Source: Acrocarpospora corrugata
GTDB taxonomy: Bacteria > Actinomycetota > Actinomycetes > Streptosporangiales > Streptosporangiaceae
Length of the DNA stretch: 64,000 nucleotides
Assembly: GCF_009687845.1 (NCBI RefSeq)
Contig: NZ_BLAD01000036.1
Coordinates: forward strand, 62,001 to 126,000
Direction: 5' to 3'
The notes under the pieces were generated by a model. It had not been told where the DNA came from and made no database searches. It saw only the letters and a list, made by a program, of their open reading frames with translations. Position 1 is the stretch's first letter; the number at the start of each line of letters is the position of its first letter. Below are positions 1-64,000 of this stretch, in pieces. The position numbers and the translations under genes are program-made.

Positions 1-309
1 GCGCCCGCCGTCGGCCACCTGGTCGCCCGGCACCTGCGCCGCGGCGACCTCACCGTCATCGAGACCGCCGCCACCCCGATGGACGTGAACTGGTACGCGA
101 CGACGCTGGAACCCACCCTCCGCTCGCCCTTGGCGAGCCGGTTCCTGGAGTTCCTGGGCACCCCGGCGGCCACCCAGCTGATGCACTCGCCGGAGGCGGG
201 CGTCCCCCGCGCCAGGTTCCGCCCGGCCGTGCACGTCTCGATCTGGAACGGCGAGATCGGCGGCTCCTACGGCCGTTCCTCCGGGTCGAGAGGCTCAGCC
301 GCTCTTTAG
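1..309 (+). CDS. LysR-family regulator, C-terminal fragment
   Basis: The frame is open from the first base and ends at TAG 307-309, so only the last 102 residues are present. Segments such as FLEFLGTPAATQLM and RFRPAVHVSIWN resemble the C-terminal part of the substrate-binding domain of actinobacterial LysR-type regulators. The DNA-binding domain lies outside the window, so the target cannot be judged. The 3' end overlaps the convergent creatininase-like gene by 15 bases. The assignment rests on tail similarity only. Confidence 0.6.
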   Translation, partial: APAVGHLVARHLRRGDLTVIETAATPMDVNWYATTLEPTLRSPLASRFLEFLGTPAATQLMHSPEAGVPRARFRPAVHVSIWNGEIGGSYGRSSGSRGSAAL

Positions 310-822
310 GCTCACGCTCCGGAAGCTGCGCATCAGCGAGCTGAGGATCAGCCGGCCCTTCTCCGCCCCGCCGGCGGGGTCCTCGTCCGGTGGCCGGTGG
401 CCCTGGGCCGACAGGTAGGCCGCCTCCCAGTCCCGCTGGGTCGGGAAGACCTCGATCCGCCGCCCGTGCGCGCTGGCCTCCCGCGCCACGGCGACCAGGT
501 CGTCGTCCACCTCCCCTGCGTTGACCAGCACGAGCGAGCGCACGCCGGATTTCGCCACCGAGTCGTACACGCCGCTCAGCAGCGCCCCGAGCGCCAGCGC
601 GCCGAACCCGACCGGCCCGACGGGGCCGCAGACCGTTATCGGGGGCAGGACCCGCAGCGGGTAGTTCTCGGCCAGTTCGCGGACGATCGCACCGGCGATG
701 AGCACGTCGTTCCTGGGGACGAGGGGATCGCCTCTGCCGATCGGCACGATCGCCGTGTTCGTGTTCTCATCTCGTCCGCCGGTCGCGACGGGCCTGGACA
801 TGAGCTGATGCAAGAGGCTCAC
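295..822 (-). CDS. Degenerate creatininase-fold protein
   Basis: A 175-residue protein. It begins at GTG 822, preceded on the minus strand by a clear GAGGGAG ribosome site. The order of segments follows the creatininase/MftE amidohydrolase family: an early VPIG strand, an NDVLIAGAIV helix, a glycine-rich middle and a LVLVNAGEVDDDL strand. The metal-binding signatures are missing: the family G-x-E-x-HG is GRGDPL here, and the NGHGGN loop is NAGEVD. It is also shorter than the usual ~240 residues. It is therefore probably a non-catalytic homologue or binds something else. It is divergent from the polysaccharide deacetylase across a repeat-rich promoter region. Function unknown. Confidence 0.55.
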   Translation of the reverse strand: MSLLHQLMSRPVATGGRDENTNTAIVPIGRGDPLVPRNDVLIAGAIVRELAENYPLRVLPPITVCGPVGPVGFGALALGALLSGVYDSVAKSGVRSLVLVNAGEVDDDLVAVAREASAHGRRIEVFPTQRDWEAAYLSAQGHRPPDEDPAGGAEKGRLILSSLMRSFRSVSLKSG

Positions 823-1058
823 GGCTCCCTCAATTGTGGTGGAGACTCGCCGCGCTCATTTTGCGGACATGTTCCGAAATGTGTCAAGAAAAATAAGAAA
901 CATTTCGCTTTCATTAACCGCTTAAGCGGTCTATATCCTGCATTAACTTGGCTCGATCGCTTTGAAACATTTCGGTGTTCATCAAGCAGCCGAACGGAGT
1001 GAAGCGGCTGAAGTGAATATCGATCACTCTCGGTGCGGAACTGGCAAGATGATGCGCC
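823..1058. promoter_or_regulatory. Divergent promoter region with repeated ACATTTCG and a perfect palindrome
   Basis: This AT-rich stretch separates the minus-strand creatininase-like gene from the plus-strand deacetylase. The 8-mer ACATTTCG occurs at 900-907 and 967-974 (each as GAAACATTTCG, 897-907 and 964-974) and inverted at 875-882. A perfect 14-bp palindrome, ACCGCTTAAGCGGT, lies at 917-930 between the copies. The arrangement looks like binding sites for one or two regulators serving both genes. The regulator is not identifiable. Confidence 0.5.
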
Positions 1059-1904
1059 ATGACTCGGGGGACACTGCGGCGGATCATCGTGACCGGTGGG
1101 GCGATCGGGGCCTCGGTGAGCTGCGCCGCCGGCGGGGTGGCGGCCCCGCAGGCCGCGCATCGGGTGCTCGAAGCGCCGCCGATGGTCGTGTCGTCGCCCT
1201 CGCCCTCACCGACGCCGCCGCGGCCGATCGGCGTGCTGCCCATCCCCGGTGAGGTGAAGAAGATCGAGGCGGCCGAGCTGCCGCCGGTGATCAGTTCGAT
1301 TCCGACCGCCAGGAAGGTCGTCTTCCTCACCATCGACGACGGCTGGGAGCAGGATCCCGGGTTCGCCCGCCAGGTGCGGGACCGGCGGATCCCGATCACT
1401 GTGTTCGCGATGCGGGACGCCGTCGAGGCCAAGGGCCCGATCGACCCCTCGGCCGCCGGAGGCCGGTACGTGGGCGCGGGCGGATGGTCGTACTTCCAGG
1501 ATCTGGGGGCGCCGGTGGAGAACCACACGCTGACCCATCCGAACCTGCGGGCACTCGGGTTCGACGGGCAGAAGGCCGAGATCTGCGGGGCCTCACGCGC
1601 GATCAAGCGGCGGATGGGCGTGCGGCCTGCGCTGTTCCGGCCGCCGTTCGGGAACTACAACACCGACACGCTGCGGGCCGCGAAGGCGTGCGGGATCGAG
1701 ACGGTCCTGCTGTGGACGGCGAGCGTGCAGCCGGGCGGCAAGATCGCCTACCAGACGCCCGACAAGAAGCTGCACCCCGGCGACATCCTGCTGCTGCACT
1801 TCCGGCCGCACCTGTCCAGGGACTTCCGGATCCTGGTCAACAAGATCGAGCGCCGGGGGTTCGAACTGGGCAACCTGGCGGCCTACCTCGCCGCCCTCAC
1901 CTGA
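1059..1904 (+). CDS. Secreted polysaccharide deacetylase (NodB domain)
   Basis: 281 residues. The N-terminus (MTRGTLRRIIV then a hydrophobic stretch with a Cys near residue 23) looks like a signal peptide, followed by a Pro/Ser-rich linker. The NodB homology domain starts near residue 85. TIDDG carries the catalytic and metal aspartates, HTLTHPNL gives the two metal histidines, RPPFGNYN forms the third motif, and LLLHF near residue 245 supplies the distal histidine. All carbohydrate-esterase family 4 motifs are thus present. It probably removes acetyl groups from peptidoglycan or another cell-surface N-acetylglucosamine polymer, but the substrate is not visible from sequence. It ends 3 bases before the convergent FG-GAP gene. 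Confidence 0.85.
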   Translation: MTRGTLRRIIVTGGAIGASVSCAAGGVAAPQAAHRVLEAPPMVVSSPSPSPTPPRPIGVLPIPGEVKKIEAAELPPVISSIPTARKVVFLTIDDGWEQDPGFARQVRDRRIPITVFAMRDAVEAKGPIDPSAAGGRYVGAGGWSYFQDLGAPVENHTLTHPNLRALGFDGQKAEICGASRAIKRRMGVRPALFRPPFGNYNTDTLRAAKACGIETVLLWTASVQPGGKIAYQTPDKKLHPGDILLLHFRPHLSRDFRILVNKIERRGFELGNLAAYLAALT

Positions 1905-1907
1905 CGG

Positions 1908-2361
1908 TCAGGCGATGTCCTCTTTGGTGAAGTCGTACCCGCCGCCGGGACGGCCGAAGGCGACCTCCACCGTCTGCCAGCCGACGCCGCCGGTCAGGAC
2001 CACGTCGGTCAGGCCGTCGTCGTTGAAGTCGCCGACGACCGGTTTGGCGTGCTCGTCCCTGACCTTGACGGGGAACTCGCGCAGCCGGTGATCCGCCACG
2101 GGAGAGAAGCTGCCGTCGCTGTTGGAGAACGCCACCGGGGTGTAGTCCTCGCCGCCGAGCAGGGCCAGGTCGTCGCGGCCGTCGTTGTCGAAGTCGCCGG
2201 CCAGCAGGGTGGCGTCGGGGTCCTGGACCCACAGGTTTCCACTGGCTGACCGGGCCCTCCGGCGGGGGCATGTCCGCCCGGGCCGCGCCGGTTCCCGCGG
2301 TGACCATCGCCGCGGTGAGCAGCAACGTTCCCACGCGTCCTGTCCATCGACTGCGCTTCAT
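1908..2361 (-). pseudogene. FG-GAP/VCBS repeat secreted protein, frameshifted
   Basis: Starting at ATG 2361 the reading gives a signal peptide (MKRSRWTGRVGTLLL... ending AARA) and a short mature segment to VSQW. The FG-GAP calcium-binding-like repeats GDFDNDGRDDLALLGG and GDFNDDGLTDVVLTGG continue in a different frame that ends at 1908. The two frames join cleanly if one C is removed from the CC pair near 2233-2234, giving QWKLWVQD. Either a real one-base insertion has broken the gene or there is a sequencing error. The intact product would be a small secreted protein of about 150 residues with beta-propeller-type repeats. It is convergent with the deacetylase. Confidence 0.6.
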
Positions 2362-2736
2362 CGGCCTGCCTTCTCTGAATGATCATCCTCGGGCCCCAGG
2401 TCCAGCAAAGGCCGGGTGGCGCGCGTGGGACAGATCCACTGAAGGGCCGAATGAGCGCCTGAGTGGTCATCGACAACAGGTCACCCGGGAGGCGTACCCC
2501 GGAATCAGCCCTGCGGCGGACGCCCCGGGCCTGGCTGTTTGCCCATGATTGGTCCCGTAAGCACTCCCGGGAAGTCGGGGCGGCGGTCCCTACGAACCGG
2601 GACATCTCCTCCGGCATTCTCGAGTCAGCACGGGGTTCGGTGCCGGGATCCGAGGCGGGGATCCTCGGGTCTCCGGCCTGCCGGCAGGCAGGCGGCAACT
2701 GATGTGACGAAGATCGCAGGCACTCGGCCCCCCATT
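2362..2736. other. Intergenic leader region upstream of cytochrome bd genes
   Basis: About 375 bases with no convincing gene. Open frames here lack ribosome sites and domain-like sequence. Several GC-rich inverted repeats are visible, including CCGAGG/CCTCGG around 2650-2670 and a 12-bp palindrome CCTGCCGGCAGG at 2677-2688, so a structured transcript leader is possible. I recognise no known riboswitch consensus. Confidence 0.4.
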
Positions 2737-2785
2737 GCTCTACAAGCGGTAGTACTACTTGGAGTAGAACTACGTCTTGTAGAGC
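2737..2785. promoter_or_regulatory. Nested inverted-repeat operator cluster before cydA
   Basis: A 10-bp perfect inverted repeat, GCTCTACAAG (2737-2746) with CTTGTAGAGC (2776-2785), encloses the palindrome GTAGTACTAC (2749-2758) and a near copy, GTAGAACTAC (2764-2773), 15 bp further on. CTACT/AGTAG also pair around TGG. The block ends 23 bases before the cydA start, so it overlaps the promoter or 5' leader. A dimeric repressor binding cooperatively is likely. CTAC/GTAG half-sites recall BlaI/MecI-type operators, but that is only a weak suggestion. No Rex-like TTGTGAA site is seen. Confidence 0.55.
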
Positions 2786-2808
2786 TCCGGCACACCCCGG
2801 AGGGGGAT

Positions 2809-4269
2809 ATGGACGCACTTGACCTGGCACGGTGGCAGTTCGGGGTCACCACCGTTTACCACTTTCTCTTCGTACCCCTGACGATCGGCCTGGGCGTGTT
2901 CGTGGCGGGGTTGCAGACCGCCTGGCTCCGTACGGGCAAGGAGCACTACCTCACGCTGACCAAGTTCTTCGGGAAGATCTTCCTGATCAACTTCGCGATG
3001 GGGGTGGTCACCGGCATCGTGCAGGAGTTCCAGTTCGGGATGAACTGGAGTGAGTACTCGACGTTCGTCGGTGATGTCTTCGGGGCGCCGCTGGCGCTGG
3101 AGGCGCTGCTGGCGTTCTTCCTGGAGTCCACGTTCCTCGGGTTGTGGATCTTCGGGTGGGACAAGCTGCCCAAGAGGGTGCATCTGGCCTGCCTGTGGAT
3201 CGCCGTCATCGGGTCCAACCTGTCGGCGTACTTCATCCTGGCGGCCAACGCCTGGATGAAGCATCCGGTGGGCTACGTGGTGGTGGACGGCCGGGCCCAG
3301 ATGACCGATCTGTGGGCGGTGCTGACCAACTCGACCGCGCTGGCGCAGGTGCCGCACGTGGTGGGGGCGTCGTTCGTGGTGGCCGGGGTGTTCGTGCTGG
3401 CGATCAGCGGTTACCGCATCCTGAAGGAGCGCGGCGCGACGGGCCTGCTGCCGCGGAAGAGCGACTTCACCACCCCGCGCGACCGGAAATCTCCGGACAT
3501 GTGGCGGACGAGTCTTCGGGGTGCGCTGGTCATGACGGCGATCGCGGGGGTGGTCGTCGCGGGGACCGGGGACCTGTCCGGGCAGTTGCTGCACGAGCAG
3601 CAGCCGATGAAGCTGGCGGCGGCGGAGGGGCTGCGGCACGACACCGCGGGCGCGCCGTTCTCGCCGCTGCCCGGCGTCGAGATCCCGCACCTGCTGAGCC
3701 TGCTGGCCGCGCACGACCCGAACGCCGTCGTGCAGGGCGTCGACGACATCCAGCGGCGGTTCGAGGCGCAGTTCGGCCCGGGTGACTATATGCCGAACCT
3801 GCCCGTCGTGTTCTGGTCCTTCCGGGTGATGGTGATGCTGGGCTCCGCGGCCATCGGCCTGTCCGTGCTCGGCCTGTGGCTGACCAGGGGGCGTGGCCGC
3901 CGGGCCAGGAACGTGCCGACCTGGTTCGCCAAGGCGTGCCTGCTCGCGCTGCCGCTGCCGGTCCTGGCGATGATCGCGGGCTGGCTGCTCAGCGAGATCG
4001 GCCGCCAGCCGTGGACGGTGGCCGGCGAGCTCCTCACCGCCGCCAGCGTCTCCCCCGGCGTCACCGTCACCGAGATCGCCATCTCCCTCGCCGTCTTCAC
4101 CGGCCTGTACGGCCTGCTCGCCCTCGCCGAGGCAGGACTCATCCTCCGGCACGTCAAGGCCGGCCCCGAGGCTCCGGCCCAGGACCCCCGGAACCCTCGC
4201 GACCCCGACGAGACGGTGCTGATCCCCCGCCAGCTACAGGCCGAGTCCCGGCCGACCCTGATGTACTGA
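2809..4269 (+). CDS. cydA: Cytochrome bd quinol oxidase subunit I (first copy)
   Basis: 486 residues. The start is ATG 2809 behind GGAGGGGG. Subunit I of cytochrome bd oxidizes quinol and carries the hemes for oxygen reduction. The N-terminus MDALDLARWQFGVTT ends at His18, matching the heme-ligand histidine of E. coli CydA (His19). The family motif GRQPW lies near residues 398-402, the quinol-loop region is short, and about nine hydrophobic segments are visible. cydB follows after 10 bases. No cydDC assembly transporter accompanies the pair. A second cydAB set lies at 34016-36401. The operator-like repeats just upstream suggest control by respiration or redox state. Confidence 0.95.
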   Translation: MDALDLARWQFGVTTVYHFLFVPLTIGLGVFVAGLQTAWLRTGKEHYLTLTKFFGKIFLINFAMGVVTGIVQEFQFGMNWSEYSTFVGDVFGAPLALEALLAFFLESTFLGLWIFGWDKLPKRVHLACLWIAVIGSNLSAYFILAANAWMKHPVGYVVVDGRAQMTDLWAVLTNSTALAQVPHVVGASFVVAGVFVLAISGYRILKERGATGLLPRKSDFTTPRDRKSPDMWRTSLRGALVMTAIAGVVVAGTGDLSGQLLHEQQPMKLAAAEGLRHDTAGAPFSPLPGVEIPHLLSLLAAHDPNAVVQGVDDIQRRFEAQFGPGDYMPNLPVVFWSFRVMVMLGSAAIGLSVLGLWLTRGRGRRARNVPTWFAKACLLALPLPVLAMIAGWLLSEIGRQPWTVAGELLTAASVSPGVTVTEIAISLAVFTGLYGLLALAEAGLILRHVKAGPEAPAQDPRNPRDPDETVLIPRQLQAESRPTLMY

Positions 4270-4279
4270 GGATCCCGCC

Positions 4280-5188
4280 ATGACTACTTTCTGGTTCATC
4301 GTCATCGCGTTCCTCTGGACGGGCTACTTCGTCCTGGAGGGATTTGACTTCGGCGTCGGCGCGCTGCTGCCGCTGGTGGCCCGCGGCCCGGCCGAGCGCC
4401 GCCAGGTCCTCGGCACGATCGGCCCGGTCTGGGACGGCAACGAGGTGTGGCTGATCTCCGCGATCGGCGCCATGTTCGCCGCCTTCCCGGCCTGGTACTC
4501 CGGCTTTCTGAGCGAGTTCTACCTGGCCATGGTGCTGGTCGTGGCGGGCCTGGTGATCCGCGGCGTCGGCCTGGAGTGGCGCGGCAAGGTCCGCTCCGGG
4601 ACCGAGCTGGCGCTGTGCGACGCGGGGATCGTGACCGGCAGCGTGCTGGTCGCCTTCCTGTGGGGGGCGATCTTCGCCAACCTGCTGTTCGGCACCGGAC
4701 TGGCCACCGTACTCGGCGGCGCGCTTTCGCTGTCGCTGGCGCTGCTGCACGGCGCGGTGTTCCTGACCCTGAAGACCGAGGGCGCGGTACGGTCCCGCGC
4801 CCGGCTGGCGGCCCTGCTGGCCTCGGCCGGCACCCTGCCGATCGCGATCGCGGGTCTGTCCGCGCTGCCGAGCGGCGCCGACTCGGAGCTGCTCTGGGTG
4901 GCGTCGGGGACGGCGATGGCCGCGCTCGCGGCCGGGGTGGCCCTGGTGTGGCGGCGCCGGGAGGGGTGGGCGTTCGTGGCCACCGCGTCCGCGATCGTGC
5001 TGGCCACGGCGTCGCTGTTCGGGGCGCTGTATCCGGCGCCGCTGCCCGGTCTGACGGTGGCGGAGATGGCGTCGGCGCCGTACACGCTGACGGTGCTGAC
5101 CTGGATCGGGTTGGTGGCGTTGCCGGGGGTCATCGCCTATCAAAGCTGGACTTACTGGGTCTTCAGGAAGCGGTTGACCCGGGTGTGA
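4280..5188 (+). CDS. cydB: Cytochrome bd quinol oxidase subunit II (first copy)
   Basis: 302 residues. It starts with the typical FWTGYF-type segment (FLWTGYFVLEGFDFGVGALLP) and contains GPVWDGNEVWL, both characteristic of CydB. Around eight membrane helices are visible. It is the structural partner of CydA and stabilises the heme pair in the membrane. It is cotranscribed with the upstream cydA, 10 bases away. The C-terminus WTYWVFRKRL is typical of the family. Confidence 0.95.
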   Translation: MTTFWFIVIAFLWTGYFVLEGFDFGVGALLPLVARGPAERRQVLGTIGPVWDGNEVWLISAIGAMFAAFPAWYSGFLSEFYLAMVLVVAGLVIRGVGLEWRGKVRSGTELALCDAGIVTGSVLVAFLWGAIFANLLFGTGLATVLGGALSLSLALLHGAVFLTLKTEGAVRSRARLAALLASAGTLPIAIAGLSALPSGADSELLWVASGTAMAALAAGVALVWRRREGWAFVATASAIVLATASLFGALYPAPLPGLTVAEMASAPYTLTVLTWIGLVALPGVIAYQSWTYWVFRKRLTRV

Positions 5189-5228
5189 GGGGTGGGCGCG
5201 GGGTTGCGATCTAGTCCCTAGCTGGGGA

Positions 5229-5242
5229 GACTACTCATAGTC
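5229..5242. promoter_or_regulatory. Short inverted repeat upstream of the desaturase operon
   Basis: GACTA-CTCA-TAGTC is a perfect 5-bp inverted repeat with a 4-base loop, 37 bases before the proposed desaturase start. It sits where an operator of the downstream operon would be expected. No regulator is identifiable. Confidence 0.3.
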
Positions 5243-5279
5243 AGATCGTATCGCCTTGGGTAACCATCGAGGAGCGCCC

Positions 5280-6245
5280 TTGTCTGCCGTCGCCGGGCTC
5301 GTGCCCGCCCCCCGCTCGGCCAGTTACCGGATCTCGATGGTGCTGCTGTTCGGGGCGCTGCCCCTGATCGGCCTGGGGGTGGCCGTCCCGGCCGCGTGGG
5401 GGTGGGGGCTCGGCTGGCGGGATGTGGGCATCGCCGCGGCGATGTACACGATCTGCATCTTCGGCATCGGCGTCGGCTTCCACCGCCTGTTCACGCACCG
5501 GGCCTTCAAGGCGTCCCGGCCGCTGCGGATCGCGCTGGCGGTGGCCGGGTCGCTGGCCATGGAGTCGCCGCTCACCTCCTGGGTGTCGGAGCACCGGCGG
5601 CACCACAAGTACGCCGACCGCGAGGGCGATCCGCACTCCCCCTGGCGGTATGGCGAGGACTGGAAAGGCCTGGCCAAGGGCCTGCTGTTCGCGCAGGTGG
5701 GCTGGTTCATCGTCGGCACCGAGCGGGCCGACCCGCGTCACTACGCGCCCGACATCCTGGCCGACCGGGACCTGCGCCACTTCTCGATGCGCAGCTACGC
5801 CGCGTTCGCGCTGGCCTCGATGGCACTGCCGCCGCTGGTCGGCGGCCTGCTCTCCTGGTCCTGGCACGGCGCGCTGACCGCGTTCGTGTGGGGCTCCCTG
5901 GTGCGGTACGCGCTGGTGCACCACGTGACCTGGCTGGTCAACTCGGTCTGCCACACCTTCGGCGACCGCGACTTCGCCACCGCCGACCGGGCCGGGAACG
6001 TCGGCTGGGTGGCGATGCTGACCTTCGGCGAGGGCTGGCACAACTACCACCACGCCGACCCGACCTCGGCCAGGCACGGCGTGCTCAAGGGCCAGTGGGA
6101 CGCCAGCGCCCGGCTGATCTGGCTGTTCGAACGGCTCGGCTGGGCGTTCGACGCGCGCTGGCCGGATCAGCAGAGGGTCAGCGCGAAGCGGGATGGGGAG
6201 AAACAGCGTGGGGAGAAGCGCGGGGCGAAACGGGGGGTTCGATGA
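5280..6245 (+). CDS. Acyl-CoA/acyl-lipid fatty acid desaturase
   Basis: 321 residues if translation starts at TTG 5280, five bases after GGAG; an in-frame TTG at 5256 has no ribosome site. It is an integral-membrane diiron desaturase with three histidine boxes: HRLFTH (HX4H), EHRRHHKYAD (HXXHH) and EGWHNYHHADP (HXXHH), separated by hydrophobic hairpins. The family inserts a cis double bond, typically delta-9, into saturated acyl chains using oxygen and external electrons. It is the first gene of an operon whose next members are a P450, a cyclooxygenase-like peroxidase and a hydrolase, so it may create the unsaturated substrate of that pathway. Its last four bases (ATGA) overlap the P450 start. 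Confidence 0.9.
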   Translation: MSAVAGLVPAPRSASYRISMVLLFGALPLIGLGVAVPAAWGWGLGWRDVGIAAAMYTICIFGIGVGFHRLFTHRAFKASRPLRIALAVAGSLAMESPLTSWVSEHRRHHKYADREGDPHSPWRYGEDWKGLAKGLLFAQVGWFIVGTERADPRHYAPDILADRDLRHFSMRSYAAFALASMALPPLVGGLLSWSWHGALTAFVWGSLVRYALVHHVTWLVNSVCHTFGDRDFATADRAGNVGWVAMLTFGEGWHNYHHADPTSARHGVLKGQWDASARLIWLFERLGWAFDARWPDQQRVSAKRDGEKQRGEKRGAKRGVR

Positions 6246-7471
6246 GTTATCTGGAACGTTACGACGAGCTGCGGGCGGCGGATCCTGGGCGGGCCGCGGG
6301 GGCGGTCGCGGAGTGGATCGCCGGGGAGTGGCGGCCGTTCTTCGCCGAACTGCGCGCCGCCAGGCCGGTGCTGGCCACGCCCGCGTTCACCTTGGTCACC
6401 CGGTTCGCGGACGTCACCGAGGTGCTGTCCCGCGAGCAGGTGTTCACGGTCCGGCTGTATGGGACGCCGATGGAGGCCGTGCTGGGCGGGCCCTACATGC
6501 TGACCCAGGACGCGACGCCGCTGCACTGGGCGGAACGGGGGCTCACCCAGGCGGTCCTGCCGGCGCACGACATCCCGCGGGTGCGGGAACTGGCGGGGCG
6601 GTATGCGGACGAGGCGCTGGACGCGGCCGCGCCCGCCGGGCGGATCGACGCGGTCGAGGAACTGGCGCGTCAGGTGCTGCTGCGGATCTGCGGCGACTAC
6701 CTGGGCGTGCCCGGCCCCGATCCGGCCACGCTGTCGGAGTGGTCGCGGGACTCGATGCACGACATCATCAGGAACCTCCCCCGTGACCCGAACGTGCACG
6801 CGACGGCCTGCGCGGCCGGGGCTGGGCTGCGGGCGCACGTCAACGAGCTGATCGCGGAGCGCAGGCGGGCCCCGGGCGAGGACGCGCTGTCGCGGCTGAT
6901 CGCGCTCGCGCCGCCCGCCTCGCTGGGCTTCGACGACCTGCGGCTGACGGTCAATGCCGCCGGGCTGCCGCTCGGCCTGGTGGAGAACGCCGCCCAGTCG
7001 ATCGTCCAGATCATCCGGCACCTGCTCGGCCGTGAGGACGGCGTCCGCGAGGAAGCCGTCGCCGCCGCCAAGGCCGGCGGGCCCTTCGACGGCTACGCCT
7101 GGGAGGCGCTGCGCTTCGCGCCGTTCAACCCGCTCATCTTCCGGTTCTGCGAGCGCGACCACCGGCTGGCCTCGGGCGCGTTCATCAAGGCGGGCACCCC
7201 GGTCTTCGCCTGCACCTCCTCGGCGGGCATGGACGAGGAGGCGGTGGCGGCGCCGGAGGAGTTCCGGATCGACCGTCCGGGCTTCGTCCGGCTCCAGTTC
7301 GGCTACGGCGCGCACGAGTGCGTCGGCAAGCACGTCGGCGTGGCCGTCATCCCCGAGGTGGTCCGGCGCGTGTTGCGGCGGCCGGGGGTGGCGCTGCCGC
7401 CGGGCGCGGCGATCGAGTTCGACGGCGGGCCGTTCCCGCGCCGGTTCCCGCTCACGCTGGGGGCGTCGTGA
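6242..7471 (+). CDS. Cytochrome P450 with Asn-type I-helix (hydroperoxide-isomerase-like)
   Basis: 409 residues, starting at ATG 6242 in an ATGA overlap with the desaturase. The heme-binding loop FGYGAHECVGKH places the thiolate at Cys360, and the EALR motif is present. In the I-helix the usual acid-alcohol pair (E-T-T in related actinobacterial P450s) is E248-N249-A250, followed by Q252. Loss of the oxygen-activating threonine and an Asn-x-x-Gln pattern are known, from memory, in the P450 domains of fungal linoleate diol synthases, which rearrange hydroperoxides instead of activating O2. The next gene encodes a cyclooxygenase-like dioxygenase, the same pairing as in those fused fungal enzymes. 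No redox-partner gene is nearby, which also fits a self-sufficient isomerase. The function is inferred. Confidence 0.85.
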   Translation: MSYLERYDELRAADPGRAAGAVAEWIAGEWRPFFAELRAARPVLATPAFTLVTRFADVTEVLSREQVFTVRLYGTPMEAVLGGPYMLTQDATPLHWAERGLTQAVLPAHDIPRVRELAGRYADEALDAAAPAGRIDAVEELARQVLLRICGDYLGVPGPDPATLSEWSRDSMHDIIRNLPRDPNVHATACAAGAGLRAHVNELIAERRRAPGEDALSRLIALAPPASLGFDDLRLTVNAAGLPLGLVENAAQSIVQIIRHLLGREDGVREEAVAAAKAGGPFDGYAWEALRFAPFNPLIFRFCERDHRLASGAFIKAGTPVFACTSSAGMDEEAVAAPEEFRIDRPGFVRLQFGYGAHECVGKHVGVAVIPEVVRRVLRRPGVALPPGAAIEFDGGPFPRRFPLTLGAS

Positions 7472-9015
7472 AGCCGAGCGCCCGGGTCGGCCGGCGCAAC
7501 TACCTGGAATTCTGGGCGCTGACCAACCTGGCGCCCCTCTGGCGGCTAATCCGGCTGGTCCGGCCGCTGCACGCCGCGGTCAACAGGTTCCTGGTGAACC
7601 GGCTGGTGATGAAGCTGCCCGTCCGGCCCAATCCGCTGAGCACGAAGGCCAGGTACACCTCCTGGGAGTCGCTCACCGACCGCACCTTCGACAGCCGCCA
7701 CCTGCCGCCGGTGCCGCCGTCCACGTCGGCGCCCGCGCCGGCCGAGGTCGCGGAGCTGTTCCGGCGCGACGGCCGGACAATGAACTGCCCGCGCTCGACC
7801 GTGCTGTTCGCGTATTTCGCGCAGTGGTTCACCGACGGCTTCCTGCGCGGCGACATGAGCATCCCGCGCGATCCGCGCAAGAACAGCTCCAACCACGAGA
7901 TCGACCTCAACCAGCTGTACGGGCTCACGCCGGCGGTCACGGCCGCGCTGCGGACCGGGTCGGGGGGCCTGCTCAAGAGCCAGGTGGTGAACGGGGGCGA
8001 GTTCCCGCCGTACCTGTGCGAGCTGGGGCGGATCAAGGACGAGTTCGCGCCGCTGAACGTGATCCGGTTCGACGACATCCCGTTCGGGGCGCGGGACGCG
8101 CTGTTCGCCTGCGGCAGCGACCGGGCCAACCTGCACATCGGCTTCACCATGCTGACCACGCTGTTCCTGCGCGAGCACAACCGGGTGGCCAGGCTGCTGG
8201 CGGAGCGGTATCCGGGCTGGGACGACGAGCGGCTCTTCCAGACCAGCAGGAACATTCTCGTGGTGCTGCTCATCAAGATCGTCCTTGAGGAGTACATCAA
8301 CCACATCACGCCCACGCTGTTCCGGGTGGCGCTGGATCCGGCCGTGTCCAGGAAGGCGATCTGGACGCGGACCAACCACATGGCGATCGAGTTCAACCTG
8401 CTGTACCGCTGGCACAGCCTGATCCCGTCGGTGCTGCTCGCGGGTGGCCAGGAGCGTCCGCTGGGCGACACGATGGCCGGGAACCGGCTGCTGCCCGAGT
8501 GCGGGATCGGCCCGCTGTTCGAGGACGCGGCCAGCCAGCGCGCGGGGCGGATCGGCCTGTTCAACACCGATCCCGACCTGCTGCACGTCGAGGTGATGAG
8601 CGTCGCGGAGGGGCGGGCGGTGGAGCTGGCCTCCTTCAACGACTACCGCGCGTACTGCGGTTTCCCGCGGTTGAAGTCGTTCGCGGAGGTGTCCGCCGAT
8701 CCGAGGGTGCAGCGCGGGCTGGCGGCGCTGTATCCGAGCGTGGACGACATCGACTTCTATACCGGGATCTTCGCGGAGGATCCGCTGCCGGGGTCGCTGC
8801 TCTCGCCGGTCATGCAGCGGATCATCACGGTGGACGCGTTCTCGCAGGCGTATGCGAATCCGCTGCTGTCGCCGCAGGTGTTCGGGCCTGAGACCTTCTC
8901 CCCCACCGGGATGGAGATCATCGGGGCGACGGGGTCGCTGGCGGACGTGCTGAACCGCAACCTGCCGGAGGCGACCCGGCGTTACCAGGCGCGGATGACG
9001 CATGAGCGGAGCTGA
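7468..9015 (+). CDS. Cyclooxygenase-like animal heme peroxidase (fatty acid dioxygenase)
   Basis: 515 residues, starting at GTG 7468 in a GTGA overlap with the P450 stop. It resembles prostaglandin H synthase over most of its length: EIDLNQLYG, TLFLREHNRVA, GWDDERLFQTSR and IVLEEYINHI. EFNLLYRWHSLIP carries Tyr313 and His316, matching the radical tyrosine (Tyr385) and proximal heme histidine (His388) of sheep COX-1. In the distal motif FAQWFTDGF the glutamine (Q119, matching Gln203) is kept, but the distal histidine (His207) is replaced by Asp123. Peroxidase activity is therefore probably altered while tyrosyl-radical oxygenation of a fatty acid remains plausible. No signal peptide is evident. 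The 3' end overlaps the hydrolase by 14 bases. Confidence 0.9.
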   Translation: MKPSARVGRRNYLEFWALTNLAPLWRLIRLVRPLHAAVNRFLVNRLVMKLPVRPNPLSTKARYTSWESLTDRTFDSRHLPPVPPSTSAPAPAEVAELFRRDGRTMNCPRSTVLFAYFAQWFTDGFLRGDMSIPRDPRKNSSNHEIDLNQLYGLTPAVTAALRTGSGGLLKSQVVNGGEFPPYLCELGRIKDEFAPLNVIRFDDIPFGARDALFACGSDRANLHIGFTMLTTLFLREHNRVARLLAERYPGWDDERLFQTSRNILVVLLIKIVLEEYINHITPTLFRVALDPAVSRKAIWTRTNHMAIEFNLLYRWHSLIPSVLLAGGQERPLGDTMAGNRLLPECGIGPLFEDAASQRAGRIGLFNTDPDLLHVEVMSVAEGRAVELASFNDYRAYCGFPRLKSFAEVSADPRVQRGLAALYPSVDDIDFYTGIFAEDPLPGSLLSPVMQRIITVDAFSQAYANPLLSPQVFGPETFSPTGMEIIGATGSLADVLNRNLPEATRRYQARMTHERS

Positions 9016-10381
9016 CGAGCCGAAAGACCGGCGGCGGCTGCTTCAGGTCGCCGCCGAGCTCGTCGCGGTGGCCGAACAGATCGAAGCCGTCTCGGTCCGG
9101 GCCACGGCGGCGCTGACGCGGGAGCTCAGGCCGGGCGCGCTGCTGCGGGCCGTGCCGGGGTTCCGGCCGCAGCGCCGTCTGTTCCGGGCGCTCACGCGGC
9201 GTGCTGGGCTGGGGATCGCCTTCTCCGGGGGGCCGCTCGGGCGGCCGATCGCCAGGCTCTCCGGGCTGGCGGGGCCTGGCAGGCTGGCGGTGCACGTGTT
9301 GGTGCTGTCGCTGCGCCTGCGGATCGCGGCGGTCGAGCTCAGTCATCCGGAGGTGGCCCGCGATCCCGTGCTACGGCGGCTGATCGAGGCGATCTCCCAG
9401 GATCGGGATGTGGCGGCGGCCCGCGCGCTGCGCGCCCTGTTCAAGGATCGGGGGGCCGAGGACGCGCTGAGCGCGATCGCGCCCATGTTCGGCGAGATCC
9501 TGGCGCTGCGCGCCCTGCTGGACGAGAACCCGTTCAACGACGCCGTCGGCTGGGCGATGGCCACCGGGAAGTGCGTCATGAACACCGACCCCATCCTCGG
9601 GATCACCACCCGCGTCATGTCCTCGATGGACCGGGGCGTCGGGGCCGCCCTGCCCACGGAGCCCACCCCCGAGGAGATCGCCCGGCTCCGCACCGGGCAC
9701 TCCATCGTGGCCATTCTCCGCAACATCGACGCCATCGGGACCGACGGCCGGGTTCTCCTCCAGAGCGTGCTGGGGCCCGACGACGTGGTGAGATATGTAG
9801 TTCAAGCGCCCGGTATGCGGCCCGGCGGCCCTCGCAACGACTCCCCGCAGGACCTGGTGGGGGCCTTCCGGAACACCGTGCTGCACGCCTCGCCGTACAC
9901 GGGGGCGCTGAAGGACGCGATCGACCAGTTCGGCGTCCCGGACGGGGCGGAGATCGCCCTCGTCGGGCACAGCGCCGGCGGCTCCGCCGTCATGAACCTC
10001 GCCCAGGATCCCGGCTTCTGCGGCCGCTACCGCGTCACCCACGTCATCGCGGCCGGCTCCCCCATCGACTTCAAGACCCCCGCCGACCCGCGCACCTGGA
10101 TCTCCTCCATCACCAACCAGCACGACCTGATCCCCGTCCTGGACGGCCAGGGCTCCGGCACCTGCTTCGACCTCCACCCCACCTGGTACACGGTCGACTA
10201 CGCCGACGCCACCCACCGTTTCCCGCTCTGCCACAGCGTCGCCCAGTACGCCGCCAACCTGGCCGGCGACCTCCCCGAAGCCCGCGGCCACATCGACGCC
10301 CAGCTCACCCCCTACCGGGGCTCCCTGATCCGCTCCCAGCTCTACCTCATGCTCGACCACCCGCCGAAGGACCCGCCATGA
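9002..10381 (+). CDS. Alpha/beta-hydrolase, lipase-like (GHSAGG)
   Basis: 459 residues. The catalytic domain is C-terminal: the nucleophile elbow GHSAGG near residue 322 is followed by plausible acid and histidine positions (HDLIPVLDG, DATHRFPLCH). The first ~200 residues are helical with some hydrophobic stretches and match nothing I recognise. It overlaps the peroxidase gene by 14 bases and the next small gene by ATGA, so it belongs to the same operon. In a fatty-acid oxygenation pathway it could release the acyl substrate from lipid or hydrolyse a product ester. That role is inferred from position. Confidence 0.7.
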   Translation: MSGADEPKDRRRLLQVAAELVAVAEQIEAVSVRATAALTRELRPGALLRAVPGFRPQRRLFRALTRRAGLGIAFSGGPLGRPIARLSGLAGPGRLAVHVLVLSLRLRIAAVELSHPEVARDPVLRRLIEAISQDRDVAAARALRALFKDRGAEDALSAIAPMFGEILALRALLDENPFNDAVGWAMATGKCVMNTDPILGITTRVMSSMDRGVGAALPTEPTPEEIARLRTGHSIVAILRNIDAIGTDGRVLLQSVLGPDDVVRYVVQAPGMRPGGPRNDSPQDLVGAFRNTVLHASPYTGALKDAIDQFGVPDGAEIALVGHSAGGSAVMNLAQDPGFCGRYRVTHVIAAGSPIDFKTPADPRTWISSITNQHDLIPVLDGQGSGTCFDLHPTWYTVDYADATHRFPLCHSVAQYAANLAGDLPEARGHIDAQLTPYRGSLIRSQLYLMLDHPPKDPP

Positions 10382-10581
10382 CCCACGACGCCGACACCCT
10401 GGAGACCTGCGCCACCACCCTCACCACCCTGGCCGACCGCCTCACCGAGGACCCGGCCGTCCCCCCATGGCTCCAGACCGCCATCCGCGCCTACGCCACC
10501 CGCTGCCGCATCGCCGCCGCCGACCTGACCGCGGCCGAGTCGCCAGGCGACCTCAATGGCGCGCAAGAAGAGGGCCGATAA
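10378..10581 (+). CDS. Small hypothetical protein, last gene of the oxygenase operon
   Basis: A 67-residue acidic, mostly helical protein starting at ATG 10378, which overlaps the hydrolase stop codon (ATGA) and so is probably translationally coupled. Its composition has the codon bias of neighbouring genes. No motif, signal peptide or membrane segment is seen. Function unknown; its position suggests an accessory to the upstream enzymes. Confidence 0.5.
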   Translation: MTHDADTLETCATTLTTLADRLTEDPAVPPWLQTAIRAYATRCRIAAADLTAAESPGDLNGAQEEGR

Positions 10582-10615
10582 CGCTGAACACGGGAAGAGA
10601 AACCCGCCGGCCGGT

Positions 10616-10825
10616 TCACTCCATAATCTTGTGCAGTCCCATGGCGACCGCGCCGGCCGCGGCCAGTCCGGTGACGGCGGCGAGCGGAATCGGAATACCG
10701 CCGAGCGCGCAGAGGCCCGCGATGATCAGTCCTATGACAACGCTGGCAAGCAAAATCACAACGGCCCTGGAGGTTAACAACGGGCCCGGCTGATGAGGGC
10801 GATCATCGCCACTGGGTAGCGTCAC
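10616..10825 (-). CDS. Small two-helix membrane protein
   Basis: A 69-residue protein starting at GTG 10825, with GAGGAG about seven bases upstream on the minus strand. After a polar 20-residue N-terminus come two hydrophobic segments, AVVILLASVVIGLIIAGL and IPLAAVTGLAAAGAVAMGL, and a short HKIME tail. The frame is open further upstream but without coding character. The topology is like small holin-like or stress membrane proteins, but no family is recognised. It is convergent with the oxygenase operon. Confidence 0.5.
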   Translation of the reverse strand: MTLPSGDDRPHQPGPLLTSRAVVILLASVVIGLIIAGLCALGGIPIPLAAVTGLAAAGAVAMGLHKIME

Positions 10826-11280
10826 GGAGGGCTCCTCTCCATTTCGATCGAGTGCTGGCAACGGGGCAACCTCCCTGCCAGGGAGCGTTGCCCACCAAGA
10901 ACCGCGGCTGAAGCACGCGAAGACACTTGGACCGGCGACGTCATCGGCGCGCAGCCGTGCCGCCCACATCCTTGAGGACAGGCCGGATTCTAACAGCGTG
11001 ATCGGACCGCCGATCAGGCCCTAGAGGTCCAGCACAACTTTCTATTTGCACGTGCATCCTCACATGCATCCGCAAGCACGGAAGATAGCACAGATTCTGC
11101 TATTTCGGCCTAGACAAGAGAAAAATAAAGATTCTTTACATTTGAAGCTTAAACGGAATTAGGTTTCCGACCCCGACCATGAGAAATGCGGCGAAAGCGG
11201 CCTATGGGATTAATCCGCTCGAATTTCGGGCAGCCGATTCTCATAACTCCCTGGCACAGCCGCAGAGATCGAGCCATTAA
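10826..11280. other. AT-rich intergenic region with a possible short open frame
   Basis: About 455 bases without a long gene, noticeably AT-rich between 11040 and 11280. A 33-codon frame starting at ATG 11179 and ending TAA 11280 reads MRNAAKAAYGINPLEF at its start; it has a weak ribosome site and near-neutral GC3, so coding is doubtful. ATGAGAA (11179-11185) and TTCTCAT also form a 7-bp inverted repeat around it, so a folded RNA is an alternative. TTTACA at 11135-11140 could be a -35 element. Confidence 0.3.
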
Positions 11281-13667
11281 TTAGCGCGGTGAGCGCAGGC
11301 GGAGGTCGTACAGGTCGGAGGGGGAGATGGGCATTCGGTCGATCGGGAAGCCTTCGGCGTCCTCGATGGCGGCGGCGATGACGGCGGAGACCGGGATGAC
11401 GCCCGCTTCGCCGGCGCCCTTGATGCCCAGGGGGTTCAGGGGGGACGGGGTTTCGAGGTGGTCGGTCTCGATGTGCGGGATCTCGGTCGCGTACGGCATG
11501 AGGAAGTCCATGAACGAGGCGTTCAGGAGCTGGCCGTGCTCGTCGTAGACCATCTTCTCGTAGAGGGCGCCGCCGACGCCCTGGGCGACGCCGCCGTGGA
11601 TCTGGCCCTCCACCAGCATGGGGTTGATCATTTTGCCGCAGTCGTGGACGACGGCGTAGCGGAGGATGCGGATCTCGGCCGTCTCCGGGTCGGTTTCGAC
11701 GATGGCGGCGTGCATGCCGGAGGCGAAGGTGGAGCGGATGGGTGAGTAGTAGCCCTTGCCTTCGAGGCCGGGCTCCTCGCCCTCGGCGACGGGCGGGCGG
11801 TCCATGCTGCCGGTGGTCGCGAACTGGGTGGCGCGTTTGGCCTCTTCGTCGAAGGCGTACCTGAGCGGGTTGGAGAGGACGGCGACGGTGGCGAGCGGGA
11901 TGGAGGCGGCGGGTGAGCCGACGACGTGAACCACGCCGTCGGTGATCTCCAGGTCGCGGGGGTCGGCTTCGAGGGCGTCGGCGGCCACCCGCAGGGCCTT
12001 CTCGCGGACCTTGCGGCAGGCCAGGGCGATGGCGTTGCCGCTCATCACGGCGGCGCGGGAGGCGAAGGTGCCGACGGCGTAGCCGAAGCGGCGGGTGTCG
12101 CCGGTGACGACGGAGACGCGTTCGATCGGGACGCCGAGTTCGGTGGCGGCGATCTGGGCGAAGACGGTCTCGTGGCCCTGGCCCTGGGAGGTGAGCCCGG
12201 TGGAGACGTGCACCCGGCCGTCGGAGGTGATCTGGATGTGGCCGCCCTCGTACGGGCCGACGCCGGTGCCTTCCACGTAGCAGCCGAGCCCGATGCCGAG
12301 CCGCCGCCCTTCGGCCCGCGCGGACTCCCGCAGCGCGGGGAACTCGTCCCAGCCGATCAGGTCCTTCAGCTTGCGCAGCGATTCGGGATAGTCGCCGCTG
12401 TCGTAGATGAGCGGCCGGCCGTCCTGGAAGATCAGCCCCTGGTCGTAGGGGAACTGGTCGGGCTGGATGAAGTTGGCGGCCCGGACGTCGGCGCGGTCGA
12501 GCCCCAGCTTCTGGGCGATCTTGTCCATCGTGCGTTCCATGCAGAACACGCCCTGCGGCCGCCCGGCCCCCCGGTACGGCGTCACCTGCACGGTATTCGT
12601 ATAGATCGAGGAGAACTCGACCCGATAGGCCCCGATCCGGTACGGCCCCAGCAGCTGCGTCGACGTGATGATCGGCACGATGATCCCGTACGGGGTGTAC
12701 GCGCCGTGATCATGCAGAATCTCGACCGACAGCCCCAGCACCCGCCCGGCGTCGTCGAACCCCACCTGGACGTGCTGGATCTGGGCCCGCTCGTGCGCAC
12801 TGGAGATGAAGTGCTCCCGCCGGTCCTCCGTCCACTTGATCTCCTGGTTGAGCAGCCGGGCGGCCCACGGCACCAGCACCTCCTCCGGCCACGGGTGCAC
12901 GATCTTGACCCCGAACCCGCCGCCGACGTCGGGCGCGATCACCTCGACCTTGGGCAGCGGCAGCCCCAGCTTGGCGGCGATCGCCATCCGCACGCTGGTG
13001 GAGGTCTGGGTGGAGGAGTACACGCGGAGCGATTCGTCGTCGGCGTCCCACCGGGCGTACACGCCCTTGCCTTCCAGCGGCATGCAGGCGCTGCGCTCGA
13101 TGTCGAGGCGGAACGCGAGCGTGTGCGGCGCGGCCGCGATGGCTTCGGCGGCGGACTGCCCGCCGGCGGAGGGGACCTCCTGGACCAGGTGCGCTCCCAC
13201 GTTGCCGGGCACGTCCTGGTGCACCAGATGGGTGCTGGAGACGGCTTCCTCCAGGCCGACGACCGGCTTGAAGTACTCGTAGCCGATCTCGATCAGCGAG
13301 CAGATGTCCTCGGCCAGGTAGCGATCGCGGGCGACCACCATCACGATCGGCTCGCCGACGTGCCGGACGATGTCGCGGGCCAGCGGGTAGGCGGTGCGGC
13401 CGTGGGTGAGCGCCGGATGCGGGATGAGCAGCGGCAGCGGCTCGGCGACCCCGGCGGGCAGGTCCTCCCAGGTGTAGATGGCGACCAGGCCCGCCACCTC
13501 CAGCGCGGCGTCCACGTCGATGCTGGTGATCCGGGCGTGCGCGTGCGGGGAGCGGACGAAGGCGGCGGCCAGCGCCTGCTGCCCGAGGTCGTCCAGGAAC
13601 CGGCCTTCGCCGCTGACCAGGCGGGCGTCCTCGCGCCGCCGGACCGGTTCGCCGAAGAGCTTGGTGG

Positions 13668-13671
<4 letters not shown>
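11281..13671 (-). CDS. Molybdenum hydroxylase large subunit (xanthine dehydrogenase family)
   Basis: 796 residues. The start is GTG 13671, overlapping the stop of the iron-sulfur subunit gene (GTGA). It begins with the aldehyde oxidase/xanthine dehydrogenase hammerhead domain (GEPVRRREDARLVSGEGRF) and continues into the molybdopterin-binding domains: DVGGGFGVK, the active-site loop PYRGAGRPQG, and near the end IKGAGEAGVIP, where the glutamate is the catalytic base of the family. The loop is of the RGAGR (form II) type, not the AYxCSFR of true CO dehydrogenase. It forms a heterotrimer with the two upstream genes. The purine/ureide neighbours suggest a purine or related N-heterocycle as substrate, but sequence alone does not decide. 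Confidence 0.88.
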
Positions 13672-14136
<465 letters not shown>

Positions 14137-14144
<8 letters not shown>

Positions 14145-14985
14145 CGGCCGCCGCCTTCAGCGCGCGTTCCACCAGCACCCCGGTCAGGTGCCGCCGATAG
14201 TCCGCCGTCGCGTGAATGTCCGCCTCCGGTTCGATCCGATCCTGTACGGCCGCCACCACCGCCCGCCAGTCCACCGAGGCCACCGGCCGGTTGCCGCACT
14301 CGCCGGTGACCTCGACCACCACGGGCACGGGGCCGACGCTGACGCACACCACCTTGGCGGCGGTGATCCGCAGGTCGTCGAGCCGGACGGCGGCGGCCAC
14401 CCCGGCCATCGCGTAGTCGCCGTGCCTGCGCGCCACCTCGATGAAGGAGGTGCCGCCGTCCCAGGCAGGGAAGAAGGCGGAGACGGCCAGTTCGCCCGGC
14501 CGGGTGGCGGACTCCATCGGGCCGGTGAAGAAGTCGGCGGCGGCGACCTCGCGCTCGCCGGTGGCGGCGGCCAGCCGTACCGAGCCGCCGAGCAGGGCCA
14601 GCACGGCCGGGAGTTCGGCGGAGGGGTCGGCGTGCACGAGGCTGCCGACGATGGTGCCGCGGTTACGGATGACCGGGTGCGCGACCAGTTTGAGCGCCTG
14701 CCGGAGCAGGGGCTGCGCGAGGCACGCGGCGGCGGAACGCTCCACCTGGGCGTGCCGGGCCAGCGCCCCGACCCGGACGCCGGTCGCGTCCGTCTGGATC
14801 TCGCCGAGCCCGGCCACCCGGTTGATGTCGACCAGGTGGGCCGGGGCGGCGAGCCGCATGTTGAGCAGGGGGATCAGGCTCTGGCCTCCGGCCAGCACCT
14901 TTCCGTGCGCGCCCACCTCGGCGAGGACCTCTACGGCCTCCCGCACCGAGGTGGGCGCGTGATAGTCGAACGGCGGCGGTTTCAC
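14137..14985 (-). CDS. Molybdenum hydroxylase FAD-binding subunit
   Basis: 282 residues. The N-terminal motif AGGQSLIPLLNMRLA and the later RNRGTIVGSLVHADPSAELP are the FAD-binding signatures of CoxM/XdhB-type subunits. A C-terminal CO-dehydrogenase flavoprotein domain follows. First gene of the hydroxylase operon, it is separated from the upstream permease gene on the same strand by only 38 bases, so transporter and enzyme may be cotranscribed. Confidence 0.92.
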
Positions 14986-15023
14986 GAAAGTCGTTCTACT
15001 CCGATCGCGTTACGGATAAAGGC

Positions 15024-16361
15024 TCAACCCGTGGAATTTTTCGCCACCTCCGCGGGCGACAGCGCGCGCAGCAGGTGGTAGCCGCCGAGCACGACGATCG
15101 TGCCGAGGGCGATGCCCGCGAGCGAGAAGTCCCCGGTGATCGCGTGGCTCACCGGGCCGATGGCCAGGATGATGCCCGCTCCGATGGGAAGCATGTTCAC
15201 CGGGTCGGCGAAGTCCACCTTGTTCTCCACCCAGATCTTCGCGCCGAGCAGGCCGATCATGCCGTACAGGATGACCGTGATGCCGCCGAGCACGCCGCCG
15301 GGGGTGGCGTAGACGAGCGCGCCGAACTTGGGCACCAGGCCGAGCAGGATGGCGATGACGCCGGCGATGTAGTAGGCGGCGGTGGAGTAGACCCGGGTCG
15401 CCGCCATGACGCCGATGTTCTCCGCGTAGGTGGTGGTGGGCGAGCCGCCGACGGCCGAGGTGAGCGCGGTGCCCACGCCGTCGCCGATGATGGCGCGGCC
15501 GATGTAGGGGTCCACGTCGGTCTTGGTCATCTCACCGACCGCCTTGACGTGGCCGATGTTCTCGGCGATCAGCGCGATCACCGCGGGCAGCACCAGCACG
15601 ATGGCCGACACCTGGAAGGTCGGCGCGTGGAAGCTGGGCAGCCCGAACCAGTCGGCGGTGCCGACCGAGTCCAGGTTGACCCGGGGGTGGGTGTCGACCT
15701 GGCCGGTGGCCGCGTTGAGCGCGGTGATGTTCCCGAAGACCTGGTCGGCGACCCAGGACAGGACGAAGCCGAAGACCAGGCCGAGCAGGATGCCGATCCG
15801 GCCGAGGAAGCCGCGGAACAGCGCGATGATCATGAAGGTGGCGATCATCGTGATCAGCGCGATCCAGTGGTCCTGCGGCCAGTAGACGTCGGCCACCACG
15901 TACGCCAGGCCGAAGCCGATCAGCATGACCACCGCGCCGGTCACCACCGGCGGGAAGATCTTGTGGATGATCTGGACACCGAGGTAGTGGATGGCCACCC
16001 CGCACAGCGCCAGCACGACGCCGGCCACCAGAATGGCGCCGGTGACGGTCGCGCTGTCGCCCTGCGCGGCCCGGATCGCGATCACACCGCCCACGAACGA
16101 CGCCGAGGTGCCCAGGTAGCTGGGGACCTTGCCCTGCACGATCAGCAGGAACAGGATCGTCGCGACACCCGACATCATCACCGCGACGTTCGGGTCCAAG
16201 CCCATGATCACCGGGAACACGAACGTGGCGCCGAACATGGCGATCACATGCTGCGCGCCGAAGCCGAGCATGCGTGGCCAGGACAGGCGTTCGTCCGGCT
16301 TGACGACCTCACCAGGGGCGAGGCCGCGTCCCTCGCCGTGCACTTTCCAGCCGAAAGCCAT
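15024..16361 (-). CDS. NCS2-family nucleobase permease (uracil/xanthine)
   Basis: 445 residues with about 14 hydrophobic segments. NCS2 hallmarks are present: PVIMGLDPNVAVMMSG, the substrate-site AENIGHVKAVGEMT and GGSPTTTYAENIGVMA. The last resembles UraA more than the xanthine-specific PbuX group, so uracil, xanthine or urate are all possible substrates. It imports a nucleobase with protons. It is transcribed toward the hydroxylase subunits and lies downstream of the PucR regulator gene on the same strand. Confidence 0.88.
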   Translation of the reverse strand: MAFGWKVHGEGRGLAPGEVVKPDERLSWPRMLGFGAQHVIAMFGATFVFPVIMGLDPNVAVMMSGVATILFLLIVQGKVPSYLGTSASFVGGVIAIRAAQGDSATVTGAILVAGVVLALCGVAIHYLGVQIIHKIFPPVVTGAVVMLIGFGLAYVVADVYWPQDHWIALITMIATFMIIALFRGFLGRIGILLGLVFGFVLSWVADQVFGNITALNAATGQVDTHPRVNLDSVGTADWFGLPSFHAPTFQVSAIVLVLPAVIALIAENIGHVKAVGEMTKTDVDPYIGRAIIGDGVGTALTSAVGGSPTTTYAENIGVMAATRVYSTAAYYIAGVIAILLGLVPKFGALVYATPGGVLGGITVILYGMIGLLGAKIWVENKVDFADPVNMLPIGAGIILAIGPVSHAITGDFSLAGIALGTIVVLGGYHLLRALSPAEVAKNSTG

Positions 16362-16518
16362 GTGAGCCCCTTTACTTGCCTGGGCCGACGTCCGGTGGCC
16401 ACCCCGCGGGCATCCCAGCGCGGCATTTCTGGTTCACGGGCCTCCTACCAGGCCCGTTGCGGGCACATTAGGACTGTGATCGCCGTTGCACACGGGCATC
16501 ATCTGCCAAACCGCGTGG

Positions 16519-18150
16519 TCAGATACCACGCATGTTCAGCACATGGAGGGCGAGGGTCAGGTTCAGCCGGAGGTGCGCGTCCTCGGTGAAGTTGCCGAGC
16601 ATGCGCTCCAGTTTGCCGATCCGGTAGCGCAGCGTGTTGTAGTGGAAGTGCAGCCGGCGCGCCGTCTCGGCCACGTTGAGGTTGGTTTCCAGGAGCACGT
16701 GCAGCGTTCGGCGCAGGTCCGCGTTCTCGGCGTCGTCGTCGCCGGCCAGGCCGCCGAGCGTCTCGCGGACGAAGGAGTGCAGTTCCGCGGTGTCGTCGAC
16801 GAGGGAGAGCAGGCGGTAGACGCCGAGCTGGTCGAAGTGGGCGACCGCGCCCGAGCCGTGCAGCTGGCGGCCGACCCGGGCGGCCTTGAGCGCCTGGCCG
16901 TACGCGTCGGCGAGTGCGTCGGCCCCGGGCGCGATCCTGCTCATCCCGGTGGAGAAGGTGCAGTCGGCGAAGGCCGAGGAGGCGGCCGAGGCGAGCCTGG
17001 CGGTGTCCACGCCCGCGCCGACGACGGCGACCACCTCGTGCGAGAATCCGGCGACGGCGCCGCGCGGGTCGTGCCGCCGGACCGCCGCCTGCCAGGCGGC
17101 CAGCAGCCGGTCCTGGGCGGTGCGCTCGTCGCTCTCCGGGTCGAGTTCGGCCACCAGCACCGAGACCGGGCGTTCCAGGTCCCACCCGAACGCCTTGGCG
17201 CGCTCGGCGATCCGGCTGCCGCCCCGGCCGGTGAGCACGTCGCGCAGGAAGTCGGCGCGGTACTTGCTCTCGACGGCGGTGACGGCCTCCTGCTTGGTGA
17301 CCACCAGGGCGGCCACGGTGGCGGCCCGCTCCAGGATCCGGATGTCGCTGTCGCGGAGCGTGCCGGCCTGGCTGAAGGCGGCGATCCGGCCGTGGTGGTG
17401 GCCGCCGGCCACGATCGGGACGACCGCGTAGTGGCCGTCGGCGCGGACCAGCGGGTCGGCGTCGGCGCGGGACGGCTCCGACCTGCCGGTCAGATTGCCG
17501 CTCAGCACGTACGCCTCCCGCAGCATGGCCACCTGCTCCGCGCCCCCCGCCGAGGCCAGCACGTGCCCGGACACGTCCACGGCGGCCACGGCCACGTCCA
17601 GCAGCCCGGCCACCTCGGCGGTGACCTCGCGCATGCCGCCCCCCGCCAGGATGATCTGCACCAGCGCGCGGTGCGCCTCCTCGGCCCTGGCCAGGGTGGC
17701 GGCCTGCCTGTTCAGGATGTCGGTGAGCACCTGGTTGAGGATGTCGTCGAAGCCGACGTCGTTGGGGAGCAGGATGAGCGGGAAGTTGAGCCGGTCGGCC
17801 TGCTCGACCATCTCGTCGGGCAGTTCGTCGAGGTAGCGGCCCAGCTTGATGGCCAGCGCGGAGAGCCCGCGTTCGTCAAGATCCGCCACAAGCCGGCCGA
17901 GTGACTGGGGAGTGTTCCTGAGCGGATAGCCCGTAGTGAGCAGAAGCTCGTTCGGTTTCACCCAGGCGAGAATGTCGGGGACTTCCATGACGTTGAGCCG
18001 CTGGACGATCCGGTCCAGTCCGCCCTTGCCCGCGATCAGCCGGGCCCCGGCGAGGGTGGAGACCCCCAGCACCTCGCCGACGGCCACGCCATGGATGATC
18101 GTTCCGGTGCTGGCCAGGCGCATGGCGGGGGCTGCGGGGTCACTCGTCAT
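16519..18150 (-). CDS. pucR: PucR-family purine catabolism regulator
   Basis: 543 residues. The N-terminal PucR domain (VGEVLGVSTLAGARLIAGK onward) is followed by a GAF-like/GGDEF-like middle and the C-terminal PucR helix-turn-helix, LNVAETARRLHFHYNTLRYR with a closing leucine-rich segment. PucR of Bacillus controls purine degradation genes. Here the gene is divergent from the AllH/AllFG genes and lies upstream of the nucleobase permease and molybdenum hydroxylase. It probably controls both arms from the 151-base intergenic region, where TTGGCCGACTGTTGGC near 18225-18240 is a candidate site. Confidence 0.88.
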   Translation of the reverse strand: MTSDPAAPAMRLASTGTIIHGVAVGEVLGVSTLAGARLIAGKGGLDRIVQRLNVMEVPDILAWVKPNELLLTTGYPLRNTPQSLGRLVADLDERGLSALAIKLGRYLDELPDEMVEQADRLNFPLILLPNDVGFDDILNQVLTDILNRQAATLARAEEAHRALVQIILAGGGMREVTAEVAGLLDVAVAAVDVSGHVLASAGGAEQVAMLREAYVLSGNLTGRSEPSRADADPLVRADGHYAVVPIVAGGHHHGRIAAFSQAGTLRDSDIRILERAATVAALVVTKQEAVTAVESKYRADFLRDVLTGRGGSRIAERAKAFGWDLERPVSVLVAELDPESDERTAQDRLLAAWQAAVRRHDPRGAVAGFSHEVVAVVGAGVDTARLASAASSAFADCTFSTGMSRIAPGADALADAYGQALKAARVGRQLHGSGAVAHFDQLGVYRLLSLVDDTAELHSFVRETLGGLAGDDDAENADLRRTLHVLLETNLNVAETARRLHFHYNTLRYRIGKLERMLGNFTEDAHLRLNLTLALHVLNMRGI

Positions 18151-18301
18151 CGTCTGCTCCGGGGGGTTGGTGCATCTCCCGCCGATTGTGCCCGACTATC
18201 CGACTGTCAGGAAGAGCCAAGCATTTGGCCGACTGTTGGCAGTTTTCCCCGTACGGCCTCTGGGGGGCTCGTTCTAACGTCACCCTGATGAGGGAGGTCT
18301 G

Positions 18302-19198
18302 GTGACCGTAGGCACCCGCCCCAGAGCGCGCCGATCCGCGGCCCGCTCTGCCGGAGCGACCCTTGACCGTACGTTCGTGCCCGGCGCGGCCAGCATGGCC
18401 GTGCGACCCGCGCTGGAGACCCCCCGGCGCCCGGCCAGGGTGCTGGCGGCGTTCCCGTCCGCGGTCTACCTGGAACTGAGGACCGAGGTCGAGCCGCACG
18501 TCATCGCCCTGGTGACCGGGGAGGCGACCCGGCTGCCCAACGCCGTCGTGCTGACCGACCCGCTGGACGGGTTCGCGGCCGGCGACGAGGCCTGGGTGGG
18601 TGACGGCTTCATCGAGGTCGGCGGCCTGGCCATCCGGATCCGCCGCTGGTGGGATCCGGCGCCGGCGCTGCCGCTGGCCGGCCACTCGCGGCTGGCGGAC
18701 GGCCTGGCCCAGCTCGGCGAGCTCTGTGACGCCTCGGCCCGGCGTCCCGGCCTGACCGGCGGCGCGTGCGAGCTGCTCGCCGACGGCTGCCACTCGGGGT
18801 CGCTGGTGAACGCCGTGACCTCGGCCGAGCAGCTGATGGGCCTGGGCCCCGGGCTCACCCCGAGCGGCGACGACATGCTGGCCGGGCTGCTGGTGGCGCT
18901 GCGCCAGCTGGGCGCGGCGGCGGGCGTGGACCGGGCGGTCTGGCTGGCCGGCTGGCTGGCCGCGGCCGTCACCTTCGACGCCAGGACCAGGACCACGCCG
19001 ATCGCGGCCACCCTGCTGCACTGCGCGGCGCGCGGCGAGGCGAGCATGGAGGTGCTGGCCGTGCTGCGCGCGCTGGCCGGCGGCCAGCCGCTGGAGCCGT
19101 CAGTGCATCGGCTGCTGCATCTCGGTCACACTTCGGGCGCGGATCTCGCCTGGGGCATCAGGACCGGGCTGTCGGCCGTCCTCCACCTGTCGAACTAA
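18302..19198 (+). CDS. DUF2877 protein, AllH/YlbF-like (oxamate carbamoyltransferase subunit)
   Basis: 298 residues from GTG 18302, behind GGGAGG. The signature GLGPGLTPSGDDMLAGLL near residue 180 is diagnostic for DUF2877 proteins such as E. coli YlbF (AllH). In E. coli, FdrA, YlbE and YlbF (AllF, AllG, AllH) were reported to act together as oxamate carbamoyltransferase at the end of allantoin degradation (from memory of the literature). Here the gene directly precedes a fused FdrA-YlbE homologue, so the full set of three activities is present. It is divergent from pucR. Confidence 0.82.
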   Translation: MTVGTRPRARRSAARSAGATLDRTFVPGAASMAVRPALETPRRPARVLAAFPSAVYLELRTEVEPHVIALVTGEATRLPNAVVLTDPLDGFAAGDEAWVGDGFIEVGGLAIRIRRWWDPAPALPLAGHSRLADGLAQLGELCDASARRPGLTGGACELLADGCHSGSLVNAVTSAEQLMGLGPGLTPSGDDMLAGLLVALRQLGAAAGVDRAVWLAGWLAAAVTFDARTRTTPIAATLLHCAARGEASMEVLAVLRALAGGQPLEPSVHRLLHLGHTSGADLAWGIRTGLSAVLHLSN

Positions 19199-19226
19199 TC
19201 CGGCTCTGAATCTTCAGGGGGCGTTC

Positions 19227-22031
19227 TTGAATCTCGTCGAGGTGCGTAGCGGGGTCTACCACGACTCGGTCAGCCTGATGCGGGTCAGTCAGGCGCTGTC
19301 CGGCCGGGCCGGGGTGTCGGTGGCGATCGTCGCGATGGCGACGGAGCTGAACGTGGACCTGGCCAGGGACGCGGGCTTCGACGTGCCCGCCGCCACGCCC
19401 GGCGACCTGCTGGTCGCGGTCCGGGCCGAGTCGGCGGAGGAGCTGGCGGCGGCTTCGGAGGAGCTCGAACGGCAGCTGTCGGCGCGGGCCACCTCGGGGA
19501 GCGCGCGGGAGGAGGCTCCGGCGCGGACCACCAGGACGGCCGCGCGGGACGCCGACGCGAGCGTGGTCCTGGTCAGCGTGCCGGGCGAGCACGCCTTCGC
19601 CGAGGCGATGGACGCGGTGGACGCCGGTCTTTCGGTGATGATCTTCAGTGACAACGTGCCGGTGGCGCGCGAGGTGCTGCTCAAGGAGCGGGCCGAGGCG
19701 GCGGGTGTGCTGGTGATGGGCCCGGACTGCGGCACGGCCGTCGTCGGCGGGGCCGGGCTGGGGTTCGCGAACGTGCTGCGGCCTGGGCCGGTCGGGATCG
19801 TGGCCGCGTCGGGGACGGGCGCGCAGCAGGTGTCCAGCCTGCTCGACCAGGCGGGCGTCGGCGTCAGCCACCTGCTCGGGGTCGGCGGGCGGGACCTGTC
19901 GGCGGCGGTGGGCGGGCGGTCGACGCTGCGGGCGCTGGCGGCGCTGGACCAGGAGCCGGGGACAGAACTGATCGTCGTCATCTCCAAGCCCGCCGATCCC
20001 GCGGTGGCGGAGGTGGTGCGGGCCGCGGTGGAGCGGTCGGGGACGCCGGTGGTGATGGCGCTGCTCGGTCCGGGGCAGGACGATCTGACGGCCGTGACGG
20101 AGAACGTGCTGAGGGCGCTCGGGCGGGAGATCCCGGTCTGGCCTACTTGGGGGGCTTCGGCGGGCTCGGAGGGCGCTTCTGGGCTCGCGGGGCTGTACTC
20201 GGGGGGCACGCTGTGCACCGAGGCGAAGCTGATCGCCGGTGGGGGCACTTTTACCGACTTCGGCGATGACGAGTACACGGTCGGGCGGGCGCATCCGATG
20301 ATCGATCCGGCGCTGCGGCTGGAGGCGCTGGCCGGGGTGGAGTCCGGGGTGGTGCTGATGGACGTCGTGCTCGGGCACGGCTCCGACCCCGACCCCGCCG
20401 ACCGGCTGGCTCCCGCGATCACCGACGCCGTCGCGCGCGGCGTCGCCGTCGTGGTGGCCCTGGTGGGGACTGAGGGCGATCCTCAGGGCCTGCGAGCGCA
20501 GGGGGAACGCCTGGCGGGGGCCGGGGCGGCGGTGTTCGCCTCGAACGCCGCGGCGGCCCGGCACGCGGCCGTGCTCGCCGGTCTGACGCCCGCCGTCCCG
20601 TCCGGTGTGGGGGCCGCACCCCGGGCGGGGACGGGCGCTCCGGCCGGGAGCCCGCTGCTGTTGCTCGTGAACGAACCGCGGGTGATCTCGGTGGGGACGT
20701 CCGTACTCGCCGAGGCGCTGGACCAGCAGGCGGTCCCGCAGACCGTGGTGGACTGGCGCCCGCCGCTGGCCGGGACCGCCGAGGCGCTCGCCAAGGTGCT
20801 CGCCGACCCGCGCAGGGCCGCCGCCAACGCCCGCGCCGTCGACAGGCTCGTCTCCGCCCGCCCCCAGCTCGTCGGGGTACGGCGGGCCGGCGACGTCCTG
20901 GACCTGCCGCCCGGCACCTTCTTCCACGCGGGCCCGCCGATCGACTGGGAGCGCGCCTCCGGCCCGATGCGCGGCGCGCTCATCGGCGGCATGCTCTTCG
21001 AGGGCCTGGCCGCCACCCCCGACGAGGCGGAGCAGAAGCTCGCCACCGGCTCGATCCGGCTCGACTCCTGCCACCATCACCGGACGGTCGGCCCGATGGC
21101 GGGCGTGGTCAGCCCGTCCATGTGGATGCTGGAGGCCCGCGACGCCGAACACGGCGGAACGGCCTACTGCTCGCTCAACGAGGGCCTCGGCAAGGTCCTG
21201 CGGTACGGCGCGTACGGGCCTGAGGTGGTCGAGCGGCTGCGCTGGATGGGCGAGGTGCTAGGGCCTGTCCTCCAGGCCGCCCTGAACCTCAACGGCCCGC
21301 TGGACCTCCGCAACCTGATCGCCCAGGCGCTCCAGATGGGCGACGAACTACACAACAGGAACCGGGCGGCCACCTCGCTCATGGTCCGCGAACTCGCCCC
21401 CGCCATCGTCGACGCCGCCCCCACCCAAGCGGGGGAAGTGCTGCGATTCATCAACGGAAATGATCATTTCTTCCTGAACGCCGGAATGGCCGCGGGAAAG
21501 GCCGCCGCCGACGCCGCCAGAGATGTGCCGGGATCCAGCCTCGTCGTCGCGATGGCCAGAAACGGAACCGATTTCGGCATCCAGCTCTCCGGCTGCGGCG
21601 ACCGCTGGTTCACCGGCCCCGCCGGCGTGCCCGACGGGCTCTACCTCGGCGCGTACGGCCCCGGCGACGCCAACCCCGACATCGGCGACTCGACCATCAC
21701 CGAGACGGTCGGCCTCGGCGGCTTCGCCATGGCCGCAGCCCCCGCGATCGTCCGCTTCGTCGGCGGCGACGTGGCGGACGCGGTGGCGGCCACCAGGTCG
21801 ATGTACGAGATCACGCTGGCCGAGCACCCCGCGTACCAGATTCCCGGGCTCGGTTTCCGGGGCACGCCCGTCGGCATCGACGTCACGCTGGTCGCCCGCA
21901 CCTCGGTGCTGCCGGTAGTCAACACCGGCATCGCCGGGCGCGTGGCCGGAACAGGCCAGGTCGGAGCCGGTCTGGTGAGCCCGCCGCCGGAGGCTTTCGT
22001 GGCGGCGATCAACGCCTTGACGGGCGAATGA
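19227..22031 (+). CDS. FdrA-DUF1116 fusion (AllF-AllG-like)
   Basis: 934 residues from TTG 19227, preceded by AGGGGG. Residues 1 to about 480 match FdrA, a succinyl-CoA-synthetase-like protein: GPDCGTAVVGGAGLGFANV and GIVAASGTGAQQVSSLLDQ. From about residue 485 (LLLLVNEPRVISVGTSVLAE) to the end the protein matches DUF1116, the YlbE/AllG family, with HHHRTVGPMAGVVSPSMW and NGNDHFFLNAGMA. In E. coli these are separate genes. Together with the preceding DUF2877 protein they probably convert oxalurate and phosphate to oxamate and carbamoyl phosphate. No carbamate kinase gene is nearby. A TTA-free, GC-rich reading frame with no interruption argues for a true fusion. Confidence 0.85.
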   Translation: MNLVEVRSGVYHDSVSLMRVSQALSGRAGVSVAIVAMATELNVDLARDAGFDVPAATPGDLLVAVRAESAEELAAASEELERQLSARATSGSAREEAPARTTRTAARDADASVVLVSVPGEHAFAEAMDAVDAGLSVMIFSDNVPVAREVLLKERAEAAGVLVMGPDCGTAVVGGAGLGFANVLRPGPVGIVAASGTGAQQVSSLLDQAGVGVSHLLGVGGRDLSAAVGGRSTLRALAALDQEPGTELIVVISKPADPAVAEVVRAAVERSGTPVVMALLGPGQDDLTAVTENVLRALGREIPVWPTWGASAGSEGASGLAGLYSGGTLCTEAKLIAGGGTFTDFGDDEYTVGRAHPMIDPALRLEALAGVESGVVLMDVVLGHGSDPDPADRLAPAITDAVARGVAVVVALVGTEGDPQGLRAQGERLAGAGAAVFASNAAAARHAAVLAGLTPAVPSGVGAAPRAGTGAPAGSPLLLLVNEPRVISVGTSVLAEALDQQAVPQTVVDWRPPLAGTAEALAKVLADPRRAAANARAVDRLVSARPQLVGVRRAGDVLDLPPGTFFHAGPPIDWERASGPMRGALIGGMLFEGLAATPDEAEQKLATGSIRLDSCHHHRTVGPMAGVVSPSMWMLEARDAEHGGTAYCSLNEGLGKVLRYGAYGPEVVERLRWMGEVLGPVLQAALNLNGPLDLRNLIAQALQMGDELHNRNRAATSLMVRELAPAIVDAAPTQAGEVLRFINGNDHFFLNAGMAAGKAAADAARDVPGSSLVVAMARNGTDFGIQLSGCGDRWFTGPAGVPDGLYLGAYGPGDANPDIGDSTITETVGLGGFAMAAAPAIVRFVGGDVADAVAATRSMYEITLAEHPAYQIPGLGFRGTPVGIDVTLVARTSVLPVVNTGIAGRVAGTGQVGAGLVSPPPEAFVAAINALTGE

Positions 22032-22131
22032 ATGCGCATTGACCTCTGATTGACCTACTATCAATCCCCAACCTCACATATCGCGTGGAATTGTCGCGCG
22101 AACCGATCGAGGAGAATTGGGGATCCCGCCT

Positions 22132-24591
22132 ATGACAACCGACCGCCTCCTCGGTATGGTCCCCCCTATGCCGGAGGGTCAAGGCGGTGCCGGAGCCACT
22201 CCTGGAGGGGCGCCGGAAGGGCAGGGGCGACTGGTGGGCAGGCGATACCGCCTGCTCTCGCCCGTCGGCCGTGGCGGCATGGGCATGGTCTGGCACGCGC
22301 ACGACGTCCTGCTCGACCGGGACGTCGCGGTCAAGGAGCTCATCCTGCCGTACGGGCTCGACCAGGCGGGCCGCCAGGTCGCCCATCGCCGGATGCTGCG
22401 CGAGGCGCGCTCCGCGGCCCGGTTAAGTCACCCGGGCATCGTCACCGTCCACGACGTCGTGGAGGAGGACGGGCGGCCCTGGATCGTAATGGAGCTGGTC
22501 CGCGCCTGGTCCCTTGAGCAGGCCGTGCGGCAGAGCGGGCCGCTGCCCGTGAGCCAGGTCGCCGAGATCGGCATCCGGGTGCTGGACGCGCTCAGGCACG
22601 CGCACGCCGCCGGGATCCTGCACCGGGACGTCAAGCCCGGCAACGTGCTGCTCACCACCGACCGGGTGGTGCTCACCGACTTCGGCATCGCCGCCATCGA
22701 GGGCGACGTCACGATCACCCAGACCGGGCTGCTGATGGGCTCCCCCGCGTACATTCCGCCGGAGCGGCTGCAGGGGCGGACCATCACGCACGCGGCCGAC
22801 CTGTGGTCCTTCGGTGCGACGCTGTACGCGGCCGTGGAGGGCCGCCCGCCGTACGAGGGGCCGGACGCGGTGGCCGTGCTCGGCGCGGTGCTCACCCAGG
22901 AGCCGAACCGGCCCCAGCGCGCCGGCGTGCTGCTGCCGGTGATCGAGGGCCTGCTCCGCAAGAACCCCGCCGACAGGATCGGCGCCCCCCAGGTCGCCGA
23001 CATGCTCGAACGCGTCCTGCACACGACCGGCAACGGCCTGCGCGTCGCGCCGGCCATGCCGCACCCCGCGCCGGTCGACGGCACCCCCATGCAGATGCTC
23101 CCGCCCCTCGACTCGCCGTCGGGCCCGCTCCCTTCGCGCATCATCGAAACCCCCTCGGGACCGGTACGGGTTCCCTACACCAACCCGTCCGGCGGGTACG
23201 CGATGGCGTCCTTCCAGCCGTCCGCCTCCGACCCCCAGCTCCAGCCGCCCGGCGGCTACGACGCCCTGGCCAGCACCTCCGGCATGTTCAACGCGCCCGG
23301 CATGGCCGACAAGGCCAAGCCCGGCTCGAACACACCCGGCTCCGGCGTGCAGGGTCCCGGCGGGTCCGGTCCCGCGTCCTCCGGCCCCGGTTTCGCTCCG
23401 TTCAGCCCGGGGGCTTCCGGTCCCGGGGCTCATGGTCCCGGCGCTCATGGTCCTGGCGTTTCGGGTCCCGGGGCTCATGGTCCCGGAACCCATGGTTCGG
23501 GTGCTCATGGTCCTGGCGGTTCCGGTTCGGGTGCTCATGGGTCGGGGGCGAACGCGGACCAGGCGAACCGGCCGATTCCGCAGCGGGCGCTTGGCGGGCA
23601 GTTCGGCGCGCCCGTGGTCGAGAGCGGGCCCGGCGCGGCGTTCTTCAACGCGCCGCCCGGCGCGCACCGGGACGCCCAGCGTGACCCGATGTTCGATCCG
23701 CTCGACGCGCTGACCAGCCCGTCCGGTTCGTCGCACGCGCCGGAACGGCCCACCGGCGGCGGTCGCTGGCCGACCCCCGGCCCCACCGACCTGCCTGGGC
23801 AGCTGGCCCGTGACCTCGCCCGCGACCTGGCGCTGGACCCCGACGACCCGTTCACCACCGGCGGCAACCCCCGGTCCAGGTCGGCGGCCTCCACCACCGG
23901 CGAGCACGCGACCAGGAGCGGCAGCCGCCGCCGTACCAAGGACGACGACGACAGCCCCGGCCGTGGCGGCGCCATGGTCGTGGTGGCCGCCGTCGCCGTG
24001 ATCGCGCTCATCGTGCTGGTGCTCCTGATCATGGTCCCCGGCGGTGACGACGACACGCCGCCCACCACGACGAGCGCCGGCAACCCCGCCCTGACCACGC
24101 CCGGCACGGACTCCGACTCCGGCACCGACTCCGGCACCGGCTCCGGCACCGGCTCCGAGCCCGGCCCGATCCCGAAGGGCTTCAAGCGCCAGACCCTCGG
24201 CGGCGTGTCCGTGGCCGTCCCGCTGACCTGGAAGGTCACCGCCGAAGACGACGGCGTCCGCCTCACCGGCCCGCCCGACAGCGCCCAGACCGGCCTGATC
24301 GAGAAGATCCCCGACGGCAGCCTCCCCGCCCTCCAGCAGGTCGCCAAGAAGGCCGCCGGCTTCGACGAGTACACCCAGGTCACCCTCGGCCCCGTCAGCT
24401 ACCGCTGGCCCGCCGCCGAATGGGAGTACACCTACCGCGACGCCGCCACCGTCACCATCCGCACCGTCACCCGCTACATCGAAACCGAAGACCAGGCCTA
24501 CTCGGTAACCTTCACCGCCCCCGACTACGAATGGGCCGAAGCCGCCGCCACCATCCGCCAGGTCCTCTGGAGCAGCTTCTCCCCCGCGTAA
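22132..24591 (+). CDS. PknB-like transmembrane Ser/Thr protein kinase
   Basis: About 819 residues. The exact start is uncertain: ATG 22132 or TTG 22117 just after GAGGAG. The kinase domain has the glycine loop VGRGGMGMVW, the lysine of VAVKEL, HRDVKPGNVLL, DFGIAAIEG and the ADLWSFGATLYAAVEG segment. A long Pro/Gly-rich linker (about residues 330-600) includes a Gly-Pro-Gly-Ala-His repeat tract. A single membrane helix, MVVVAAVAVIALIVLVLLIM, leads to an extracellular domain of ~170 residues that could sense ligand or stress. A rare TTA leucine codon lies at 22423-22425, inside the kinase domain. A 6-bp inverted repeat GATTGA/TCAATC at 22048-22066 lies upstream. Confidence 0.93.
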   Translation: MTTDRLLGMVPPMPEGQGGAGATPGGAPEGQGRLVGRRYRLLSPVGRGGMGMVWHAHDVLLDRDVAVKELILPYGLDQAGRQVAHRRMLREARSAARLSHPGIVTVHDVVEEDGRPWIVMELVRAWSLEQAVRQSGPLPVSQVAEIGIRVLDALRHAHAAGILHRDVKPGNVLLTTDRVVLTDFGIAAIEGDVTITQTGLLMGSPAYIPPERLQGRTITHAADLWSFGATLYAAVEGRPPYEGPDAVAVLGAVLTQEPNRPQRAGVLLPVIEGLLRKNPADRIGAPQVADMLERVLHTTGNGLRVAPAMPHPAPVDGTPMQMLPPLDSPSGPLPSRIIETPSGPVRVPYTNPSGGYAMASFQPSASDPQLQPPGGYDALASTSGMFNAPGMADKAKPGSNTPGSGVQGPGGSGPASSGPGFAPFSPGASGPGAHGPGAHGPGVSGPGAHGPGTHGSGAHGPGGSGSGAHGSGANADQANRPIPQRALGGQFGAPVVESGPGAAFFNAPPGAHRDAQRDPMFDPLDALTSPSGSSHAPERPTGGGRWPTPGPTDLPGQLARDLARDLALDPDDPFTTGGNPRSRSAASTTGEHATRSGSRRRTKDDDDSPGRGGAMVVVAAVAVIALIVLVLLIMVPGGDDDTPPTTTSAGNPALTTPGTDSDSGTDSGTGSGTGSEPGPIPKGFKRQTLGGVSVAVPLTWKVTAEDDGVRLTGPPDSAQTGLIEKIPDGSLPALQQVAKKAAGFDEYTQVTLGPVSYRWPAAEWEYTYRDAATVTIRTVTRYIETEDQAYSVTFTAPDYEWAEAAATIRQVLWSSFSPA
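23412..23548 (+). repeat. Imperfect tandem repeats coding Gly-Pro-Gly-Ala-His
   Basis: About nine imperfect 15-bp units of the type GGTCCCGGGGCTCAT run through the kinase linker, coding GPGAH, GSGAH and similar pentapeptides. The unit spelling switches between GGTCCC, GGTCCT and GGTTCG, so the tract has diverged but is likely length-variable. It lies in the intracellular linker between kinase domain and membrane helix. Confidence 0.8.
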
Positions 24592-24619
24592 CCGCCCCAG
24601 CGACGCCTTGTGGGGCGGT
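24591..24619 (+). terminator. Possible hairpin terminator after the kinase gene
   Basis: ACCGCCCCA and TGGGGCGGT pair perfectly (9 bp) around an 11-base loop, starting within the stop codon. There is no clear T-run after the stem, so termination would need Rho or be inefficient. Confidence 0.45.
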
Positions 24620-24676
24620 GTTCGCCCTGCGGATACTCGGTTGGGTTGGCGTAATGAGTCATGGCAAACTTCGCGC

Positions 24677-26047
24677 ATGACATCGGCCCCCCACATCTCA
24701 CCCGTCACCGCTGTCGATCTACGCGCCGCCCAGCGCCGGACCCTGAGTGTGCTCTCGCTGGCGCAGGTCATCAGCGGTGTCGGGGTGGCGGTCGGTGTCG
24801 CGCTCAGTTCGTTGTACGTGGCCAAGCTCTCCGGGTCGACGGCGATCAGTGGCCTCGCCGGGACCGCCACCGTTCTCGGCGCCGCCCTGCTGGCGCTGCC
24901 GACCGCCCGCACCACCGGGCGCAGCGGACGCCGGGCGGGCCTCACCCTGGCGTACGGCGCGGCGGTGGCCGGCTGTCTTCTCGCCGTCGTGGCGGTGGCC
25001 CTCACCTCCTGGCCGCTGCTCCTGGTGGCCCTGGTGCTGATCGGCGCCGCCAGCGCGGGAAACCTGTCCGCCCGCTACTCGGCCACCGACCTGGCGCCCG
25101 AAGGCCACGCCGCCCGCCACCTCTCCCTCGTCGTCTGGTCCGCCACGCTCGGCTCGGTGACCGGCCCCAACCTCGCCGAACCCGCCGCCGACCTGGCCGA
25201 GACCCTCACCCTCCCCCGCGCCGCCGGCCCTTTCGTCCTGGCCGGGATCACCTTCGCCATCGCGACCCTCATCATCAACCTCGGCCTCCGCCCCGATCCA
25301 CTCCTCCTGGCCAGAGCCACTCAGCGGCCCCCCACACCCCATGACCTCGACTTCGCTCCCGACCCGACGGAATCCCCCGCGACGAAACCTGCCGCGAAGC
25401 CCGCGACAACTCCCGCCACGGAGAAGCCCGCGGCGAAAGCATCGCTAGCGGACACCCTGCGCGAGGCCTGGGAGACAATCCGGGTGATTCCGGCCGCGCG
25501 GCAGGCGCTGATCGCGATCGCCGTCAGCCATACCGCGATGGTCTCGATCATGTCGATGACCCCCGTTCACCTGGACCACGGCCACGCCGAGATCTCCGTG
25601 ATCGGCATCGTCATCAGCCTGCACATCGCCGGGATGTACGTCCTCTCCCCCGTCGTCGGCTGGCTGGCCGACCGCCTCGGCCGCGTCCCCGTCCTGATCG
25701 CCGGCATGATCCTGCTCCTGATCTCCGCCGCCCTGGCCGGAACAGCCGGCTACGGAGTCCCCCAGATCGCCGCCGGCCTCTTCATCCTCGGCCTCGGCTG
25801 GTCCTGCGGCCTGGTCGCCGGCTCCGCGCTCCTCACCGAATCCGTCCCCCTCAACCGCCGCCCCGCCGTCCAGGGCCTCTCCGACCTCATCATGAACATC
25901 TGCGGCGCCACCGGCGCCCTCCTCGCCGGCGCGGTCGTCGGAGCCGCCTCCTTCGCCGCCCTCAACACCGCCGCAGCCATCATGGTCGCCCTCACCACCC
26001 TGACCCTCCTCCGCCGCCGCCCCCCAACCCCCACCCAATCCGCCTAA
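24677..26047 (+). CDS. Major facilitator superfamily transporter
   Basis: 456 residues from ATG 24677. Twelve hydrophobic segments are split by a Pro/Ala/Lys-rich central loop around residue 230. The motif-A loop is seen as GWLADRLGRVPVL in the second half; the N-half equivalent (ARTTGRSGRRAGL) is weaker. The closest impression is an actinobacterial drug-efflux-type MFS protein, but the substrate cannot be named. It stands alone, between the kinase and a convergent polymerase gene. Confidence 0.82.
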   Translation: MTSAPHISPVTAVDLRAAQRRTLSVLSLAQVISGVGVAVGVALSSLYVAKLSGSTAISGLAGTATVLGAALLALPTARTTGRSGRRAGLTLAYGAAVAGCLLAVVAVALTSWPLLLVALVLIGAASAGNLSARYSATDLAPEGHAARHLSLVVWSATLGSVTGPNLAEPAADLAETLTLPRAAGPFVLAGITFAIATLIINLGLRPDPLLLARATQRPPTPHDLDFAPDPTESPATKPAAKPATTPATEKPAAKASLADTLREAWETIRVIPAARQALIAIAVSHTAMVSIMSMTPVHLDHGHAEISVIGIVISLHIAGMYVLSPVVGWLADRLGRVPVLIAGMILLLISAALAGTAGYGVPQIAAGLFILGLGWSCGLVAGSALLTESVPLNRRPAVQGLSDLIMNICGATGALLAGAVVGAASFAALNTAAAIMVALTTLTLLRRRPPTPTQSA

Positions 26048-26090
26048 CCCCTCCCGAAAACCGCCCAAGGCGGACACCCGCGCGGAAGGG

Positions 26091-27716
26091 CTATTTGGCG
26101 TCGGCGTAGCAGGTGACGGCTATGGCTTCCATGGGGAAGCGGACGGGGGTGTCGCCGAAGAGGAGGCGGGTGGCTTCGTCGGCGGCGGTGGCGATGGCGG
26201 ATCGCACGGTGGTGGTCTGGTCGAGGGGGCAGTGGACCATGACCTCGTCGTGTTGGAAGAAGACGAGTTTGGCGGGGTCGGGGAGGTGGTGGCGGAGGAT
26301 GGCCATCAGGGTGGTGGCCCATTCTGCGGCGGTGGCCTGGACGACGAAGTTGCGGGTGAAGCGGCCCCGGTCGCGGGAGGCGCGGGTGCCTTCCGGGCCG
26401 GAGACGAGTTCGCGCCAGCGGGCGGAGGGCGGGGGTGAGGTGCGGCCCAGCCAGGAGCGGACCAGCTGGCCTTCCTCACCGGCTCGGGCGGCGTCCTCGA
26501 CGAACGCGTACGCCTGGGGGAATCGTTGCCGCATGACGGCGAGGAGTTTGGGGGCGTCGCCGCTGGTGCCGCCGTACATGGCGGAGAGCATGGCGATCTT
26601 GGCGGCGTCGCGCTGGCCGCCGAAGGCTTTGGCCAGGGCGGCGTAGAGGTCGATCTCGCCGGCGGCGCGGGCGAGTCCGCCGTCTCCGGCCATGGCCGCC
26701 AGAACGCGCGGTTCCAGTTGCGCCGCGTCGGCCACCACGAGCGTCCAGCCCTCGTCGGCGACGACGGCCCGGCGCATCAGCTTGGGAATCTGCAACGCGC
26801 CGCCCCCGCTGGTCGCCCACCGCCCGCTGACCACACCCCCCACGACATATTCCGCCCGGAACCGATCCTCCTTCACCCACTGATCAGCCCAAACCCACCC
26901 GTGAAAGCTGTAGAGCCGAGCCAGTTCCTTGTACGCCAGGAGCGGCTTCACACCCGGATGATCAACCTCCTTGAGCACCCAGGACCGTGTCGACGGCACG
27001 GTCAGCCCCGCCGACTTGAACGCCTTGATGATCTGCTGCGGCGAGTCCGGATTGACCGCCTGCCCGAACGCCGCCGCCACCTCGTCCGCCAGCGCCTGCA
27101 ACTTCGACGGCCGCATCCCATGCGCGGGCCGTCCTCCCAGCAGCTCGGTCAGCAGAGCATCATGCACGCTCTCCCGCCAAGGCATCCCGAAGAACCCCAT
27201 CTCGGCCGCGATCAACGCCCCCGCCGACTCGGCCGCCACCAGCAACCGAAACCGCCCCGGCTCCTTCAACCGCCCGATCCGCCCCAGCTGATCCTGATAG
27301 ACCGCCGCGACCAGCTCAGCCTCACCGACCCCGAACCCAGCCTCCCGAGGCTCCGCCTCGAACAGCGTCCCCTGACCCCCCTCAACCACGGCCTCCCGAT
27401 CCTCCGGCACCGCGAACCCATGCAACCGCGCATAAGCCGCCTCCGCCGACCGAGGCTCCCCATACCGCCCTTCAGCCCCCAGCAACAACCCTTCGGTCAA
27501 CGCGACATCGTGACACCGCCCAACCCGCACCCCCCTCCCCAGAACCCCCGGATAAACCCTCCGCGTATCCCCCCAAACCCACCGAACCTCACGGTGGTCG
27601 CTCTCCGGCCATGACCCGATCGCTTCGGCGAGGTCCGGAACGTGGGTGACGGTGCCGTTCTCATGACCCAGGGTTCCGCCTGGGCCTTCCGGGTCCTCCG
27701 TCACCACCACGTGCAT
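26091..27716 (-). CDS. PolA-type DNA polymerase with N-terminal exonuclease-like domain
   Basis: 541 residues from ATG 27716 (MHVVVTEDPEGPGG), the start used by the actinobacterial family usually called bifunctional 3'-5' exonuclease/DNA polymerase. The polymerase motifs are recognisable but divergent from Pol I: motif A VVADAAQLEPRVLA, motif B RDAAKIAMLSAMYGG (Arg, Lys and Tyr kept; the usual Phe four after Lys is Leu), and motif C FFQHDEVMVH with both acidic residues. Exonuclease DxE residues are not obvious in the first 200 residues. The frame stays open for ~45 codons upstream with protein-like sequence (GDELIRRLREEGGVLMLP) but no start codon. It is likely a repair polymerase. Confidence 0.8.
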   Translation of the reverse strand: MHVVVTEDPEGPGGTLGHENGTVTHVPDLAEAIGSWPESDHREVRWVWGDTRRVYPGVLGRGVRVGRCHDVALTEGLLLGAEGRYGEPRSAEAAYARLHGFAVPEDREAVVEGGQGTLFEAEPREAGFGVGEAELVAAVYQDQLGRIGRLKEPGRFRLLVAAESAGALIAAEMGFFGMPWRESVHDALLTELLGGRPAHGMRPSKLQALADEVAAAFGQAVNPDSPQQIIKAFKSAGLTVPSTRSWVLKEVDHPGVKPLLAYKELARLYSFHGWVWADQWVKEDRFRAEYVVGGVVSGRWATSGGGALQIPKLMRRAVVADEGWTLVVADAAQLEPRVLAAMAGDGGLARAAGEIDLYAALAKAFGGQRDAAKIAMLSAMYGGTSGDAPKLLAVMRQRFPQAYAFVEDAARAGEEGQLVRSWLGRTSPPPSARWRELVSGPEGTRASRDRGRFTRNFVVQATAAEWATTLMAILRHHLPDPAKLVFFQHDEVMVHCPLDQTTTVRSAIATAADEATRLLFGDTPVRFPMEAIAVTCYADAK

Positions 27717-27865
27717 GCCCCCAGCGTGCCAGGTGGGACTGACATTTCGGGGGCCTGAACAGGGGGGATCACGGACCAAGCGCTCGCCGCACGGCAGCAT
27801 CAGGACGCCGCCTTCCTCGCGTAGCCGCCGGATCAGCTCGTCCCCCCTGACGGAACGCGAGTAGG

Positions 27866-29374
27866 TCAGGCGGGGAGGGGGATCACGATCTCGTCTTCCA
27901 GGGGTGGGTTGAGTTCCTGGGCCAGGCAGCCGGTGGCGGCGAAGCAACGGATGCGGAGTTCGTCACCCGCTACCGAGATGTGCAGGAAGCTCTTGAAGAA
28001 GGGCGGAGTGTCCCAGTCGGAGAGTTCGGAGAGGAAACGGTGGAAGACGCGGCCGACGGGAAGGCGGAGCGGGAAGGGCCAGGCCCCGAGGATGCGGGCG
28101 GCCCACTTCATCCGGCTGGTGATGGGGGTGGATTCGGTGAGGTCGCGGGGCGGGGCGTTGCCGACGCGCGCTGACATGAGGGCCAGTCCCTCGTCCGGCG
28201 TCAGGTAGAGCCATTTCATCCGGAAGCGGCGGCTGTAGAGCAGGCTGTAGAAGGACAGGGAGTCGCCACGCAGGGGATAGCACTTGAAGGCGTCCTCGGG
28301 GACGCGGGTGACCCGGGGAATGGTGTGCGTGTCGTGCATGAACGCGCCACCGCCACCCGAGACGATGTACTGGATGACCCGGTCGCCGACCTTGACCGGG
28401 AAACGCTGGTAGTTGTGCACGTCACCGCCGATCGCGGCCAGGTAGTTGTGCTCGGGATCGGTGACGATCTCGTCCACGGTGCCGCCGCCCTCGATCGGGC
28501 AGGGCTTGTGATCGTCGCGGACGTAGATGGGCTTGCCGGTGATCAGGATCTTGGGCCGGGGATCGGCGGAGACGTGCTTCAGCCATTCGCCCTGCTCGCG
28601 GTCGAGACTGCCGCGAATGCCGGTGTCGATCCCCACGACCAGCAACCGGCCGAGATCCAGCACCCAGTACGGCGCCGGCTGGACGGCCTGCTGGGACGGC
28701 CGGCCACGGAACTCCCAGGCGTCCGCGAGGGCGGCCTCGTCGATCGGCTCCGGCTTCTTCCAGAGCAGCCCGCGCAGCCCGTGCGGAGACAGCCGGAAGC
28801 CCTCCCGCTGCACCGCCAGCGGTTTCGACCCGCAGAACACGCGCATGAAGCCGCCGAGGCCGTCATACCAGTCATGGTTGCCGGGAATGGCGTAGATGGG
28901 CGCGTCATAATCCTTGAACGGGCGGAAGAACTTGTCGCAGTAGTCCGCGGCGGCGCCGGTCGGGTAGATCACGTCGCTGGCGATGACCGCGAACGAGGTG
29001 TCCGCGCCGAGCCTGAGCAGGCCGGGGACGACCGCGTACTGGGAAGCGTCGCCTTCGCCGGTGTCGCCGATGACCAGGAAGGAGAAGTCCGGGCCGAGCT
29101 CCTTGACGATGCGGAAGTCCGCGTCGGCGCCGTTCTCCCGCTGGGAGGCCACCCAGCGGCGGCGCACCTCCGCGGAGGGGTCGCCGAGCAGGCCGGCCAG
29201 GATCTCGTTCCTGGAGCGCCAGAGCGTGCGCGGATTGAGCCAGGTGAAGGATTCCTTGTTCGGGCGGAGTCCCTGGAAGGCGCCGACCTGCTGGCCCTCC
29301 CAGCCCGCGCCCTCCTCGGACACCCGGGACGAACTCTGTTTACCCCGCGCCGCCGCGACATCGACCGTGACCAT
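27866..29374 (-). CDS. Metallophosphoesterase
   Basis: 502 residues from ATG 29374. The calcineurin-like phosphoesterase motifs are visible: GDTGEGD, ASDVIYP (GD replaced by SD), GNHDWYD and a late GGDVHNYQRF supplying metal-binding histidines. No signal peptide is seen, so it is probably cytoplasmic or membrane-associated. It follows the alkyl-DHAP-synthase-like gene by 19 bases on the same strand, suggesting a shared operon and perhaps a phospholipid-related substrate. That link is inference. Confidence 0.85.
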   Translation of the reverse strand: MVTVDVAAARGKQSSSRVSEEGAGWEGQQVGAFQGLRPNKESFTWLNPRTLWRSRNEILAGLLGDPSAEVRRRWVASQRENGADADFRIVKELGPDFSFLVIGDTGEGDASQYAVVPGLLRLGADTSFAVIASDVIYPTGAAADYCDKFFRPFKDYDAPIYAIPGNHDWYDGLGGFMRVFCGSKPLAVQREGFRLSPHGLRGLLWKKPEPIDEAALADAWEFRGRPSQQAVQPAPYWVLDLGRLLVVGIDTGIRGSLDREQGEWLKHVSADPRPKILITGKPIYVRDDHKPCPIEGGGTVDEIVTDPEHNYLAAIGGDVHNYQRFPVKVGDRVIQYIVSGGGGAFMHDTHTIPRVTRVPEDAFKCYPLRGDSLSFYSLLYSRRFRMKWLYLTPDEGLALMSARVGNAPPRDLTESTPITSRMKWAARILGAWPFPLRLPVGRVFHRFLSELSDWDTPPFFKSFLHISVAGDELRIRCFAATGCLAQELNPPLEDEIVIPLPA

Positions 29375-29393
29375 GAACCAATCTTTACGCTTC

Positions 29394-30989
29394 CTAGGGG
29401 ATCAGGACACCCGGGTTCAGAATCCCGTACGGATCGAGCCTGCCCTTGATCGCCCGGAGGATCTCCACACCCAGGTCGCCGATCTCGCTCGCGTACGCGG
29501 TCCGGTGGTCGCGCCCGACGCCGTGGTGGTGCGAGATGGTGCCGCCGGTGAGCACGATGGCCTTGTTGACAGCACGCTTGGCGTGTTCCCACTGAGCCAG
29601 CGGATCCTCGTCCTGGGCGGCGACGACGGTGAAGTACAGCGACGCCCCGGTGGCGTACACGTGGGAGACGTGGCACATCACCAGCGGGTCATCCAGGGTG
29701 GCCCGCAGCGCGAGGCGTACGGCGTCGTAGAGGCGTGGGAGGTCAGACCAGAACCCCGCGGTTTCCAGGGTCTCCACGGTGGCTCCGGCGGCCAGCAGGG
29801 AGTCGCGCAGGTAGGGCGCGGAGTAGCGGCCCTCCTCCCAGCGCTCGCCGGGCTCGGTGCCCCGGTAGGTGCCGCCCAGTTCGGACAGGAGCGCGGCGAC
29901 GGCTTCCCGCCGGTGCGCGACGTCGTCCTCGGACCCCTCGAACCCGGTGATCATCAAGCAGCCGGCTTCGGCCAGCGTCCCGAGCTCGGCGGGCCGGGAC
30001 AGCCCGATCATGCTCTCGGTCTCGTCCGCCAGCCGCAGAACAGTGGGCAGCGGCCCTTCCTGGGCGATCCGCCGCATCGCCACCTGACCCGCCGCGAACG
30101 ACTCGAACCGCCAGCCTTCGTACACCTTCGACCGGGGCGCGGTCCTGACCCGCAACTGGAGCGCGGTGATCACACCGAACGCGCCCTCGGAGCCGAGGAT
30201 GACCTGCCTCAGGTCGGGCCCGGCCGCCGACTTGGGGGCGCGGCCGAACTCCAGGGTGCCGCGCGGGGTGGCCACCGTCAGGCCGACCACCATGTCGTCG
30301 AAGCGCCCATACCCGGCCGAAGCCTGCCCGGAGGAGCGGGCGGCGGCGAAACCGCCCAGGGTGGCGTACTCGTAGGACTGCGGGAAGTGGCCGAGGGTGA
30401 GGTCGTGCCTGGCCAGGATCTGCTCGGCCTGGGGGGCGCGCAGTCCCGGCTCGAACTCGGCGATCATGGACACCTTGTCGACCGAGAGCACCCGGTTGAG
30501 CCGGGCCAGGTCGAGGGCGATCACGCCGGTGAAGTTGCCCCGGGAGGCGACCAGGCCGCCGACCACGGAGGTGCCGCCGCCGAATGGGACCACCGCCACC
30601 CGGTGCTCCGCGCACAGTTTGAGCAGGTCCAGGATCTCGCTGTGGGAGCCGGGCAGCACCACCGCGTCGGGGGCGTCATCGCCGTCGCCGGCGCGCATCC
30701 GGAGCAGGTCGGGGGTGGATTTGCCGCGGGTGTGGCGGATCCTGGCGTCCTCGTCGCAGCGCACGTGCTCGTCGCCGACCAAGGTGCTCAACCGGGTCAT
30801 GACGGGCGCGGGCAGCGCCGAGATGGGCAGCCGCACCTCACCGAAACTGGCGGCCGCGGATTCCGGATCGGTGACGCCGAGCAGGTCGCGGAGGAGTTTC
30901 CGGACCGACGACGGCAACTCCCGGGCTTTGGCCGGATCGCCCCATCCCGACCAGAGCATGGGTTCTGCGGCGGAACTGGGAGTTTCCAC
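29394..30989 (-). CDS. FAD-linked oxidase resembling alkyl-dihydroxyacetonephosphate synthase
   Basis: 531 residues. The FAD-binding PCMH domain shows VVPFGGGTSVVGGL and a later LGSEGAFGVITALQLRVRT. The C-terminal part carries HVYATGASLYFT and GGTISHHHGVGRDH; in AGPS the histidine pair and a tyrosine near these motifs are catalytic. AGPS exchanges the acyl chain of acyl-DHAP for a fatty alcohol, the first step of ether-lipid synthesis, without net oxidation. It is divergent from glpD, which supplies DHAP, and is followed by a phosphoesterase. Actinobacterial homologues are annotated agpS, but ether-lipid synthesis by them is not generally proven. Confidence 0.8.
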   Translation of the reverse strand: METPSSAAEPMLWSGWGDPAKARELPSSVRKLLRDLLGVTDPESAAASFGEVRLPISALPAPVMTRLSTLVGDEHVRCDEDARIRHTRGKSTPDLLRMRAGDGDDAPDAVVLPGSHSEILDLLKLCAEHRVAVVPFGGGTSVVGGLVASRGNFTGVIALDLARLNRVLSVDKVSMIAEFEPGLRAPQAEQILARHDLTLGHFPQSYEYATLGGFAAARSSGQASAGYGRFDDMVVGLTVATPRGTLEFGRAPKSAAGPDLRQVILGSEGAFGVITALQLRVRTAPRSKVYEGWRFESFAAGQVAMRRIAQEGPLPTVLRLADETESMIGLSRPAELGTLAEAGCLMITGFEGSEDDVAHRREAVAALLSELGGTYRGTEPGERWEEGRYSAPYLRDSLLAAGATVETLETAGFWSDLPRLYDAVRLALRATLDDPLVMCHVSHVYATGASLYFTVVAAQDEDPLAQWEHAKRAVNKAIVLTGGTISHHHGVGRDHRTAYASEIGDLGVEILRAIKGRLDPYGILNPGVLIP

Positions 30990-31048
30990 GGGGGTCCGGC
31001 CTTTCGGTTAGGTTACCAAAGAGTAATACGCGCGATTGAGGGATGACC

Positions 31049-32542
31049 ATGGACTCCTCGCTCAACGCCGCCCGCCGGGCCAGGGAAATCCAGGAGGCGC
31101 CGGACCGGGCGGTGGACGTGCTCGTGGTGGGCCTCGGCGCCACCGGGGCAGGGGCCGCCCTGGACGCTGCCTCGCGCGGCCTCTCCGTCGTCGCCGTGGA
31201 CGCGTTCGACCTGGCCTTCGGCACCTCCCGGTGGAGTTCCAAGCTGATTCACGGCGGGCTGCGGTACCTGGCCAGGGGTCAGGTCGGGATCGCCAGGGAG
31301 AGCGCGATCGAGCGGGGCGTGCTGCTCCGGCACACGGCGCCGCATCTGGTGCAGGCCTATCCGTACCTGCTGCCGCTGACCCCGGCCGTGTCCCGCACCC
31401 AGGCCGAGGTGGTGATGACCGGCTACCGGCTGGGCGACGCGCTGCGCACCGCGGCGGGCACGCCGCGGCGGCTGCTGCCGGGGCCGGCCCGGATCCCGGC
31501 CGGGCGGGCGCTGGCTCTCGTGCCCGCGGTGGAGCCGGCCGGTCTGCGCGGGGCGCTGCTGTCCTGGGACGGGCGGGTGGCCGACGACGCTCGGCTGGTG
31601 GTGGCGATCGCCAGGACCGCCGCCGCGCACGGCGCGCGGATCCTCACCCGCTGCCGGGCGCTCACGCTGGCCGGCGACGGCGCGCGGGTACGGGACGAGC
31701 TCACCGGGTCGGAGTTCACCATCCGCGCCAGAGCGGTCATCAACGCCACCGGCGTGTGGGCGGGCGGCCTGGTGCCCGGCGTCGACCTGCGGCCCTCCCG
31801 GGGCACTCACCTGGTCCTGCGGCCCGGCACGCTCGGTCCGCTCAGGGCGGGCCTGCACGTGCCGATCCCGGGCGCGGGCCACCGGTACGCGCTGGTGCTC
31901 CCGCAACTCGACGGGCGCGTCTACGTCGGCCTCACCGACGAGCCGGTGGACGGACCCGTGCCCGACGTCCCGGAGGCCCCCGAGAGCGACGTGAGCTTCC
32001 TCCTGGACGTCCTGGGCTCCGTCCTGGCCGAACCGGTGCGCCGGGACCAGGTGGCGGGCGTGTACGCCGGGCTGCGCCCGCTGCTGGCCGGTTCCGGCGG
32101 CGGCACCGCGGACCTGTCCAGGCGGCACGCGATCCTGCGCTCCCCCGACGGCGTGGTGACCGTGGTCGGCGGCAAGCTCACCACCTACCGGCGGATGGCC
32201 GAGGACGCCGTGGACGCCACCGGCCTGCCCGCGCCGCGCAGCAGGACCGCCCGCCTCCCCCTGGTGGGCGCGGCCCAGAGCGGCGACGGCGCCCCGCTCC
32301 GGCTGATCCGGCGGTACGGGTCGGAGGCGACGGCCGTACAGGATCTGGTGGCGCGCGATCCCGAGCTGGGCCGGGCGGTGTCCGGGGAGACCACGATGGC
32401 CGAGCTGGTCTGGGCGGTCCGGCACGAGGGCGCGCTCGACCCGGATGACCTGCTGGATCGCCGGACCCGGATCGGCCTGATCCCGGAGGATCGCGCCGCC
32501 GCGCTGCCCGCCGCGCGGGCGGCCTTCACCCTCGCCGATTAA
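31049..32542 (+). CDS. glpD: Glycerol-3-phosphate dehydrogenase (FAD, aerobic)
   Basis: 497 residues. ATG 31049 is preferred over ATG 31043 because it lies seven bases after GAGGG. The FAD-binding N-terminus VLVVGLGATGAGAALDAASR, the glpD motif SSKLIHGGLRYL, GVWAGGLVPG and the late GGKLTTYRRMAEDAVD all match membrane-associated GlpD. It oxidises glycerol-3-phosphate to DHAP, feeding electrons to quinone. It is divergent from the AGPS-like gene with only 59 bases between, so the two are probably coregulated. GGTTAGGTTACC (31006-31017) in the gap is a possible operator. Confidence 0.92.
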   Translation: MDSSLNAARRAREIQEAPDRAVDVLVVGLGATGAGAALDAASRGLSVVAVDAFDLAFGTSRWSSKLIHGGLRYLARGQVGIARESAIERGVLLRHTAPHLVQAYPYLLPLTPAVSRTQAEVVMTGYRLGDALRTAAGTPRRLLPGPARIPAGRALALVPAVEPAGLRGALLSWDGRVADDARLVVAIARTAAAHGARILTRCRALTLAGDGARVRDELTGSEFTIRARAVINATGVWAGGLVPGVDLRPSRGTHLVLRPGTLGPLRAGLHVPIPGAGHRYALVLPQLDGRVYVGLTDEPVDGPVPDVPEAPESDVSFLLDVLGSVLAEPVRRDQVAGVYAGLRPLLAGSGGGTADLSRRHAILRSPDGVVTVVGGKLTTYRRMAEDAVDATGLPAPRSRTARLPLVGAAQSGDGAPLRLIRRYGSEATAVQDLVARDPELGRAVSGETTMAELVWAVRHEGALDPDDLLDRRTRIGLIPEDRAAALPAARAAFTLAD

Positions 32543-32587
32543 AACCCGGACCGAATATCGGGATGCGGGAGGTTTGACAGGGGTGGC

Positions 32588-32606
32588 TAAGGTTAGGATT
32601 ACCTAA
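32588..32606. promoter_or_regulatory. IdeR/DtxR-type iron box
   Basis: TAAGGTTAGGATTACCTAA matches 17 of 19 positions of the actinobacterial iron-box consensus TWAGGTTAGSCTAACCTWA. It contains a -10-like TAGGAT (32594-32599), and TTGACA lies at 32574-32579, so a bound repressor would block transcription. It is 32 bases before the sucrase/ferredoxin-like gene, which should be repressed when iron is plentiful. Confidence 0.8.
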
Positions 32607-32637
32607 TTCCGAACCGCGGCGCAGGGGGCAGACGAGC

Positions 32638-33543
32638 ATGGCCAATGGATGCGAGCATCTTGCCGGGCTGCATACCGGCGACGTGCCCATCCTCGCGAGC
32701 GCGACGGTGGGCGCTCGATTCTGGCTGCTCATCGAGCATTCCGGGCCGTGGGCGGCGTACCTGGACGAGTGCCGGCTGCCGGTCAAGGTGCGGGCGCTGA
32801 TCGACCGTGCGACCGCGCTCGGGGTGCGCCCGCAGCTCATTCGCAGGACCGGTCGCAGGGAACGCTCCGGGGGTCCGCTGCACGTATTCGTGGGCTCCTC
32901 GACCGGTAAGGACCCCTGGCTGGCCGAGGGCCGTTTCGACGACCCGGACGATCTTGACCTGGACGCACTCGTGCACGGAGTGCTTCCGGAGTCCTGCATA
33001 CTTGTGAGTGAGCCGGTATTTCTGGTCTGCACGCACGCCAAGCGCAACGCGTGCTGTGCCCGCATTGGACTGCCGCTCGCGAGATTTCTCGACGAGCAAC
33101 TGCCCGGCCAGGTGTGGGAAACCACGCATGTTGGCGGCGATCGATACGCCGCTAACCTCGTGTGCTTGCCACACGGGCTTTACTACGGCAGCATGTCTCA
33201 GGCTGCTGCGATCGCGGCGGCAAACGCGTACCGGCACGGTGAGGTCGTCCTCGACCGCTTCCGGGGGCGCGCGGGTATCCCTGAGCCATCGCAAGCCGCT
33301 GAGCATTTTGTCCGGTCCCACACGGGCGAGCGCTCGGTCGGCGCAGTGGCCGTGGAATCCTCCCGGTCGGATGGCGACACCACGGAGTGCATTGTCGTGT
33401 GCAATGCCCCTGTTGGATCGTCGCGATTTCGGGTAGTGGTCGAGCCTGCGGTGTTCACGGCACCGTGTGGTGTCGCCTGCGCCGAAGATGTCTCGACCTA
33501 CAGGTTGGCCGAGCTGAGCTTGCTCACCCCGGCCCTGACCTGA
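32638..33543 (+). CDS. Sucrase/ferredoxin-like (thioredoxin-fold 2Fe-2S) protein
   Basis: 301 residues. The family motifs are clear: CTHAKRNACCARIG, with clustered cysteines, then WETTHVGGDRYAANLVCLPH and GLYYG. These proteins have a thioredoxin-like ferredoxin fold that binds a 2Fe-2S cluster. The gene is preceded by a strong iron box, so the protein is probably made under iron limitation, perhaps for siderophore-iron reduction or as an electron carrier. A whiB-like gene follows 114 bases downstream. The fold assignment is firm; the role is inferred from the operator. Confidence 0.85.
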   Translation: MANGCEHLAGLHTGDVPILASATVGARFWLLIEHSGPWAAYLDECRLPVKVRALIDRATALGVRPQLIRRTGRRERSGGPLHVFVGSSTGKDPWLAEGRFDDPDDLDLDALVHGVLPESCILVSEPVFLVCTHAKRNACCARIGLPLARFLDEQLPGQVWETTHVGGDRYAANLVCLPHGLYYGSMSQAAAIAAANAYRHGEVVLDRFRGRAGIPEPSQAAEHFVRSHTGERSVGAVAVESSRSDGDTTECIVVCNAPVGSSRFRVVVEPAVFTAPCGVACAEDVSTYRLAELSLLTPALT

Positions 33544-33657
33544 GGCTCCGCAAGGAGCTGGGAACACCACGGGCAGCTATTGCGTTGGATGCAGGGACGC
33601 CATAAGCGTCCAATGCGGCACAAACTCTGAAATACCTCTCACCAAAGGTGGTTTCTC

Positions 33658-33972
33658 ATGTCTCAGGTACGTCGGCAGCTCGCCCGCCCCCGCCCCAGTT
33701 GGGGTTGGCAGGATGATGCCGCGTGCCGGGGAGAGGACCTTGTGCTGTTCTTCGGCCCCGACGGCGAGCGTCAGCCGGAGCGTGACATCCGTGAGCGCAA
33801 GGCCAAGGCCATCTGCGCCGGTTGTCCGGTCCGCGCCGAGTGCCTCGACTACGCTCTGTCCCGGCCGGAGAAGTACGGCACGTGGGGCGGCCTGAACGAG
33901 GACGAGCGCGCCTCCGAGCGTCGCCGTCGCATGCGGCGCGCCGCGAGCGCCGGTATCAGCGCCGTCGCGTAA
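33658..33972 (+). CDS. WhiB-family iron-sulfur regulator
   Basis: 104 residues. The four cluster cysteines are seen in DDAACRG, CAGCPVRAEC (C-x2-C-x5-C), followed by the WhiB turn GTWGGLNEDER and a basic C-terminus RRRRMRRA that contacts DNA. WhiB-like proteins bind a redox-sensitive 4Fe-4S cluster and act with the principal sigma factor. The subclass (wblA to wblE) is not decided. Upstream, GGACGC-CATAA-GCGTCC (33595-33611), with near-matching outer arms, forms an inverted repeat that may be an operator. The gene is convergent with cydB of the second bd oxidase. Confidence 0.93.
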   Translation: MSQVRRQLARPRPSWGWQDDAACRGEDLVLFFGPDGERQPERDIRERKAKAICAGCPVRAECLDYALSRPEKYGTWGGLNEDERASERRRRMRRAASAGISAVA

Positions 33973-34015
33973 GAACCCTGGGTCTTTCTCCAACCCTCCC
34001 CGACACGTTCGCAGG

Positions 34016-35014
34016 TCAGTGGCCCGCTGGGATGTTCCGTACGCCGATCCGGCGGCGGAACACCCAGTAGGTCCATGACTGGTAGAGCAGCACCAGCGGC
34101 AGGAAGAACACCGCGGCCCACGTCATGATCCGCAGGGACTTGACGGTGGACGCGGCATTTGTCGTTGTAAGGCTGTTGGCCGGATCGACGGCCGGCAGCA
34201 CGTTCGGGTAAAGCACCGCGAACAGCGTCAGCGTGGCGACTCCGATGGCGACCGCGGACGCCGTGAACGCCCACCCCTCCCGCCCTGCCGCGATCGCCGC
34301 CACCGCCAGCCCCCAGGCGACCACCGCGACGACCCCCAGCGCCACCGACACCGCGGACCCGCCGTGGAACTGCCCCCACCCCAGGAACACGGCCACGAGC
34401 ACCCCCGCCACGACACCCGCCTTCCAGGCGAGCGCCCTGGCTTTCCGCCGGATGTCCCCTTCCGTCTTCAACGCCAGAAATATCGCCCCATGAGTGACGA
34501 ATAGCACTAGCATAGTCAGCCCCCCGACCAGCGCGTACGGGTTGAGCAGCTCCCAGAAGCCCCCCACGTACTCATGCCGCGCGTCCAGCCGGACCCCCCG
34601 CACCATGTTCCCGAACGCCACCCCCCACAGCACCGCGGGCACGATCGACCCGGCGATCAGGCACCGATCCCACCCCCGCCGCCACCGCGCGCTGTCCTGC
34701 TTGGTGCGATACTCGAACGCCACCCCGCGCACGATCAGCGCCAGCAGGATGACCAGCAACGGCAGATAGAACCCGCTGAACAGCGTCGCGTACCACTCAG
34801 GGAAGGCCGCGAACAGCGCCCCCGCCGCCGTGACCAGCCACACCTCGTTGCCGTCCCAGACCGGCCCGATCGTGTTGATCATCACCCGGCGTTCGGTGTC
34901 GTCCGAGGCCAGGACCGGCAGCAGCGCGCCGACCCCGAAGTCGAAGCCCTCCAGGATGAAGTAGCCGGTCCACAGCACCGCGATCGCGGCGAACCAGACA
35001 TCGGTGAGTTGCAT
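34016..35014 (-). CDS. cydB: Cytochrome bd quinol oxidase subunit II (second copy)
   Basis: 332 residues with the CydB motifs GYFILEGFDFGVGALLP and GPVWDGNEVWL and a typical WTYWVFRRRI tail. It is longer than the first copy, having an added loop (RGVRLDARHEYVGGFWELL) between helices 4 and 5. It follows its cydA partner by 7 bases. Divergence from the first CydB is substantial, so this is an old paralogue or a separately acquired enzyme, not a recent duplication. Confidence 0.95.
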   Translation of the reverse strand: MQLTDVWFAAIAVLWTGYFILEGFDFGVGALLPVLASDDTERRVMINTIGPVWDGNEVWLVTAAGALFAAFPEWYATLFSGFYLPLLVILLALIVRGVAFEYRTKQDSARWRRGWDRCLIAGSIVPAVLWGVAFGNMVRGVRLDARHEYVGGFWELLNPYALVGGLTMLVLFVTHGAIFLALKTEGDIRRKARALAWKAGVVAGVLVAVFLGWGQFHGGSAVSVALGVVAVVAWGLAVAAIAAGREGWAFTASAVAIGVATLTLFAVLYPNVLPAVDPANSLTTTNAASTVKSLRIMTWAAVFFLPLVLLYQSWTYWVFRRRIGVRNIPAGH

Positions 35015-35021
35015 GGCGCTC

Positions 35022-36401
35022 CTAGTACGCGAAGGCCAGCGGGCCGTCGTCCTCGGTGGCGGGTTCCGGTTCCGGCGGGTCCTGGCGGGCGTACTTCAGC
35101 AGCAGGCGGACCTCGATGACGGCGAGCACGCCGTACAGGAGGGTGAAGGCGGCCAGCGAGGCCGCGACGTGGCCGACGCCGTTGGTCGGCGAGACGGCGG
35201 CGGCGGTCTTCAGCTGGCTGAACACGATCCACGGCTGACGGCCCATCTCGGTGAACAACCACCCGAAACTGTTGGCCAGGAACGGCAGGACGACGGCCCA
35301 GATCGCCGCCCGCCATACCCATTCGTTCTCCGGCAGCCGTCCTCTCCTGGTGAGCCAGAGCAGCACCAGGGCCACCAGCACGGCCAGCATCCCGAACCCG
35401 ATCATGAACCGGAACGACCAGTACGCGAGCGGGATGTAGGGGGCGTAATCCCCCGGCCCGAACCGCTGCCGGTACTGCGCCTGAAGGTTGTTCACCCCCT
35501 CGACCTTGCCGTCGAAGCTGCCGGTGGACAGGAACGAGAGCAGGCCGGGCACGTCGATCGAGAAGATCGGCTCCTTGCCGCTCAGGTTGCCGATCGTGAA
35601 GAGCGAGAACGAGGCCGGCTGCGCGCTCTCGTAGAGCGCCTCGGCGGCGGCCATCTTCATCGGCTGGGTCCGCACCATCACCTTGGCCAGGTTGTCGCCG
35701 GTGAACAGTATGCCCGCGCCCACCACCACCGTGCCGACCAGGGCCAGCCGCATCGGGACGCGGAACACCTCGGCGTTGCGGCGGCGCTTGAGGTGCCAGG
35801 CGGCGACGCAGGCCATCAGCACCGCGCCGGTCAGCCAGCTGGCCAGCAGCACGTGCGGGAAGGTGGCCAGCGCGACCTGGTTGGTGAGCAAGGCGCCGAA
35901 GTCGGTGAGCTCGGCGCGGGGGCCGCGCACGGTGAAGCCGACCGGCCACTGCATGAACGAGTTGGCGGCCAGGATGAGGTACGCGGACATGGCCGCGCCG
36001 ATCGCGACCAGCCAGATGCAGGCGGCGTGCACCAGGCGGGGCAGCTTGTCCCAGCCGAAGATCCACAGGCCGAGGAAGGTGGACTCCAGGAAGAAGGTGA
36101 TCAGGGCTTCCAGCGCCAGGGGCGCGCCGAAGATGTCGCCGACGAATCGGGAGTAGGTGCTCCAGTTCATGCCGAACTGGAATTCCTGCACGAGGCCGGT
36201 GACCAGGCCCATCGCGAAGTTGATCAGGAACAGTTTGCCGAAGAACTTGGTCGCCTGGAGGTGCGCGGGATTGCCGGTGCGCAGCCACACGGTCTGCAGG
36301 ATCGCCACCAGCAGGGACAGCCCGATGGTGACGGGCACGAACAGGAAGTGGTAAACCGTGGTGATCCCGAACTGCCACCGGGCCAGATCCAAAGCGTCCA
36401 C
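35022..36401 (-). CDS. cydA: Cytochrome bd quinol oxidase subunit I (second copy)
   Basis: 459 residues. The N-terminus is nearly identical to the first copy over 18 residues, ending at the heme-ligand histidine (His18), and GRQPW is present in the second half (EMGRQPWIV). The periplasmic quinol loop is short. The middle third (FSLFTIGNLSGKEPIFSID) differs strongly from the first CydA, where it reads FSPLPGVEIPHLL. Start ATG 36401. No cydDC is seen next to either set. A small inverted repeat at 36415-36429 lies upstream. Confidence 0.95.
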   Translation of the reverse strand: MDALDLARWQFGITTVYHFLFVPVTIGLSLLVAILQTVWLRTGNPAHLQATKFFGKLFLINFAMGLVTGLVQEFQFGMNWSTYSRFVGDIFGAPLALEALITFFLESTFLGLWIFGWDKLPRLVHAACIWLVAIGAAMSAYLILAANSFMQWPVGFTVRGPRAELTDFGALLTNQVALATFPHVLLASWLTGAVLMACVAAWHLKRRRNAEVFRVPMRLALVGTVVVGAGILFTGDNLAKVMVRTQPMKMAAAEALYESAQPASFSLFTIGNLSGKEPIFSIDVPGLLSFLSTGSFDGKVEGVNNLQAQYRQRFGPGDYAPYIPLAYWSFRFMIGFGMLAVLVALVLLWLTRRGRLPENEWVWRAAIWAVVLPFLANSFGWLFTEMGRQPWIVFSQLKTAAAVSPTNGVGHVAASLAAFTLLYGVLAVIEVRLLLKYARQDPPEPEPATEDDGPLAFAY

Positions 36402-36414
36402 GAAATCACCGTAC

Positions 36415-36429
36415 GTGACAGTCAGTCAC
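36415..36429. promoter_or_regulatory. Inverted repeat between cydA (second copy) and the DUF1304 gene
   Basis: GTGAC-AGTCA-GTCAC is a perfect 5-bp inverted repeat in the 63-base gap between the two divergent genes. It differs from the operator cluster before the first cydA, so the two oxidases may answer to different regulators. Confidence 0.3.
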
Positions 36430-36464
36430 CTAACGTGAAGGCACACCCAATATCGGAGGATGCG

Positions 36465-36818
36465 TTGAAGCTCGTTGCATATGCCCTGGTAGGGATAGTC
36501 GCCGCCATCCACGTCTACATCCTGATCCTGGAAATGTTCCTCTGGACCACCCCACGCGGCCGGGCCGCCTTCGGCACCACAGCCGATTTCGCCGCCCAGT
36601 CCCGCACCCTCGCCGCCAACCAGGGCCTCTACAACGGCTTCCTCGCCGCCGGCCTGATCTGGGGCCTGCTCGGCCAGGACCCGGCCGTCCTCACCTTCTT
36701 CACCGCCTGCGTGATCATCGCCGGTCTGTACGGCGCGGCCACCGTCAGCCGGCGAATCCTGTACGTGCAGTCGGTGCCGGCCGCACTCGCCCTGATCATG
36801 GTCCTGCTGACCCGCTGA
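36465..36818 (+). CDS. DUF1304 membrane protein
   Basis: 117 residues from TTG 36465, behind CGGAGGA. MKLVAYALVGIVAAIHVYILILEMF matches the start of DUF1304 proteins, and four membrane segments are visible. The conserved His near residue 16 and ANQGLYNGFLA are typical. Function of the family is unknown. Its last 23 bases overlap the convergent phosphoribosyltransferase gene. Confidence 0.82.
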   Translation: MKLVAYALVGIVAAIHVYILILEMFLWTTPRGRAAFGTTADFAAQSRTLAANQGLYNGFLAAGLIWGLLGQDPAVLTFFTACVIIAGLYGAATVSRRILYVQSVPAALALIMVLLTR

Positions 36819-37479
36819 GCAGCGCCAGCACGTCGGCGTCGGTGAGCTGGTCGAACGCCATGTAGTGCTGGCCGACGGCCCGGAAGTGCGCGGGCACGGC
36901 GAGCACGACGACCTCGTCGGCCTCTTCGGCGAGAGCGCGCGCCGTCTCCCCCGCGGCGACCGGCACCGCCAGGATCACCATGCCGCCGGCCTGCGTCCGC
37001 ATGCGGCCCCGGACCGCGCGCAGGGCGGCTCTGGCGGTGCCGCCGGTGGCCAGGCCGTCGTCCACCACGATGACGTCGCGCCCGGCCAGCGGCGGCAGTT
37101 CCCGCCCGCCGCGATACACCTGGACCCGCCTGGCCAGCTCCCGGCGTTCCCGTTCGACCACCACCGCCAGATCGTCCGGCTCAAGCCCGACATGCTCCAG
37201 CATCGCCGCGTCGAACACCGGCTCGCCGCCCTCGGCGATCGCCCCCAGGCCCAGTTCCGGCTGCCCCGGATGACCGATCTTCCGGGTCACCAGCACATCC
37301 ACGGGCGCCCCCAGCGCCGCCCCGATCGGCACGGCCACCGGCACACCCCCGCGCGGAAGCGCGAGCACGACCGGGTCGGGCAGCCTGAGGCCGACCAGGG
37401 CCTCGGCGAGCAGTTCGCCCGCCTCGGCCCGGTCCACGAATGGAAGCGTTATTTCCAGCCGAGCCACAATGCTTGACAT
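36796..37479 (-). CDS. Phosphoribosyltransferase-family protein
   Basis: 227 residues from ATG 37479. The PRPP-binding loop VIVVDDGLATGGTARAAL is complete, and ALPRGGVPVAVPIG with TRKIGHPGQPELGLGAI matches the group of stand-alone type I phosphoribosyltransferases often annotated as putative. The nucleobase acceptor cannot be told. The start lies 25 bases from the end of the upstream rsgA gene on the same strand. Confidence 0.82.
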   Translation of the reverse strand: MSSIVARLEITLPFVDRAEAGELLAEALVGLRLPDPVVLALPRGGVPVAVPIGAALGAPVDVLVTRKIGHPGQPELGLGAIAEGGEPVFDAAMLEHVGLEPDDLAVVVERERRELARRVQVYRGGRELPPLAGRDVIVVDDGLATGGTARAALRAVRGRMRTQAGGMVILAVPVAAGETARALAEEADEVVVLAVPAHFRAVGQHYMAFDQLTDADVLALLSGSAGP

Positions 37480-37504
37480 ACCCGACCCAATCGCCCGGCA
37501 CTCG

Positions 37505-38611
37505 TCAGGGCCGGTTGCGCCCCCGGATCTCCTTGGTGATGATCTTCCACTGCCGGGTCGCCTCCGACCGGAGGCGGGCGTCGCTGCGGCGGGCCATCCA
37601 GGCGGCCTCCCGCTGCAGCTTGAACCAGCTCTCCAGCCGCCGTTCCGGCAGTTCACCGGAGTCGACGGCGGCCACCACGGCGCAGCCCGGCTCCGAGGTG
37701 TGCGAGCAGTCGCCGAACTTGCAGCTCCCGGCCAGCTCCTCGATGTCGGAGAAGACCAGGTCGACGCCGTCGCTGATGTCGTACAGGCCGACGCGGCGGA
37801 TGCCGGGGGTGTCGATGATCAGGCCGCCGTCCGGCAGCAGGATCATCTCCCGGTGCACGGTGGTGTGCCGTCCCCGGCCGTCCCCGGCGCGGACCTGCTG
37901 CGTCTCCATCAGGCCGTCCCCGGCCAGAGCGTTGACCAGCGTGGACTTCCCCGCGCCGGAGGGGCCGAGCACGACGGCCGTCTTCGCGCCGACCAGGTAG
38001 GAGCGGACCACGGCCACCCCGTCCCCGGTGAGCGAGGACACCGCGTGCACGTCCACCCCCGGCGCGACCCCGGCCACGTCGGCCAGCAGCTCGCCGAGCC
38101 CCCGGTCGAACAGGTCGGCCTTGGTGATGAGCACCACCGGGGTGCCGCCGCTCTCCCAGGCGAGCGCGACCATGCGCTCGATCCGTCCCAGGTCGGCGAA
38201 GTCGGTCGCGTGCATGGACGGCTCGGTGACGAAGACGATGTCCACGTTGGCGGCCAGCACGTGCCCCTGCCCGTCCCCGGACAGGCCGCCCCTGGACACC
38301 CGTCCGACGCCGCCCCGGACGAACGCGCTCGACCGCGGCAGCACAGAATCGAGCTCGTAACGGCCCTCGGGCAGGTACCTGAGCGCCACCCAGTCGCCCA
38401 CGCAGGGCAGCTCGACCGGGTTGTCGGCGGAGGCCCGGCGGATCCGGGCTCCGTATTTGGCCTGGTGCTGGCCGTCCGCGGCCAGGACTTCGGCCACGCC
38501 GCGATCGACGCGGGCGACCCGGGCCGGAACCAGGCCCTCGGGAAGGTCGGCCGAGTCGTGCCAGCCGAGCTTTACAAGATCAAAAGAACCAGAGAATTCT
38601 GGCGAAGCCAA
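37505..38611 (-). CDS. rsgA: Ribosome small subunit-dependent GTPase A
   Basis: 368 residues, apparently from TTG 38611. It is a circularly permuted GTPase: the G4 motif ITKADL precedes G1 GPSGAGKSTLVN, and G3 IDTPG follows. The zinc site CKFGDCSHTSEPGCAV and the flanking OB-like N-terminal domain (CVGDWVALRY) are typical. RsgA checks maturation of the 30S subunit. The N-terminal ~30 residues are variable, so a later start cannot be excluded. The 231 bases upstream, to glyA, show no clear gene. Confidence 0.92.
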   Translation of the reverse strand: MASPEFSGSFDLVKLGWHDSADLPEGLVPARVARVDRGVAEVLAADGQHQAKYGARIRRASADNPVELPCVGDWVALRYLPEGRYELDSVLPRSSAFVRGGVGRVSRGGLSGDGQGHVLAANVDIVFVTEPSMHATDFADLGRIERMVALAWESGGTPVVLITKADLFDRGLGELLADVAGVAPGVDVHAVSSLTGDGVAVVRSYLVGAKTAVVLGPSGAGKSTLVNALAGDGLMETQQVRAGDGRGRHTTVHREMILLPDGGLIIDTPGIRRVGLYDISDGVDLVFSDIEELAGSCKFGDCSHTSEPGCAVVAAVDSGELPERRLESWFKLQREAAWMARRSDARLRSEATRQWKIITKEIRGRNRP

Positions 38612-38842
38612 TGGAGGAAACCCTTCGGAAACCCGGGGCCCTCAACTCAGAGGCGCGCCCGGAGGCTGTTGGACGGCAGGTTCGTCAGAAAGACCCGCAT
38701 TGTCCTCACCTCGCATTTCCTCCTGGACCGCCACGACCGGCGGTCAACGGCTCACACATTACCGAAGGGCTCCGCACCCGGGCAACGCGTTTTCACCGCG
38801 CCCCGGCGCCGGCACGAGACCGGCGCCGAGGCGGTTCGCTGC

Positions 38843-40108
38843 CTAGCTCAGGCCCGGAGCCGGGAAGTGCGAGGTCAGCTCGCGGACCTCGCCGTGCACC
38901 CGGGTGATCACATGCTTGGCCTCGTCCTCGTCCTTGGCCAGGGCCGACACGACCTGGTCCATCCACGCGGCGATCTGCCGCATCTCGGCCACGCCCATGC
39001 CCCGGCTGGTCACCCCGGCGGTGCCGATCCGGATGCCGGACGGGTCGAACGGCTTGCGCGTGTCGAACGGGACCGTGTTGTAGTTGGTCTCCAGGCCCGC
39101 CTTGTCCAGGGCCTGCGCGGCCGGCTTGCCGCCGATGCCCTTGGGGGTCAGGTCCATCAGGATCAGGTGGTTGTCGGTGCCACCCGAGACCAGGTCGAAA
39201 CCGCGGCTGATCAGCTCCTCGGCCAGCGCCTTGGCGTTCAGCACGACCTGGCGGGCGTAGTCGCGGAAGTCGTCGGTGGCCGCCTCGCGCAGCGCCACCG
39301 CGATGGCCGCGGTGGTGTGGTTGTGCGGGCCGCCCTGCAGGCCGGGGAAGACGGCCTTGTTGAGCGCGGTGGCGTGCTCGTCGGTGGTGGCCATCAGCAT
39401 CGCGCCGCGCGGGCCGCGCAGCGTCTTGTGCGTGGTCGTGGAGATCACGTCCGCGTGGCCGACCGGGGACGGGTGCGCGCCGCCCGCGACCAGGCCGGCG
39501 ATGTGCGCGATGTCGGCGGCCAGCACCGCGCCGACCTCGCGGGCGATCTCGGCGAAAGCCGGGAAGTCGATGGTGCGGGGGATCGCCGTGCCGCCGCAGA
39601 AGATCAGCTTGGGGCGCTCCCTGAGGGCGATCTCGCGGACCTCGTCCAGGTCGATCCGGCCGGTGTCCTGGCGCACGCCGTACCGCACCGGGTTGAACCA
39701 CTTGCCGGTGGCGGAGACCGACCAGCCGTGGGTGAGGTGGCCGCCGAACGGCAGGCCCATGCCCATCACGGTCTCGCCCGGCTTCAGGAAGGCCATGTAG
39801 ATGGCCAGGTTCGCGGGCGACCCCGAGTACGGCTGGACGTTGGCGTGGTTGACCCCGAACACGGCCTTGGCGCGCTCGATGGCCAACGTCTCAATCTGAT
39901 CGATGACCTGCTGGCCCTCGTAGTACCGCTTGCCCGGATAGCCCTCGGAGTACTTGTTGGTCAGCACGGTCCCGGTGGCGGCCAGGACGGCCTTGGACAC
40001 GTAGTTCTCCGAGGCGATCAGCTTGACGGTGTCGGCCTGCCGCCGCTCCTCCGCCTTGATCAGGTCGGCGATCTCCGGATCGACGACGTGCAGCGAGTTA
40101 TCAGCCAT
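38843..40108 (-). CDS. glyA: Serine hydroxymethyltransferase
   Basis: 421 residues from ATG 40108. It interconverts serine and glycine with transfer of a one-carbon unit to tetrahydrofolate. The pyridoxal-phosphate lysine is in STTTHKTLRGPRG. LIASENYVS, NKYSEGYPGKRYYEG and NVQPYSGSPANLA are standard GlyA segments. It is preceded by a ZTP riboswitch on the same strand, linking expression to folate/purine shortage. Confidence 0.96.
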   Translation of the reverse strand: MADNSLHVVDPEIADLIKAEERRQADTVKLIASENYVSKAVLAATGTVLTNKYSEGYPGKRYYEGQQVIDQIETLAIERAKAVFGVNHANVQPYSGSPANLAIYMAFLKPGETVMGMGLPFGGHLTHGWSVSATGKWFNPVRYGVRQDTGRIDLDEVREIALRERPKLIFCGGTAIPRTIDFPAFAEIAREVGAVLAADIAHIAGLVAGGAHPSPVGHADVISTTTHKTLRGPRGAMLMATTDEHATALNKAVFPGLQGGPHNHTTAAIAVALREAATDDFRDYARQVVLNAKALAEELISRGFDLVSGGTDNHLILMDLTPKGIGGKPAAQALDKAGLETNYNTVPFDTRKPFDPSGIRIGTAGVTSRGMGVAEMRQIAAWMDQVVSALAKDEDEAKHVITRVHGEVRELTSHFPAPGLS

Positions 40109-40140
40109 GGCGCCTTCCTTGTCCACATTGACAGCCGCGG

Positions 40141-40236
40141 TGACCCAGGCGCACGGCCTCCGCAGGTTCGCTCCCCGGTGGTGCCCCACCTAGCGACGCG
40201 CCCGCAGGGCGACGTCAGCGCCAGTCGCGACCCTGC
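40141..40236 (-). promoter_or_regulatory. ZTP (pfl) riboswitch of glyA
   Basis: Read on the minus strand the leader shows the conserved blocks of the pfl motif in order: GGGTCGCGACTGGCG at the 5' side, a GC-rich variable linker, GGTGG...CCACCGGGGAGCG as the second stem-loop, and CGTGCGCCTGGG at the 3' side. ZTP riboswitches sense the alarmone ZTP/ZMP and turn on folate one-carbon genes, glyA being a classic target. The element ends about 32 bases before the glyA start, so control could be of translation or of termination. Confidence 0.88.
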
Positions 40237-40267
40237 CACCTTATCGGAGCCGTCCGCGACGGCGGAA

Positions 40268-41239
40268 TCACTCCGAATCACTCCCGTTCGCCCGGCGGCC
40301 GGATCCGGCCAGCGGCCACAGCCGGTCCACCTCGGCGTTGAGGGTGGCGCCGATGAGCACGGCCAGCGCCGTGATGTACAGCCAGAGCAGCACCGCGATC
40401 GGGGCGGCCAGCGACCCGTAGATGGACAGCGGCTGGAACCAGGCGGCCAGCACCTCGCGCAGCACGGCGGCGCACAGGATCCAGATGATCAGGGCGAGCA
40501 CCGCGCCGGGGACCTCGCGCCACCAGCGGGTCCGCATCGGCACGCTGACGTGGTAGAGCATGGTCAGCATCAGCACCGAGCCGACGATCACGACCGGCCA
40601 GTAGAACACCCCGACCAGGCCCTCGTAGCCGGGCAGCGCGTTGGCCAGCAGGGTCGGGCCGATCACCAGGATCGGCATCACCACCAGGCCCATCAGCAGG
40701 GCGGCCAGGTAGAGGCCGAACGACATCAGGCGGGTCCTGATGATCCCGCGGGTCTCCCCCAGCCCGTACGCGATGGAGATCAGGTCCACGTACACGAACA
40801 GCGCGCGGGACCCCGACCACAGCGAGAGCAGGAACCCCACCGAGATCAGCGACACCTCGCCGCCGTCCAGCACGTCGCTGAGCAGCGGCTCGACCACGCT
40901 CTTCATCGCGTCCGGACTGAACAGCAGATCCGCGTTCGCGATCACCGAATGCCGGATCGCGACGATCGTCTCCGGCCCCAGCATGCCGCTCAGATGCCCC
41001 AGCACGCCCAGCAGCCCGAGCGCGAACGGCGGCAGCGACAGCAGCGCGAAGAAGGCCGCCTCGCCCGCGAGGCCGGTCACCCGGTAGTTGACGCCCGCCA
41101 TCGTGGTCGCCTTGACCAGCGCCCAGAACCCGGTGCCCGCGAACCGCTCCATCCCGGCCCGCGCCCGCGCCATGCCGAGGCGTGACTTATGCCCCGCCGG
41201 ATGGCGGGGCCTACGCGACGGCGCGTCCGTGGACGTCAT
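40268..41239 (-). CDS. YihY/BrkB-family membrane protein
   Basis: 323 residues from ATG 41239 (TTG 41248 is also in frame). After a basic N-terminus there are six or seven hydrophobic segments with the family pattern GLAGEAAFFALLSLPPF, LWSGSRALFVYV, GVFYWPVVIVG and the closing APIAVLLWLYITALAVLIGATLNAE. The family has been misnamed ribonuclease BN; its real role is unclear, possibly a transporter. It is located just upstream of the glyA riboswitch on the same strand. Confidence 0.88.
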   Translation of the reverse strand: MTSTDAPSRRPRHPAGHKSRLGMARARAGMERFAGTGFWALVKATTMAGVNYRVTGLAGEAAFFALLSLPPFALGLLGVLGHLSGMLGPETIVAIRHSVIANADLLFSPDAMKSVVEPLLSDVLDGGEVSLISVGFLLSLWSGSRALFVYVDLISIAYGLGETRGIIRTRLMSFGLYLAALLMGLVVMPILVIGPTLLANALPGYEGLVGVFYWPVVIVGSVLMLTMLYHVSVPMRTRWWREVPGAVLALIIWILCAAVLREVLAAWFQPLSIYGSLAAPIAVLLWLYITALAVLIGATLNAEVDRLWPLAGSGRRANGSDSE

Positions 41240-41378
41240 GGCACCCAAACCGGATTAGGGGTCCTGCGCTCAGGACCCGGGTGGTCAACCACGAACTACC
41301 CGCTCCGTCGGCGAATAGCACGGATCATTAGCAGCCCAGGATACGGTCCCGGACCGGCCACGGGTATCGCCGCGGCAA

Positions 41379-41780
41379 TCAACGCGCCCCGAACTTCTGG
41401 TCGGTCGGCACGACCGCCCGCCCCAGCGGCATCAGCGAGATCGGGATCATCTTCAGATTCGCCCACCCGAACGGGATCCCGATGACCGACAGGAACAGCG
41501 GCACACTGGTGACGATGTGCCCGATCGCCAGCCACCACCCCGCGAAGATCAGCCAGACCACGTTCCCCACGAACGACGGCGCCCCCGCCCCGGGCTTCTC
41601 CACCGTGGCACGCCCGAAGGGCCACAGCACATATCCGGCGATCCGGAAGGCCGCGATGCCGAAGGGAATGGTCACGATCAGCACGCAGCACAGGATCCCC
41701 GCGACCACATAGCCGAGCGCCATCCAGATCCCGCAGAACAGCAGCCAGATCACGTTCAGCACGAACCCAAGGATCTTCAC
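41379..41780 (-). CDS. YccF-domain inner membrane protein
   Basis: 133 residues from GTG 41780. Two repeated YccF segments are clear: IPFGIAAFRIAGYVLWPFGR and IPFGWANLKMIPISLMPLGR, each after a hydrophobic helix pair. Function unknown. The GGAGG ribosome site is only one base from the GTG, which is unusual, but the length and N-terminus fit the family. Confidence 0.85.
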   Translation of the reverse strand: MKILGFVLNVIWLLFCGIWMALGYVVAGILCCVLIVTIPFGIAAFRIAGYVLWPFGRATVEKPGAGAPSFVGNVVWLIFAGWWLAIGHIVTSVPLFLSVIGIPFGWANLKMIPISLMPLGRAVVPTDQKFGAR

Positions 41781-41838
41781 GCCTCCAGCCTCGCATCCGC
41801 GGAAGTGAAACAGTATCCCCGGGGGGCAGAAACCGACC

Positions 41839-42006
41839 ATGATCTGCGACGCCTGCAAGGACCGCCACCACGAGGACTGCCGGGGCGGCTCGTGGTGCGA
41901 CTGCCAGCACCAGACAAAACCCCGCAAACGTGACGAGCCTACCGGATCCGAGCAGGACACAGAAGACGATCATGAGCCAACCATGAACTGGCTGCGACAG
42001 GGCTGA
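41839..42006 (+). CDS. Small cysteine-rich actinobacterial protein
   Basis: A 55-residue open frame from ATG 41839 to TGA 42004-42006. It reads MICDACKDRHHEDCRGG, then SWCDCQHQ and a charged tail. Cysteines and histidines arranged CxxC...HH..C...CDCQH suggest a small zinc site, and similar short proteins with a WCDCQH motif occur in other actinobacteria (from memory). It is divergent from the YccF gene. Function unknown. Confidence 0.65.
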   Translation: MICDACKDRHHEDCRGGSWCDCQHQTKPRKRDEPTGSEQDTEDDHEPTMNWLRQG

Positions 42007-42114
42007 CCCTGCGTCACCTTCTGGCGTTTGTTACTAAAAGTAGCGGAAATGCTACATTCGGAGTTTCCGGGCGTACAAGGCGTGCGCCCCTGCGGGGAAA
42101 CGGGGGATGTCGCA

Positions 42115-42446
42115 ATGACGATGCAGGACGACCAGACGAAGATCATCAAAGGTGACGGTGCGGACTCGGGCGCCCAAGTCCTCGTAGTCACCTTTCCCAA
42201 GTCGCGTCAGGACGCCTTCGCCTACATCGAGAACTGGCCGGCGCTGCCCATGAATCTCACTGACGAGTGGATCGCGAAGATCATCGCGTATCCCTCCTTT
42301 CTCAACGGCCGGTGTGGTTCTACTCCTACAACGCCAACACCTACAACGGCGCGCATCTCGTGCTGCACCCCACCGGCCTTATCACCGCCATCCCCGCCAA
42401 CCTGGACGCCATGTGCGGAGTTCTCGGGTACCTGGAGAACAACTAG
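42115..42446 (+). pseudogene. Small hypothetical gene with a frameshift
   Basis: From ATG 42115 the frame reads protein-like sequence (TMQDDQTKIIKGDG, FPKSRQDAFAYIENWPALP, IAKIIAYPSFLNGR) up to about 42310. The continuation, VWFYSYNANTYNGAHLVLHP to GYLENN, lies in another frame and ends at TAG 42444-42446. One extra G in the run near 42310 would join them (LNGRVWFYSYN), so a one-base loss or sequencing error is likely. The intact product would be about 110 residues. No family is recognised. An intrinsic terminator follows. Confidence 0.55.
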
Positions 42447-42467
42447 CGCCTCTGACACACCCCGACC

Positions 42468-42499
42468 GAAGCCCCCGGCCCTCGCGGCTGGGGGCTTTT
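42468..42499 (+). terminator. Rho-independent terminator
   Basis: AAGCCCCC and GGGGGCTTT pair around a 12-base GC-rich loop, followed by TTTTC. A strong stem with a T-run, located 22 bases after the frameshifted gene, isolates it from the sulfur operon. Confidence 0.85.
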
Positions 42500-42587
42500 C
42501 GTCGTACCGGTGATGAGAAGGAGCCTCGCAGAACTGGAGAAGACAGGGCTGACCGGAGTGATCGGAGTCCACACTCTGGACCCGAAC

Positions 42588-42616
42588 TTGGACATCTGTG
42601 GTACAGGGGGTATCGT
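42588..42616 (+). promoter_or_regulatory. Promoter of the sulfite reductase operon
   Basis: TTGGAC (42588-42593) and TATCGT (42611-42616) are separated by exactly 17 bases. Transcription would start around 42623-42624, at or next to the ATG of the leader peptide, so the leader transcript would be leaderless. Confidence 0.6.
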
Positions 42617-42623
42617 TTGATAC

Positions 42624-42707
42624 ATGCCTGCGGATCCGATGCTCGTCGTGCGACGCCACGTCGATCTTCTGCGTGTCCGTAGCGCGATCTGTACTGACGC
42701 CCGTTGA
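42624..42707 (+). CDS. Cysteine leader peptide (regulatory uORF)
   Basis: A 27-codon frame, ATG 42624 to TGA 42705-42707, containing RRHVDLLRVRSAIC. Short peptides with R-H-V-D-L-x-R-V-x-S-A-x-C are a recurrent actinobacterial putative leader placed before sulfur and cysteine genes. The single Cys codon (TGT, 42690-42692) lies five codons before the stop. The likely transcription start coincides with the ATG, so it is probably translated from a leaderless mRNA. Ribosome stalling at this codon when cysteine is scarce would control the downstream nirA-cysH operon. A shorter product from ATG 42639 is possible. Confidence 0.82.
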   Translation: MPADPMLVVRRHVDLLRVRSAICTDAR

Positions 42708-42755
42708 CCGTCGCCCCTTTCTCTTGATCGTGGGCGCGTGAACAGGCGTCTTTTT
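42696..42755 (+). terminator. Possible attenuator overlapping the leader-peptide stop
   Basis: GACGCC (42696-42701), just after the Cys codon, can pair with GGCGTC (42745-42750), which is followed by TTTTT (42751-42755). An inner CGCCC/GGGCG helix (42712-42716 with 42732-42736) fits inside it. A ribosome held at the Cys codon would cover the first arm and prevent the hairpin, allowing read-through into nirA. The pairing is seen; the mechanism is inferred, and translational control is an alternative. Confidence 0.45.
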
Positions 42756-42841
42756 GTGTGCCCCCGTACTCGACGGCGAGGCGGGAGGAAGCCTGCTCGC
42801 ACGCCGACCCAGTGCCCCAGCTCCTCGGAAAAGGACCAGCC

Positions 42842-44524
42842 ATGAGCACCCCGGCCCGCCCAGGCAACCGGCATCACAAGCGCCCGCGCGGCGAAGGACA
42901 GTGGGCTCTCGGCTATCGGGAGCCGCTGAACAAGAACGAGGAGAACAAGAAGAACGATGACGGGCTCAACGTCCGTCAGCGGATCATCGACATCTACTCC
43001 AAGCGCGGCTTCGACTCGATCGACCCCGCCGACCTGCGTGGCCGGATGCGCTGGTACGGCCTCTACACCCAGCGCAAGCCCGGCATCGACGGCGGCAAGA
43101 CCGCGATCCTGGAGCCGGAGGAGCTGGACGACCGCTACTTCATGCTCCGGATCCGGATCGACGGCGGGCAGCTCAGCCTGGCGCAGCTGCGGGTGATCGC
43201 CGACATCTCCAACGAGTTCGGCCGGGGCACCGCCGACATCACCGACCGCCAGAACGTGCAGCTGCACTGGGTCGAGGTGGAGTCGGTCCCGGAGATCTGG
43301 CAGCGGCTTGAGGCGGTCGGCCTGTCCACCACCGAAGCCTGCGGCGACACCCCGCGCGTCATCCTCGGCTGCCCGCTGGCCGGCGTGGACGTGGCCGAGG
43401 TGATCGACGGCACGGAGCAGGTCGCCGAGATCTACGAGCGTTTCATCGGCGACAAGGCGTTCTCCAACCTGCCGCGCAAGTTCAAGTCGGCGGTCAGCGG
43501 CTGCCCCGCGCACTGCACCGTGCACGAGATCAACGACATCGCCTTCGTCGGCGTCGTCAACGAGGCTGGCGAGCCCGGTTTCGACGCGTGGGTGGGCGGC
43601 GGCCTGTCCACCAACCCGATGATCGGCAAGCGCCTCGGCGTCTTCGTCCGCCCCGACCAGGTCGCCGACGTGTACGGCGGCGTCGTCGGCATCTTCCGCG
43701 ACTACGGCTACCGCCGCCTCCGGCACCGGGCCCGGATCAAGTTCCTGATGAACGACTGGGGCCCCGAGCGCTTCCGCGAGGTGCTCCAGAAGGACTACCT
43801 GGGCTACGAGCTGCCCGACGGCCCCGCCCCCGAGGAGCCCCGCGGAGGCCGCCGCGACCACGTCGGCGTGCACCCGCAGCGGGACGGCAACTTCTACGTC
43901 GGGTTCGCCCCGAAGGTCGGCCGGGTCGACGGCGACACCCTGCACCGCGTCGCCGACATCGCCGAACGGCACGGCTCCGACCGGGTCCGGACCACGGTCG
44001 AGCAGAAGATGGTCATCCTCGACATCGCGCCGGACCTGGTCGACTCGGTGGTCGCCGAGCTGGAGGCGGCCGACCTCCAGGTCAACCCGTCCACGTTCCG
44101 CCGCCAGACGATGGCCTGCACCGGCATCGAGTACTGCAAGCTCGCCATCGTGGAGACCAAGGCGACCGCGACCACGCTCATCCACGAGCTGGAGAACCGG
44201 CTGCCCGACTTCAAGGACCCGCTGACCATCAACGTCAACGGGTGCCCCAACTCGTGTGCCCGCATCCAGGTCGCCGACATCGGCCTGAAGGGCCAGCTCG
44301 TCGTGAACGAACACGGCGAGCAGGTCGAGGGCTTCCAGATCCACCTGGGCGGCTCGCTCGGGCCCACCCCCGGCTTCGGGCGCAAGGTCCGCGGGCTGAA
44401 GGCGACCGCCGCCGAGCTGCCTGACTACGTGGAGCGCGTGGTCGGCAACTTCGACAAGCAGAAGAACGACGGCGAGCGGTTCGCCGACTGGGTCCAGCGG
44501 GCCGACGAGAGCGACCTCAAGTGA
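42842..44524 (+). CDS. Ferredoxin-dependent nitrite/sulfite reductase
   Basis: 560 residues from ATG 42842. The siroheme and 4Fe-4S ligands are ACTGIEYC (C-x5-C) and NGCPNSCA (C-x3-C). The first half carries TDRQNVQLHW and ACGDTPRVILGCP. Clustering with cysH and a sirohydrochlorin chelatase, under a cysteine leader, points to sulfite reduction (like mycobacterial SirA) rather than nitrite, although annotation as NirA is common. WYGLYTQR and the ACGDT cysteine could form the Tyr-Cys link known in SirA. The 3' end overlaps the next small gene (GTGA). Confidence 0.93.
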   Translation: MSTPARPGNRHHKRPRGEGQWALGYREPLNKNEENKKNDDGLNVRQRIIDIYSKRGFDSIDPADLRGRMRWYGLYTQRKPGIDGGKTAILEPEELDDRYFMLRIRIDGGQLSLAQLRVIADISNEFGRGTADITDRQNVQLHWVEVESVPEIWQRLEAVGLSTTEACGDTPRVILGCPLAGVDVAEVIDGTEQVAEIYERFIGDKAFSNLPRKFKSAVSGCPAHCTVHEINDIAFVGVVNEAGEPGFDAWVGGGLSTNPMIGKRLGVFVRPDQVADVYGGVVGIFRDYGYRRLRHRARIKFLMNDWGPERFREVLQKDYLGYELPDGPAPEEPRGGRRDHVGVHPQRDGNFYVGFAPKVGRVDGDTLHRVADIAERHGSDRVRTTVEQKMVILDIAPDLVDSVVAELEAADLQVNPSTFRRQTMACTGIEYCKLAIVETKATATTLIHELENRLPDFKDPLTINVNGCPNSCARIQVADIGLKGQLVVNEHGEQVEGFQIHLGGSLGPTPGFGRKVRGLKATAAELPDYVERVVGNFDKQKNDGERFADWVQRADESDLK

Positions 44525-44673
44525 GCGAGCGCGCCGTCCCGTTCTACTGCCCGTACTGCGGCGACGAGGACCTGGAGCCGTACGTCTCCGACGAGGAGCC
44601 GTACGGCTGGTACTGCCGGGCCTGCGCTCGCGCGTTCCGGGTGAAATTTCTTGGGATCGGCGTGCGTTCGTAA
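44521..44673 (+). CDS. Small zinc-ribbon protein of the sulfur operon
   Basis: 50 residues from GTG 44521, overlapping the reductase stop codon (GTGA). FYCPYCGDEDLEP and GWYCRACARAF supply two CxxC knuckles, so it is a zinc ribbon. Proteins of this kind commonly sit between the sulfite reductase and cysH genes in actinomycetes. The role is unknown; it could assist the reductase or regulate the pathway. Confidence 0.75.
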   Translation: MSERAVPFYCPYCGDEDLEPYVSDEEPYGWYCRACARAFRVKFLGIGVRS

Positions 44674-44701
44674 CCCCCACGACGTGATGAGGAGTAATGA
44701 G

Positions 44702-45430
44702 ATGACATTGGTGGAGATCGAAGCCGGGTTGGAGCGTCAGCGCGGCGTCCTCGACCTGCAGAGCATCGTCGAGTCCGCGGCCGAGTTCCTGGAGGACGCC
44801 CCCGCCCGCGAGATCATCCGCTGGGCGGCGGCCACGTTCGGCGACCGCCTCTGTCTCACCTCCTCGATGAGCGACGCCCTGCTGATCGACCTGGTCAGCC
44901 GGGTCAAGCCGGGCGTCGACGTGCTGTTCATCGACACCGGCTACCACTTCGCCGAGACCATCGGCACCCGGGACGCGGTCGAGGCCGTCTACCCGGTCAA
45001 CGTGATCAACGTGACCCCGTCCAGGACGGTCGCCGAGCAGGACCGCGACCTCGGCCCCCGCCTGTACGGCCGCAACCCCGACCTGTGCTGCTTCCTGCGC
45101 AAGGTGGAGCCGTTGAACCGGGCGCTGGAGCCGTACCTGGCCTGGGTGTCCGGCATCCGCCGGGACGAGTCGCCCACCCGGGCCGGCACCCGCGTGGTCG
45201 AATGGGACGCGAAGCGGCAGATGGTGAAGGTCAACCCGATCGCCCGCTGGACCCAGGACGAGGTGGACAACTACATCTCCGACAACGGCGTCCTGATCAA
45301 CCCGCTGCACTACGACAACTACCCCTCCATCGGCTGCGCCCCCTGCACCCGTCAGGTCGCCCCCGGCGAGGACCCGCGCGCGGGCCGCTGGGCCGGCCTA
45401 GGAAAGATCGAATGCGGCATTCACCTGTAA
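44702..45430 (+). CDS. cysH: Adenylyl-sulfate (APS/PAPS) reductase
   Basis: 242 residues from ATG 44702, eight bases after GAGGAG. It reduces activated sulfate to sulfite. SSMSDALLIDLV is the phosphate loop region. DLCCFLRKVEPL, CAPC and the closing ECGIHL provide the cysteine pairs that bind a 4Fe-4S cluster, typical of the APS-using type, and the catalytic cysteine. It supplies sulfite to the upstream reductase. Its last 19 bases overlap the chelatase gene. Confidence 0.94.
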   Translation: MTLVEIEAGLERQRGVLDLQSIVESAAEFLEDAPAREIIRWAAATFGDRLCLTSSMSDALLIDLVSRVKPGVDVLFIDTGYHFAETIGTRDAVEAVYPVNVINVTPSRTVAEQDRDLGPRLYGRNPDLCCFLRKVEPLNRALEPYLAWVSGIRRDESPTRAGTRVVEWDAKRQMVKVNPIARWTQDEVDNYISDNGVLINPLHYDNYPSIGCAPCTRQVAPGEDPRAGRWAGLGKIECGIHL

Positions 45431-46158
45431 TCCCGCTGGTGGCGGTGGCACACGGGTCCCGCGACCCGCGCGCCGCCGCCGTCGTCACCACCCTGCTCGA
45501 CCAGGTACGGCTGGCGCGTCCCGACCTCGACATCCGCACCGCCTACCTGGACCACGCCCCGCCCACCCTGGCCAAGGCCCTGGCCACCCTCGACACGGCG
45601 GTGGTGCTCCCGCTCCTGCTCACCGCGGCCTACCACACCCGGGTCGACATCCCCGCCGCCCTGCGCGAGGCCACCACCCGCCGCCCGCGCCTCACCATCA
45701 GCCTCGGCCCCGCCCTCGGCCCGCACCCGCTGCTCACCACGGCCCTGGAACGCCGCCTGACCGAGGCCGGAATCCCGTTGGGCGAGCCGGAAACCGCCGT
45801 CGTCCTCGTCTCGGCCGGTTCCAGCGACGCCCGCGCCAACCAGACGATCACCCGCCTGGCGTCCCAGTGGTCCCGCTCCCGCTCCTGGTGGTCCGTGACC
45901 CCCGCCTTCGCGTCAGCCGCCACCCCGACCCCCGAGGCCGAAGTGACCCGCCTCCTCCGAGCGGGCGCACCCCGCGTCGTGGTCGCGCCCTACTTGCTGG
46001 CCCCGGGCTATTTCGCCGACAAGGTGACCAAAGAAACCACGGCCGCAGGCGCCCACACCGTGTCAGACGTCCTCGGCGCGGCCCCCGAACTCACCACATT
46101 GATCCTGCGCCGCTACACAGAAGCCCTACACGGACAAATCCACGTCGCCTCCGCGTGA
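45412..46158 (+). CDS. Sirohydrochlorin chelatase (CbiX-type)
   Basis: 248 residues from ATG 45412, inside the end of cysH. VAVAHGSRDPRAAAVV with the metal-binding histidine, LPLLLTAAYHTRVDIP, and the C-terminal VVVAPYLLAPGYFADKV identify a two-domain CbiX/SirB chelatase. It inserts iron into sirohydrochlorin to give siroheme, the cofactor of the sulfite reductase encoded first in the operon. Uroporphyrinogen methyltransferase is not in the window. Confidence 0.9.
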   Translation: MRHSPVIPLVAVAHGSRDPRAAAVVTTLLDQVRLARPDLDIRTAYLDHAPPTLAKALATLDTAVVLPLLLTAAYHTRVDIPAALREATTRRPRLTISLGPALGPHPLLTTALERRLTEAGIPLGEPETAVVLVSAGSSDARANQTITRLASQWSRSRSWWSVTPAFASAATPTPEAEVTRLLRAGAPRVVVAPYLLAPGYFADKVTKETTAAGAHTVSDVLGAAPELTTLILRRYTEALHGQIHVASA

Positions 46159-46289
46159 CCCGCAACGCCGGTCAGTCCCAGTTCCAGAACGCCTGGAGCC
46201 GCCTTTGGCGCCGGTGCGGCGAGGGGTGTCGCCTGCGTCAACGGCGCCGGACAACGGCGAGAAGCCGGGCTGGCTACCCGCGGGCGGGG

Positions 46290-47081
46290 TTACCAGCGGG
46301 ATGGGTCCGGGGGTGGGGTGTAGGGAGGTGGGGGTGGTTGTGGGGGTTGTGGGGACCGTGGCGGGAGTGTGCCGTGCTGGAGCTGGCGCCAGGCGGCCTG
46401 GGCGTCGCGGAGGGCGCCGTGGGCGGCGTTGCCCATTTCGTGGTCGGCGCGGCGGCGGCGATCCAGCCACCAGTCGCTCCAGGCGGCCCAATTGCGTTTG
46501 ATGGGCTCGGCGCGGGAGTCGCCGATGATTTTGATGTCGCCCATGATGGCGTAGCCGCGGACGCGGACGATGGGGACGTTCTGGCCGGGGGGCGCTTCCA
46601 CCACTTTGACCTTCTTGTCGCCCATGATGGACATGCCACTGAGCTCGACGTCGACCCCGTCCGGAACGATGATCTTGATGTCGCCCATGATGCTGGTGGC
46701 GACGATGTCGACCTCGTTGGTCCTGACCTCGGCCTCGCGCAGGTCGAGCACGACGTCGCCCATCACGCAGACGACCCCGAGTTCCTGGTCGATCCGCCAC
46801 TTACCGCGCCGCTTGGTGTCTCCCATGACCGCGACGAACCATTTCCTGGCCTTGCCCTTCGCCGGAGCGGCGACCGGGAAGGGGGCGGGACCGGCCGTGG
46901 CGCCGGGAAGGTCCGCGGTGACCTGCGCCAGTTCGGCGTGCGTCTGGGCGAGGTAGGCCGCCTCGGTGCGTTCGGTCAGCTCGGCGAGCGTCAGCCGCCC
47001 CTCCACCGACGCGTCCCGCAGTCGCTCGACCACGGCTTCGCGCTCCGCGTCCGACGCGCGCATTCCGCCTGGCTCGTTCAT
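46290..47081 (-). CDS. DUF1707 and LiaF-like domain protein
   Basis: 263 residues from ATG 47081. MRASDAEREAVVERLRDASVEGRLTLAE-type DUF1707 (about residues 7-55) is followed by repeated I-M-G-D strands (FVAVMGDTKRRG, VCVMGDVVLDLRE, SIMGDIKIIVPDG, AIMGDIKII), a beta-helix-like cell-wall-stress domain related to LiaF. The C-terminus is Pro-rich. No membrane helix is present. A role in envelope-stress signalling is suggested by the family but not shown. Confidence 0.85.
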   Translation of the reverse strand: MNEPGGMRASDAEREAVVERLRDASVEGRLTLAELTERTEAAYLAQTHAELAQVTADLPGATAGPAPFPVAAPAKGKARKWFVAVMGDTKRRGKWRIDQELGVVCVMGDVVLDLREAEVRTNEVDIVATSIMGDIKIIVPDGVDVELSGMSIMGDKKVKVVEAPPGQNVPIVRVRGYAIMGDIKIIGDSRAEPIKRNWAAWSDWWLDRRRRADHEMGNAAHGALRDAQAAWRQLQHGTLPPRSPQPPQPPPPPYTPPPDPSRW

Positions 47082-47191
47082 GTCCTCGAATCTATCTCTC
47101 CGGAGGCCCCGGCTCGATCCTCCCCAGGGACGATTCCGGCCTCACCCGGCCCCCGGCATGAGGACGTTCGCGGGTGTGTGACGATGGAATC

Positions 47192-48778
47192 GTGACAGGC
47201 AGTGAGCTGATGACCGCGGTGACGGAGGACGATCTTGGACGGGTCAGGGAGCTGCTCCACCCTGGCGTCGATCTGAATCCCGCCCAGGGCACGACCCCGC
47301 TCCACGAGGCGGCCGTGCACGGCAACGGGGACATGATCCGTCTCCTGCTGGAGTTCGGCGCCGACCCGAACCTGCCCGGTCGCGGCGAGAACGAAGGGCT
47401 GCCGCTGAGCGCCGCCGCCTGCCGGAACCACGACGAGGCCGTGCAGGCCCTGCTCGACGGCGGCGCGAATCCGGACGCGGCGGAGGACGGCGGCTGGACA
47501 GCGCTGCTTTGGGCTGCCAGCCTGGGTCACCTGGCCGCCACCGACGTGCTCCTGGACGGCGGCGCGGACCCCGACGCGGGCTGCCCGCGCACCCCGCTAA
47601 CGGCCGCCGCCCGGTTCGGCGCGTTCGGCATCGTGTGGTCACTGCTGGAACACGGGGCCGATCCGGCGAAACCTGATGAAAGCGGCGCGACCGCGCTGGA
47701 GATCGCCCGGAAGCTCGCGGGCGCGGACCTGGAGGCGATCCTGATCCACCAGGCGACCCATGGCGCGGATGCCGACCTGGTCACCGCCGGGCAAGAGGCA
47801 CCCAAGCCGACCGCATCCGCGGGCGAGGCCGCAACCACCACAAACGTCGCAGCCACGACAGCAGCCACCGGTGCCGGCGCAGACGCCGCGGACGTCGTCG
47901 TAGTAGTCGGCAGGTCGCACGCCGCCGATGGGACCGAGTTGGTGGAGGTCACGGCCGGTGAGGCGCGGGTGGCCGCGCAGCGTGGGCACGCGGCGGTGGC
48001 GACCATCCTGGAGGACGCGCTTGGGGTCCGGGCTTCCATCGCCGAGTTGGTCACGCGGGCGACGCCGTACCGGGATCGGGATGCCGGTGGGGAGACCTGG
48101 TGGGCGGCGGTGCGGTCGGCGCAGAACCGGCGGGACGCGGAGACGTTCGGGGCCGCGGTGGAGCTGTGCGCGTCCAGCGATCCGCTGACCAGGGATTTCG
48201 GCGTCAACGTGCTGTCCCAGTTCGGGTTCACCGCCGACGACCGGCCGTATCTGGAGCGGGCTTTGCCGGTGTTGCAGCGCCTGGCCGAACGGGAGCAGGA
48301 CCCGCGCGTCGTGGAGTCGGTCCTGAGCGCGCTCGGGCAGCAGCGGGATCCACGGGCGCTCCCCGAGGTCCTGGCCATCGTCGGCCGACCCGGCCGGGTC
48401 TGCACGGCCAGCGACCCCATCGCCCTGTCGGCCGTCCTGCCCCCCGCCCACGCGGAAGGCGTGGCCACCCTCATCGCCCTGTCCCGCGACCCGTCCGCCG
48501 AGGTCCGCGACTACGCGACCGCGGGGCTGGCCGCACTCGACCATGACGACCAGGGCATCCGGGAAGCCCTGGCCGCCCGAATCGCCGACACCGACCTGGG
48601 CACAGCCGCCGAAGCGGCGGCGGGCCTGGCCGCCCGGGGCGACCGACGCGCCATCCAGGCCATCCACCGCGTTCTCAGCGAAACCGACCCCGACGACCCC
48701 GACGACGACTACTCCCGCGACCTGGTCCTCACCGCCGCCCGCCAACTCGACCTGGACCTACCGGACCTCACGCACTGA
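47192..48778 (+). CDS. Ankyrin-repeat plus HEAT-repeat protein
   Basis: About 528 residues from GTG 47192 (GTG 47174 is also in frame). Residues 1-185 are ankyrin repeats: TTPLHEAAVHGNGDMIRLLL, ENEGLPLSAAACRNHDEAV, GWTALLWAASLGHLAATDVL and TPLTAAARFGAFGIVWSLL. An Ala/Thr-rich linker follows, then from about residue 300 a HEAT-like helical repeat region (DPRVVESVLSALGQQRDPRA, SAEVRDYATAGLAALDHDD). Both halves are protein-binding solenoids. No catalytic domain is seen. The partner is unknown. Confidence 0.82.
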   Translation: MTGSELMTAVTEDDLGRVRELLHPGVDLNPAQGTTPLHEAAVHGNGDMIRLLLEFGADPNLPGRGENEGLPLSAAACRNHDEAVQALLDGGANPDAAEDGGWTALLWAASLGHLAATDVLLDGGADPDAGCPRTPLTAAARFGAFGIVWSLLEHGADPAKPDESGATALEIARKLAGADLEAILIHQATHGADADLVTAGQEAPKPTASAGEAATTTNVAATTAATGAGADAADVVVVVGRSHAADGTELVEVTAGEARVAAQRGHAAVATILEDALGVRASIAELVTRATPYRDRDAGGETWWAAVRSAQNRRDAETFGAAVELCASSDPLTRDFGVNVLSQFGFTADDRPYLERALPVLQRLAEREQDPRVVESVLSALGQQRDPRALPEVLAIVGRPGRVCTASDPIALSAVLPPAHAEGVATLIALSRDPSAEVRDYATAGLAALDHDDQGIREALAARIADTDLGTAAEAAAGLAARGDRRAIQAIHRVLSETDPDDPDDDYSRDLVLTAARQLDLDLPDLTH

Positions 48779-48848
48779 GCAATCCAGTCCATCTGGGCTC
48801 CAGGGCGGCAAGGATGGCTGCCCGCCAGCTCAACCTGAGCTCCGGATC

Positions 48849-49297
48849 TCACGCGCCGAAGAGGCTGGTCCAGTGGGATTCCAGGGTGGTGAAGGTGGTG
48901 TCGTCGAGGCCGTAGGTGGTGAGGACGAGCATGGAGTTGCCGTGGTGGTCTCGGCCGGCGATGAGGAGGCCGTCGCCCCATTCGGTGACGGTGACGCCGA
49001 GCTGGTTGGCGGAGCGGTACCAGATTTCGCCGGTGCGGCCAGGAACGGCGTCAGGGTGAGGCGGGTCGAGTCGCCGAGGTCGGTGAGCTCGAAACGGTCA
49101 CTGCCCTGGAGCTCCAGCCAGTATTCCGCCGCCGATTCCCGCACGTTCTCGGAGTAGATGACCTCGATCTCCTTGTCGAGGCCGTCGAAATGCCAGCCGT
49201 GCCAGTTCCGGATCCGCTCGGGGTCGCGCAGCGCCTGCCAGACCATGTCCACCGGCGCGGAGATAGTGACTTCCACCGTGAATCGCTCTTCGCTCAT
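48849..49297 (-). pseudogene. SRPBCC-family protein, frameshifted
   Basis: From ATG 49297 the reading gives RFTVEVTISAPVDMVWQALR and RNWHGWHFDGLDKEI, a typical START/SRPBCC (polyketide-cyclase/AHSA1) N-terminus, up to LTLTPF. The rest (GRTGEIWYRSANQLGVTVTE, TTFTTLESHWTSLFGA) is in another frame ending at 48849. Adding one G to the run near 49050 restores a ~149-residue protein, so this is a one-base loss or a sequencing error. It starts 4 bases after the ArsR gene, the usual ArsR-SRPBCC operon. Confidence 0.7.
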
Positions 49298-49301
49298 TGT
49301 T

Positions 49302-49883
49302 CTAATCCTCAGGTGTGGACTGACGGGGCGCCGGATGACCACCGGCGACCAACCGGTACGGACGCCCACCGGCGTGGTCGAACCGGGTGACCACCTGAGC
49401 GATCGCCGCGGCCAGCTGGTCGGTGAACTCGTGCACATCGCCGGGCTCCGCGAACCGGACCTCGGCTTCCAGCGTGAAGGTGAGCAGCCGCACCCCCTGC
49501 CGCTCGGCGGCGGCACTCATCCGGGCCACCTCCCGGACGGTCCCCGCCGCCACCTCGACCAGATGCTCGGCGGCGTGCCGGTCGGCGATCGCGGTGAACG
49601 CCTCGTTCGCGAGCACCGAAGGATCCACCAGCAGCGCGTTCGCGCACACCCGCATGATCCTTTCGACGCACCCGCGCCGGGGACGCTCCTCGACGAGCTC
49701 GATCAGCCCCGCCTGCTCCAGCACCCGGAAGTGGTAGGCGACCCGCTGCCGGGGCAGGCCCAGCTCGGCGGCCACCTGCGCGGCCGACCCGGGCTCCCGC
49801 AGCCGGTCGAGGATCCGGCGGCGCGGCGGCGACAGCGCCACCCGCACCCGCTCCGGCTCGTCCATGAGCACCATCTCGGCCAT
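49302..49883 (-). CDS. ArsR-type winged-helix regulator
   Basis: 193 residues from ATG 49883. The winged helix is LSPPRRRILDRLREPGSAAQ, then ELGLPRQRVAYHFRVLEQAG and a wing ending LVEERPRRG. A C-terminal ~110-residue domain of unknown ligand follows. It is followed directly by an SRPBCC gene; in such pairs the regulator usually represses its own operon. The AT-rich 75 bases upstream, before the MDMPI gene end, should hold the promoter. Confidence 0.85.
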   Translation of the reverse strand: MAEMVLMDEPERVRVALSPPRRRILDRLREPGSAAQVAAELGLPRQRVAYHFRVLEQAGLIELVEERPRRGCVERIMRVCANALLVDPSVLANEAFTAIADRHAAEHLVEVAAGTVREVARMSAAAERQGVRLLTFTLEAEVRFAEPGDVHEFTDQLAAAIAQVVTRFDHAGGRPYRLVAGGHPAPRQSTPED

Positions 49884-49958
49884 GCCGCAATGAAAGCATT
49901 AGAAAAATAAAACTGTCAATTGACTCCACGCGCACAGACCGAGTGCCTGTTCGAATAC

Positions 49959-50843
49959 TCAGGGGCCGGACAGCGCCGGCGCGGCCGTCAGTAGATCGGC
50001 GGCCAGCCCGCCGTCACCGGTGACGTCCCAGGCGAATCCCTCGCCGCGCCCCCCGAGCAGGAAGCAGAAGCCGACGACGTCACAGCTGAGCGCGACGTCC
50101 GTGCTCTCCCCCTGGTACGCCTCCGCGACCCGCGACACATCCAGCGGAATGTGCCAGTCGCCGCCACCGGGACCGGTCAGCGTGAGCCGTACCGACCTGG
50201 CAGCCGCCTCGAAGCCGGACAGCAGCATGGTCCACGGGACGAGGCGGGCGCAGAAGTCCGCGGTCGGGTGGATGTGCTTGGCGACGGGATGCGGGAGCCG
50301 TACCCCGTTGAAGGTGGCGGCGTCGTCGGTGTGGATCCAGGTTTCGAGCATGCGCGCCAGCAGGTGGTCGCGGACCGCGAACGGCGTGCCGCCGGGGTCG
50401 ATGACGCGGTCGGGGTCGGCCTCCGGGAGGCGGGCGCAGAGCGCGTCCGCCTGGTCGCGCCAGAACCGCCGGGTCTCCCCCGGCTGGCGCTCCCGCTCGA
50501 AATCCTGGAGTTCCCTGGTCCGGACGAGCCCGTCGTTGCCGCCGATCGGCGGCCCGAGCACGGGCGCGCCGAGGGAGGCGGCCAGCAGGCTGTCCTTCGC
50601 GGCGAGGTGGGCCACCAGTTCCTGCAGCGTCCAGCCTTCGACGATCACCTGATCCCAGCGTTCCACCGAGCCGAGCAGCGCGTCCAGAGCGGCCACCCGT
50701 CCCGCGTACGGCGCGGCCCAGGCCGGCACGTCCGGGGCGGGACGGCGCCGGGAGGTCGCGGCGGCCAGCAGCCGGGCCCGGGACACCGGGACCTGATCGG
50801 TCGCCTCGGCCAGGGTGTCCAGGTAGAGACGTTCGAGACTCAT
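49959..50843 (-). CDS. Maleylpyruvate-isomerase-fold (MDMPI) protein, possible anti-sigma factor
   Basis: 294 residues from ATG 50843, with AGGAGG upstream. The DinB/MDMPI metal triad is recognisable: a histidine in LQELVAHLAAKD, then glutamate and histidine in RMLETWIHTDD. Mycothiol-dependent enzymes share this fold. The gene starts 10 bases after an ECF sigma factor gene, the position normally held by an anti-sigma factor, and MDMPI-domain partners of ECF factors are known in actinobacteria. Either a thiol-linked regulator or an enzyme is possible. Confidence 0.75.
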   Translation of the reverse strand: MSLERLYLDTLAEATDQVPVSRARLLAAATSRRRPAPDVPAWAAPYAGRVAALDALLGSVERWDQVIVEGWTLQELVAHLAAKDSLLAASLGAPVLGPPIGGNDGLVRTRELQDFERERQPGETRRFWRDQADALCARLPEADPDRVIDPGGTPFAVRDHLLARMLETWIHTDDAATFNGVRLPHPVAKHIHPTADFCARLVPWTMLLSGFEAAARSVRLTLTGPGGGDWHIPLDVSRVAEAYQGESTDVALSCDVVGFCFLLGGRGEGFAWDVTGDGGLAADLLTAAPALSGP

Positions 50844-50853
50844 CGCCACCTCC

Positions 50854-51405
50854 TCATGGTTGCTCCCCGCCCAGGGCTTCCGCGAGTTTTCGCAGGCCCG
50901 AGCGGATCCGGGATTTCGCCGTTCCTTCCGGGATGCCGAGTTCCCCGGCAACCTGACGGTATGTTCTGCCCCGGTAGTACGCGAGTTCGATCACTTCGCG
51001 CAGGCCACCCGGCAGGGCGGCCACCGCCTCGCGGACCCGGATCGCCTCGTCGGCGGCGAGAACCGTGTCCTCCATGTCGGCGGGACGCTCGTACACGCGG
51101 GGCCCGAGCACGCTCACCTTGCGCCGCTCCTCGGCCCGGACATGATCGACGGAACGCCGGTGCGCGATCGTCGCCAGCCAGGCCCGGAGCGAACCACGCT
51201 CCGGATCGAAAGCCAGCGGACGCTCCCAGAAGGTGACGAAAACCTCCTGGGCGATGTCCTCCGCGATGACCCGATCCCGGGTCACGCGCAGGGCCAAGCC
51301 GAAGATGAGCGCGGCGAAACGGTCGTAGAGCTCGCCGAGAGCCGTCTCGTCGCCACCTACGACGCGCTGGTGGAGCAGACGGTCGTCGACAACCGGTGCC
51401 TCCAC
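50854..51405 (-). CDS. ECF-type RNA polymerase sigma factor
   Basis: 183 residues. GTG 51405 is preferred because it lies five bases after AGGGGAGG; GTG 51411 overlaps that site. Region 2 shows YDRFAALIFGLALR, EDIAQEVFVTFWER and RAWLATIAHRRSVDHVR. Region 4 shows LREVIELAYYRGRTYRQVA and IPEGTAKSRIRSGLRKL. It resembles the SigK-like subgroup. The downstream MDMPI protein may regulate it. Confidence 0.92.
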   Translation of the reverse strand: MEAPVVDDRLLHQRVVGGDETALGELYDRFAALIFGLALRVTRDRVIAEDIAQEVFVTFWERPLAFDPERGSLRAWLATIAHRRSVDHVRAEERRKVSVLGPRVYERPADMEDTVLAADEAIRVREAVAALPGGLREVIELAYYRGRTYRQVAGELGIPEGTAKSRIRSGLRKLAEALGGEQP

Positions 51406-51512
51406 TGGCACCTCCCCTGATGAGCATCGGTTCGTCCGCGCGACCCGAGCATCGCATTATTCGCATGAGATGTTGAGATGGATGACGACATTTCCGATTT
51501 TGGAGTGATCAA

Positions 51513-53111
51513 GTGTCTCATGAAGTGATCAATCAGCCGCCGCCGCTGGTCGGGCACGACCTCTCCGCTGATCCGATGCTTCTGTCGGCGCTCGAACGGG
51601 AGGGCGCCGGGTGGGCCGCGGGGGAACTGCGGCAGCTCGGCGTGCTCGGGGGGACGGCGCGGGCGCAGGAGTGGGGACGGCTGGCCAACGAGCATCCGCC
51701 CGTGTTGCGGACGCACGACCGGTACGGGCACCGGATCGACGAGGTGGAGTTCCACCCCGCGTGGCATGAGCTGATGACCGTCGCGGTCGAGAACGGGCTG
51801 CACGCCGCCCCGTGGACGTCGGCCCGGCCGGGGGCGCATGTGGCGCGGGCCGCCAAGTTCTACGTGTGGTCCCAGGTCGAGGCCGGGCACGGGTGCCCGA
51901 TCTCCATGACGTACGCGTCGGTGGCGGCGCTGCGGCATTCGCCGGGGCTGGCCGCCGTCTGGGAGCCGTTGCTGGCGTCGCGTTCCTACGATTTCGGGCT
52001 TCGTCCCGCTGCGGAGAAGCGCGGCGTGCTCGCCGGGATGGCGATGACCGAGAAGCAGGGCGGCTCCGACGTCCGCGCCGGCACCACCCGCGCGGAACCC
52101 CTCGCCGACGGAACCTTCGCCTTGACCGGCCACAAATGGTTCAACTCCGCCCCCATGTGCGACGCGTTCCTGGTCCTCGCCCAGGCCCCCGGCGGCCTGT
52201 CCTGCTTCCTGCTCCCCCGCGTCCTCCCGGACGGATCGCGCAACGCGATGCACCTGATGCGCCTGAAGGACAAACTCGGCAACCGCTCCAACGCCTCCGC
52301 CGAAGTCGAGTACACCGACGCCATCGCCCACCTGGTCGGCGAGGAGGGCCGAGGCGTCCGGACCATCATCGAAATGGTCAACATGACCCGCCTGGACTGC
52401 GTGATCGGCTCCGCCGCCGGCATGCGCCTCGGCGTCACCCAGGCCCTCCACCACACCGGACACCGCCACGCCTTCGGCCGCCCCCTCCGCGACCAGCCGC
52501 TCATGCGCAACGTCCTGGCCGACCTCATCCTCGAATCCGAGGCCGCCACCCTCCTGATGATGCGCCTGGCCGGCGCCACCGACCGCGCCGTCGCCGGCTC
52601 CGCCCCCGAAGGCCTCTTCCGCCGTACGGCCCTGGCCGTCGCCAAGTACTGGATCTGCAAACGCGCCCCAGGCCACGCCGCCGAAGCCCTCGAATGCCTG
52701 GGCGGCAACGGCTACGTCGAAGACTCCGGCATGCCGCGCCTCTTCCGCGAATCCCCCCTGAACGGCATCTGGGAGGGTTCAGGCAATGTCGCCGCCCTCG
52801 ACCTGATGCGCGTCCTCACCCGCCAGCCCGAAGCCGTCGAAGCCTTCTTCACCGAAGTCTCCCTGGCCGACGACCCCCGCATCACCACCACCCTCACCGA
52901 ACTCCAGAAATCCCTCACCACCGCCACCGACCCCGACGCCCGCCGCATCGCCCAGCAAATGGCCCTCCTCCTCCAGGCCTCCCTGCTGGTACGCCACGCC
53001 CCCGAACCCATCGCCGACGCCTTCTGCGCCTCCCGCCTCTCCGGAAACCACGGCGGCGCCTACGGAACCCTGCGAAACGCAGATCTGAACGCGATCATCG
53101 AAACGGCTTGA
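51513..53111 (+). CDS. AidB-like acyl-CoA dehydrogenase
   Basis: 532 residues from GTG 51513, preceded by TGGAG. The N-terminal adaptive-response domain (LRTHDRYGHRIDEVEFHPAW), MTEKQGGSDVRAGTT, GHKWFNSAPMCDAFLVLAQ and the long ECLGGNGYVEDSGMPRLFRE segment match AidB/IBR10 acyl-CoA dehydrogenases rather than classical fatty-acid enzymes. AidB binds FAD and double-stranded DNA in E. coli and is linked to the alkylation response, though its substrate is disputed. It is divergent from the ECF sigma gene, which might control it. Confidence 0.9.
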   Translation: MSHEVINQPPPLVGHDLSADPMLLSALEREGAGWAAGELRQLGVLGGTARAQEWGRLANEHPPVLRTHDRYGHRIDEVEFHPAWHELMTVAVENGLHAAPWTSARPGAHVARAAKFYVWSQVEAGHGCPISMTYASVAALRHSPGLAAVWEPLLASRSYDFGLRPAAEKRGVLAGMAMTEKQGGSDVRAGTTRAEPLADGTFALTGHKWFNSAPMCDAFLVLAQAPGGLSCFLLPRVLPDGSRNAMHLMRLKDKLGNRSNASAEVEYTDAIAHLVGEEGRGVRTIIEMVNMTRLDCVIGSAAGMRLGVTQALHHTGHRHAFGRPLRDQPLMRNVLADLILESEAATLLMMRLAGATDRAVAGSAPEGLFRRTALAVAKYWICKRAPGHAAEALECLGGNGYVEDSGMPRLFRESPLNGIWEGSGNVAALDLMRVLTRQPEAVEAFFTEVSLADDPRITTTLTELQKSLTTATDPDARRIAQQMALLLQASLLVRHAPEPIADAFCASRLSGNHGGAYGTLRNADLNAIIETA

Positions 53112-53200
53112 CTCAATCAAAAACGTAACCATCCCGCGCGGAGGGTTCGGAAACTCCGGCGGTAACGCCGCTTCGGGCACGTGAACACGGCGGCGGCGTC

Positions 53201-53221
53201 TATGTAGATCCGATCTACATA
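53201..53221. promoter_or_regulatory. Perfect 10+10 bp palindrome upstream of the guanidine operon
   Basis: Two perfect 10-bp arms (TATGTAGATC and its complement) flank a single C. It lies about 100 bases before the riboswitch and overlaps TACATA, a possible -10 element, so it is a good candidate operator for a dimeric regulator (GntR- or TetR-like size). It would add transcription-level control to the riboswitch. Confidence 0.6.
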
Positions 53222-53317
53222 GATTCAATCCACCCTTCGCCAGTTCGAGTCATCGGACCGCTACGTGAGGGAAACACGGGGGAAACAGGGCGGCGCTGTC
53301 ATGAAGGGGACTCACCT

Positions 53318-53436
53318 CGATGGGTGGGGCGCATCTAGGGTTCCGCTTCGACCGGGTGGCCGGGGGCTGGTCCGAGAGGTGCAGGCGGGCGTCGGAGGGC
53401 GGCCGTTCCACGGCGGGAGAAAAGCCCGGGAGACAG
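53318..53436 (+). promoter_or_regulatory. Guanidine-I (ykkC) riboswitch
   Basis: The highly conserved blocks of the ykkC/guanidine-I aptamer are present in order: CTAGGGTTCCG (53335-53345), GGCTGGTCCGAGAG (53365-53378), and ACGGCGGGAGAAAAGCCCGG (53410-53429). This class binds guanidinium and turns on guanidine export or degradation genes. Downstream a small hairpin GCCTC/GAGGC precedes the GAGGAG ribosome site and no T-run is seen, so control of translation is likely. Confidence 0.93.
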
Positions 53437-53483
53437 TCATTTCGGCTGCCTCTCTGCTGAGGCTTTCCCGATGAGGAGTGCCC

Positions 53484-54605
53484 GTGGGACATCTTCACCA
53501 CAATTACGGCCCGGAGGCGCGGTACGCGGTCGAGCGTGAGGCGTCGCTGCCGACGACCATGCATGAGCGGGAGATCGCGCGCGGTCTCGAGTACGGCCTG
53601 CAGGGTGCCGATTCGATCGTGGATCGGAGCATCCCGACGTTCTCCCGGGGGGAGTTGCCGCACTTCGCGGGCATCAACACCTTCCTCAAAGCGCCATATG
53701 TCGAAGATGTCAGGAAATGTGGCGAATACGATGTCGCCATTCTGGGTGCGCCCTTCGATGGGGGCACCACCTATCGGTCGGGGACTCGTTTCGGGCCGCA
53801 GGGGATTCGGAAGATATCCGCGTTGTACGGTCCGTACAGCTTCGAGCTGGGGGTTGACCTGCGGGAATCCATCACCATGTGTGATTTGGGGGACATTTTC
53901 ACCATCCCGGCCAACATCGAGAAGACCTTCGACCAGATCTCGAAGGGCGTCTCGCATGTGTACGGCTCGGGCGCCTTCCCCGTCATCCTCGGCGGCGACC
54001 ACTCCATCGGCTACCCGACCGTCCGGGGCATCGCCGAACACCATTCCGGAAATGTCGGGATCATTCATTTCGATCGGCACGTCGACACCCAGGAAACCGA
54101 CCTGGATGAGCGCATGCACACCACCCCGTGGTTCCACGCCACCGATATCCCCAACGTCCCCGCGAAGAACCTGGTGCAGATCGGGATCGGCGGGTGGCAG
54201 GCGCCGCGGCCGGGGGTGAAGGTCGGGCGCGAGCGCGGAACCACGATCATGACGGTCACCGACTGCGTGGAGATGGGCATCGACCGCGCGGCCGAGCGGG
54301 CGCTGGAGGTGGCCTGGGACGGCGCGGAGGCGGTCTGGCTGTCCTTCGACGTGGACTGCCTGGACGCCGCGTTCGTGCCGGGGACCGGGTGGCCCGAACC
54401 GGGCGGGTTCCTGCCGCGTGAGGTGCTCAAGTTCATCCAGCTCATCGCCGACGCCCGGCCGCTGGCCGGCATCGAGGTGGTGGAGTGCTCACCGCCCTAC
54501 GACAACGCCGATATCACCTCTCTAATCGCCACCCGCGTGATCTGCGACACCCTCGGTTGCCTGGTCCGCGCGGGTCACCTCCCCAAGAAGAAGGGAGCGG
54601 CGTGA
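53484..54605 (+). CDS. Agmatinase-family hydrolase, probable guanidine hydrolase (GdmH-like)
   Basis: 373 residues from GTG 53484, five bases after GAGGAG (GTG 53478 overlaps that site). All six dinuclear-metal ligands of the arginase/agmatinase fold are present: His173 in GGDHSIG; Asp197, His199 and Asp201 in FDRHVDTQ; Asp289 and Asp291 in SFDVDCLD. The central loop is FDRHVD where agmatinases have FDAHxD, and the C-side loop is PGTGWPEPGG instead of GTGxPEPGG with a small residue. It has an extended N-terminus. A guanidine-I riboswitch directly upstream argues for guanidine as substrate, like the nickel-dependent GdmH of cyanobacteria (product ammonia and urea). Nickel chaperone genes are not adjacent. 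Confidence 0.88.
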   Translation: MGHLHHNYGPEARYAVEREASLPTTMHEREIARGLEYGLQGADSIVDRSIPTFSRGELPHFAGINTFLKAPYVEDVRKCGEYDVAILGAPFDGGTTYRSGTRFGPQGIRKISALYGPYSFELGVDLRESITMCDLGDIFTIPANIEKTFDQISKGVSHVYGSGAFPVILGGDHSIGYPTVRGIAEHHSGNVGIIHFDRHVDTQETDLDERMHTTPWFHATDIPNVPAKNLVQIGIGGWQAPRPGVKVGRERGTTIMTVTDCVEMGIDRAAERALEVAWDGAEAVWLSFDVDCLDAAFVPGTGWPEPGGFLPREVLKFIQLIADARPLAGIEVVECSPPYDNADITSLIATRVICDTLGCLVRAGHLPKKKGAA

Positions 54606-55597
54606 TGTTCCGTCGCTTACTACCCGCCCTGGCCGCCCTCGCCCTGTTCGGTACGGCGTGCGCCGGCGAACCCGAAGCCACCACCCCCTCCTCCGCCCCG
54701 GCCGCCGCGACGAAGATCACCCTGGGCTTCAGCGCCTGGCCGGGCTGGTTCCCCTGGCAGGTGGCCGCCGAGCAGGGCCTGTTCGAGAAGAACGGCGTCC
54801 AGGTCGAGCTGAAGTACTTCGACAGCTACACCGACTCGCTGAACGCGCTGGCCACCGGCACGATCGACGCCAACAGCCAGACGCTGAACGACACCCTGGC
54901 CTCGGTCGCGGGCGGCGCCAAGCAGAGCATCGTGCTGGTGAACGACAACTCCACCGGCAACGACCAGATCATCGCGGCCCCCGAGATCAAGACCCTGGCC
55001 GACCTCAAGGGGAAGACCGTCGCGGCCGAGCAGGGGACGGTGGATCACTACCTGCTGCTGCTCGCGCTGCGCAAGGCGGGGCTGACCGAGGCGGATGTCC
55101 AGTTCACCCCGATGCTGACCGACGCCGCCGCGGCGGCGTTCGTGGCGGGCCAGGTGGACGCGGTGGGCGCGTTCGCGCCGTTCACCTCGACCGCCCTGCA
55201 GCGCGAGGGCAGCCAGGCCATCGCCACCTCGGCCGACTTCCCCGGCGCGATCCCGGACCATCTGGTGGTCACCCGGGATCTGCTCGGCCGGGACGAGAAG
55301 TCGGTGCAGGCGCTGGTCTCGACCTGGTTCGACACGATCGAGTGGATCGCGGCGAACCGGCCGAAGGCGCTGGAGATCATGGCCAAGCGCGGCGGGGTGA
55401 GCGTGGCCGACTACGAGACGTACGACAAGGGCACGACGATCTTCACGCTGGAGCAGAACCGGCAGGCGTTCAGCACCGATCTGCCCGCCCAGGCCAAGCT
55501 GATCTCCGACTTCCTGGTGTCCACCAAGCTGGTGGACAGCGCGCCGCCGCTGGAGGGCCTGTTCGAGCCCAAGTTCGTCCAGGCGGTCCAGCCATGA
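54605..55597 (+). CDS. ABC transporter substrate-binding lipoprotein (NitT/TauT type)
   Basis: 330 residues from ATG 54605, whose A is the last base of the hydrolase stop codon (TGATG). A signal peptide ends with FGTACAG; the cysteine at position 19 is a likely lipid-attachment site. KITLGFSAWPGWFPWQVAAEQGLF and the DLKGKTVAAEQGT segment are those of NMT1/SsuA-like binding proteins. Together with the riboswitch and hydrolase, guanidine or a guanidino compound is the expected ligand. A rare TTA codon occurs at residue 5. Confidence 0.88.
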   Translation: MFRRLLPALAALALFGTACAGEPEATTPSSAPAAATKITLGFSAWPGWFPWQVAAEQGLFEKNGVQVELKYFDSYTDSLNALATGTIDANSQTLNDTLASVAGGAKQSIVLVNDNSTGNDQIIAAPEIKTLADLKGKTVAAEQGTVDHYLLLLALRKAGLTEADVQFTPMLTDAAAAAFVAGQVDAVGAFAPFTSTALQREGSQAIATSADFPGAIPDHLVVTRDLLGRDEKSVQALVSTWFDTIEWIAANRPKALEIMAKRGGVSVADYETYDKGTTIFTLEQNRQAFSTDLPAQAKLISDFLVSTKLVDSAPPLEGLFEPKFVQAVQP

Positions 55598-55619
55598 CCG
55601 TCCCCCACAGGTCACGAAA

Positions 55620-56447
55620 ATGGTGAGCACGCGGATGGCTCCGCCCGTACTCCCCCAGGCCCCGGCACGGCGCGTCAAGCTGCTCAAGACCGAAGTCTCC
55701 CGGCGGACCGCCTGGATTCTGCGGGCGGCGTCGATTCTGGTGCCGCTCGCGGGCTGGTGGGCGCTGAGCGTCAGCGGTGTCGTCGAGGACACCTTCCTGC
55801 CGTCGCCGCCCGCCGTCTGGTCGGCGGGGATGGCCATGGTGGAGAGCGGCGACCTGCCCAATGACCTGCTGGCCAGCCTGGGCCGGATCGGGGCGGGCTT
55901 CGGGCTGGCCGTGCTCATCGCGGTGCCGCTCGGCTTCGCGATGGGCACGCTGGGCTGGGCGCAGCCGCTGCTGGAGCCGGTGATCGGCATCCTGCGCTAC
56001 CTGCCCGCCTCGGCGTTCATCCCGCTGCTGATCATCTGGCTCGGCATCGGCGAGGTCTCCAAGATCGCCCTGCTGGTGCTGGGGGTGGTCTTCTTCAACA
56101 CGCTGATGACCGCCGACGCGGTCCGCCAGGTCCCGGCCCGGCTGCTGGAGGTGTCTGCCATCCTCGGCGCCGGCCGGGCCCGGGTGGCCGCCCGGGTCGT
56201 CTTCCCGTACGCGCTGCCGGGCATTCTCGACGCGATGCGGGTGAACGCGGCGGCGGCCTGGAACTTCGTGGTGGTGGCCGAGCTGATCGCGGCGACCTCC
56301 GGGCTCGGCTACCGGATCACCCGGGCGCAGCGGTTCCTGCAGACCGACCGGATCTTCGCCATCCTGATCGTGATCGGGCTGATCGGCCTGACCATCGACA
56401 TCACCCTCCGGCTGCTCAGGTCCCGGGTCGGCAGGTGGGCGCAGTGA
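55620..56447 (+). CDS. ABC transporter permease (NitT/TauT type)
   Basis: 275 residues from ATG 55620; GTG 55623 and ATG 55635 are also possible. Six hydrophobic segments are present with the permease loop VSAILGAGRARVAARVVFPYALPGILDAMR (EAA-type motif split here across the cytoplasmic loop). PSAFIPLLIIWLGIGE-like segment ASAFIPLLIIWLGIGEVSK is typical. Partner of the flanking binding protein and ATPase. Confidence 0.9.
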   Translation: MVSTRMAPPVLPQAPARRVKLLKTEVSRRTAWILRAASILVPLAGWWALSVSGVVEDTFLPSPPAVWSAGMAMVESGDLPNDLLASLGRIGAGFGLAVLIAVPLGFAMGTLGWAQPLLEPVIGILRYLPASAFIPLLIIWLGIGEVSKIALLVLGVVFFNTLMTADAVRQVPARLLEVSAILGAGRARVAARVVFPYALPGILDAMRVNAAAAWNFVVVAELIAATSGLGYRITRAQRFLQTDRIFAILIVIGLIGLTIDITLRLLRSRVGRWAQ

Positions 56448-57223
56448 GCCTGCGACTGATCGACGTGAGCCGCGAGTACGTCGCCGGGAAACCGGTTCTT
56501 TCCGGGATCGATCTGGCCATCGAGCCGGGCGAGTTCGTCACCGTCGTCGGAGCCAGCGGTTCGGGGAAGTCCACGCTGCTCTGCCTGATCGCCGGGCTGG
56601 CCCGCCCGACGACCGGCCAGGTGCTGCTGGACGGCCAGGAGGTGCTGGGGCCCGGCCCGGATCGGGGCATGGCGTTCCAGACGGCGTCGCTGTATCCGTG
56701 GCGGAGCGTCGCACGGAATGTCGCCTTCGGGCTGGAGGCGATGGGCGTGCCCCGCGACGTACGGGACGAGCGGGTGCGCTGGCTGCTGGACGAGGTCGGC
56801 CTGACCGCGTTCGCCGGCACCCTGCCCGGCAAGCTGTCCGGCGGCCAGCAGCAGCGCGTGTCGATCGCGCGGGCGCTGGCCTGCCAGCCGCGCGTGCTCC
56901 TGCTGGACGAGCCCTTCGGCGCGCTCGACGTCCAGACGAAGGAGGACATGCAGCTGTTCATCCGGCAGATCTGGCAGGACGTCGGCACCACGGTCGTCAT
57001 GGTCACCCATGACGTCGAGGAGGCGGTCTTCCTGGGCCAGCGCGTCCTGGTGCTGTCCAGCGACCCCGGCAGGATCAGCCAGGACATCCAGGTCGACCTG
57101 CCAGAACCGCGCACGCTGACGGTGCGCCGCAGCGCCGAGTTCCTCGCGTTGCGGGCCCGGGTGGAGGACCTGGTCAGGGCCGAGCACCGGGCGCACCAAG
57201 CCCTCAACGGGCATGCCGGTTAG
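56444..57223 (+). CDS. ABC transporter ATP-binding protein (NitT/TauT type)
   Basis: 259 residues from GTG 56444, overlapping the permease stop codon (GTGA). Walker A GASGSGKST, Q-loop FQTASLYPW, signature LSGGQQQR, Walker B VLLLDEPFGALD and the switch histidine in MVTHDVEEA are all intact. It energises the riboswitch-controlled importer encoded with the guanidine-hydrolase candidate. Confidence 0.93.
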   Translation: MSLRLIDVSREYVAGKPVLSGIDLAIEPGEFVTVVGASGSGKSTLLCLIAGLARPTTGQVLLDGQEVLGPGPDRGMAFQTASLYPWRSVARNVAFGLEAMGVPRDVRDERVRWLLDEVGLTAFAGTLPGKLSGGQQQRVSIARALACQPRVLLLDEPFGALDVQTKEDMQLFIRQIWQDVGTTVVMVTHDVEEAVFLGQRVLVLSSDPGRISQDIQVDLPEPRTLTVRRSAEFLALRARVEDLVRAEHRAHQALNGHAG

Positions 57224-57289
57224 TCATAGCCGACGGCTACGGCACTAGGGTCGCTGGTGACAGTCTCTGAACTGAAAGGGATATCGACC

Positions 57290-57718
57290 ATGGCGACCAC
57301 GCGTACCGCGACGACCCAGTGGAAGGGCGCGCTTCTCGACGGCTCCGGCACGGTATCGCTCGACACCTCGGGGGTCGGCACCTTCGATGTGACGTGGGCT
57401 TCCCGTTCCCAGGAGGCGAACGGCAAGACCAGCCCGGAGGAGCTGATCGCGGCTGCTCACTCGTCCTGCTTCTCGATGGCGCTGTCGCACGGACTGGCTC
57501 AGGCGGGGACCCCGCCCCAGTCCGTCGAGACCAAGGCGGACGTGACGTTCCAGCCGGGTGAGGGCATCACCGGCATCGTCCTGTCCGTCCGGGCGCACGT
57601 CCCGGGCATCACCGCCGAGGAGTTCCAGGCCGCCGCCGAGACGGCGAAGGCGAACTGCCCGGTCAGCAAGGCCCTCACCGGGACCGACATCAGCCTGAAC
57701 GCCGAGCTGCTCAGCTGA
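57290..57718 (+). CDS. OsmC-family peroxiredoxin
   Basis: 142 residues from ATG 57290. The reactive cysteines are in AAHSSCFSMALSH and KANCPVSKAL, and TSPEELIAAAH is the family helix. OsmC/Ohr proteins reduce organic and fatty-acid hydroperoxides with lipoylated or thiol donors. It lies 66 bases downstream of the guanidine ABC operon and seems to have its own promoter. A strong terminator follows. With an oxylipin-like operon elsewhere in the window, lipid hydroperoxides are a natural substrate, but this is speculation. Confidence 0.92.
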   Translation: MATTRTATTQWKGALLDGSGTVSLDTSGVGTFDVTWASRSQEANGKTSPEELIAAAHSSCFSMALSHGLAQAGTPPQSVETKADVTFQPGEGITGIVLSVRAHVPGITAEEFQAAAETAKANCPVSKALTGTDISLNAELLS

Positions 57719-57734
57719 ACCCCCTGAACTGATC

Positions 57735-57766
57735 CGGCCCTCGCCGCACAACGGCGAGGGCCGTTT
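57735..57766. terminator. Bidirectional intrinsic terminator between osmC and the ligase gene
   Basis: CGGCCCTCGCCG and CGGCGAGGGCCG form a perfect 12-bp stem with a CACAA loop, followed by TTT on the plus strand. It lies exactly between convergent genes. Confidence 0.85.
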
Positions 57767-58872
57767 CATCGGGCCAGGATGTCGTCCAGGTCGTAGGCGA
57801 TCGGCTTCTCCAGCTGCTCGTAGGTGCACGACCGCGGCGTGCGATCCGTCCGCCAGCGCCGGAACTGAGCGGTGTGCCGGAACCGCTCCCCCTCCATGTG
57901 GTCGTAGGCGACCTCGATCACCAGCTCCGGCCGCAACGGGATGAACGACAGGTCCTTCTTGGCGTTCCAGCGGGACACCGCGCCCGGCAGCCGCTGCCCT
58001 TCGGGGCCGCCGCCGGGGCCGTTGATCGCCCAGGCCGCCCACTCGCCCCACGGATGTTCGGACATGTCCGTCACCCGGTAGGGCGCCAGTTCGGCCACCA
58101 GCTCCTCGCGCCGCTTCATCGGGAAGGACGCGGACACCCCGACGTGGTGCAGCCGACCGTCGTCGCCATACAGCCCCAGCAGCAGCGACCCCACGATCGG
58201 CCCGGACTTGTGCTCCCGGTATCCGGCGATCACGCAGTCGGCCGTGCGCTCGTGCTTGACCTTGAACATCGTCCGCTTGTCCGGCTCGTACGCCGACCCG
58301 CCCGGCTTCACGATGATCCCGTCCAGACCGGCGCCCTCGAACATCTCGAACCACTCGCCGGCCCGCTCCTCGACGGTGGTGATCGGCGTGAGCCGCACCG
58401 AATCACCGGCCTTCGCGGTGATCTCCTCCAGCCGGGCGCGGCGCTCGGCGAACGGGGCGGCCATCAGGTTCTCGTCGCCCACGGCCAGCAGGTCGAAGGC
58501 GATGAAGGAGGCCGGAGTCTGCTCGGCGAGGAGTTTGACCCGGGACGCGGCGGGGTGGATGCGCTGCTGGAGTGCGTCGAAGTCGAGGGTCTGCCCGCGC
58601 ATGACGACGATCTCCCCGTCCACCACGCAACGGTCGGGGAGTTCACGCCGGACCGCCTCGACCACTTCCGGGAAGTAGCGGGTGAACGGGCGCTCGTTGC
58701 GGCTGCCCAGATAGACCTCGTCGCCGTCGCGGAACACGATGCACCGGAAGCCATCCCATTTGGGCTCGTAGAACAGCGAACCGTTCTGGGGTGGCATGCC
58801 TTTGACCGCTTTGGCGAGCATCGGCGCGACCGGCGGCAGCACTGGCAACGTCAAATCCGAAATTTCCGTCAT
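57766..58872 (-). CDS. ATP-dependent DNA ligase
   Basis: 368 residues from ATG 58872, overlapping the stop of the reductase gene (ATGA). The adenylation lysine is in YEPKWDGFR. VVDGEIVV, DGIIVKPGG and MFKVKHERTADCV are nucleotidyltransferase motifs III to V, followed by an OB domain. It is the stand-alone LigC-type enzyme of actinobacteria, used in base-excision or alternative end-joining repair rather than replication. No Ku gene is seen in the window. Confidence 0.92.
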   Translation of the reverse strand: MTEISDLTLPVLPPVAPMLAKAVKGMPPQNGSLFYEPKWDGFRCIVFRDGDEVYLGSRNERPFTRYFPEVVEAVRRELPDRCVVDGEIVVMRGQTLDFDALQQRIHPAASRVKLLAEQTPASFIAFDLLAVGDENLMAAPFAERRARLEEITAKAGDSVRLTPITTVEERAGEWFEMFEGAGLDGIIVKPGGSAYEPDKRTMFKVKHERTADCVIAGYREHKSGPIVGSLLLGLYGDDGRLHHVGVSASFPMKRREELVAELAPYRVTDMSEHPWGEWAAWAINGPGGGPEGQRLPGAVSRWNAKKDLSFIPLRPELVIEVAYDHMEGERFRHTAQFRRWRTDRTPRSCTYEQLEKPIAYDLDDILAR

Positions 58873-59594
58873 AATGCGCCCTCCCGGACATAGCGGCAGA
58901 AAAGGAAGCCATCTTCCTCCAGCACGTGCGCCAGGTCCAGCGGGTGCTGGGAGGCGCCGCCGTTGAAGATCCGGGCCGCGTCGCCGCCGATCAGCATCGG
59001 GCTGACGGTCAGGCACAGCTCGTCGACCAGACCGGCCGCCGACAGCTGGGCGTTCACCCGGGGGCCGCCCTCGCACAGGACCCGGCCGAGCCCGCGGGCG
59101 CGCAGTTCCAGGGTGACCCTGGTCAGGTCCACCCGCTCCGCGCCGGCCACCACGACCTCGGCGGACTTGGCCGCCTCCCGGCGGCGCTCCTTGGGCGCGG
59201 CCTCGGTGGTGAACACGATCGTCCGCGCGGCCGGATCTGCGTCGGTGAACAGCGGGCCGCCCAGATCGAGGTCGAGCCTGCGGGTGACGACCGCGATCGG
59301 CGGCGCGGCCGGCCGGCCGGCCCGGAGCACGCGCCAGGACTCACGCGGATCGACCGGGCCGTAGCCCTCCACCCGCACGGTCGCCGCGCCCGCCAGGATC
59401 ACGTCGGCCAGGCCGCGGAGCAACCCGAAGACGCGCTTGTCCCCCGCGCCGGACAGCCCGCCGGAGACGCCCTTCAACCAGGCCCCGCCGTCGGCGCTGG
59501 ACACCATGTTGAGGCGCAGCCACGTGGCCCGGGGATAGCCATACGCGGCGACGAGATCCGGTTCCTCACTCGGGTGAGGAAGTATCTGACGCAC
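58869..59594 (-). CDS. RibD C-terminal-like pyrimidine reductase
   Basis: 241 residues. RLNMVSSADGGAWLKG, GLADVILAGAATVRVEGYGP and VLCEGGPRVNAQL are the NADPH- and substrate-binding segments of the RibD/dihydrofolate-reductase-like domain. The deaminase half is absent. Such stand-alone proteins are common in actinobacteria and may act in riboflavin or deazaflavin metabolism. It is first in a two-gene unit with the ligase; the ATGA overlap suggests translational coupling, although no functional link is obvious. Confidence 0.87.
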   Translation of the reverse strand: MRQILPHPSEEPDLVAAYGYPRATWLRLNMVSSADGGAWLKGVSGGLSGAGDKRVFGLLRGLADVILAGAATVRVEGYGPVDPRESWRVLRAGRPAAPPIAVVTRRLDLDLGGPLFTDADPAARTIVFTTEAAPKERRREAAKSAEVVVAGAERVDLTRVTLELRARGLGRVLCEGGPRVNAQLSAAGLVDELCLTVSPMLIGGDAARIFNGGASQHPLDLAHVLEEDGFLFCRYVREGAL

Positions 59595-59743
59595 GTTTCT
59601 ACAGTGGCACAGCGCACCGACACTCTGGGAGTCCGACTACCCGAGTAACGGTTGCGTCTCTCTTAGTGCCTGAATGTCAAGATCGGTGTTGGATCGAGAC
59701 AGATGTGACCGATGGGTGGGGAGACTTGTCGGAGGGGGCATTC

Positions 59744-60141
59744 GTGCCGCTTGTCGCTTTGGCGGCGTGGCTGCTGGCCGCGCTCGTCGGAATCTATTTG
59801 CTGTTCAGCTGGCTCAAAGGTGGCGGCCTGCGCCAGCAGGCGACGAAGGTCACCCGTTTTCCGATCACGTTGATCTTCAGCCATCCGGTGCTGGCGGTGG
59901 CCGGCCTCGGGCTGTGGGGCGGGTTTCTGATCACCGGGGCGCACTGGCTGGCCTGGCTGGCCTTCGTCGCGGTCACCGTGGTCGCGCTGCTCGGATTCAC
60001 CATGTTCACCCGCTGGCTCGGCGACGGCCGGCACGCCCGGGGGGCCGAACGGCGGTTCCCTGCGCTGGCCGTGCTGCTGCACGGGGCGGCCGGGGTTTCG
60101 GCGTTCGTGCTGGTCCTGCTGACGGCGACGCGGGTCACCCG

Positions 60142-60145
<4 letters not shown>
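59744..60145 (+). CDS. Four-helix membrane protein
   Basis: 133 residues if GTG 59744 is used, which follows GGAGGGG by six bases; the frame is open further upstream without a better site. Four membrane segments are clear (LVALAAWLLAALVGIYLLF, HPVLAVAGLGLWGGFLI, LAWLAFVAVTVVALLGF, ALAVLLHGAAGVSAFVLVLL). Histidines in the second, third and fourth segments could bind heme, but no family is recognised. Stops overlap with glgX by four bases. Confidence 0.65.
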
Positions 60146-62256
<2,111 letters not shown>

Positions 62257-62357
62257 GTATCCCCATTGTCCACTGATGAGCCCCCTTCTGCACCCCGTCA
62301 ATTTCCCGGTCGATAGTCTGTTTTGGCAGTCCGTATCGTGGAGCATCGGGGGAGCTC

Positions 62358-63008
62358 ATGAGGTACGTGGGGTTTCTTACCCTATTGTCGGGCATCGCGC
62401 TGACGACCGGATGCACCCACGAACCCGCCCTGGCCCTCGCGGCCGCAGCCCAGTCAGTGACCCCCGAGGGCTGGTGCAAGACCCATGGCGGCATCGTGCA
62501 GTCCTACGTCACGAAGAATCCGGAAGCTCCGACCGTGGAGCTGCCCATGTGCGTCTTCCGCAGCCCCGACGGCACCCAGATCCTCATCGGCGCGTCCACA
62601 TTGGCCGCCGAGGAGGCCACCTTGGCAGCGGTGGCCTACGTCAACCGCCCGCCGATGCCCAACGCCGGCAGCGCCCCCAACCCCGCCGTCGCCTACTGCG
62701 AGTCCCTGGGCGGCAAATCAGACCCCGCAGGCTGGACCCCCACCAACCGCCCCACCGCCACCCCAGTCCCGCTCTGCTTCTTCACCGACAAGTCGGTCAT
62801 CGACGCCTGGGGCCTGGCCGCCCGCGCCTCCAGCACCCCACGCGGCCCCGACCTGACCCCCAAATTCCGCTACCAGACACCCACGCCGGGCCTCTCAGCC
62901 GCGCCCCGAAACACCCCGCCCCCCGCCACTCCTTCAAACGCGGACCGGACGGCACCAAAGATCACCGAACCCCCGGTTTCGGACGCGCGCCCGCTTCCCC
63001 TTCCCTAG
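62358..63008 (+). CDS. DUF333-like lipoprotein
   Basis: 216 residues. The signal peptide MRYVGFLTLLSGIALTTGC ends in a lipobox (LTTGC). Two Cys-containing repeats follow, WCKTHGG...MCVFRSPDGTQI and YCESLGG...LCFFTDKSVIDAWGLA, which resemble the DUF333 unit (C..xGG...C.F.DG...W). The C-terminal 60 residues are Pro/Thr-rich. It is probably anchored outside the membrane. Function unknown. Confidence 0.7.
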   Translation: MRYVGFLTLLSGIALTTGCTHEPALALAAAAQSVTPEGWCKTHGGIVQSYVTKNPEAPTVELPMCVFRSPDGTQILIGASTLAAEEATLAAVAYVNRPPMPNAGSAPNPAVAYCESLGGKSDPAGWTPTNRPTATPVPLCFFTDKSVIDAWGLAARASSTPRGPDLTPKFRYQTPTPGLSAAPRNTPPPATPSNADRTAPKITEPPVSDARPLPLP

Positions 63009-63095
63009 CCGCACCCCGGGCTCCTTCAAACGCGGTTCCTCCCGGACCGAGCAGCACCCGGATTGCCACCTCCGCCGGTTTCGACGATAGTCAAG

Positions 63096-63109
63096 CAAGC
63101 GTACGCTTG
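63096..63109. promoter_or_regulatory. Perfect palindromic operator before the aldehyde dehydrogenase gene
   Basis: CAAGCGTACGCTTG is a perfect 14-bp palindrome 28 bases before the gene. AAGCAAGCGTACGCTTGG extends the left half-site. The form is typical of TetR-family operators. The regulator gene is not in the window. Confidence 0.6.
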
Positions 63110-63137
63110 GTGGACTGTTTCGATGGTGGAGGCGGGT

Positions 63138-64000
63138 ATGCGGGAGTACCGGAATCTGGTCGGTGGCGAGCTCGTCGATGCCGTCGAGGGGCGGTTACTG
63201 GATTCCGTGAACCCGGCGACCGGGGAGGTTTGGGCGCGGGTGCCCGCCAGCGGGGCCGCCGACGCGGAGGCCGCGGTGGCGGCGGCGCGGGCGGCGCTGC
63301 CGGGGTGGGCCGGGATGCCGGCGTTGGGGCGGGCGCATTTCCTGCGGAAGGTCGCGGCGGTTTTCGCGGAGCACGCGGAAGAGCTCGCCCGGGTGGAGAC
63401 GACCGACAATGGCCGGATAATTCGGGATACGTTGAAACGTGATTTGCCGGGGATGACCTATCTCTGGCAGATCGCGGCAGGTCAGGTGATCGACGCGGTC
63501 AAAGGGGATACGGTCATTCTCGGGCCGGACACCTGGGGGTTCACGCGGCGCGAGCCCTACGGCGTGGTAGTGGGAATCATCCCCTGGAATTCCCCTATTT
63601 CCACCTTCTCGGCGAAGGCCGCTTACGCCCTGGCTGCCGGAAACACGGTCATCATCAAACCCGCGGAACAGGCGTGCGCGGGCGTCCTCCGCCTGGGCGA
63701 ACTACTCGCGGACGTGCTGCCACCCGGAGTCCTGAACATCGTGAGCGGCCTGGGCGAGGACGTCGGCGACGCCCTGGTCCGCCACCGCGGCGTCAACAAG
63801 ATCAGCCTCACCGGTTCCACCCAGACAGGCCAGATCATCACCCGAGCCTCAGCCGACTCCCTGAAGCCCCTGACCTTCGAACTCGGCGGCAAATCCCCAA
63901 ATATCGTCTTCGCGGACGCTGACTTGGACGCAGCCGCCGCAGGCGTCACCATCAACTCGATCTACACCGGCAACGCCGGCCAGGTCTGCGTCGCAGGCTC
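63138..64000 (+). CDS. Aldehyde dehydrogenase (3' end beyond the window)
   Basis: 287 residues are visible from ATG 63138, which follows GGAGG; ATG 63123 is in frame too. The NAD-binding GIIPWNSPIS, IKPAEQA, the GSTQTGQ loop and ELGGKSPNIVFADADLD identify an NAD(P)-dependent aldehyde dehydrogenase, and the catalytic cysteine is just reached in NAGQVCVAG at the window end. A TTA codon occurs near residue 19 (GRLLDS). The substrate is unknown; the operator upstream suggests inducible expression. Confidence 0.93.
   Translation, partial: MREYRNLVGGELVDAVEGRLLDSVNPATGEVWARVPASGAADAEAAVAAARAALPGWAGMPALGRAHFLRKVAAVFAEHAEELARVETTDNGRIIRDTLKRDLPGMTYLWQIAAGQVIDAVKGDTVILGPDTWGFTRREPYGVVVGIIPWNSPISTFSAKAAYALAAGNTVIIKPAEQACAGVLRLGELLADVLPPGVLNIVSGLGEDVGDALVRHRGVNKISLTGSTQTGQIITRASADSLKPLTFELGGKSPNIVFADADLDAAAAGVTINSIYTGNAGQVCVAG

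What the first reader, a model, noticed from the sequence alone, without database searches (positions are those of the whole stretch)
5280..10581. Putative bacterial oxylipin operon: desaturase, P450, cyclooxygenase-like peroxidase, hydrolase
Five genes overlap or abut on one strand (ATGA, GTGA, 14-base and ATGA overlaps). Seen: complete histidine boxes in the desaturase, P450 heme loop, COX-type EFNLLYRWH in the peroxidase, GHSAGG in the hydrolase. Known: fungal Ppo/linoleate diol synthases fuse a COX-like dioxygenase to a P450 hydroperoxide isomerase. Inference: here the two activities are separate proteins made together with enzymes that could desaturate and release the fatty acid, so the operon may make a hydroxylated or dihydroxylated lipid mediator.
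Basis: partly seen in the sequence, partly recalled or inferred. Interest (0 to 1): 0.9.

Follow-up and report, generated by a model that had tools for sequence, protein, structure and literature searches.

The report
Two-protein bacterial fatty-acid oxygenase cassette
Soil actinomycetes carry a conserved gene set that pairs a cyclooxygenase-like fatty-acid dioxygenase with its own cytochrome P450, a desaturase and a hydrolase, and that looks like a bacterial, unfused counterpart of the enzymes fungi use to make lipid signals.

Summary
In detail: five genes overlap head to tail at 5280-10581 with intact active-site motifs. It is no chance assembly. In the window's family the dioxygenase (DOX) and the P450 were each found in 75 of 341 genomes, 74 shared, and adjacent in 72 of those 74. 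In 80 named loci the P450 lies within 1.2 kb upstream of DOX in 71. Hydrolase, desaturase and small gene recur with the pair. A homologous pair sits on three rhizobial plasmids. The closest characterised relative is not fungal Ppo or COX but the cyanobacterial linoleate 10S-dioxygenase: nearly all its published active-site positions are matched, and COX's distal His is Asp in all 81 proteins compared. Of 15 cyanobacterial loci, 13 carry a catalase-related gene beside DOX and none this P450. Best reading: a 10-type dioxygenase makes a fatty-acid hydroperoxide and the P450 converts it (diol, epoxy-alcohol or cleavage product). No activity, product or signalling role is shown. New variant of a known kind; ten searches of an open-access library found no description.

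The parts
5280..6245 (+). Acyl-CoA delta-9-type membrane fatty-acid desaturase (DES); start codon uncertain (5256, 5280 or 5301)
   Evidence: PF00487 E=4.8e-20; the only two solved sequences matched are acyl-CoA desaturases 4ymk and 4zyo, E 1.9e-29 and 5.4e-29; DES family in 64 of 81 loci
6242..7471 (+). Cytochrome P450; proposed hydroperoxide-converting partner. Cys360 at 7319-7321, I-helix Asn249 at 6986-6988, Gln252 at 6995-6997
   Evidence: PF00067; AF2 model pLDDT 92.7 with a helix at 232-262; bacterial P450 fold; Asn at the Thr position of the acid-alcohol pair, against Thr in 14 and Ala in 1 of 15 other own-genome P450s read
7468..9015 (+). Cyclooxygenase-like fatty-acid dioxygenase (DOX), 10S-DOX type. 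Catalytic Tyr313 at 8404-8406, proximal His316 at 8413-8415, Asp123 (in place of COX distal His) at 7834-7836
   Evidence: PF03098 E=9e-49; COX-2 E=4.9e-61; positions match published 10S-DOX substrate-site motifs
9002..10381 (+). Alpha/beta-hydrolase-like protein with helical N-terminal half, GHSAGG nucleophile elbow, Ser324 at 9971-9973
   Evidence: Abhydrolase_6 E=1.4e-4, below cut-off; S324 invariant in the 34 sequences of A3; AF2 pLDDT 85.3; Foldseek top hits are peptidase/esterase/lipase hydrolases but E no better than 0.015
10378..10581 (+). Small ORF (67 aa), no known family; small genes of 67-102 aa usually follow the hydrolase in relatives
   Evidence: no Pfam or NCBIfam match; two small-gene groups in 41 and 11 of 81 loci, the window's own falling in neither but in a third Acrocarpospora group; 10 of the 41 match it by BLAST; it stays next to the hydrolase, also in Streptomyces loci where that pair is inverted

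Best explanation
The cassette is a two-heme-protein fatty-acid oxygenation system. The desaturase supplies a delta-9 unsaturated acyl chain (inferred). The DOX uses a tyrosyl radical (Tyr313) to add O2 next to the delta-9 double bond, most likely giving a 10-hydroperoxide as its Nostoc relative does (inferred from homology and site residues). With Asp in place of the distal His it should be a poor peroxidase, so the hydroperoxide leaves intact (inferred). The neighbouring P450 then takes the hydroperoxide as its oxidant, without O2 or a redox partner, and rearranges it to a diol, epoxy-alcohol or cleavage product (inferred; which product is open). The alpha/beta-hydrolase-like protein probably frees or re-esterifies the acyl chain (weak). 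Thus the P450 fills in actinomycetes and rhizobia the place that a catalase-related hydroperoxide lyase fills in cyanobacteria (adjacency shown, function inferred).
For: DOX and P450 each found in 75 of 341 family genomes, 74 shared, adjacent and codirectional in 72 of 74, gap 200 bases or less in 66; the one P450-only genome, G318, has the first part of a DOX right behind the P450 at its contig end. P450 within 1.2 kb upstream on the same strand in 71 of 80 named loci (in 3 of the 71 only a fragment); 4-base overlap in 29 of 68 ORF-called pairs. Gene families by number of the 81 loci: P450 68, hydrolase 64, desaturase 64, small gene 41 and 11; the commonest family outside the cassette is 13. 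Cassette P450s, rhizobial ones included, form one clade apart from 15 other own-genome P450s, support 100/100; homologous pair on 3 rhizobial plasmids. DOX matches the published 10S-DOX positions F143, Y305, T310, Y342, D486, A487 (81, 81, 75, 81, 80, 78 of 81; positions from PMC13049297), and the distal His is Asp in 81 of 81. Cyanobacterial relatives: catalase-related neighbour in 13 of 15 loci, P450 in 0 of 15. P450 I-helix G-L-V-E-N-A-A-Q matches G, N and the second Q of the 5,8-LDS motif GMxxNQxQ; N at that site in 39 of 70 rows with a residue there, N together with Q in 18. Ten loci, all Streptomyces, add a ketoacyl synthase, some also an acyltransferase and a second desaturase (domains checked on L115 only), pointing to acyl chains.
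Against: No biochemistry. The I-helix residue is not uniform: Ser in 29 of 70 (Nonomuraea and kin), Thr in 2 of 70 and in both rhizobial P450s translated, so some members keep an acid-alcohol pair that O2-activating P450s use. In 9 of 80 loci no such P450 is adjacent (Frankia, Solirubrobacteraceae, others), and for the seven non-cyanobacterial ones I found no catalase-related gene either, so a DOX without either partner occurs. In G354 and G360 the P450 cassette stands without a full DOX beside it. Gly469 of 10S-DOX is Pro here. The hydrolase assignment is weak. Linoleate is not a usual actinomycete acid (recalled); oleate-type chains are likelier.
Confidence: 0.6

Rival explanations
1. Dioxygenase followed by an ordinary P450 monooxygenase: DOX makes the hydroperoxide, and the P450, fed by ferredoxin coded elsewhere, hydroxylates the same chain at another carbon with O2.
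For: Two rhizobial P450s and two MAG P450s keep Glu-Thr, and Nonomuraea-type ones Glu-Ser, at the acid-alcohol site; nearest folds include fatty-acid and steroid P450s such as CYP109 and P450BioI, monooxygenases by recall.
Against: Acrocarpospora, most Actinomadura and the Streptomyces members have Asn there, and Streptomyces also has Gln for Glu; none of the recurrent neighbour families that I scanned is a ferredoxin or ferredoxin reductase (most single neighbours were not scanned).
Confidence: 0.2
2. Peroxide disposal: the P450, like the catalase-related protein elsewhere, only detoxifies lipid hydroperoxides, and the system remodels membrane chains instead of making a specific product.
For: Two unrelated kinds of heme protein occupy the same place beside DOX; the window operon follows cydAB.
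Against: A dedicated peroxide-making enzyme is encoded with it, with a desaturase, hydrolase and in Streptomyces loci a ketoacyl synthase, which looks biosynthetic; among the 81 neighbourhoods cydAB is next to it only in Acrocarpospora. The Nostoc catalase-related protein is reported as a specific hydroperoxide lyase (PMC13049297 section 20).
Confidence: 0.12
3. The DOX acts on another substrate, such as an ACP-bound or polyketide-like chain or a glycerolipid, and the cassette makes a specialised metabolite and not an oxylipin.
For: Ketoacyl synthase and acyltransferase in Streptomyces versions; P450BioI bound to acyl-ACP is among the fold neighbours.
Against: Active-site positions follow 10S-DOX, which oxidises oleate and linoleate; most loci have no such extra genes.
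Confidence: 0.15

Closest known systems
Linoleate 10S-dioxygenase of Nostoc punctiforme (B2J5P4) with its catalase-related hydroperoxide lyase
   Same: Window DOX is about 43-49% identical to cyanobacterial relatives, of the same length class and with the same substrate-site residues (motif table PMC13049297); a separate heme protein alongside in 13 of 15 loci and a Tle1-like hydrolase gene in 11 of 15
   Different: Partner is a P450, not a catalase relative; desaturase and a different hydrolase; the Nostoc sequence itself was not in hand, only unnamed relatives, several of exactly 542 aa with matching numbering
Fungal DOX-CYP fusions (5,8-LDS, 7,8-LDS, 10R-EAS, AOS)
   Same: COX-like dioxygenase working with a P450; HxC in the Cys loop; G..N..Q in the I helix
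   Different: Two separate proteins with the P450 gene first; fungal distal His is retained but Asp here; P450 nearest in fold to bacterial ones; no fungal sequence was compared
Cyclooxygenase-1/2
   Same: Best PDB sequence hits, E to 4.9e-61; Tyr385, Tyr348 and proximal His equivalents kept
   Different: Distal His207 is Asp, Ser530 is Ala; prostaglandin chemistry not tested
Pseudomonas aeruginosa oleate 10S-DOX / 7,10-diol synthase
   Same: Bacterial two-protein diol-forming pair on long-chain fatty acids (PMC4496055, start of abstract in listings)
   Different: Heme c (CXXCH) di-heme peroxidase family; no P450, no COX-like protein

Membership tests
Bacterial 10S-DOX (peroxidase-cyclooxygenase superfamily) | Catalytic Tyr, central Tyr and proximal His in place | tested here: met
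   Y313, Y276, H316 in the window; 81 of 81 each
Bacterial 10S-DOX (peroxidase-cyclooxygenase superfamily) | Substrate-site pattern FtDxF, YIxxIT, I..DA...Q | tested here: met
   Window has all of these; F, D, F 81/81 each, I306 74/81, T310 75/81, I483 68/81, D486 80/81, A487 78/81, Q490 66/81 (Glu in the other 15). Exception: G469, where the window has Pro
Bacterial 10S-DOX (peroxidase-cyclooxygenase superfamily) | Makes 10S-hydroperoxide from oleate or linoleate | not testable with these tools
   needs enzyme and LC-MS
Cyclooxygenase | Distal His207 of the peroxidase site | tested here: not met
   Asp123 at that column
Cyclooxygenase | Ser530 | tested here: not met
   Ala457
Fungal linoleate diol synthase (Ppo) | DOX and CYP fused in one chain | tested here: not met
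   Separate ORFs, P450 first
Fungal linoleate diol synthase (Ppo) | I-helix GMxxNQxQ | tested here: inconclusive
   Window GLVENAAQ; N with Q in 18 of 70, N with G 21, S 29, T with Q 2
Fungal linoleate diol synthase (Ppo) | P450 domain of the fungal LDS subfamily | not tested
   no fungal sequence available here; nearest folds are bacterial P450s
Cytochrome P450 | ExxR and heme-thiolate Cys loop | tested here: met
   E288, R291, C360 invariant in 38-sequence alignment A2
Hydroperoxide-isomerising P450 | Turnover of hydroperoxide without redox partner | not testable with these tools
   only indirect: Asn at the Thr position
Acyl-CoA delta-9 desaturase | Three His boxes and SCD-like sequence | tested here: met
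   HRLFTH, HRRHH, HNYHH; 4ymk E=1.9e-29; the delta-9 position itself is recalled for this class, not tested
Alpha/beta hydrolase (lipase type) | Fold match and Ser-Asp-His triad | tested here: inconclusive
   S324, D375, H411 invariant in A3 but their pairing as a triad is a guess and Foldseek E is no better than 0.015

The most novel reading that the evidence does not exclude
The pair is the free-standing bacterial form of the DOX-P450 logic that fungi fused into Ppo enzymes: a 10-type dioxygenase whose hydroperoxide is passed to a dedicated P450 isomerase, present in Actinomycetota and on rhizobial plasmids, making secreted dihydroxy or epoxy-hydroxy fatty acids that act as signals between bacteria, fungi or plants. 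Bacteria would then hold two interchangeable second steps, P450 or catalase-related, for one dioxygenase.
Probability: 0.3. Interest if true: 0.87.

Novelty: new variant of a known kind. Interest (0 to 1): 0.7.

Why it matters
If right, it gives a genetically simple, separable bacterial system in which the dioxygenase and P450 halves can be studied apart, which the fungal fusions do not allow easily. It would extend COX-like oxylipin chemistry with P450 partners to Actinomycetota and to plant-nodulating rhizobia, show that the second step has been swapped between two unrelated heme proteins, and offer enzymes for hydroxylated fatty acids. It makes the open question of how DOX and P450 came to work together directly testable.

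Tried and rejected
A five-gene transcript as the general rule: rejected, since in most relatives the desaturase is divergent. Fused DOX-P450 proteins in bacteria, suggested by long open frames of 970-1,063 aa: not supported; in the three loci the P450 and DOX matches are separate and no fusion appeared among the ORF calls of 81 loci. Asn249 as a universal hydroperoxide-isomerase signature: rejected, Ser and Thr also occur. Hydrolase as a recognised lipase family: not supported. Filing the DOX as a cyclooxygenase or as a Ppo: not done, defining features failed. A ferredoxin role for the small ORF: rejected from its sequence (two Cys) and lack of a family. Promoter and terminator scan 5100-11300: one weak promoter-like site, no terminator. 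Literature: ten searches listed no paper whose title or abstract start describes an actinomycete or rhizobial DOX-P450 pair. Seen: PMC13049297 (outline, sections 9, 20, 24 and 28, and found passages), found passages only of PMC11719350, PMC9524268, PMC4420034 and PMC9579011, listings for the rest. PMC4420034 already speaks of putative bacterial cyclooxygenases. The key 2014 Nostoc paper is not held, and most subscription papers are not in the library, so a prior description cannot be excluded.
Full report
What is there. The window lies in a 9.27-Mb draft genome whose nearest named relatives are three Acrocarpospora species (Streptosporangiaceae), 87-88% identical in the key protein. Five codirectional genes overlap: desaturase, P450, COX-like protein (DOX), alpha/beta-hydrolase-like protein, and a 67-aa ORF. 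Upstream are cydA and cydB, downstream on the other strand a purine-catabolism cluster; among the 81 neighbourhoods compared both flanks are shared only with other Acrocarpospora loci, so the cassette proper is the five genes.

Conservation in the family. I searched all 341 genomes held for the window's family with DOX and with the P450 separately (only the best few candidates per genome are scored, so extra copies can be missed). Each is found in 75 genomes and 74 carry both. P450 lies next to and upstream of DOX on the same strand in 72 of 74, with at most 200 bases between the matches in 66. The genome with P450 only, G318, is no real exception: its contig ends within a DOX that starts right behind the P450. 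The genome with DOX only, G121, has a divergent DOX (44%). Of the two without adjacency, G354 keeps P450, hydrolase and desaturase together without a DOX and has a DOX elsewhere; in G360 only a weak DOX-like remnant of 56 residues (E=2e-4) follows the P450 and a divergent DOX lies elsewhere. A fourth member of the window's genus held here, G004, has neither gene.

Across the phylum the DOX is rare: 7 of 396 evenly drawn genomes, the window's own included. Of the other six, three have the P450 adjacent (G477, G626, G498), one has a P450 about 4 kb away on the other strand (G541), two have none in the 6-8 kb looked at (G754, G671); a second DOX of G498 has none either. Some of these genomes are the same as loci, so the collections are not independent.

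Conservation in named genomes. One scan of GTDB contigs kept the best 80 of 331 DOX-encoding stretches, so what follows holds for those 80, not for the 251 more distant ones. P450 is within 1.2 kb upstream on the same strand in 71 of 80; in three of the 71 (L044, L092, L110) only a part of it is matched. The nine without it are Frankia, Streptomyces albipurpureus, three Solirubrobacteraceae, a Verrucomicrobia MAG, an Acidimicrobiia MAG and two Scytonema. With ORF calling on the 80 loci plus window, family counts were DOX 81, P450 68, hydrolase 64, desaturase 64, small gene 41, a second small-gene group 11; outside these a flavin amine oxidase 13, a ketoacyl synthase 10 and nothing else above 9 (domains). 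The usual order is desaturase (divergent), P450, DOX, hydrolase, small gene; Streptomyces loci shuffle the order, ten of them add a ketoacyl synthase, and some an acyltransferase and a second desaturase. P450-DOX ORFs overlap by 4 bases in 29 of 68 pairs and DOX-hydrolase in 27 of 50.

Beyond actinomycetes. A tblastn of 72,556 plasmid records found 12 with a DOX. I looked at 9 of 12 (the other three are further Paracoccus yeei). Three rhizobial ones (Sinorhizobium medicae, Rhizobium etli, R. gallicum) have a P450 directly upstream, 37-41% identical to the window P450 and, for the two tested, 43-46% to a MAG cassette P450; those two fall in one clade with all cassette P450s (100/100), apart from 15 other P450s of the window's own genome (long branches among those controls, so only that split is used). 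Paracoccus yeei, Methylobacterium currus and two Ruegeria have instead a catalase-related gene next to DOX. Two Acaryochloris plasmids show neither within 4 kb. In the family of Scytonema 36 of 145 genomes have the DOX; in the 15 loci (14 genomes) I fetched, a catalase-related gene is near DOX in 13, a Tle1-like phospholipase gene (PF09994) in 11, the P450 in none. Conversely none of the 78 non-cyanobacterial loci and 15 further loci showed a catalase-related match longer than 60 residues. So one dioxygenase has two alternative heme partners, and in a minority of lineages neither was seen.

The dioxygenase. COX-2 is the best PDB match (E=4.9e-61). Oliw's review lists the substrate-site positions of Nostoc 10S-DOX (PMC13049297). 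Several cyanobacterial relatives are exactly 542 aa with FTDxF at 143 and DA at 486-487, so its numbering can be used although that exact protein was not in hand. On that numbering the 81 proteins (80 loci, two of them Scytonema, plus window) keep F143, Y305, Y342 and the proximal His345 in 81 of 81, T310 in 75, D486 in 80, A487 in 78, Q490 in 66 with Glu in 15; G469 is not kept. The distal His of COX is Asp in 81 of 81 and in 15 of 15 cyanobacterial proteins, so peroxidase activity is expected to be poor and a partner that deals with the hydroperoxide makes sense; that last step is inference. In a quick tree with a midpoint root, all cyanobacterial proteins fall in one starred group of 19, which also holds DOX of two actinobacterial MAGs (G541, G498), with the Verrucomicrobia MAG beside it; so transfer between phyla is likely.

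The P450. ExxR and the Cys ligand are invariant in 38 sequences. The AF2 model is confident (92.7), with bacterial P450s as the 50 listed nearest folds at 18-27% identity. At the Thr of the O2-activating acid-alcohol pair the window has Asn249; of 16 P450s read from the own genome by a Cys-loop pattern, the other 15 have Thr (14) or Ala (1) (P450s missed by the pattern are not in that count). Fungal 5,8-LDS has GMxxNQxQ there; the window has GLVENAAQ and Streptomyces mostly GYQQNATQ. Over 70 rows: Asn 39 (18 with the Gln), Ser 29, Thr 2; both translated rhizobial P450s have Thr. Oliw notes that the Asn is dispensable in some LDS and that 8R- and 9R-AOS have Thr. The residue therefore permits, but does not prove, hydroperoxide chemistry.

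Other genes. The desaturase is closest to stearoyl-CoA-type acyl-CoA desaturases. The hydrolase is weakly an alpha/beta hydrolase; most relatives are about 670-790 aa with a C-terminal extension of roughly 140-220 residues that the Acrocarpospora proteins, and three other calls (L051, L059, L087), lack. The small gene usually stays with the hydrolase.

Verdict. Real and conserved, not described in the papers my searches listed, but made of known parts; the chemistry is inferred. I rate it a new variant of a known kind.

Noticed in passing
L216:2679-5596, L217:2679-5581, L219:1679-4593: P450-DOX pairs on plasmids of nodule or legume rhizobia, one of them typed conjugative; possible oxylipin chemistry in symbionts.
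   Followed up: partly
L168, L169 (G354); L170, L155 (G360): Cassettes that lost or truncated their DOX while another DOX sits elsewhere in the same genome; G354's lone DOX is sister to the Acrocarpospora DOX.
   Followed up: partly
L201:4876-5883, L104:15246-16367, L170:6805-7665: Tle1-like phospholipase-domain genes (PF09994 in the first two; BLAST match in the third) recur beside or near DOX in cyanobacteria, a Solirubrobacteraceae MAG and next to a DOX remnant in G360.
   Followed up: partly
window 10378-10581: Small protein of no known family; small genes of this kind lie beside the hydrolase in many actinomycetes; function unknown.
   Followed up: partly
window 9002-10381: Acrocarpospora hydrolase lacks a C-terminal extension present in most relatives; what the extension does is unknown.
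   Followed up: partly
L160, L162 (G541, G498): Actinobacterial MAG DOX proteins that group inside the cyanobacterial clade, one in a genome that also has a P450-DOX cassette.
   Followed up: no
G000:C43, C45, C94 (L001, L003, L005): Further animal-peroxidase-family genes in the same genome, one with an 817-aa frame.
   Followed up: no
window 2809-5188: Cytochrome bd oxidase cydAB directly upstream of the cassette, in Acrocarpospora loci only among the 81 seen.
   Followed up: no
window 11281-19200: Purine-catabolism cluster: molybdenum hydroxylase subunits, xanthine/uracil-type permease, PucR regulator, AllH-like protein.
   Followed up: no
L198 and L212 (G769): Scytonema carries two DOX paralogues, each with its own distinct catalase-related neighbour, about 30% identical to each other.
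   Followed up: no
L088:14235-15698 and 12 other loci: Flavin amine oxidase family gene near the cassette, mostly after the small gene, in 13 of 81 loci (domain checked on L088 only).
   Followed up: no
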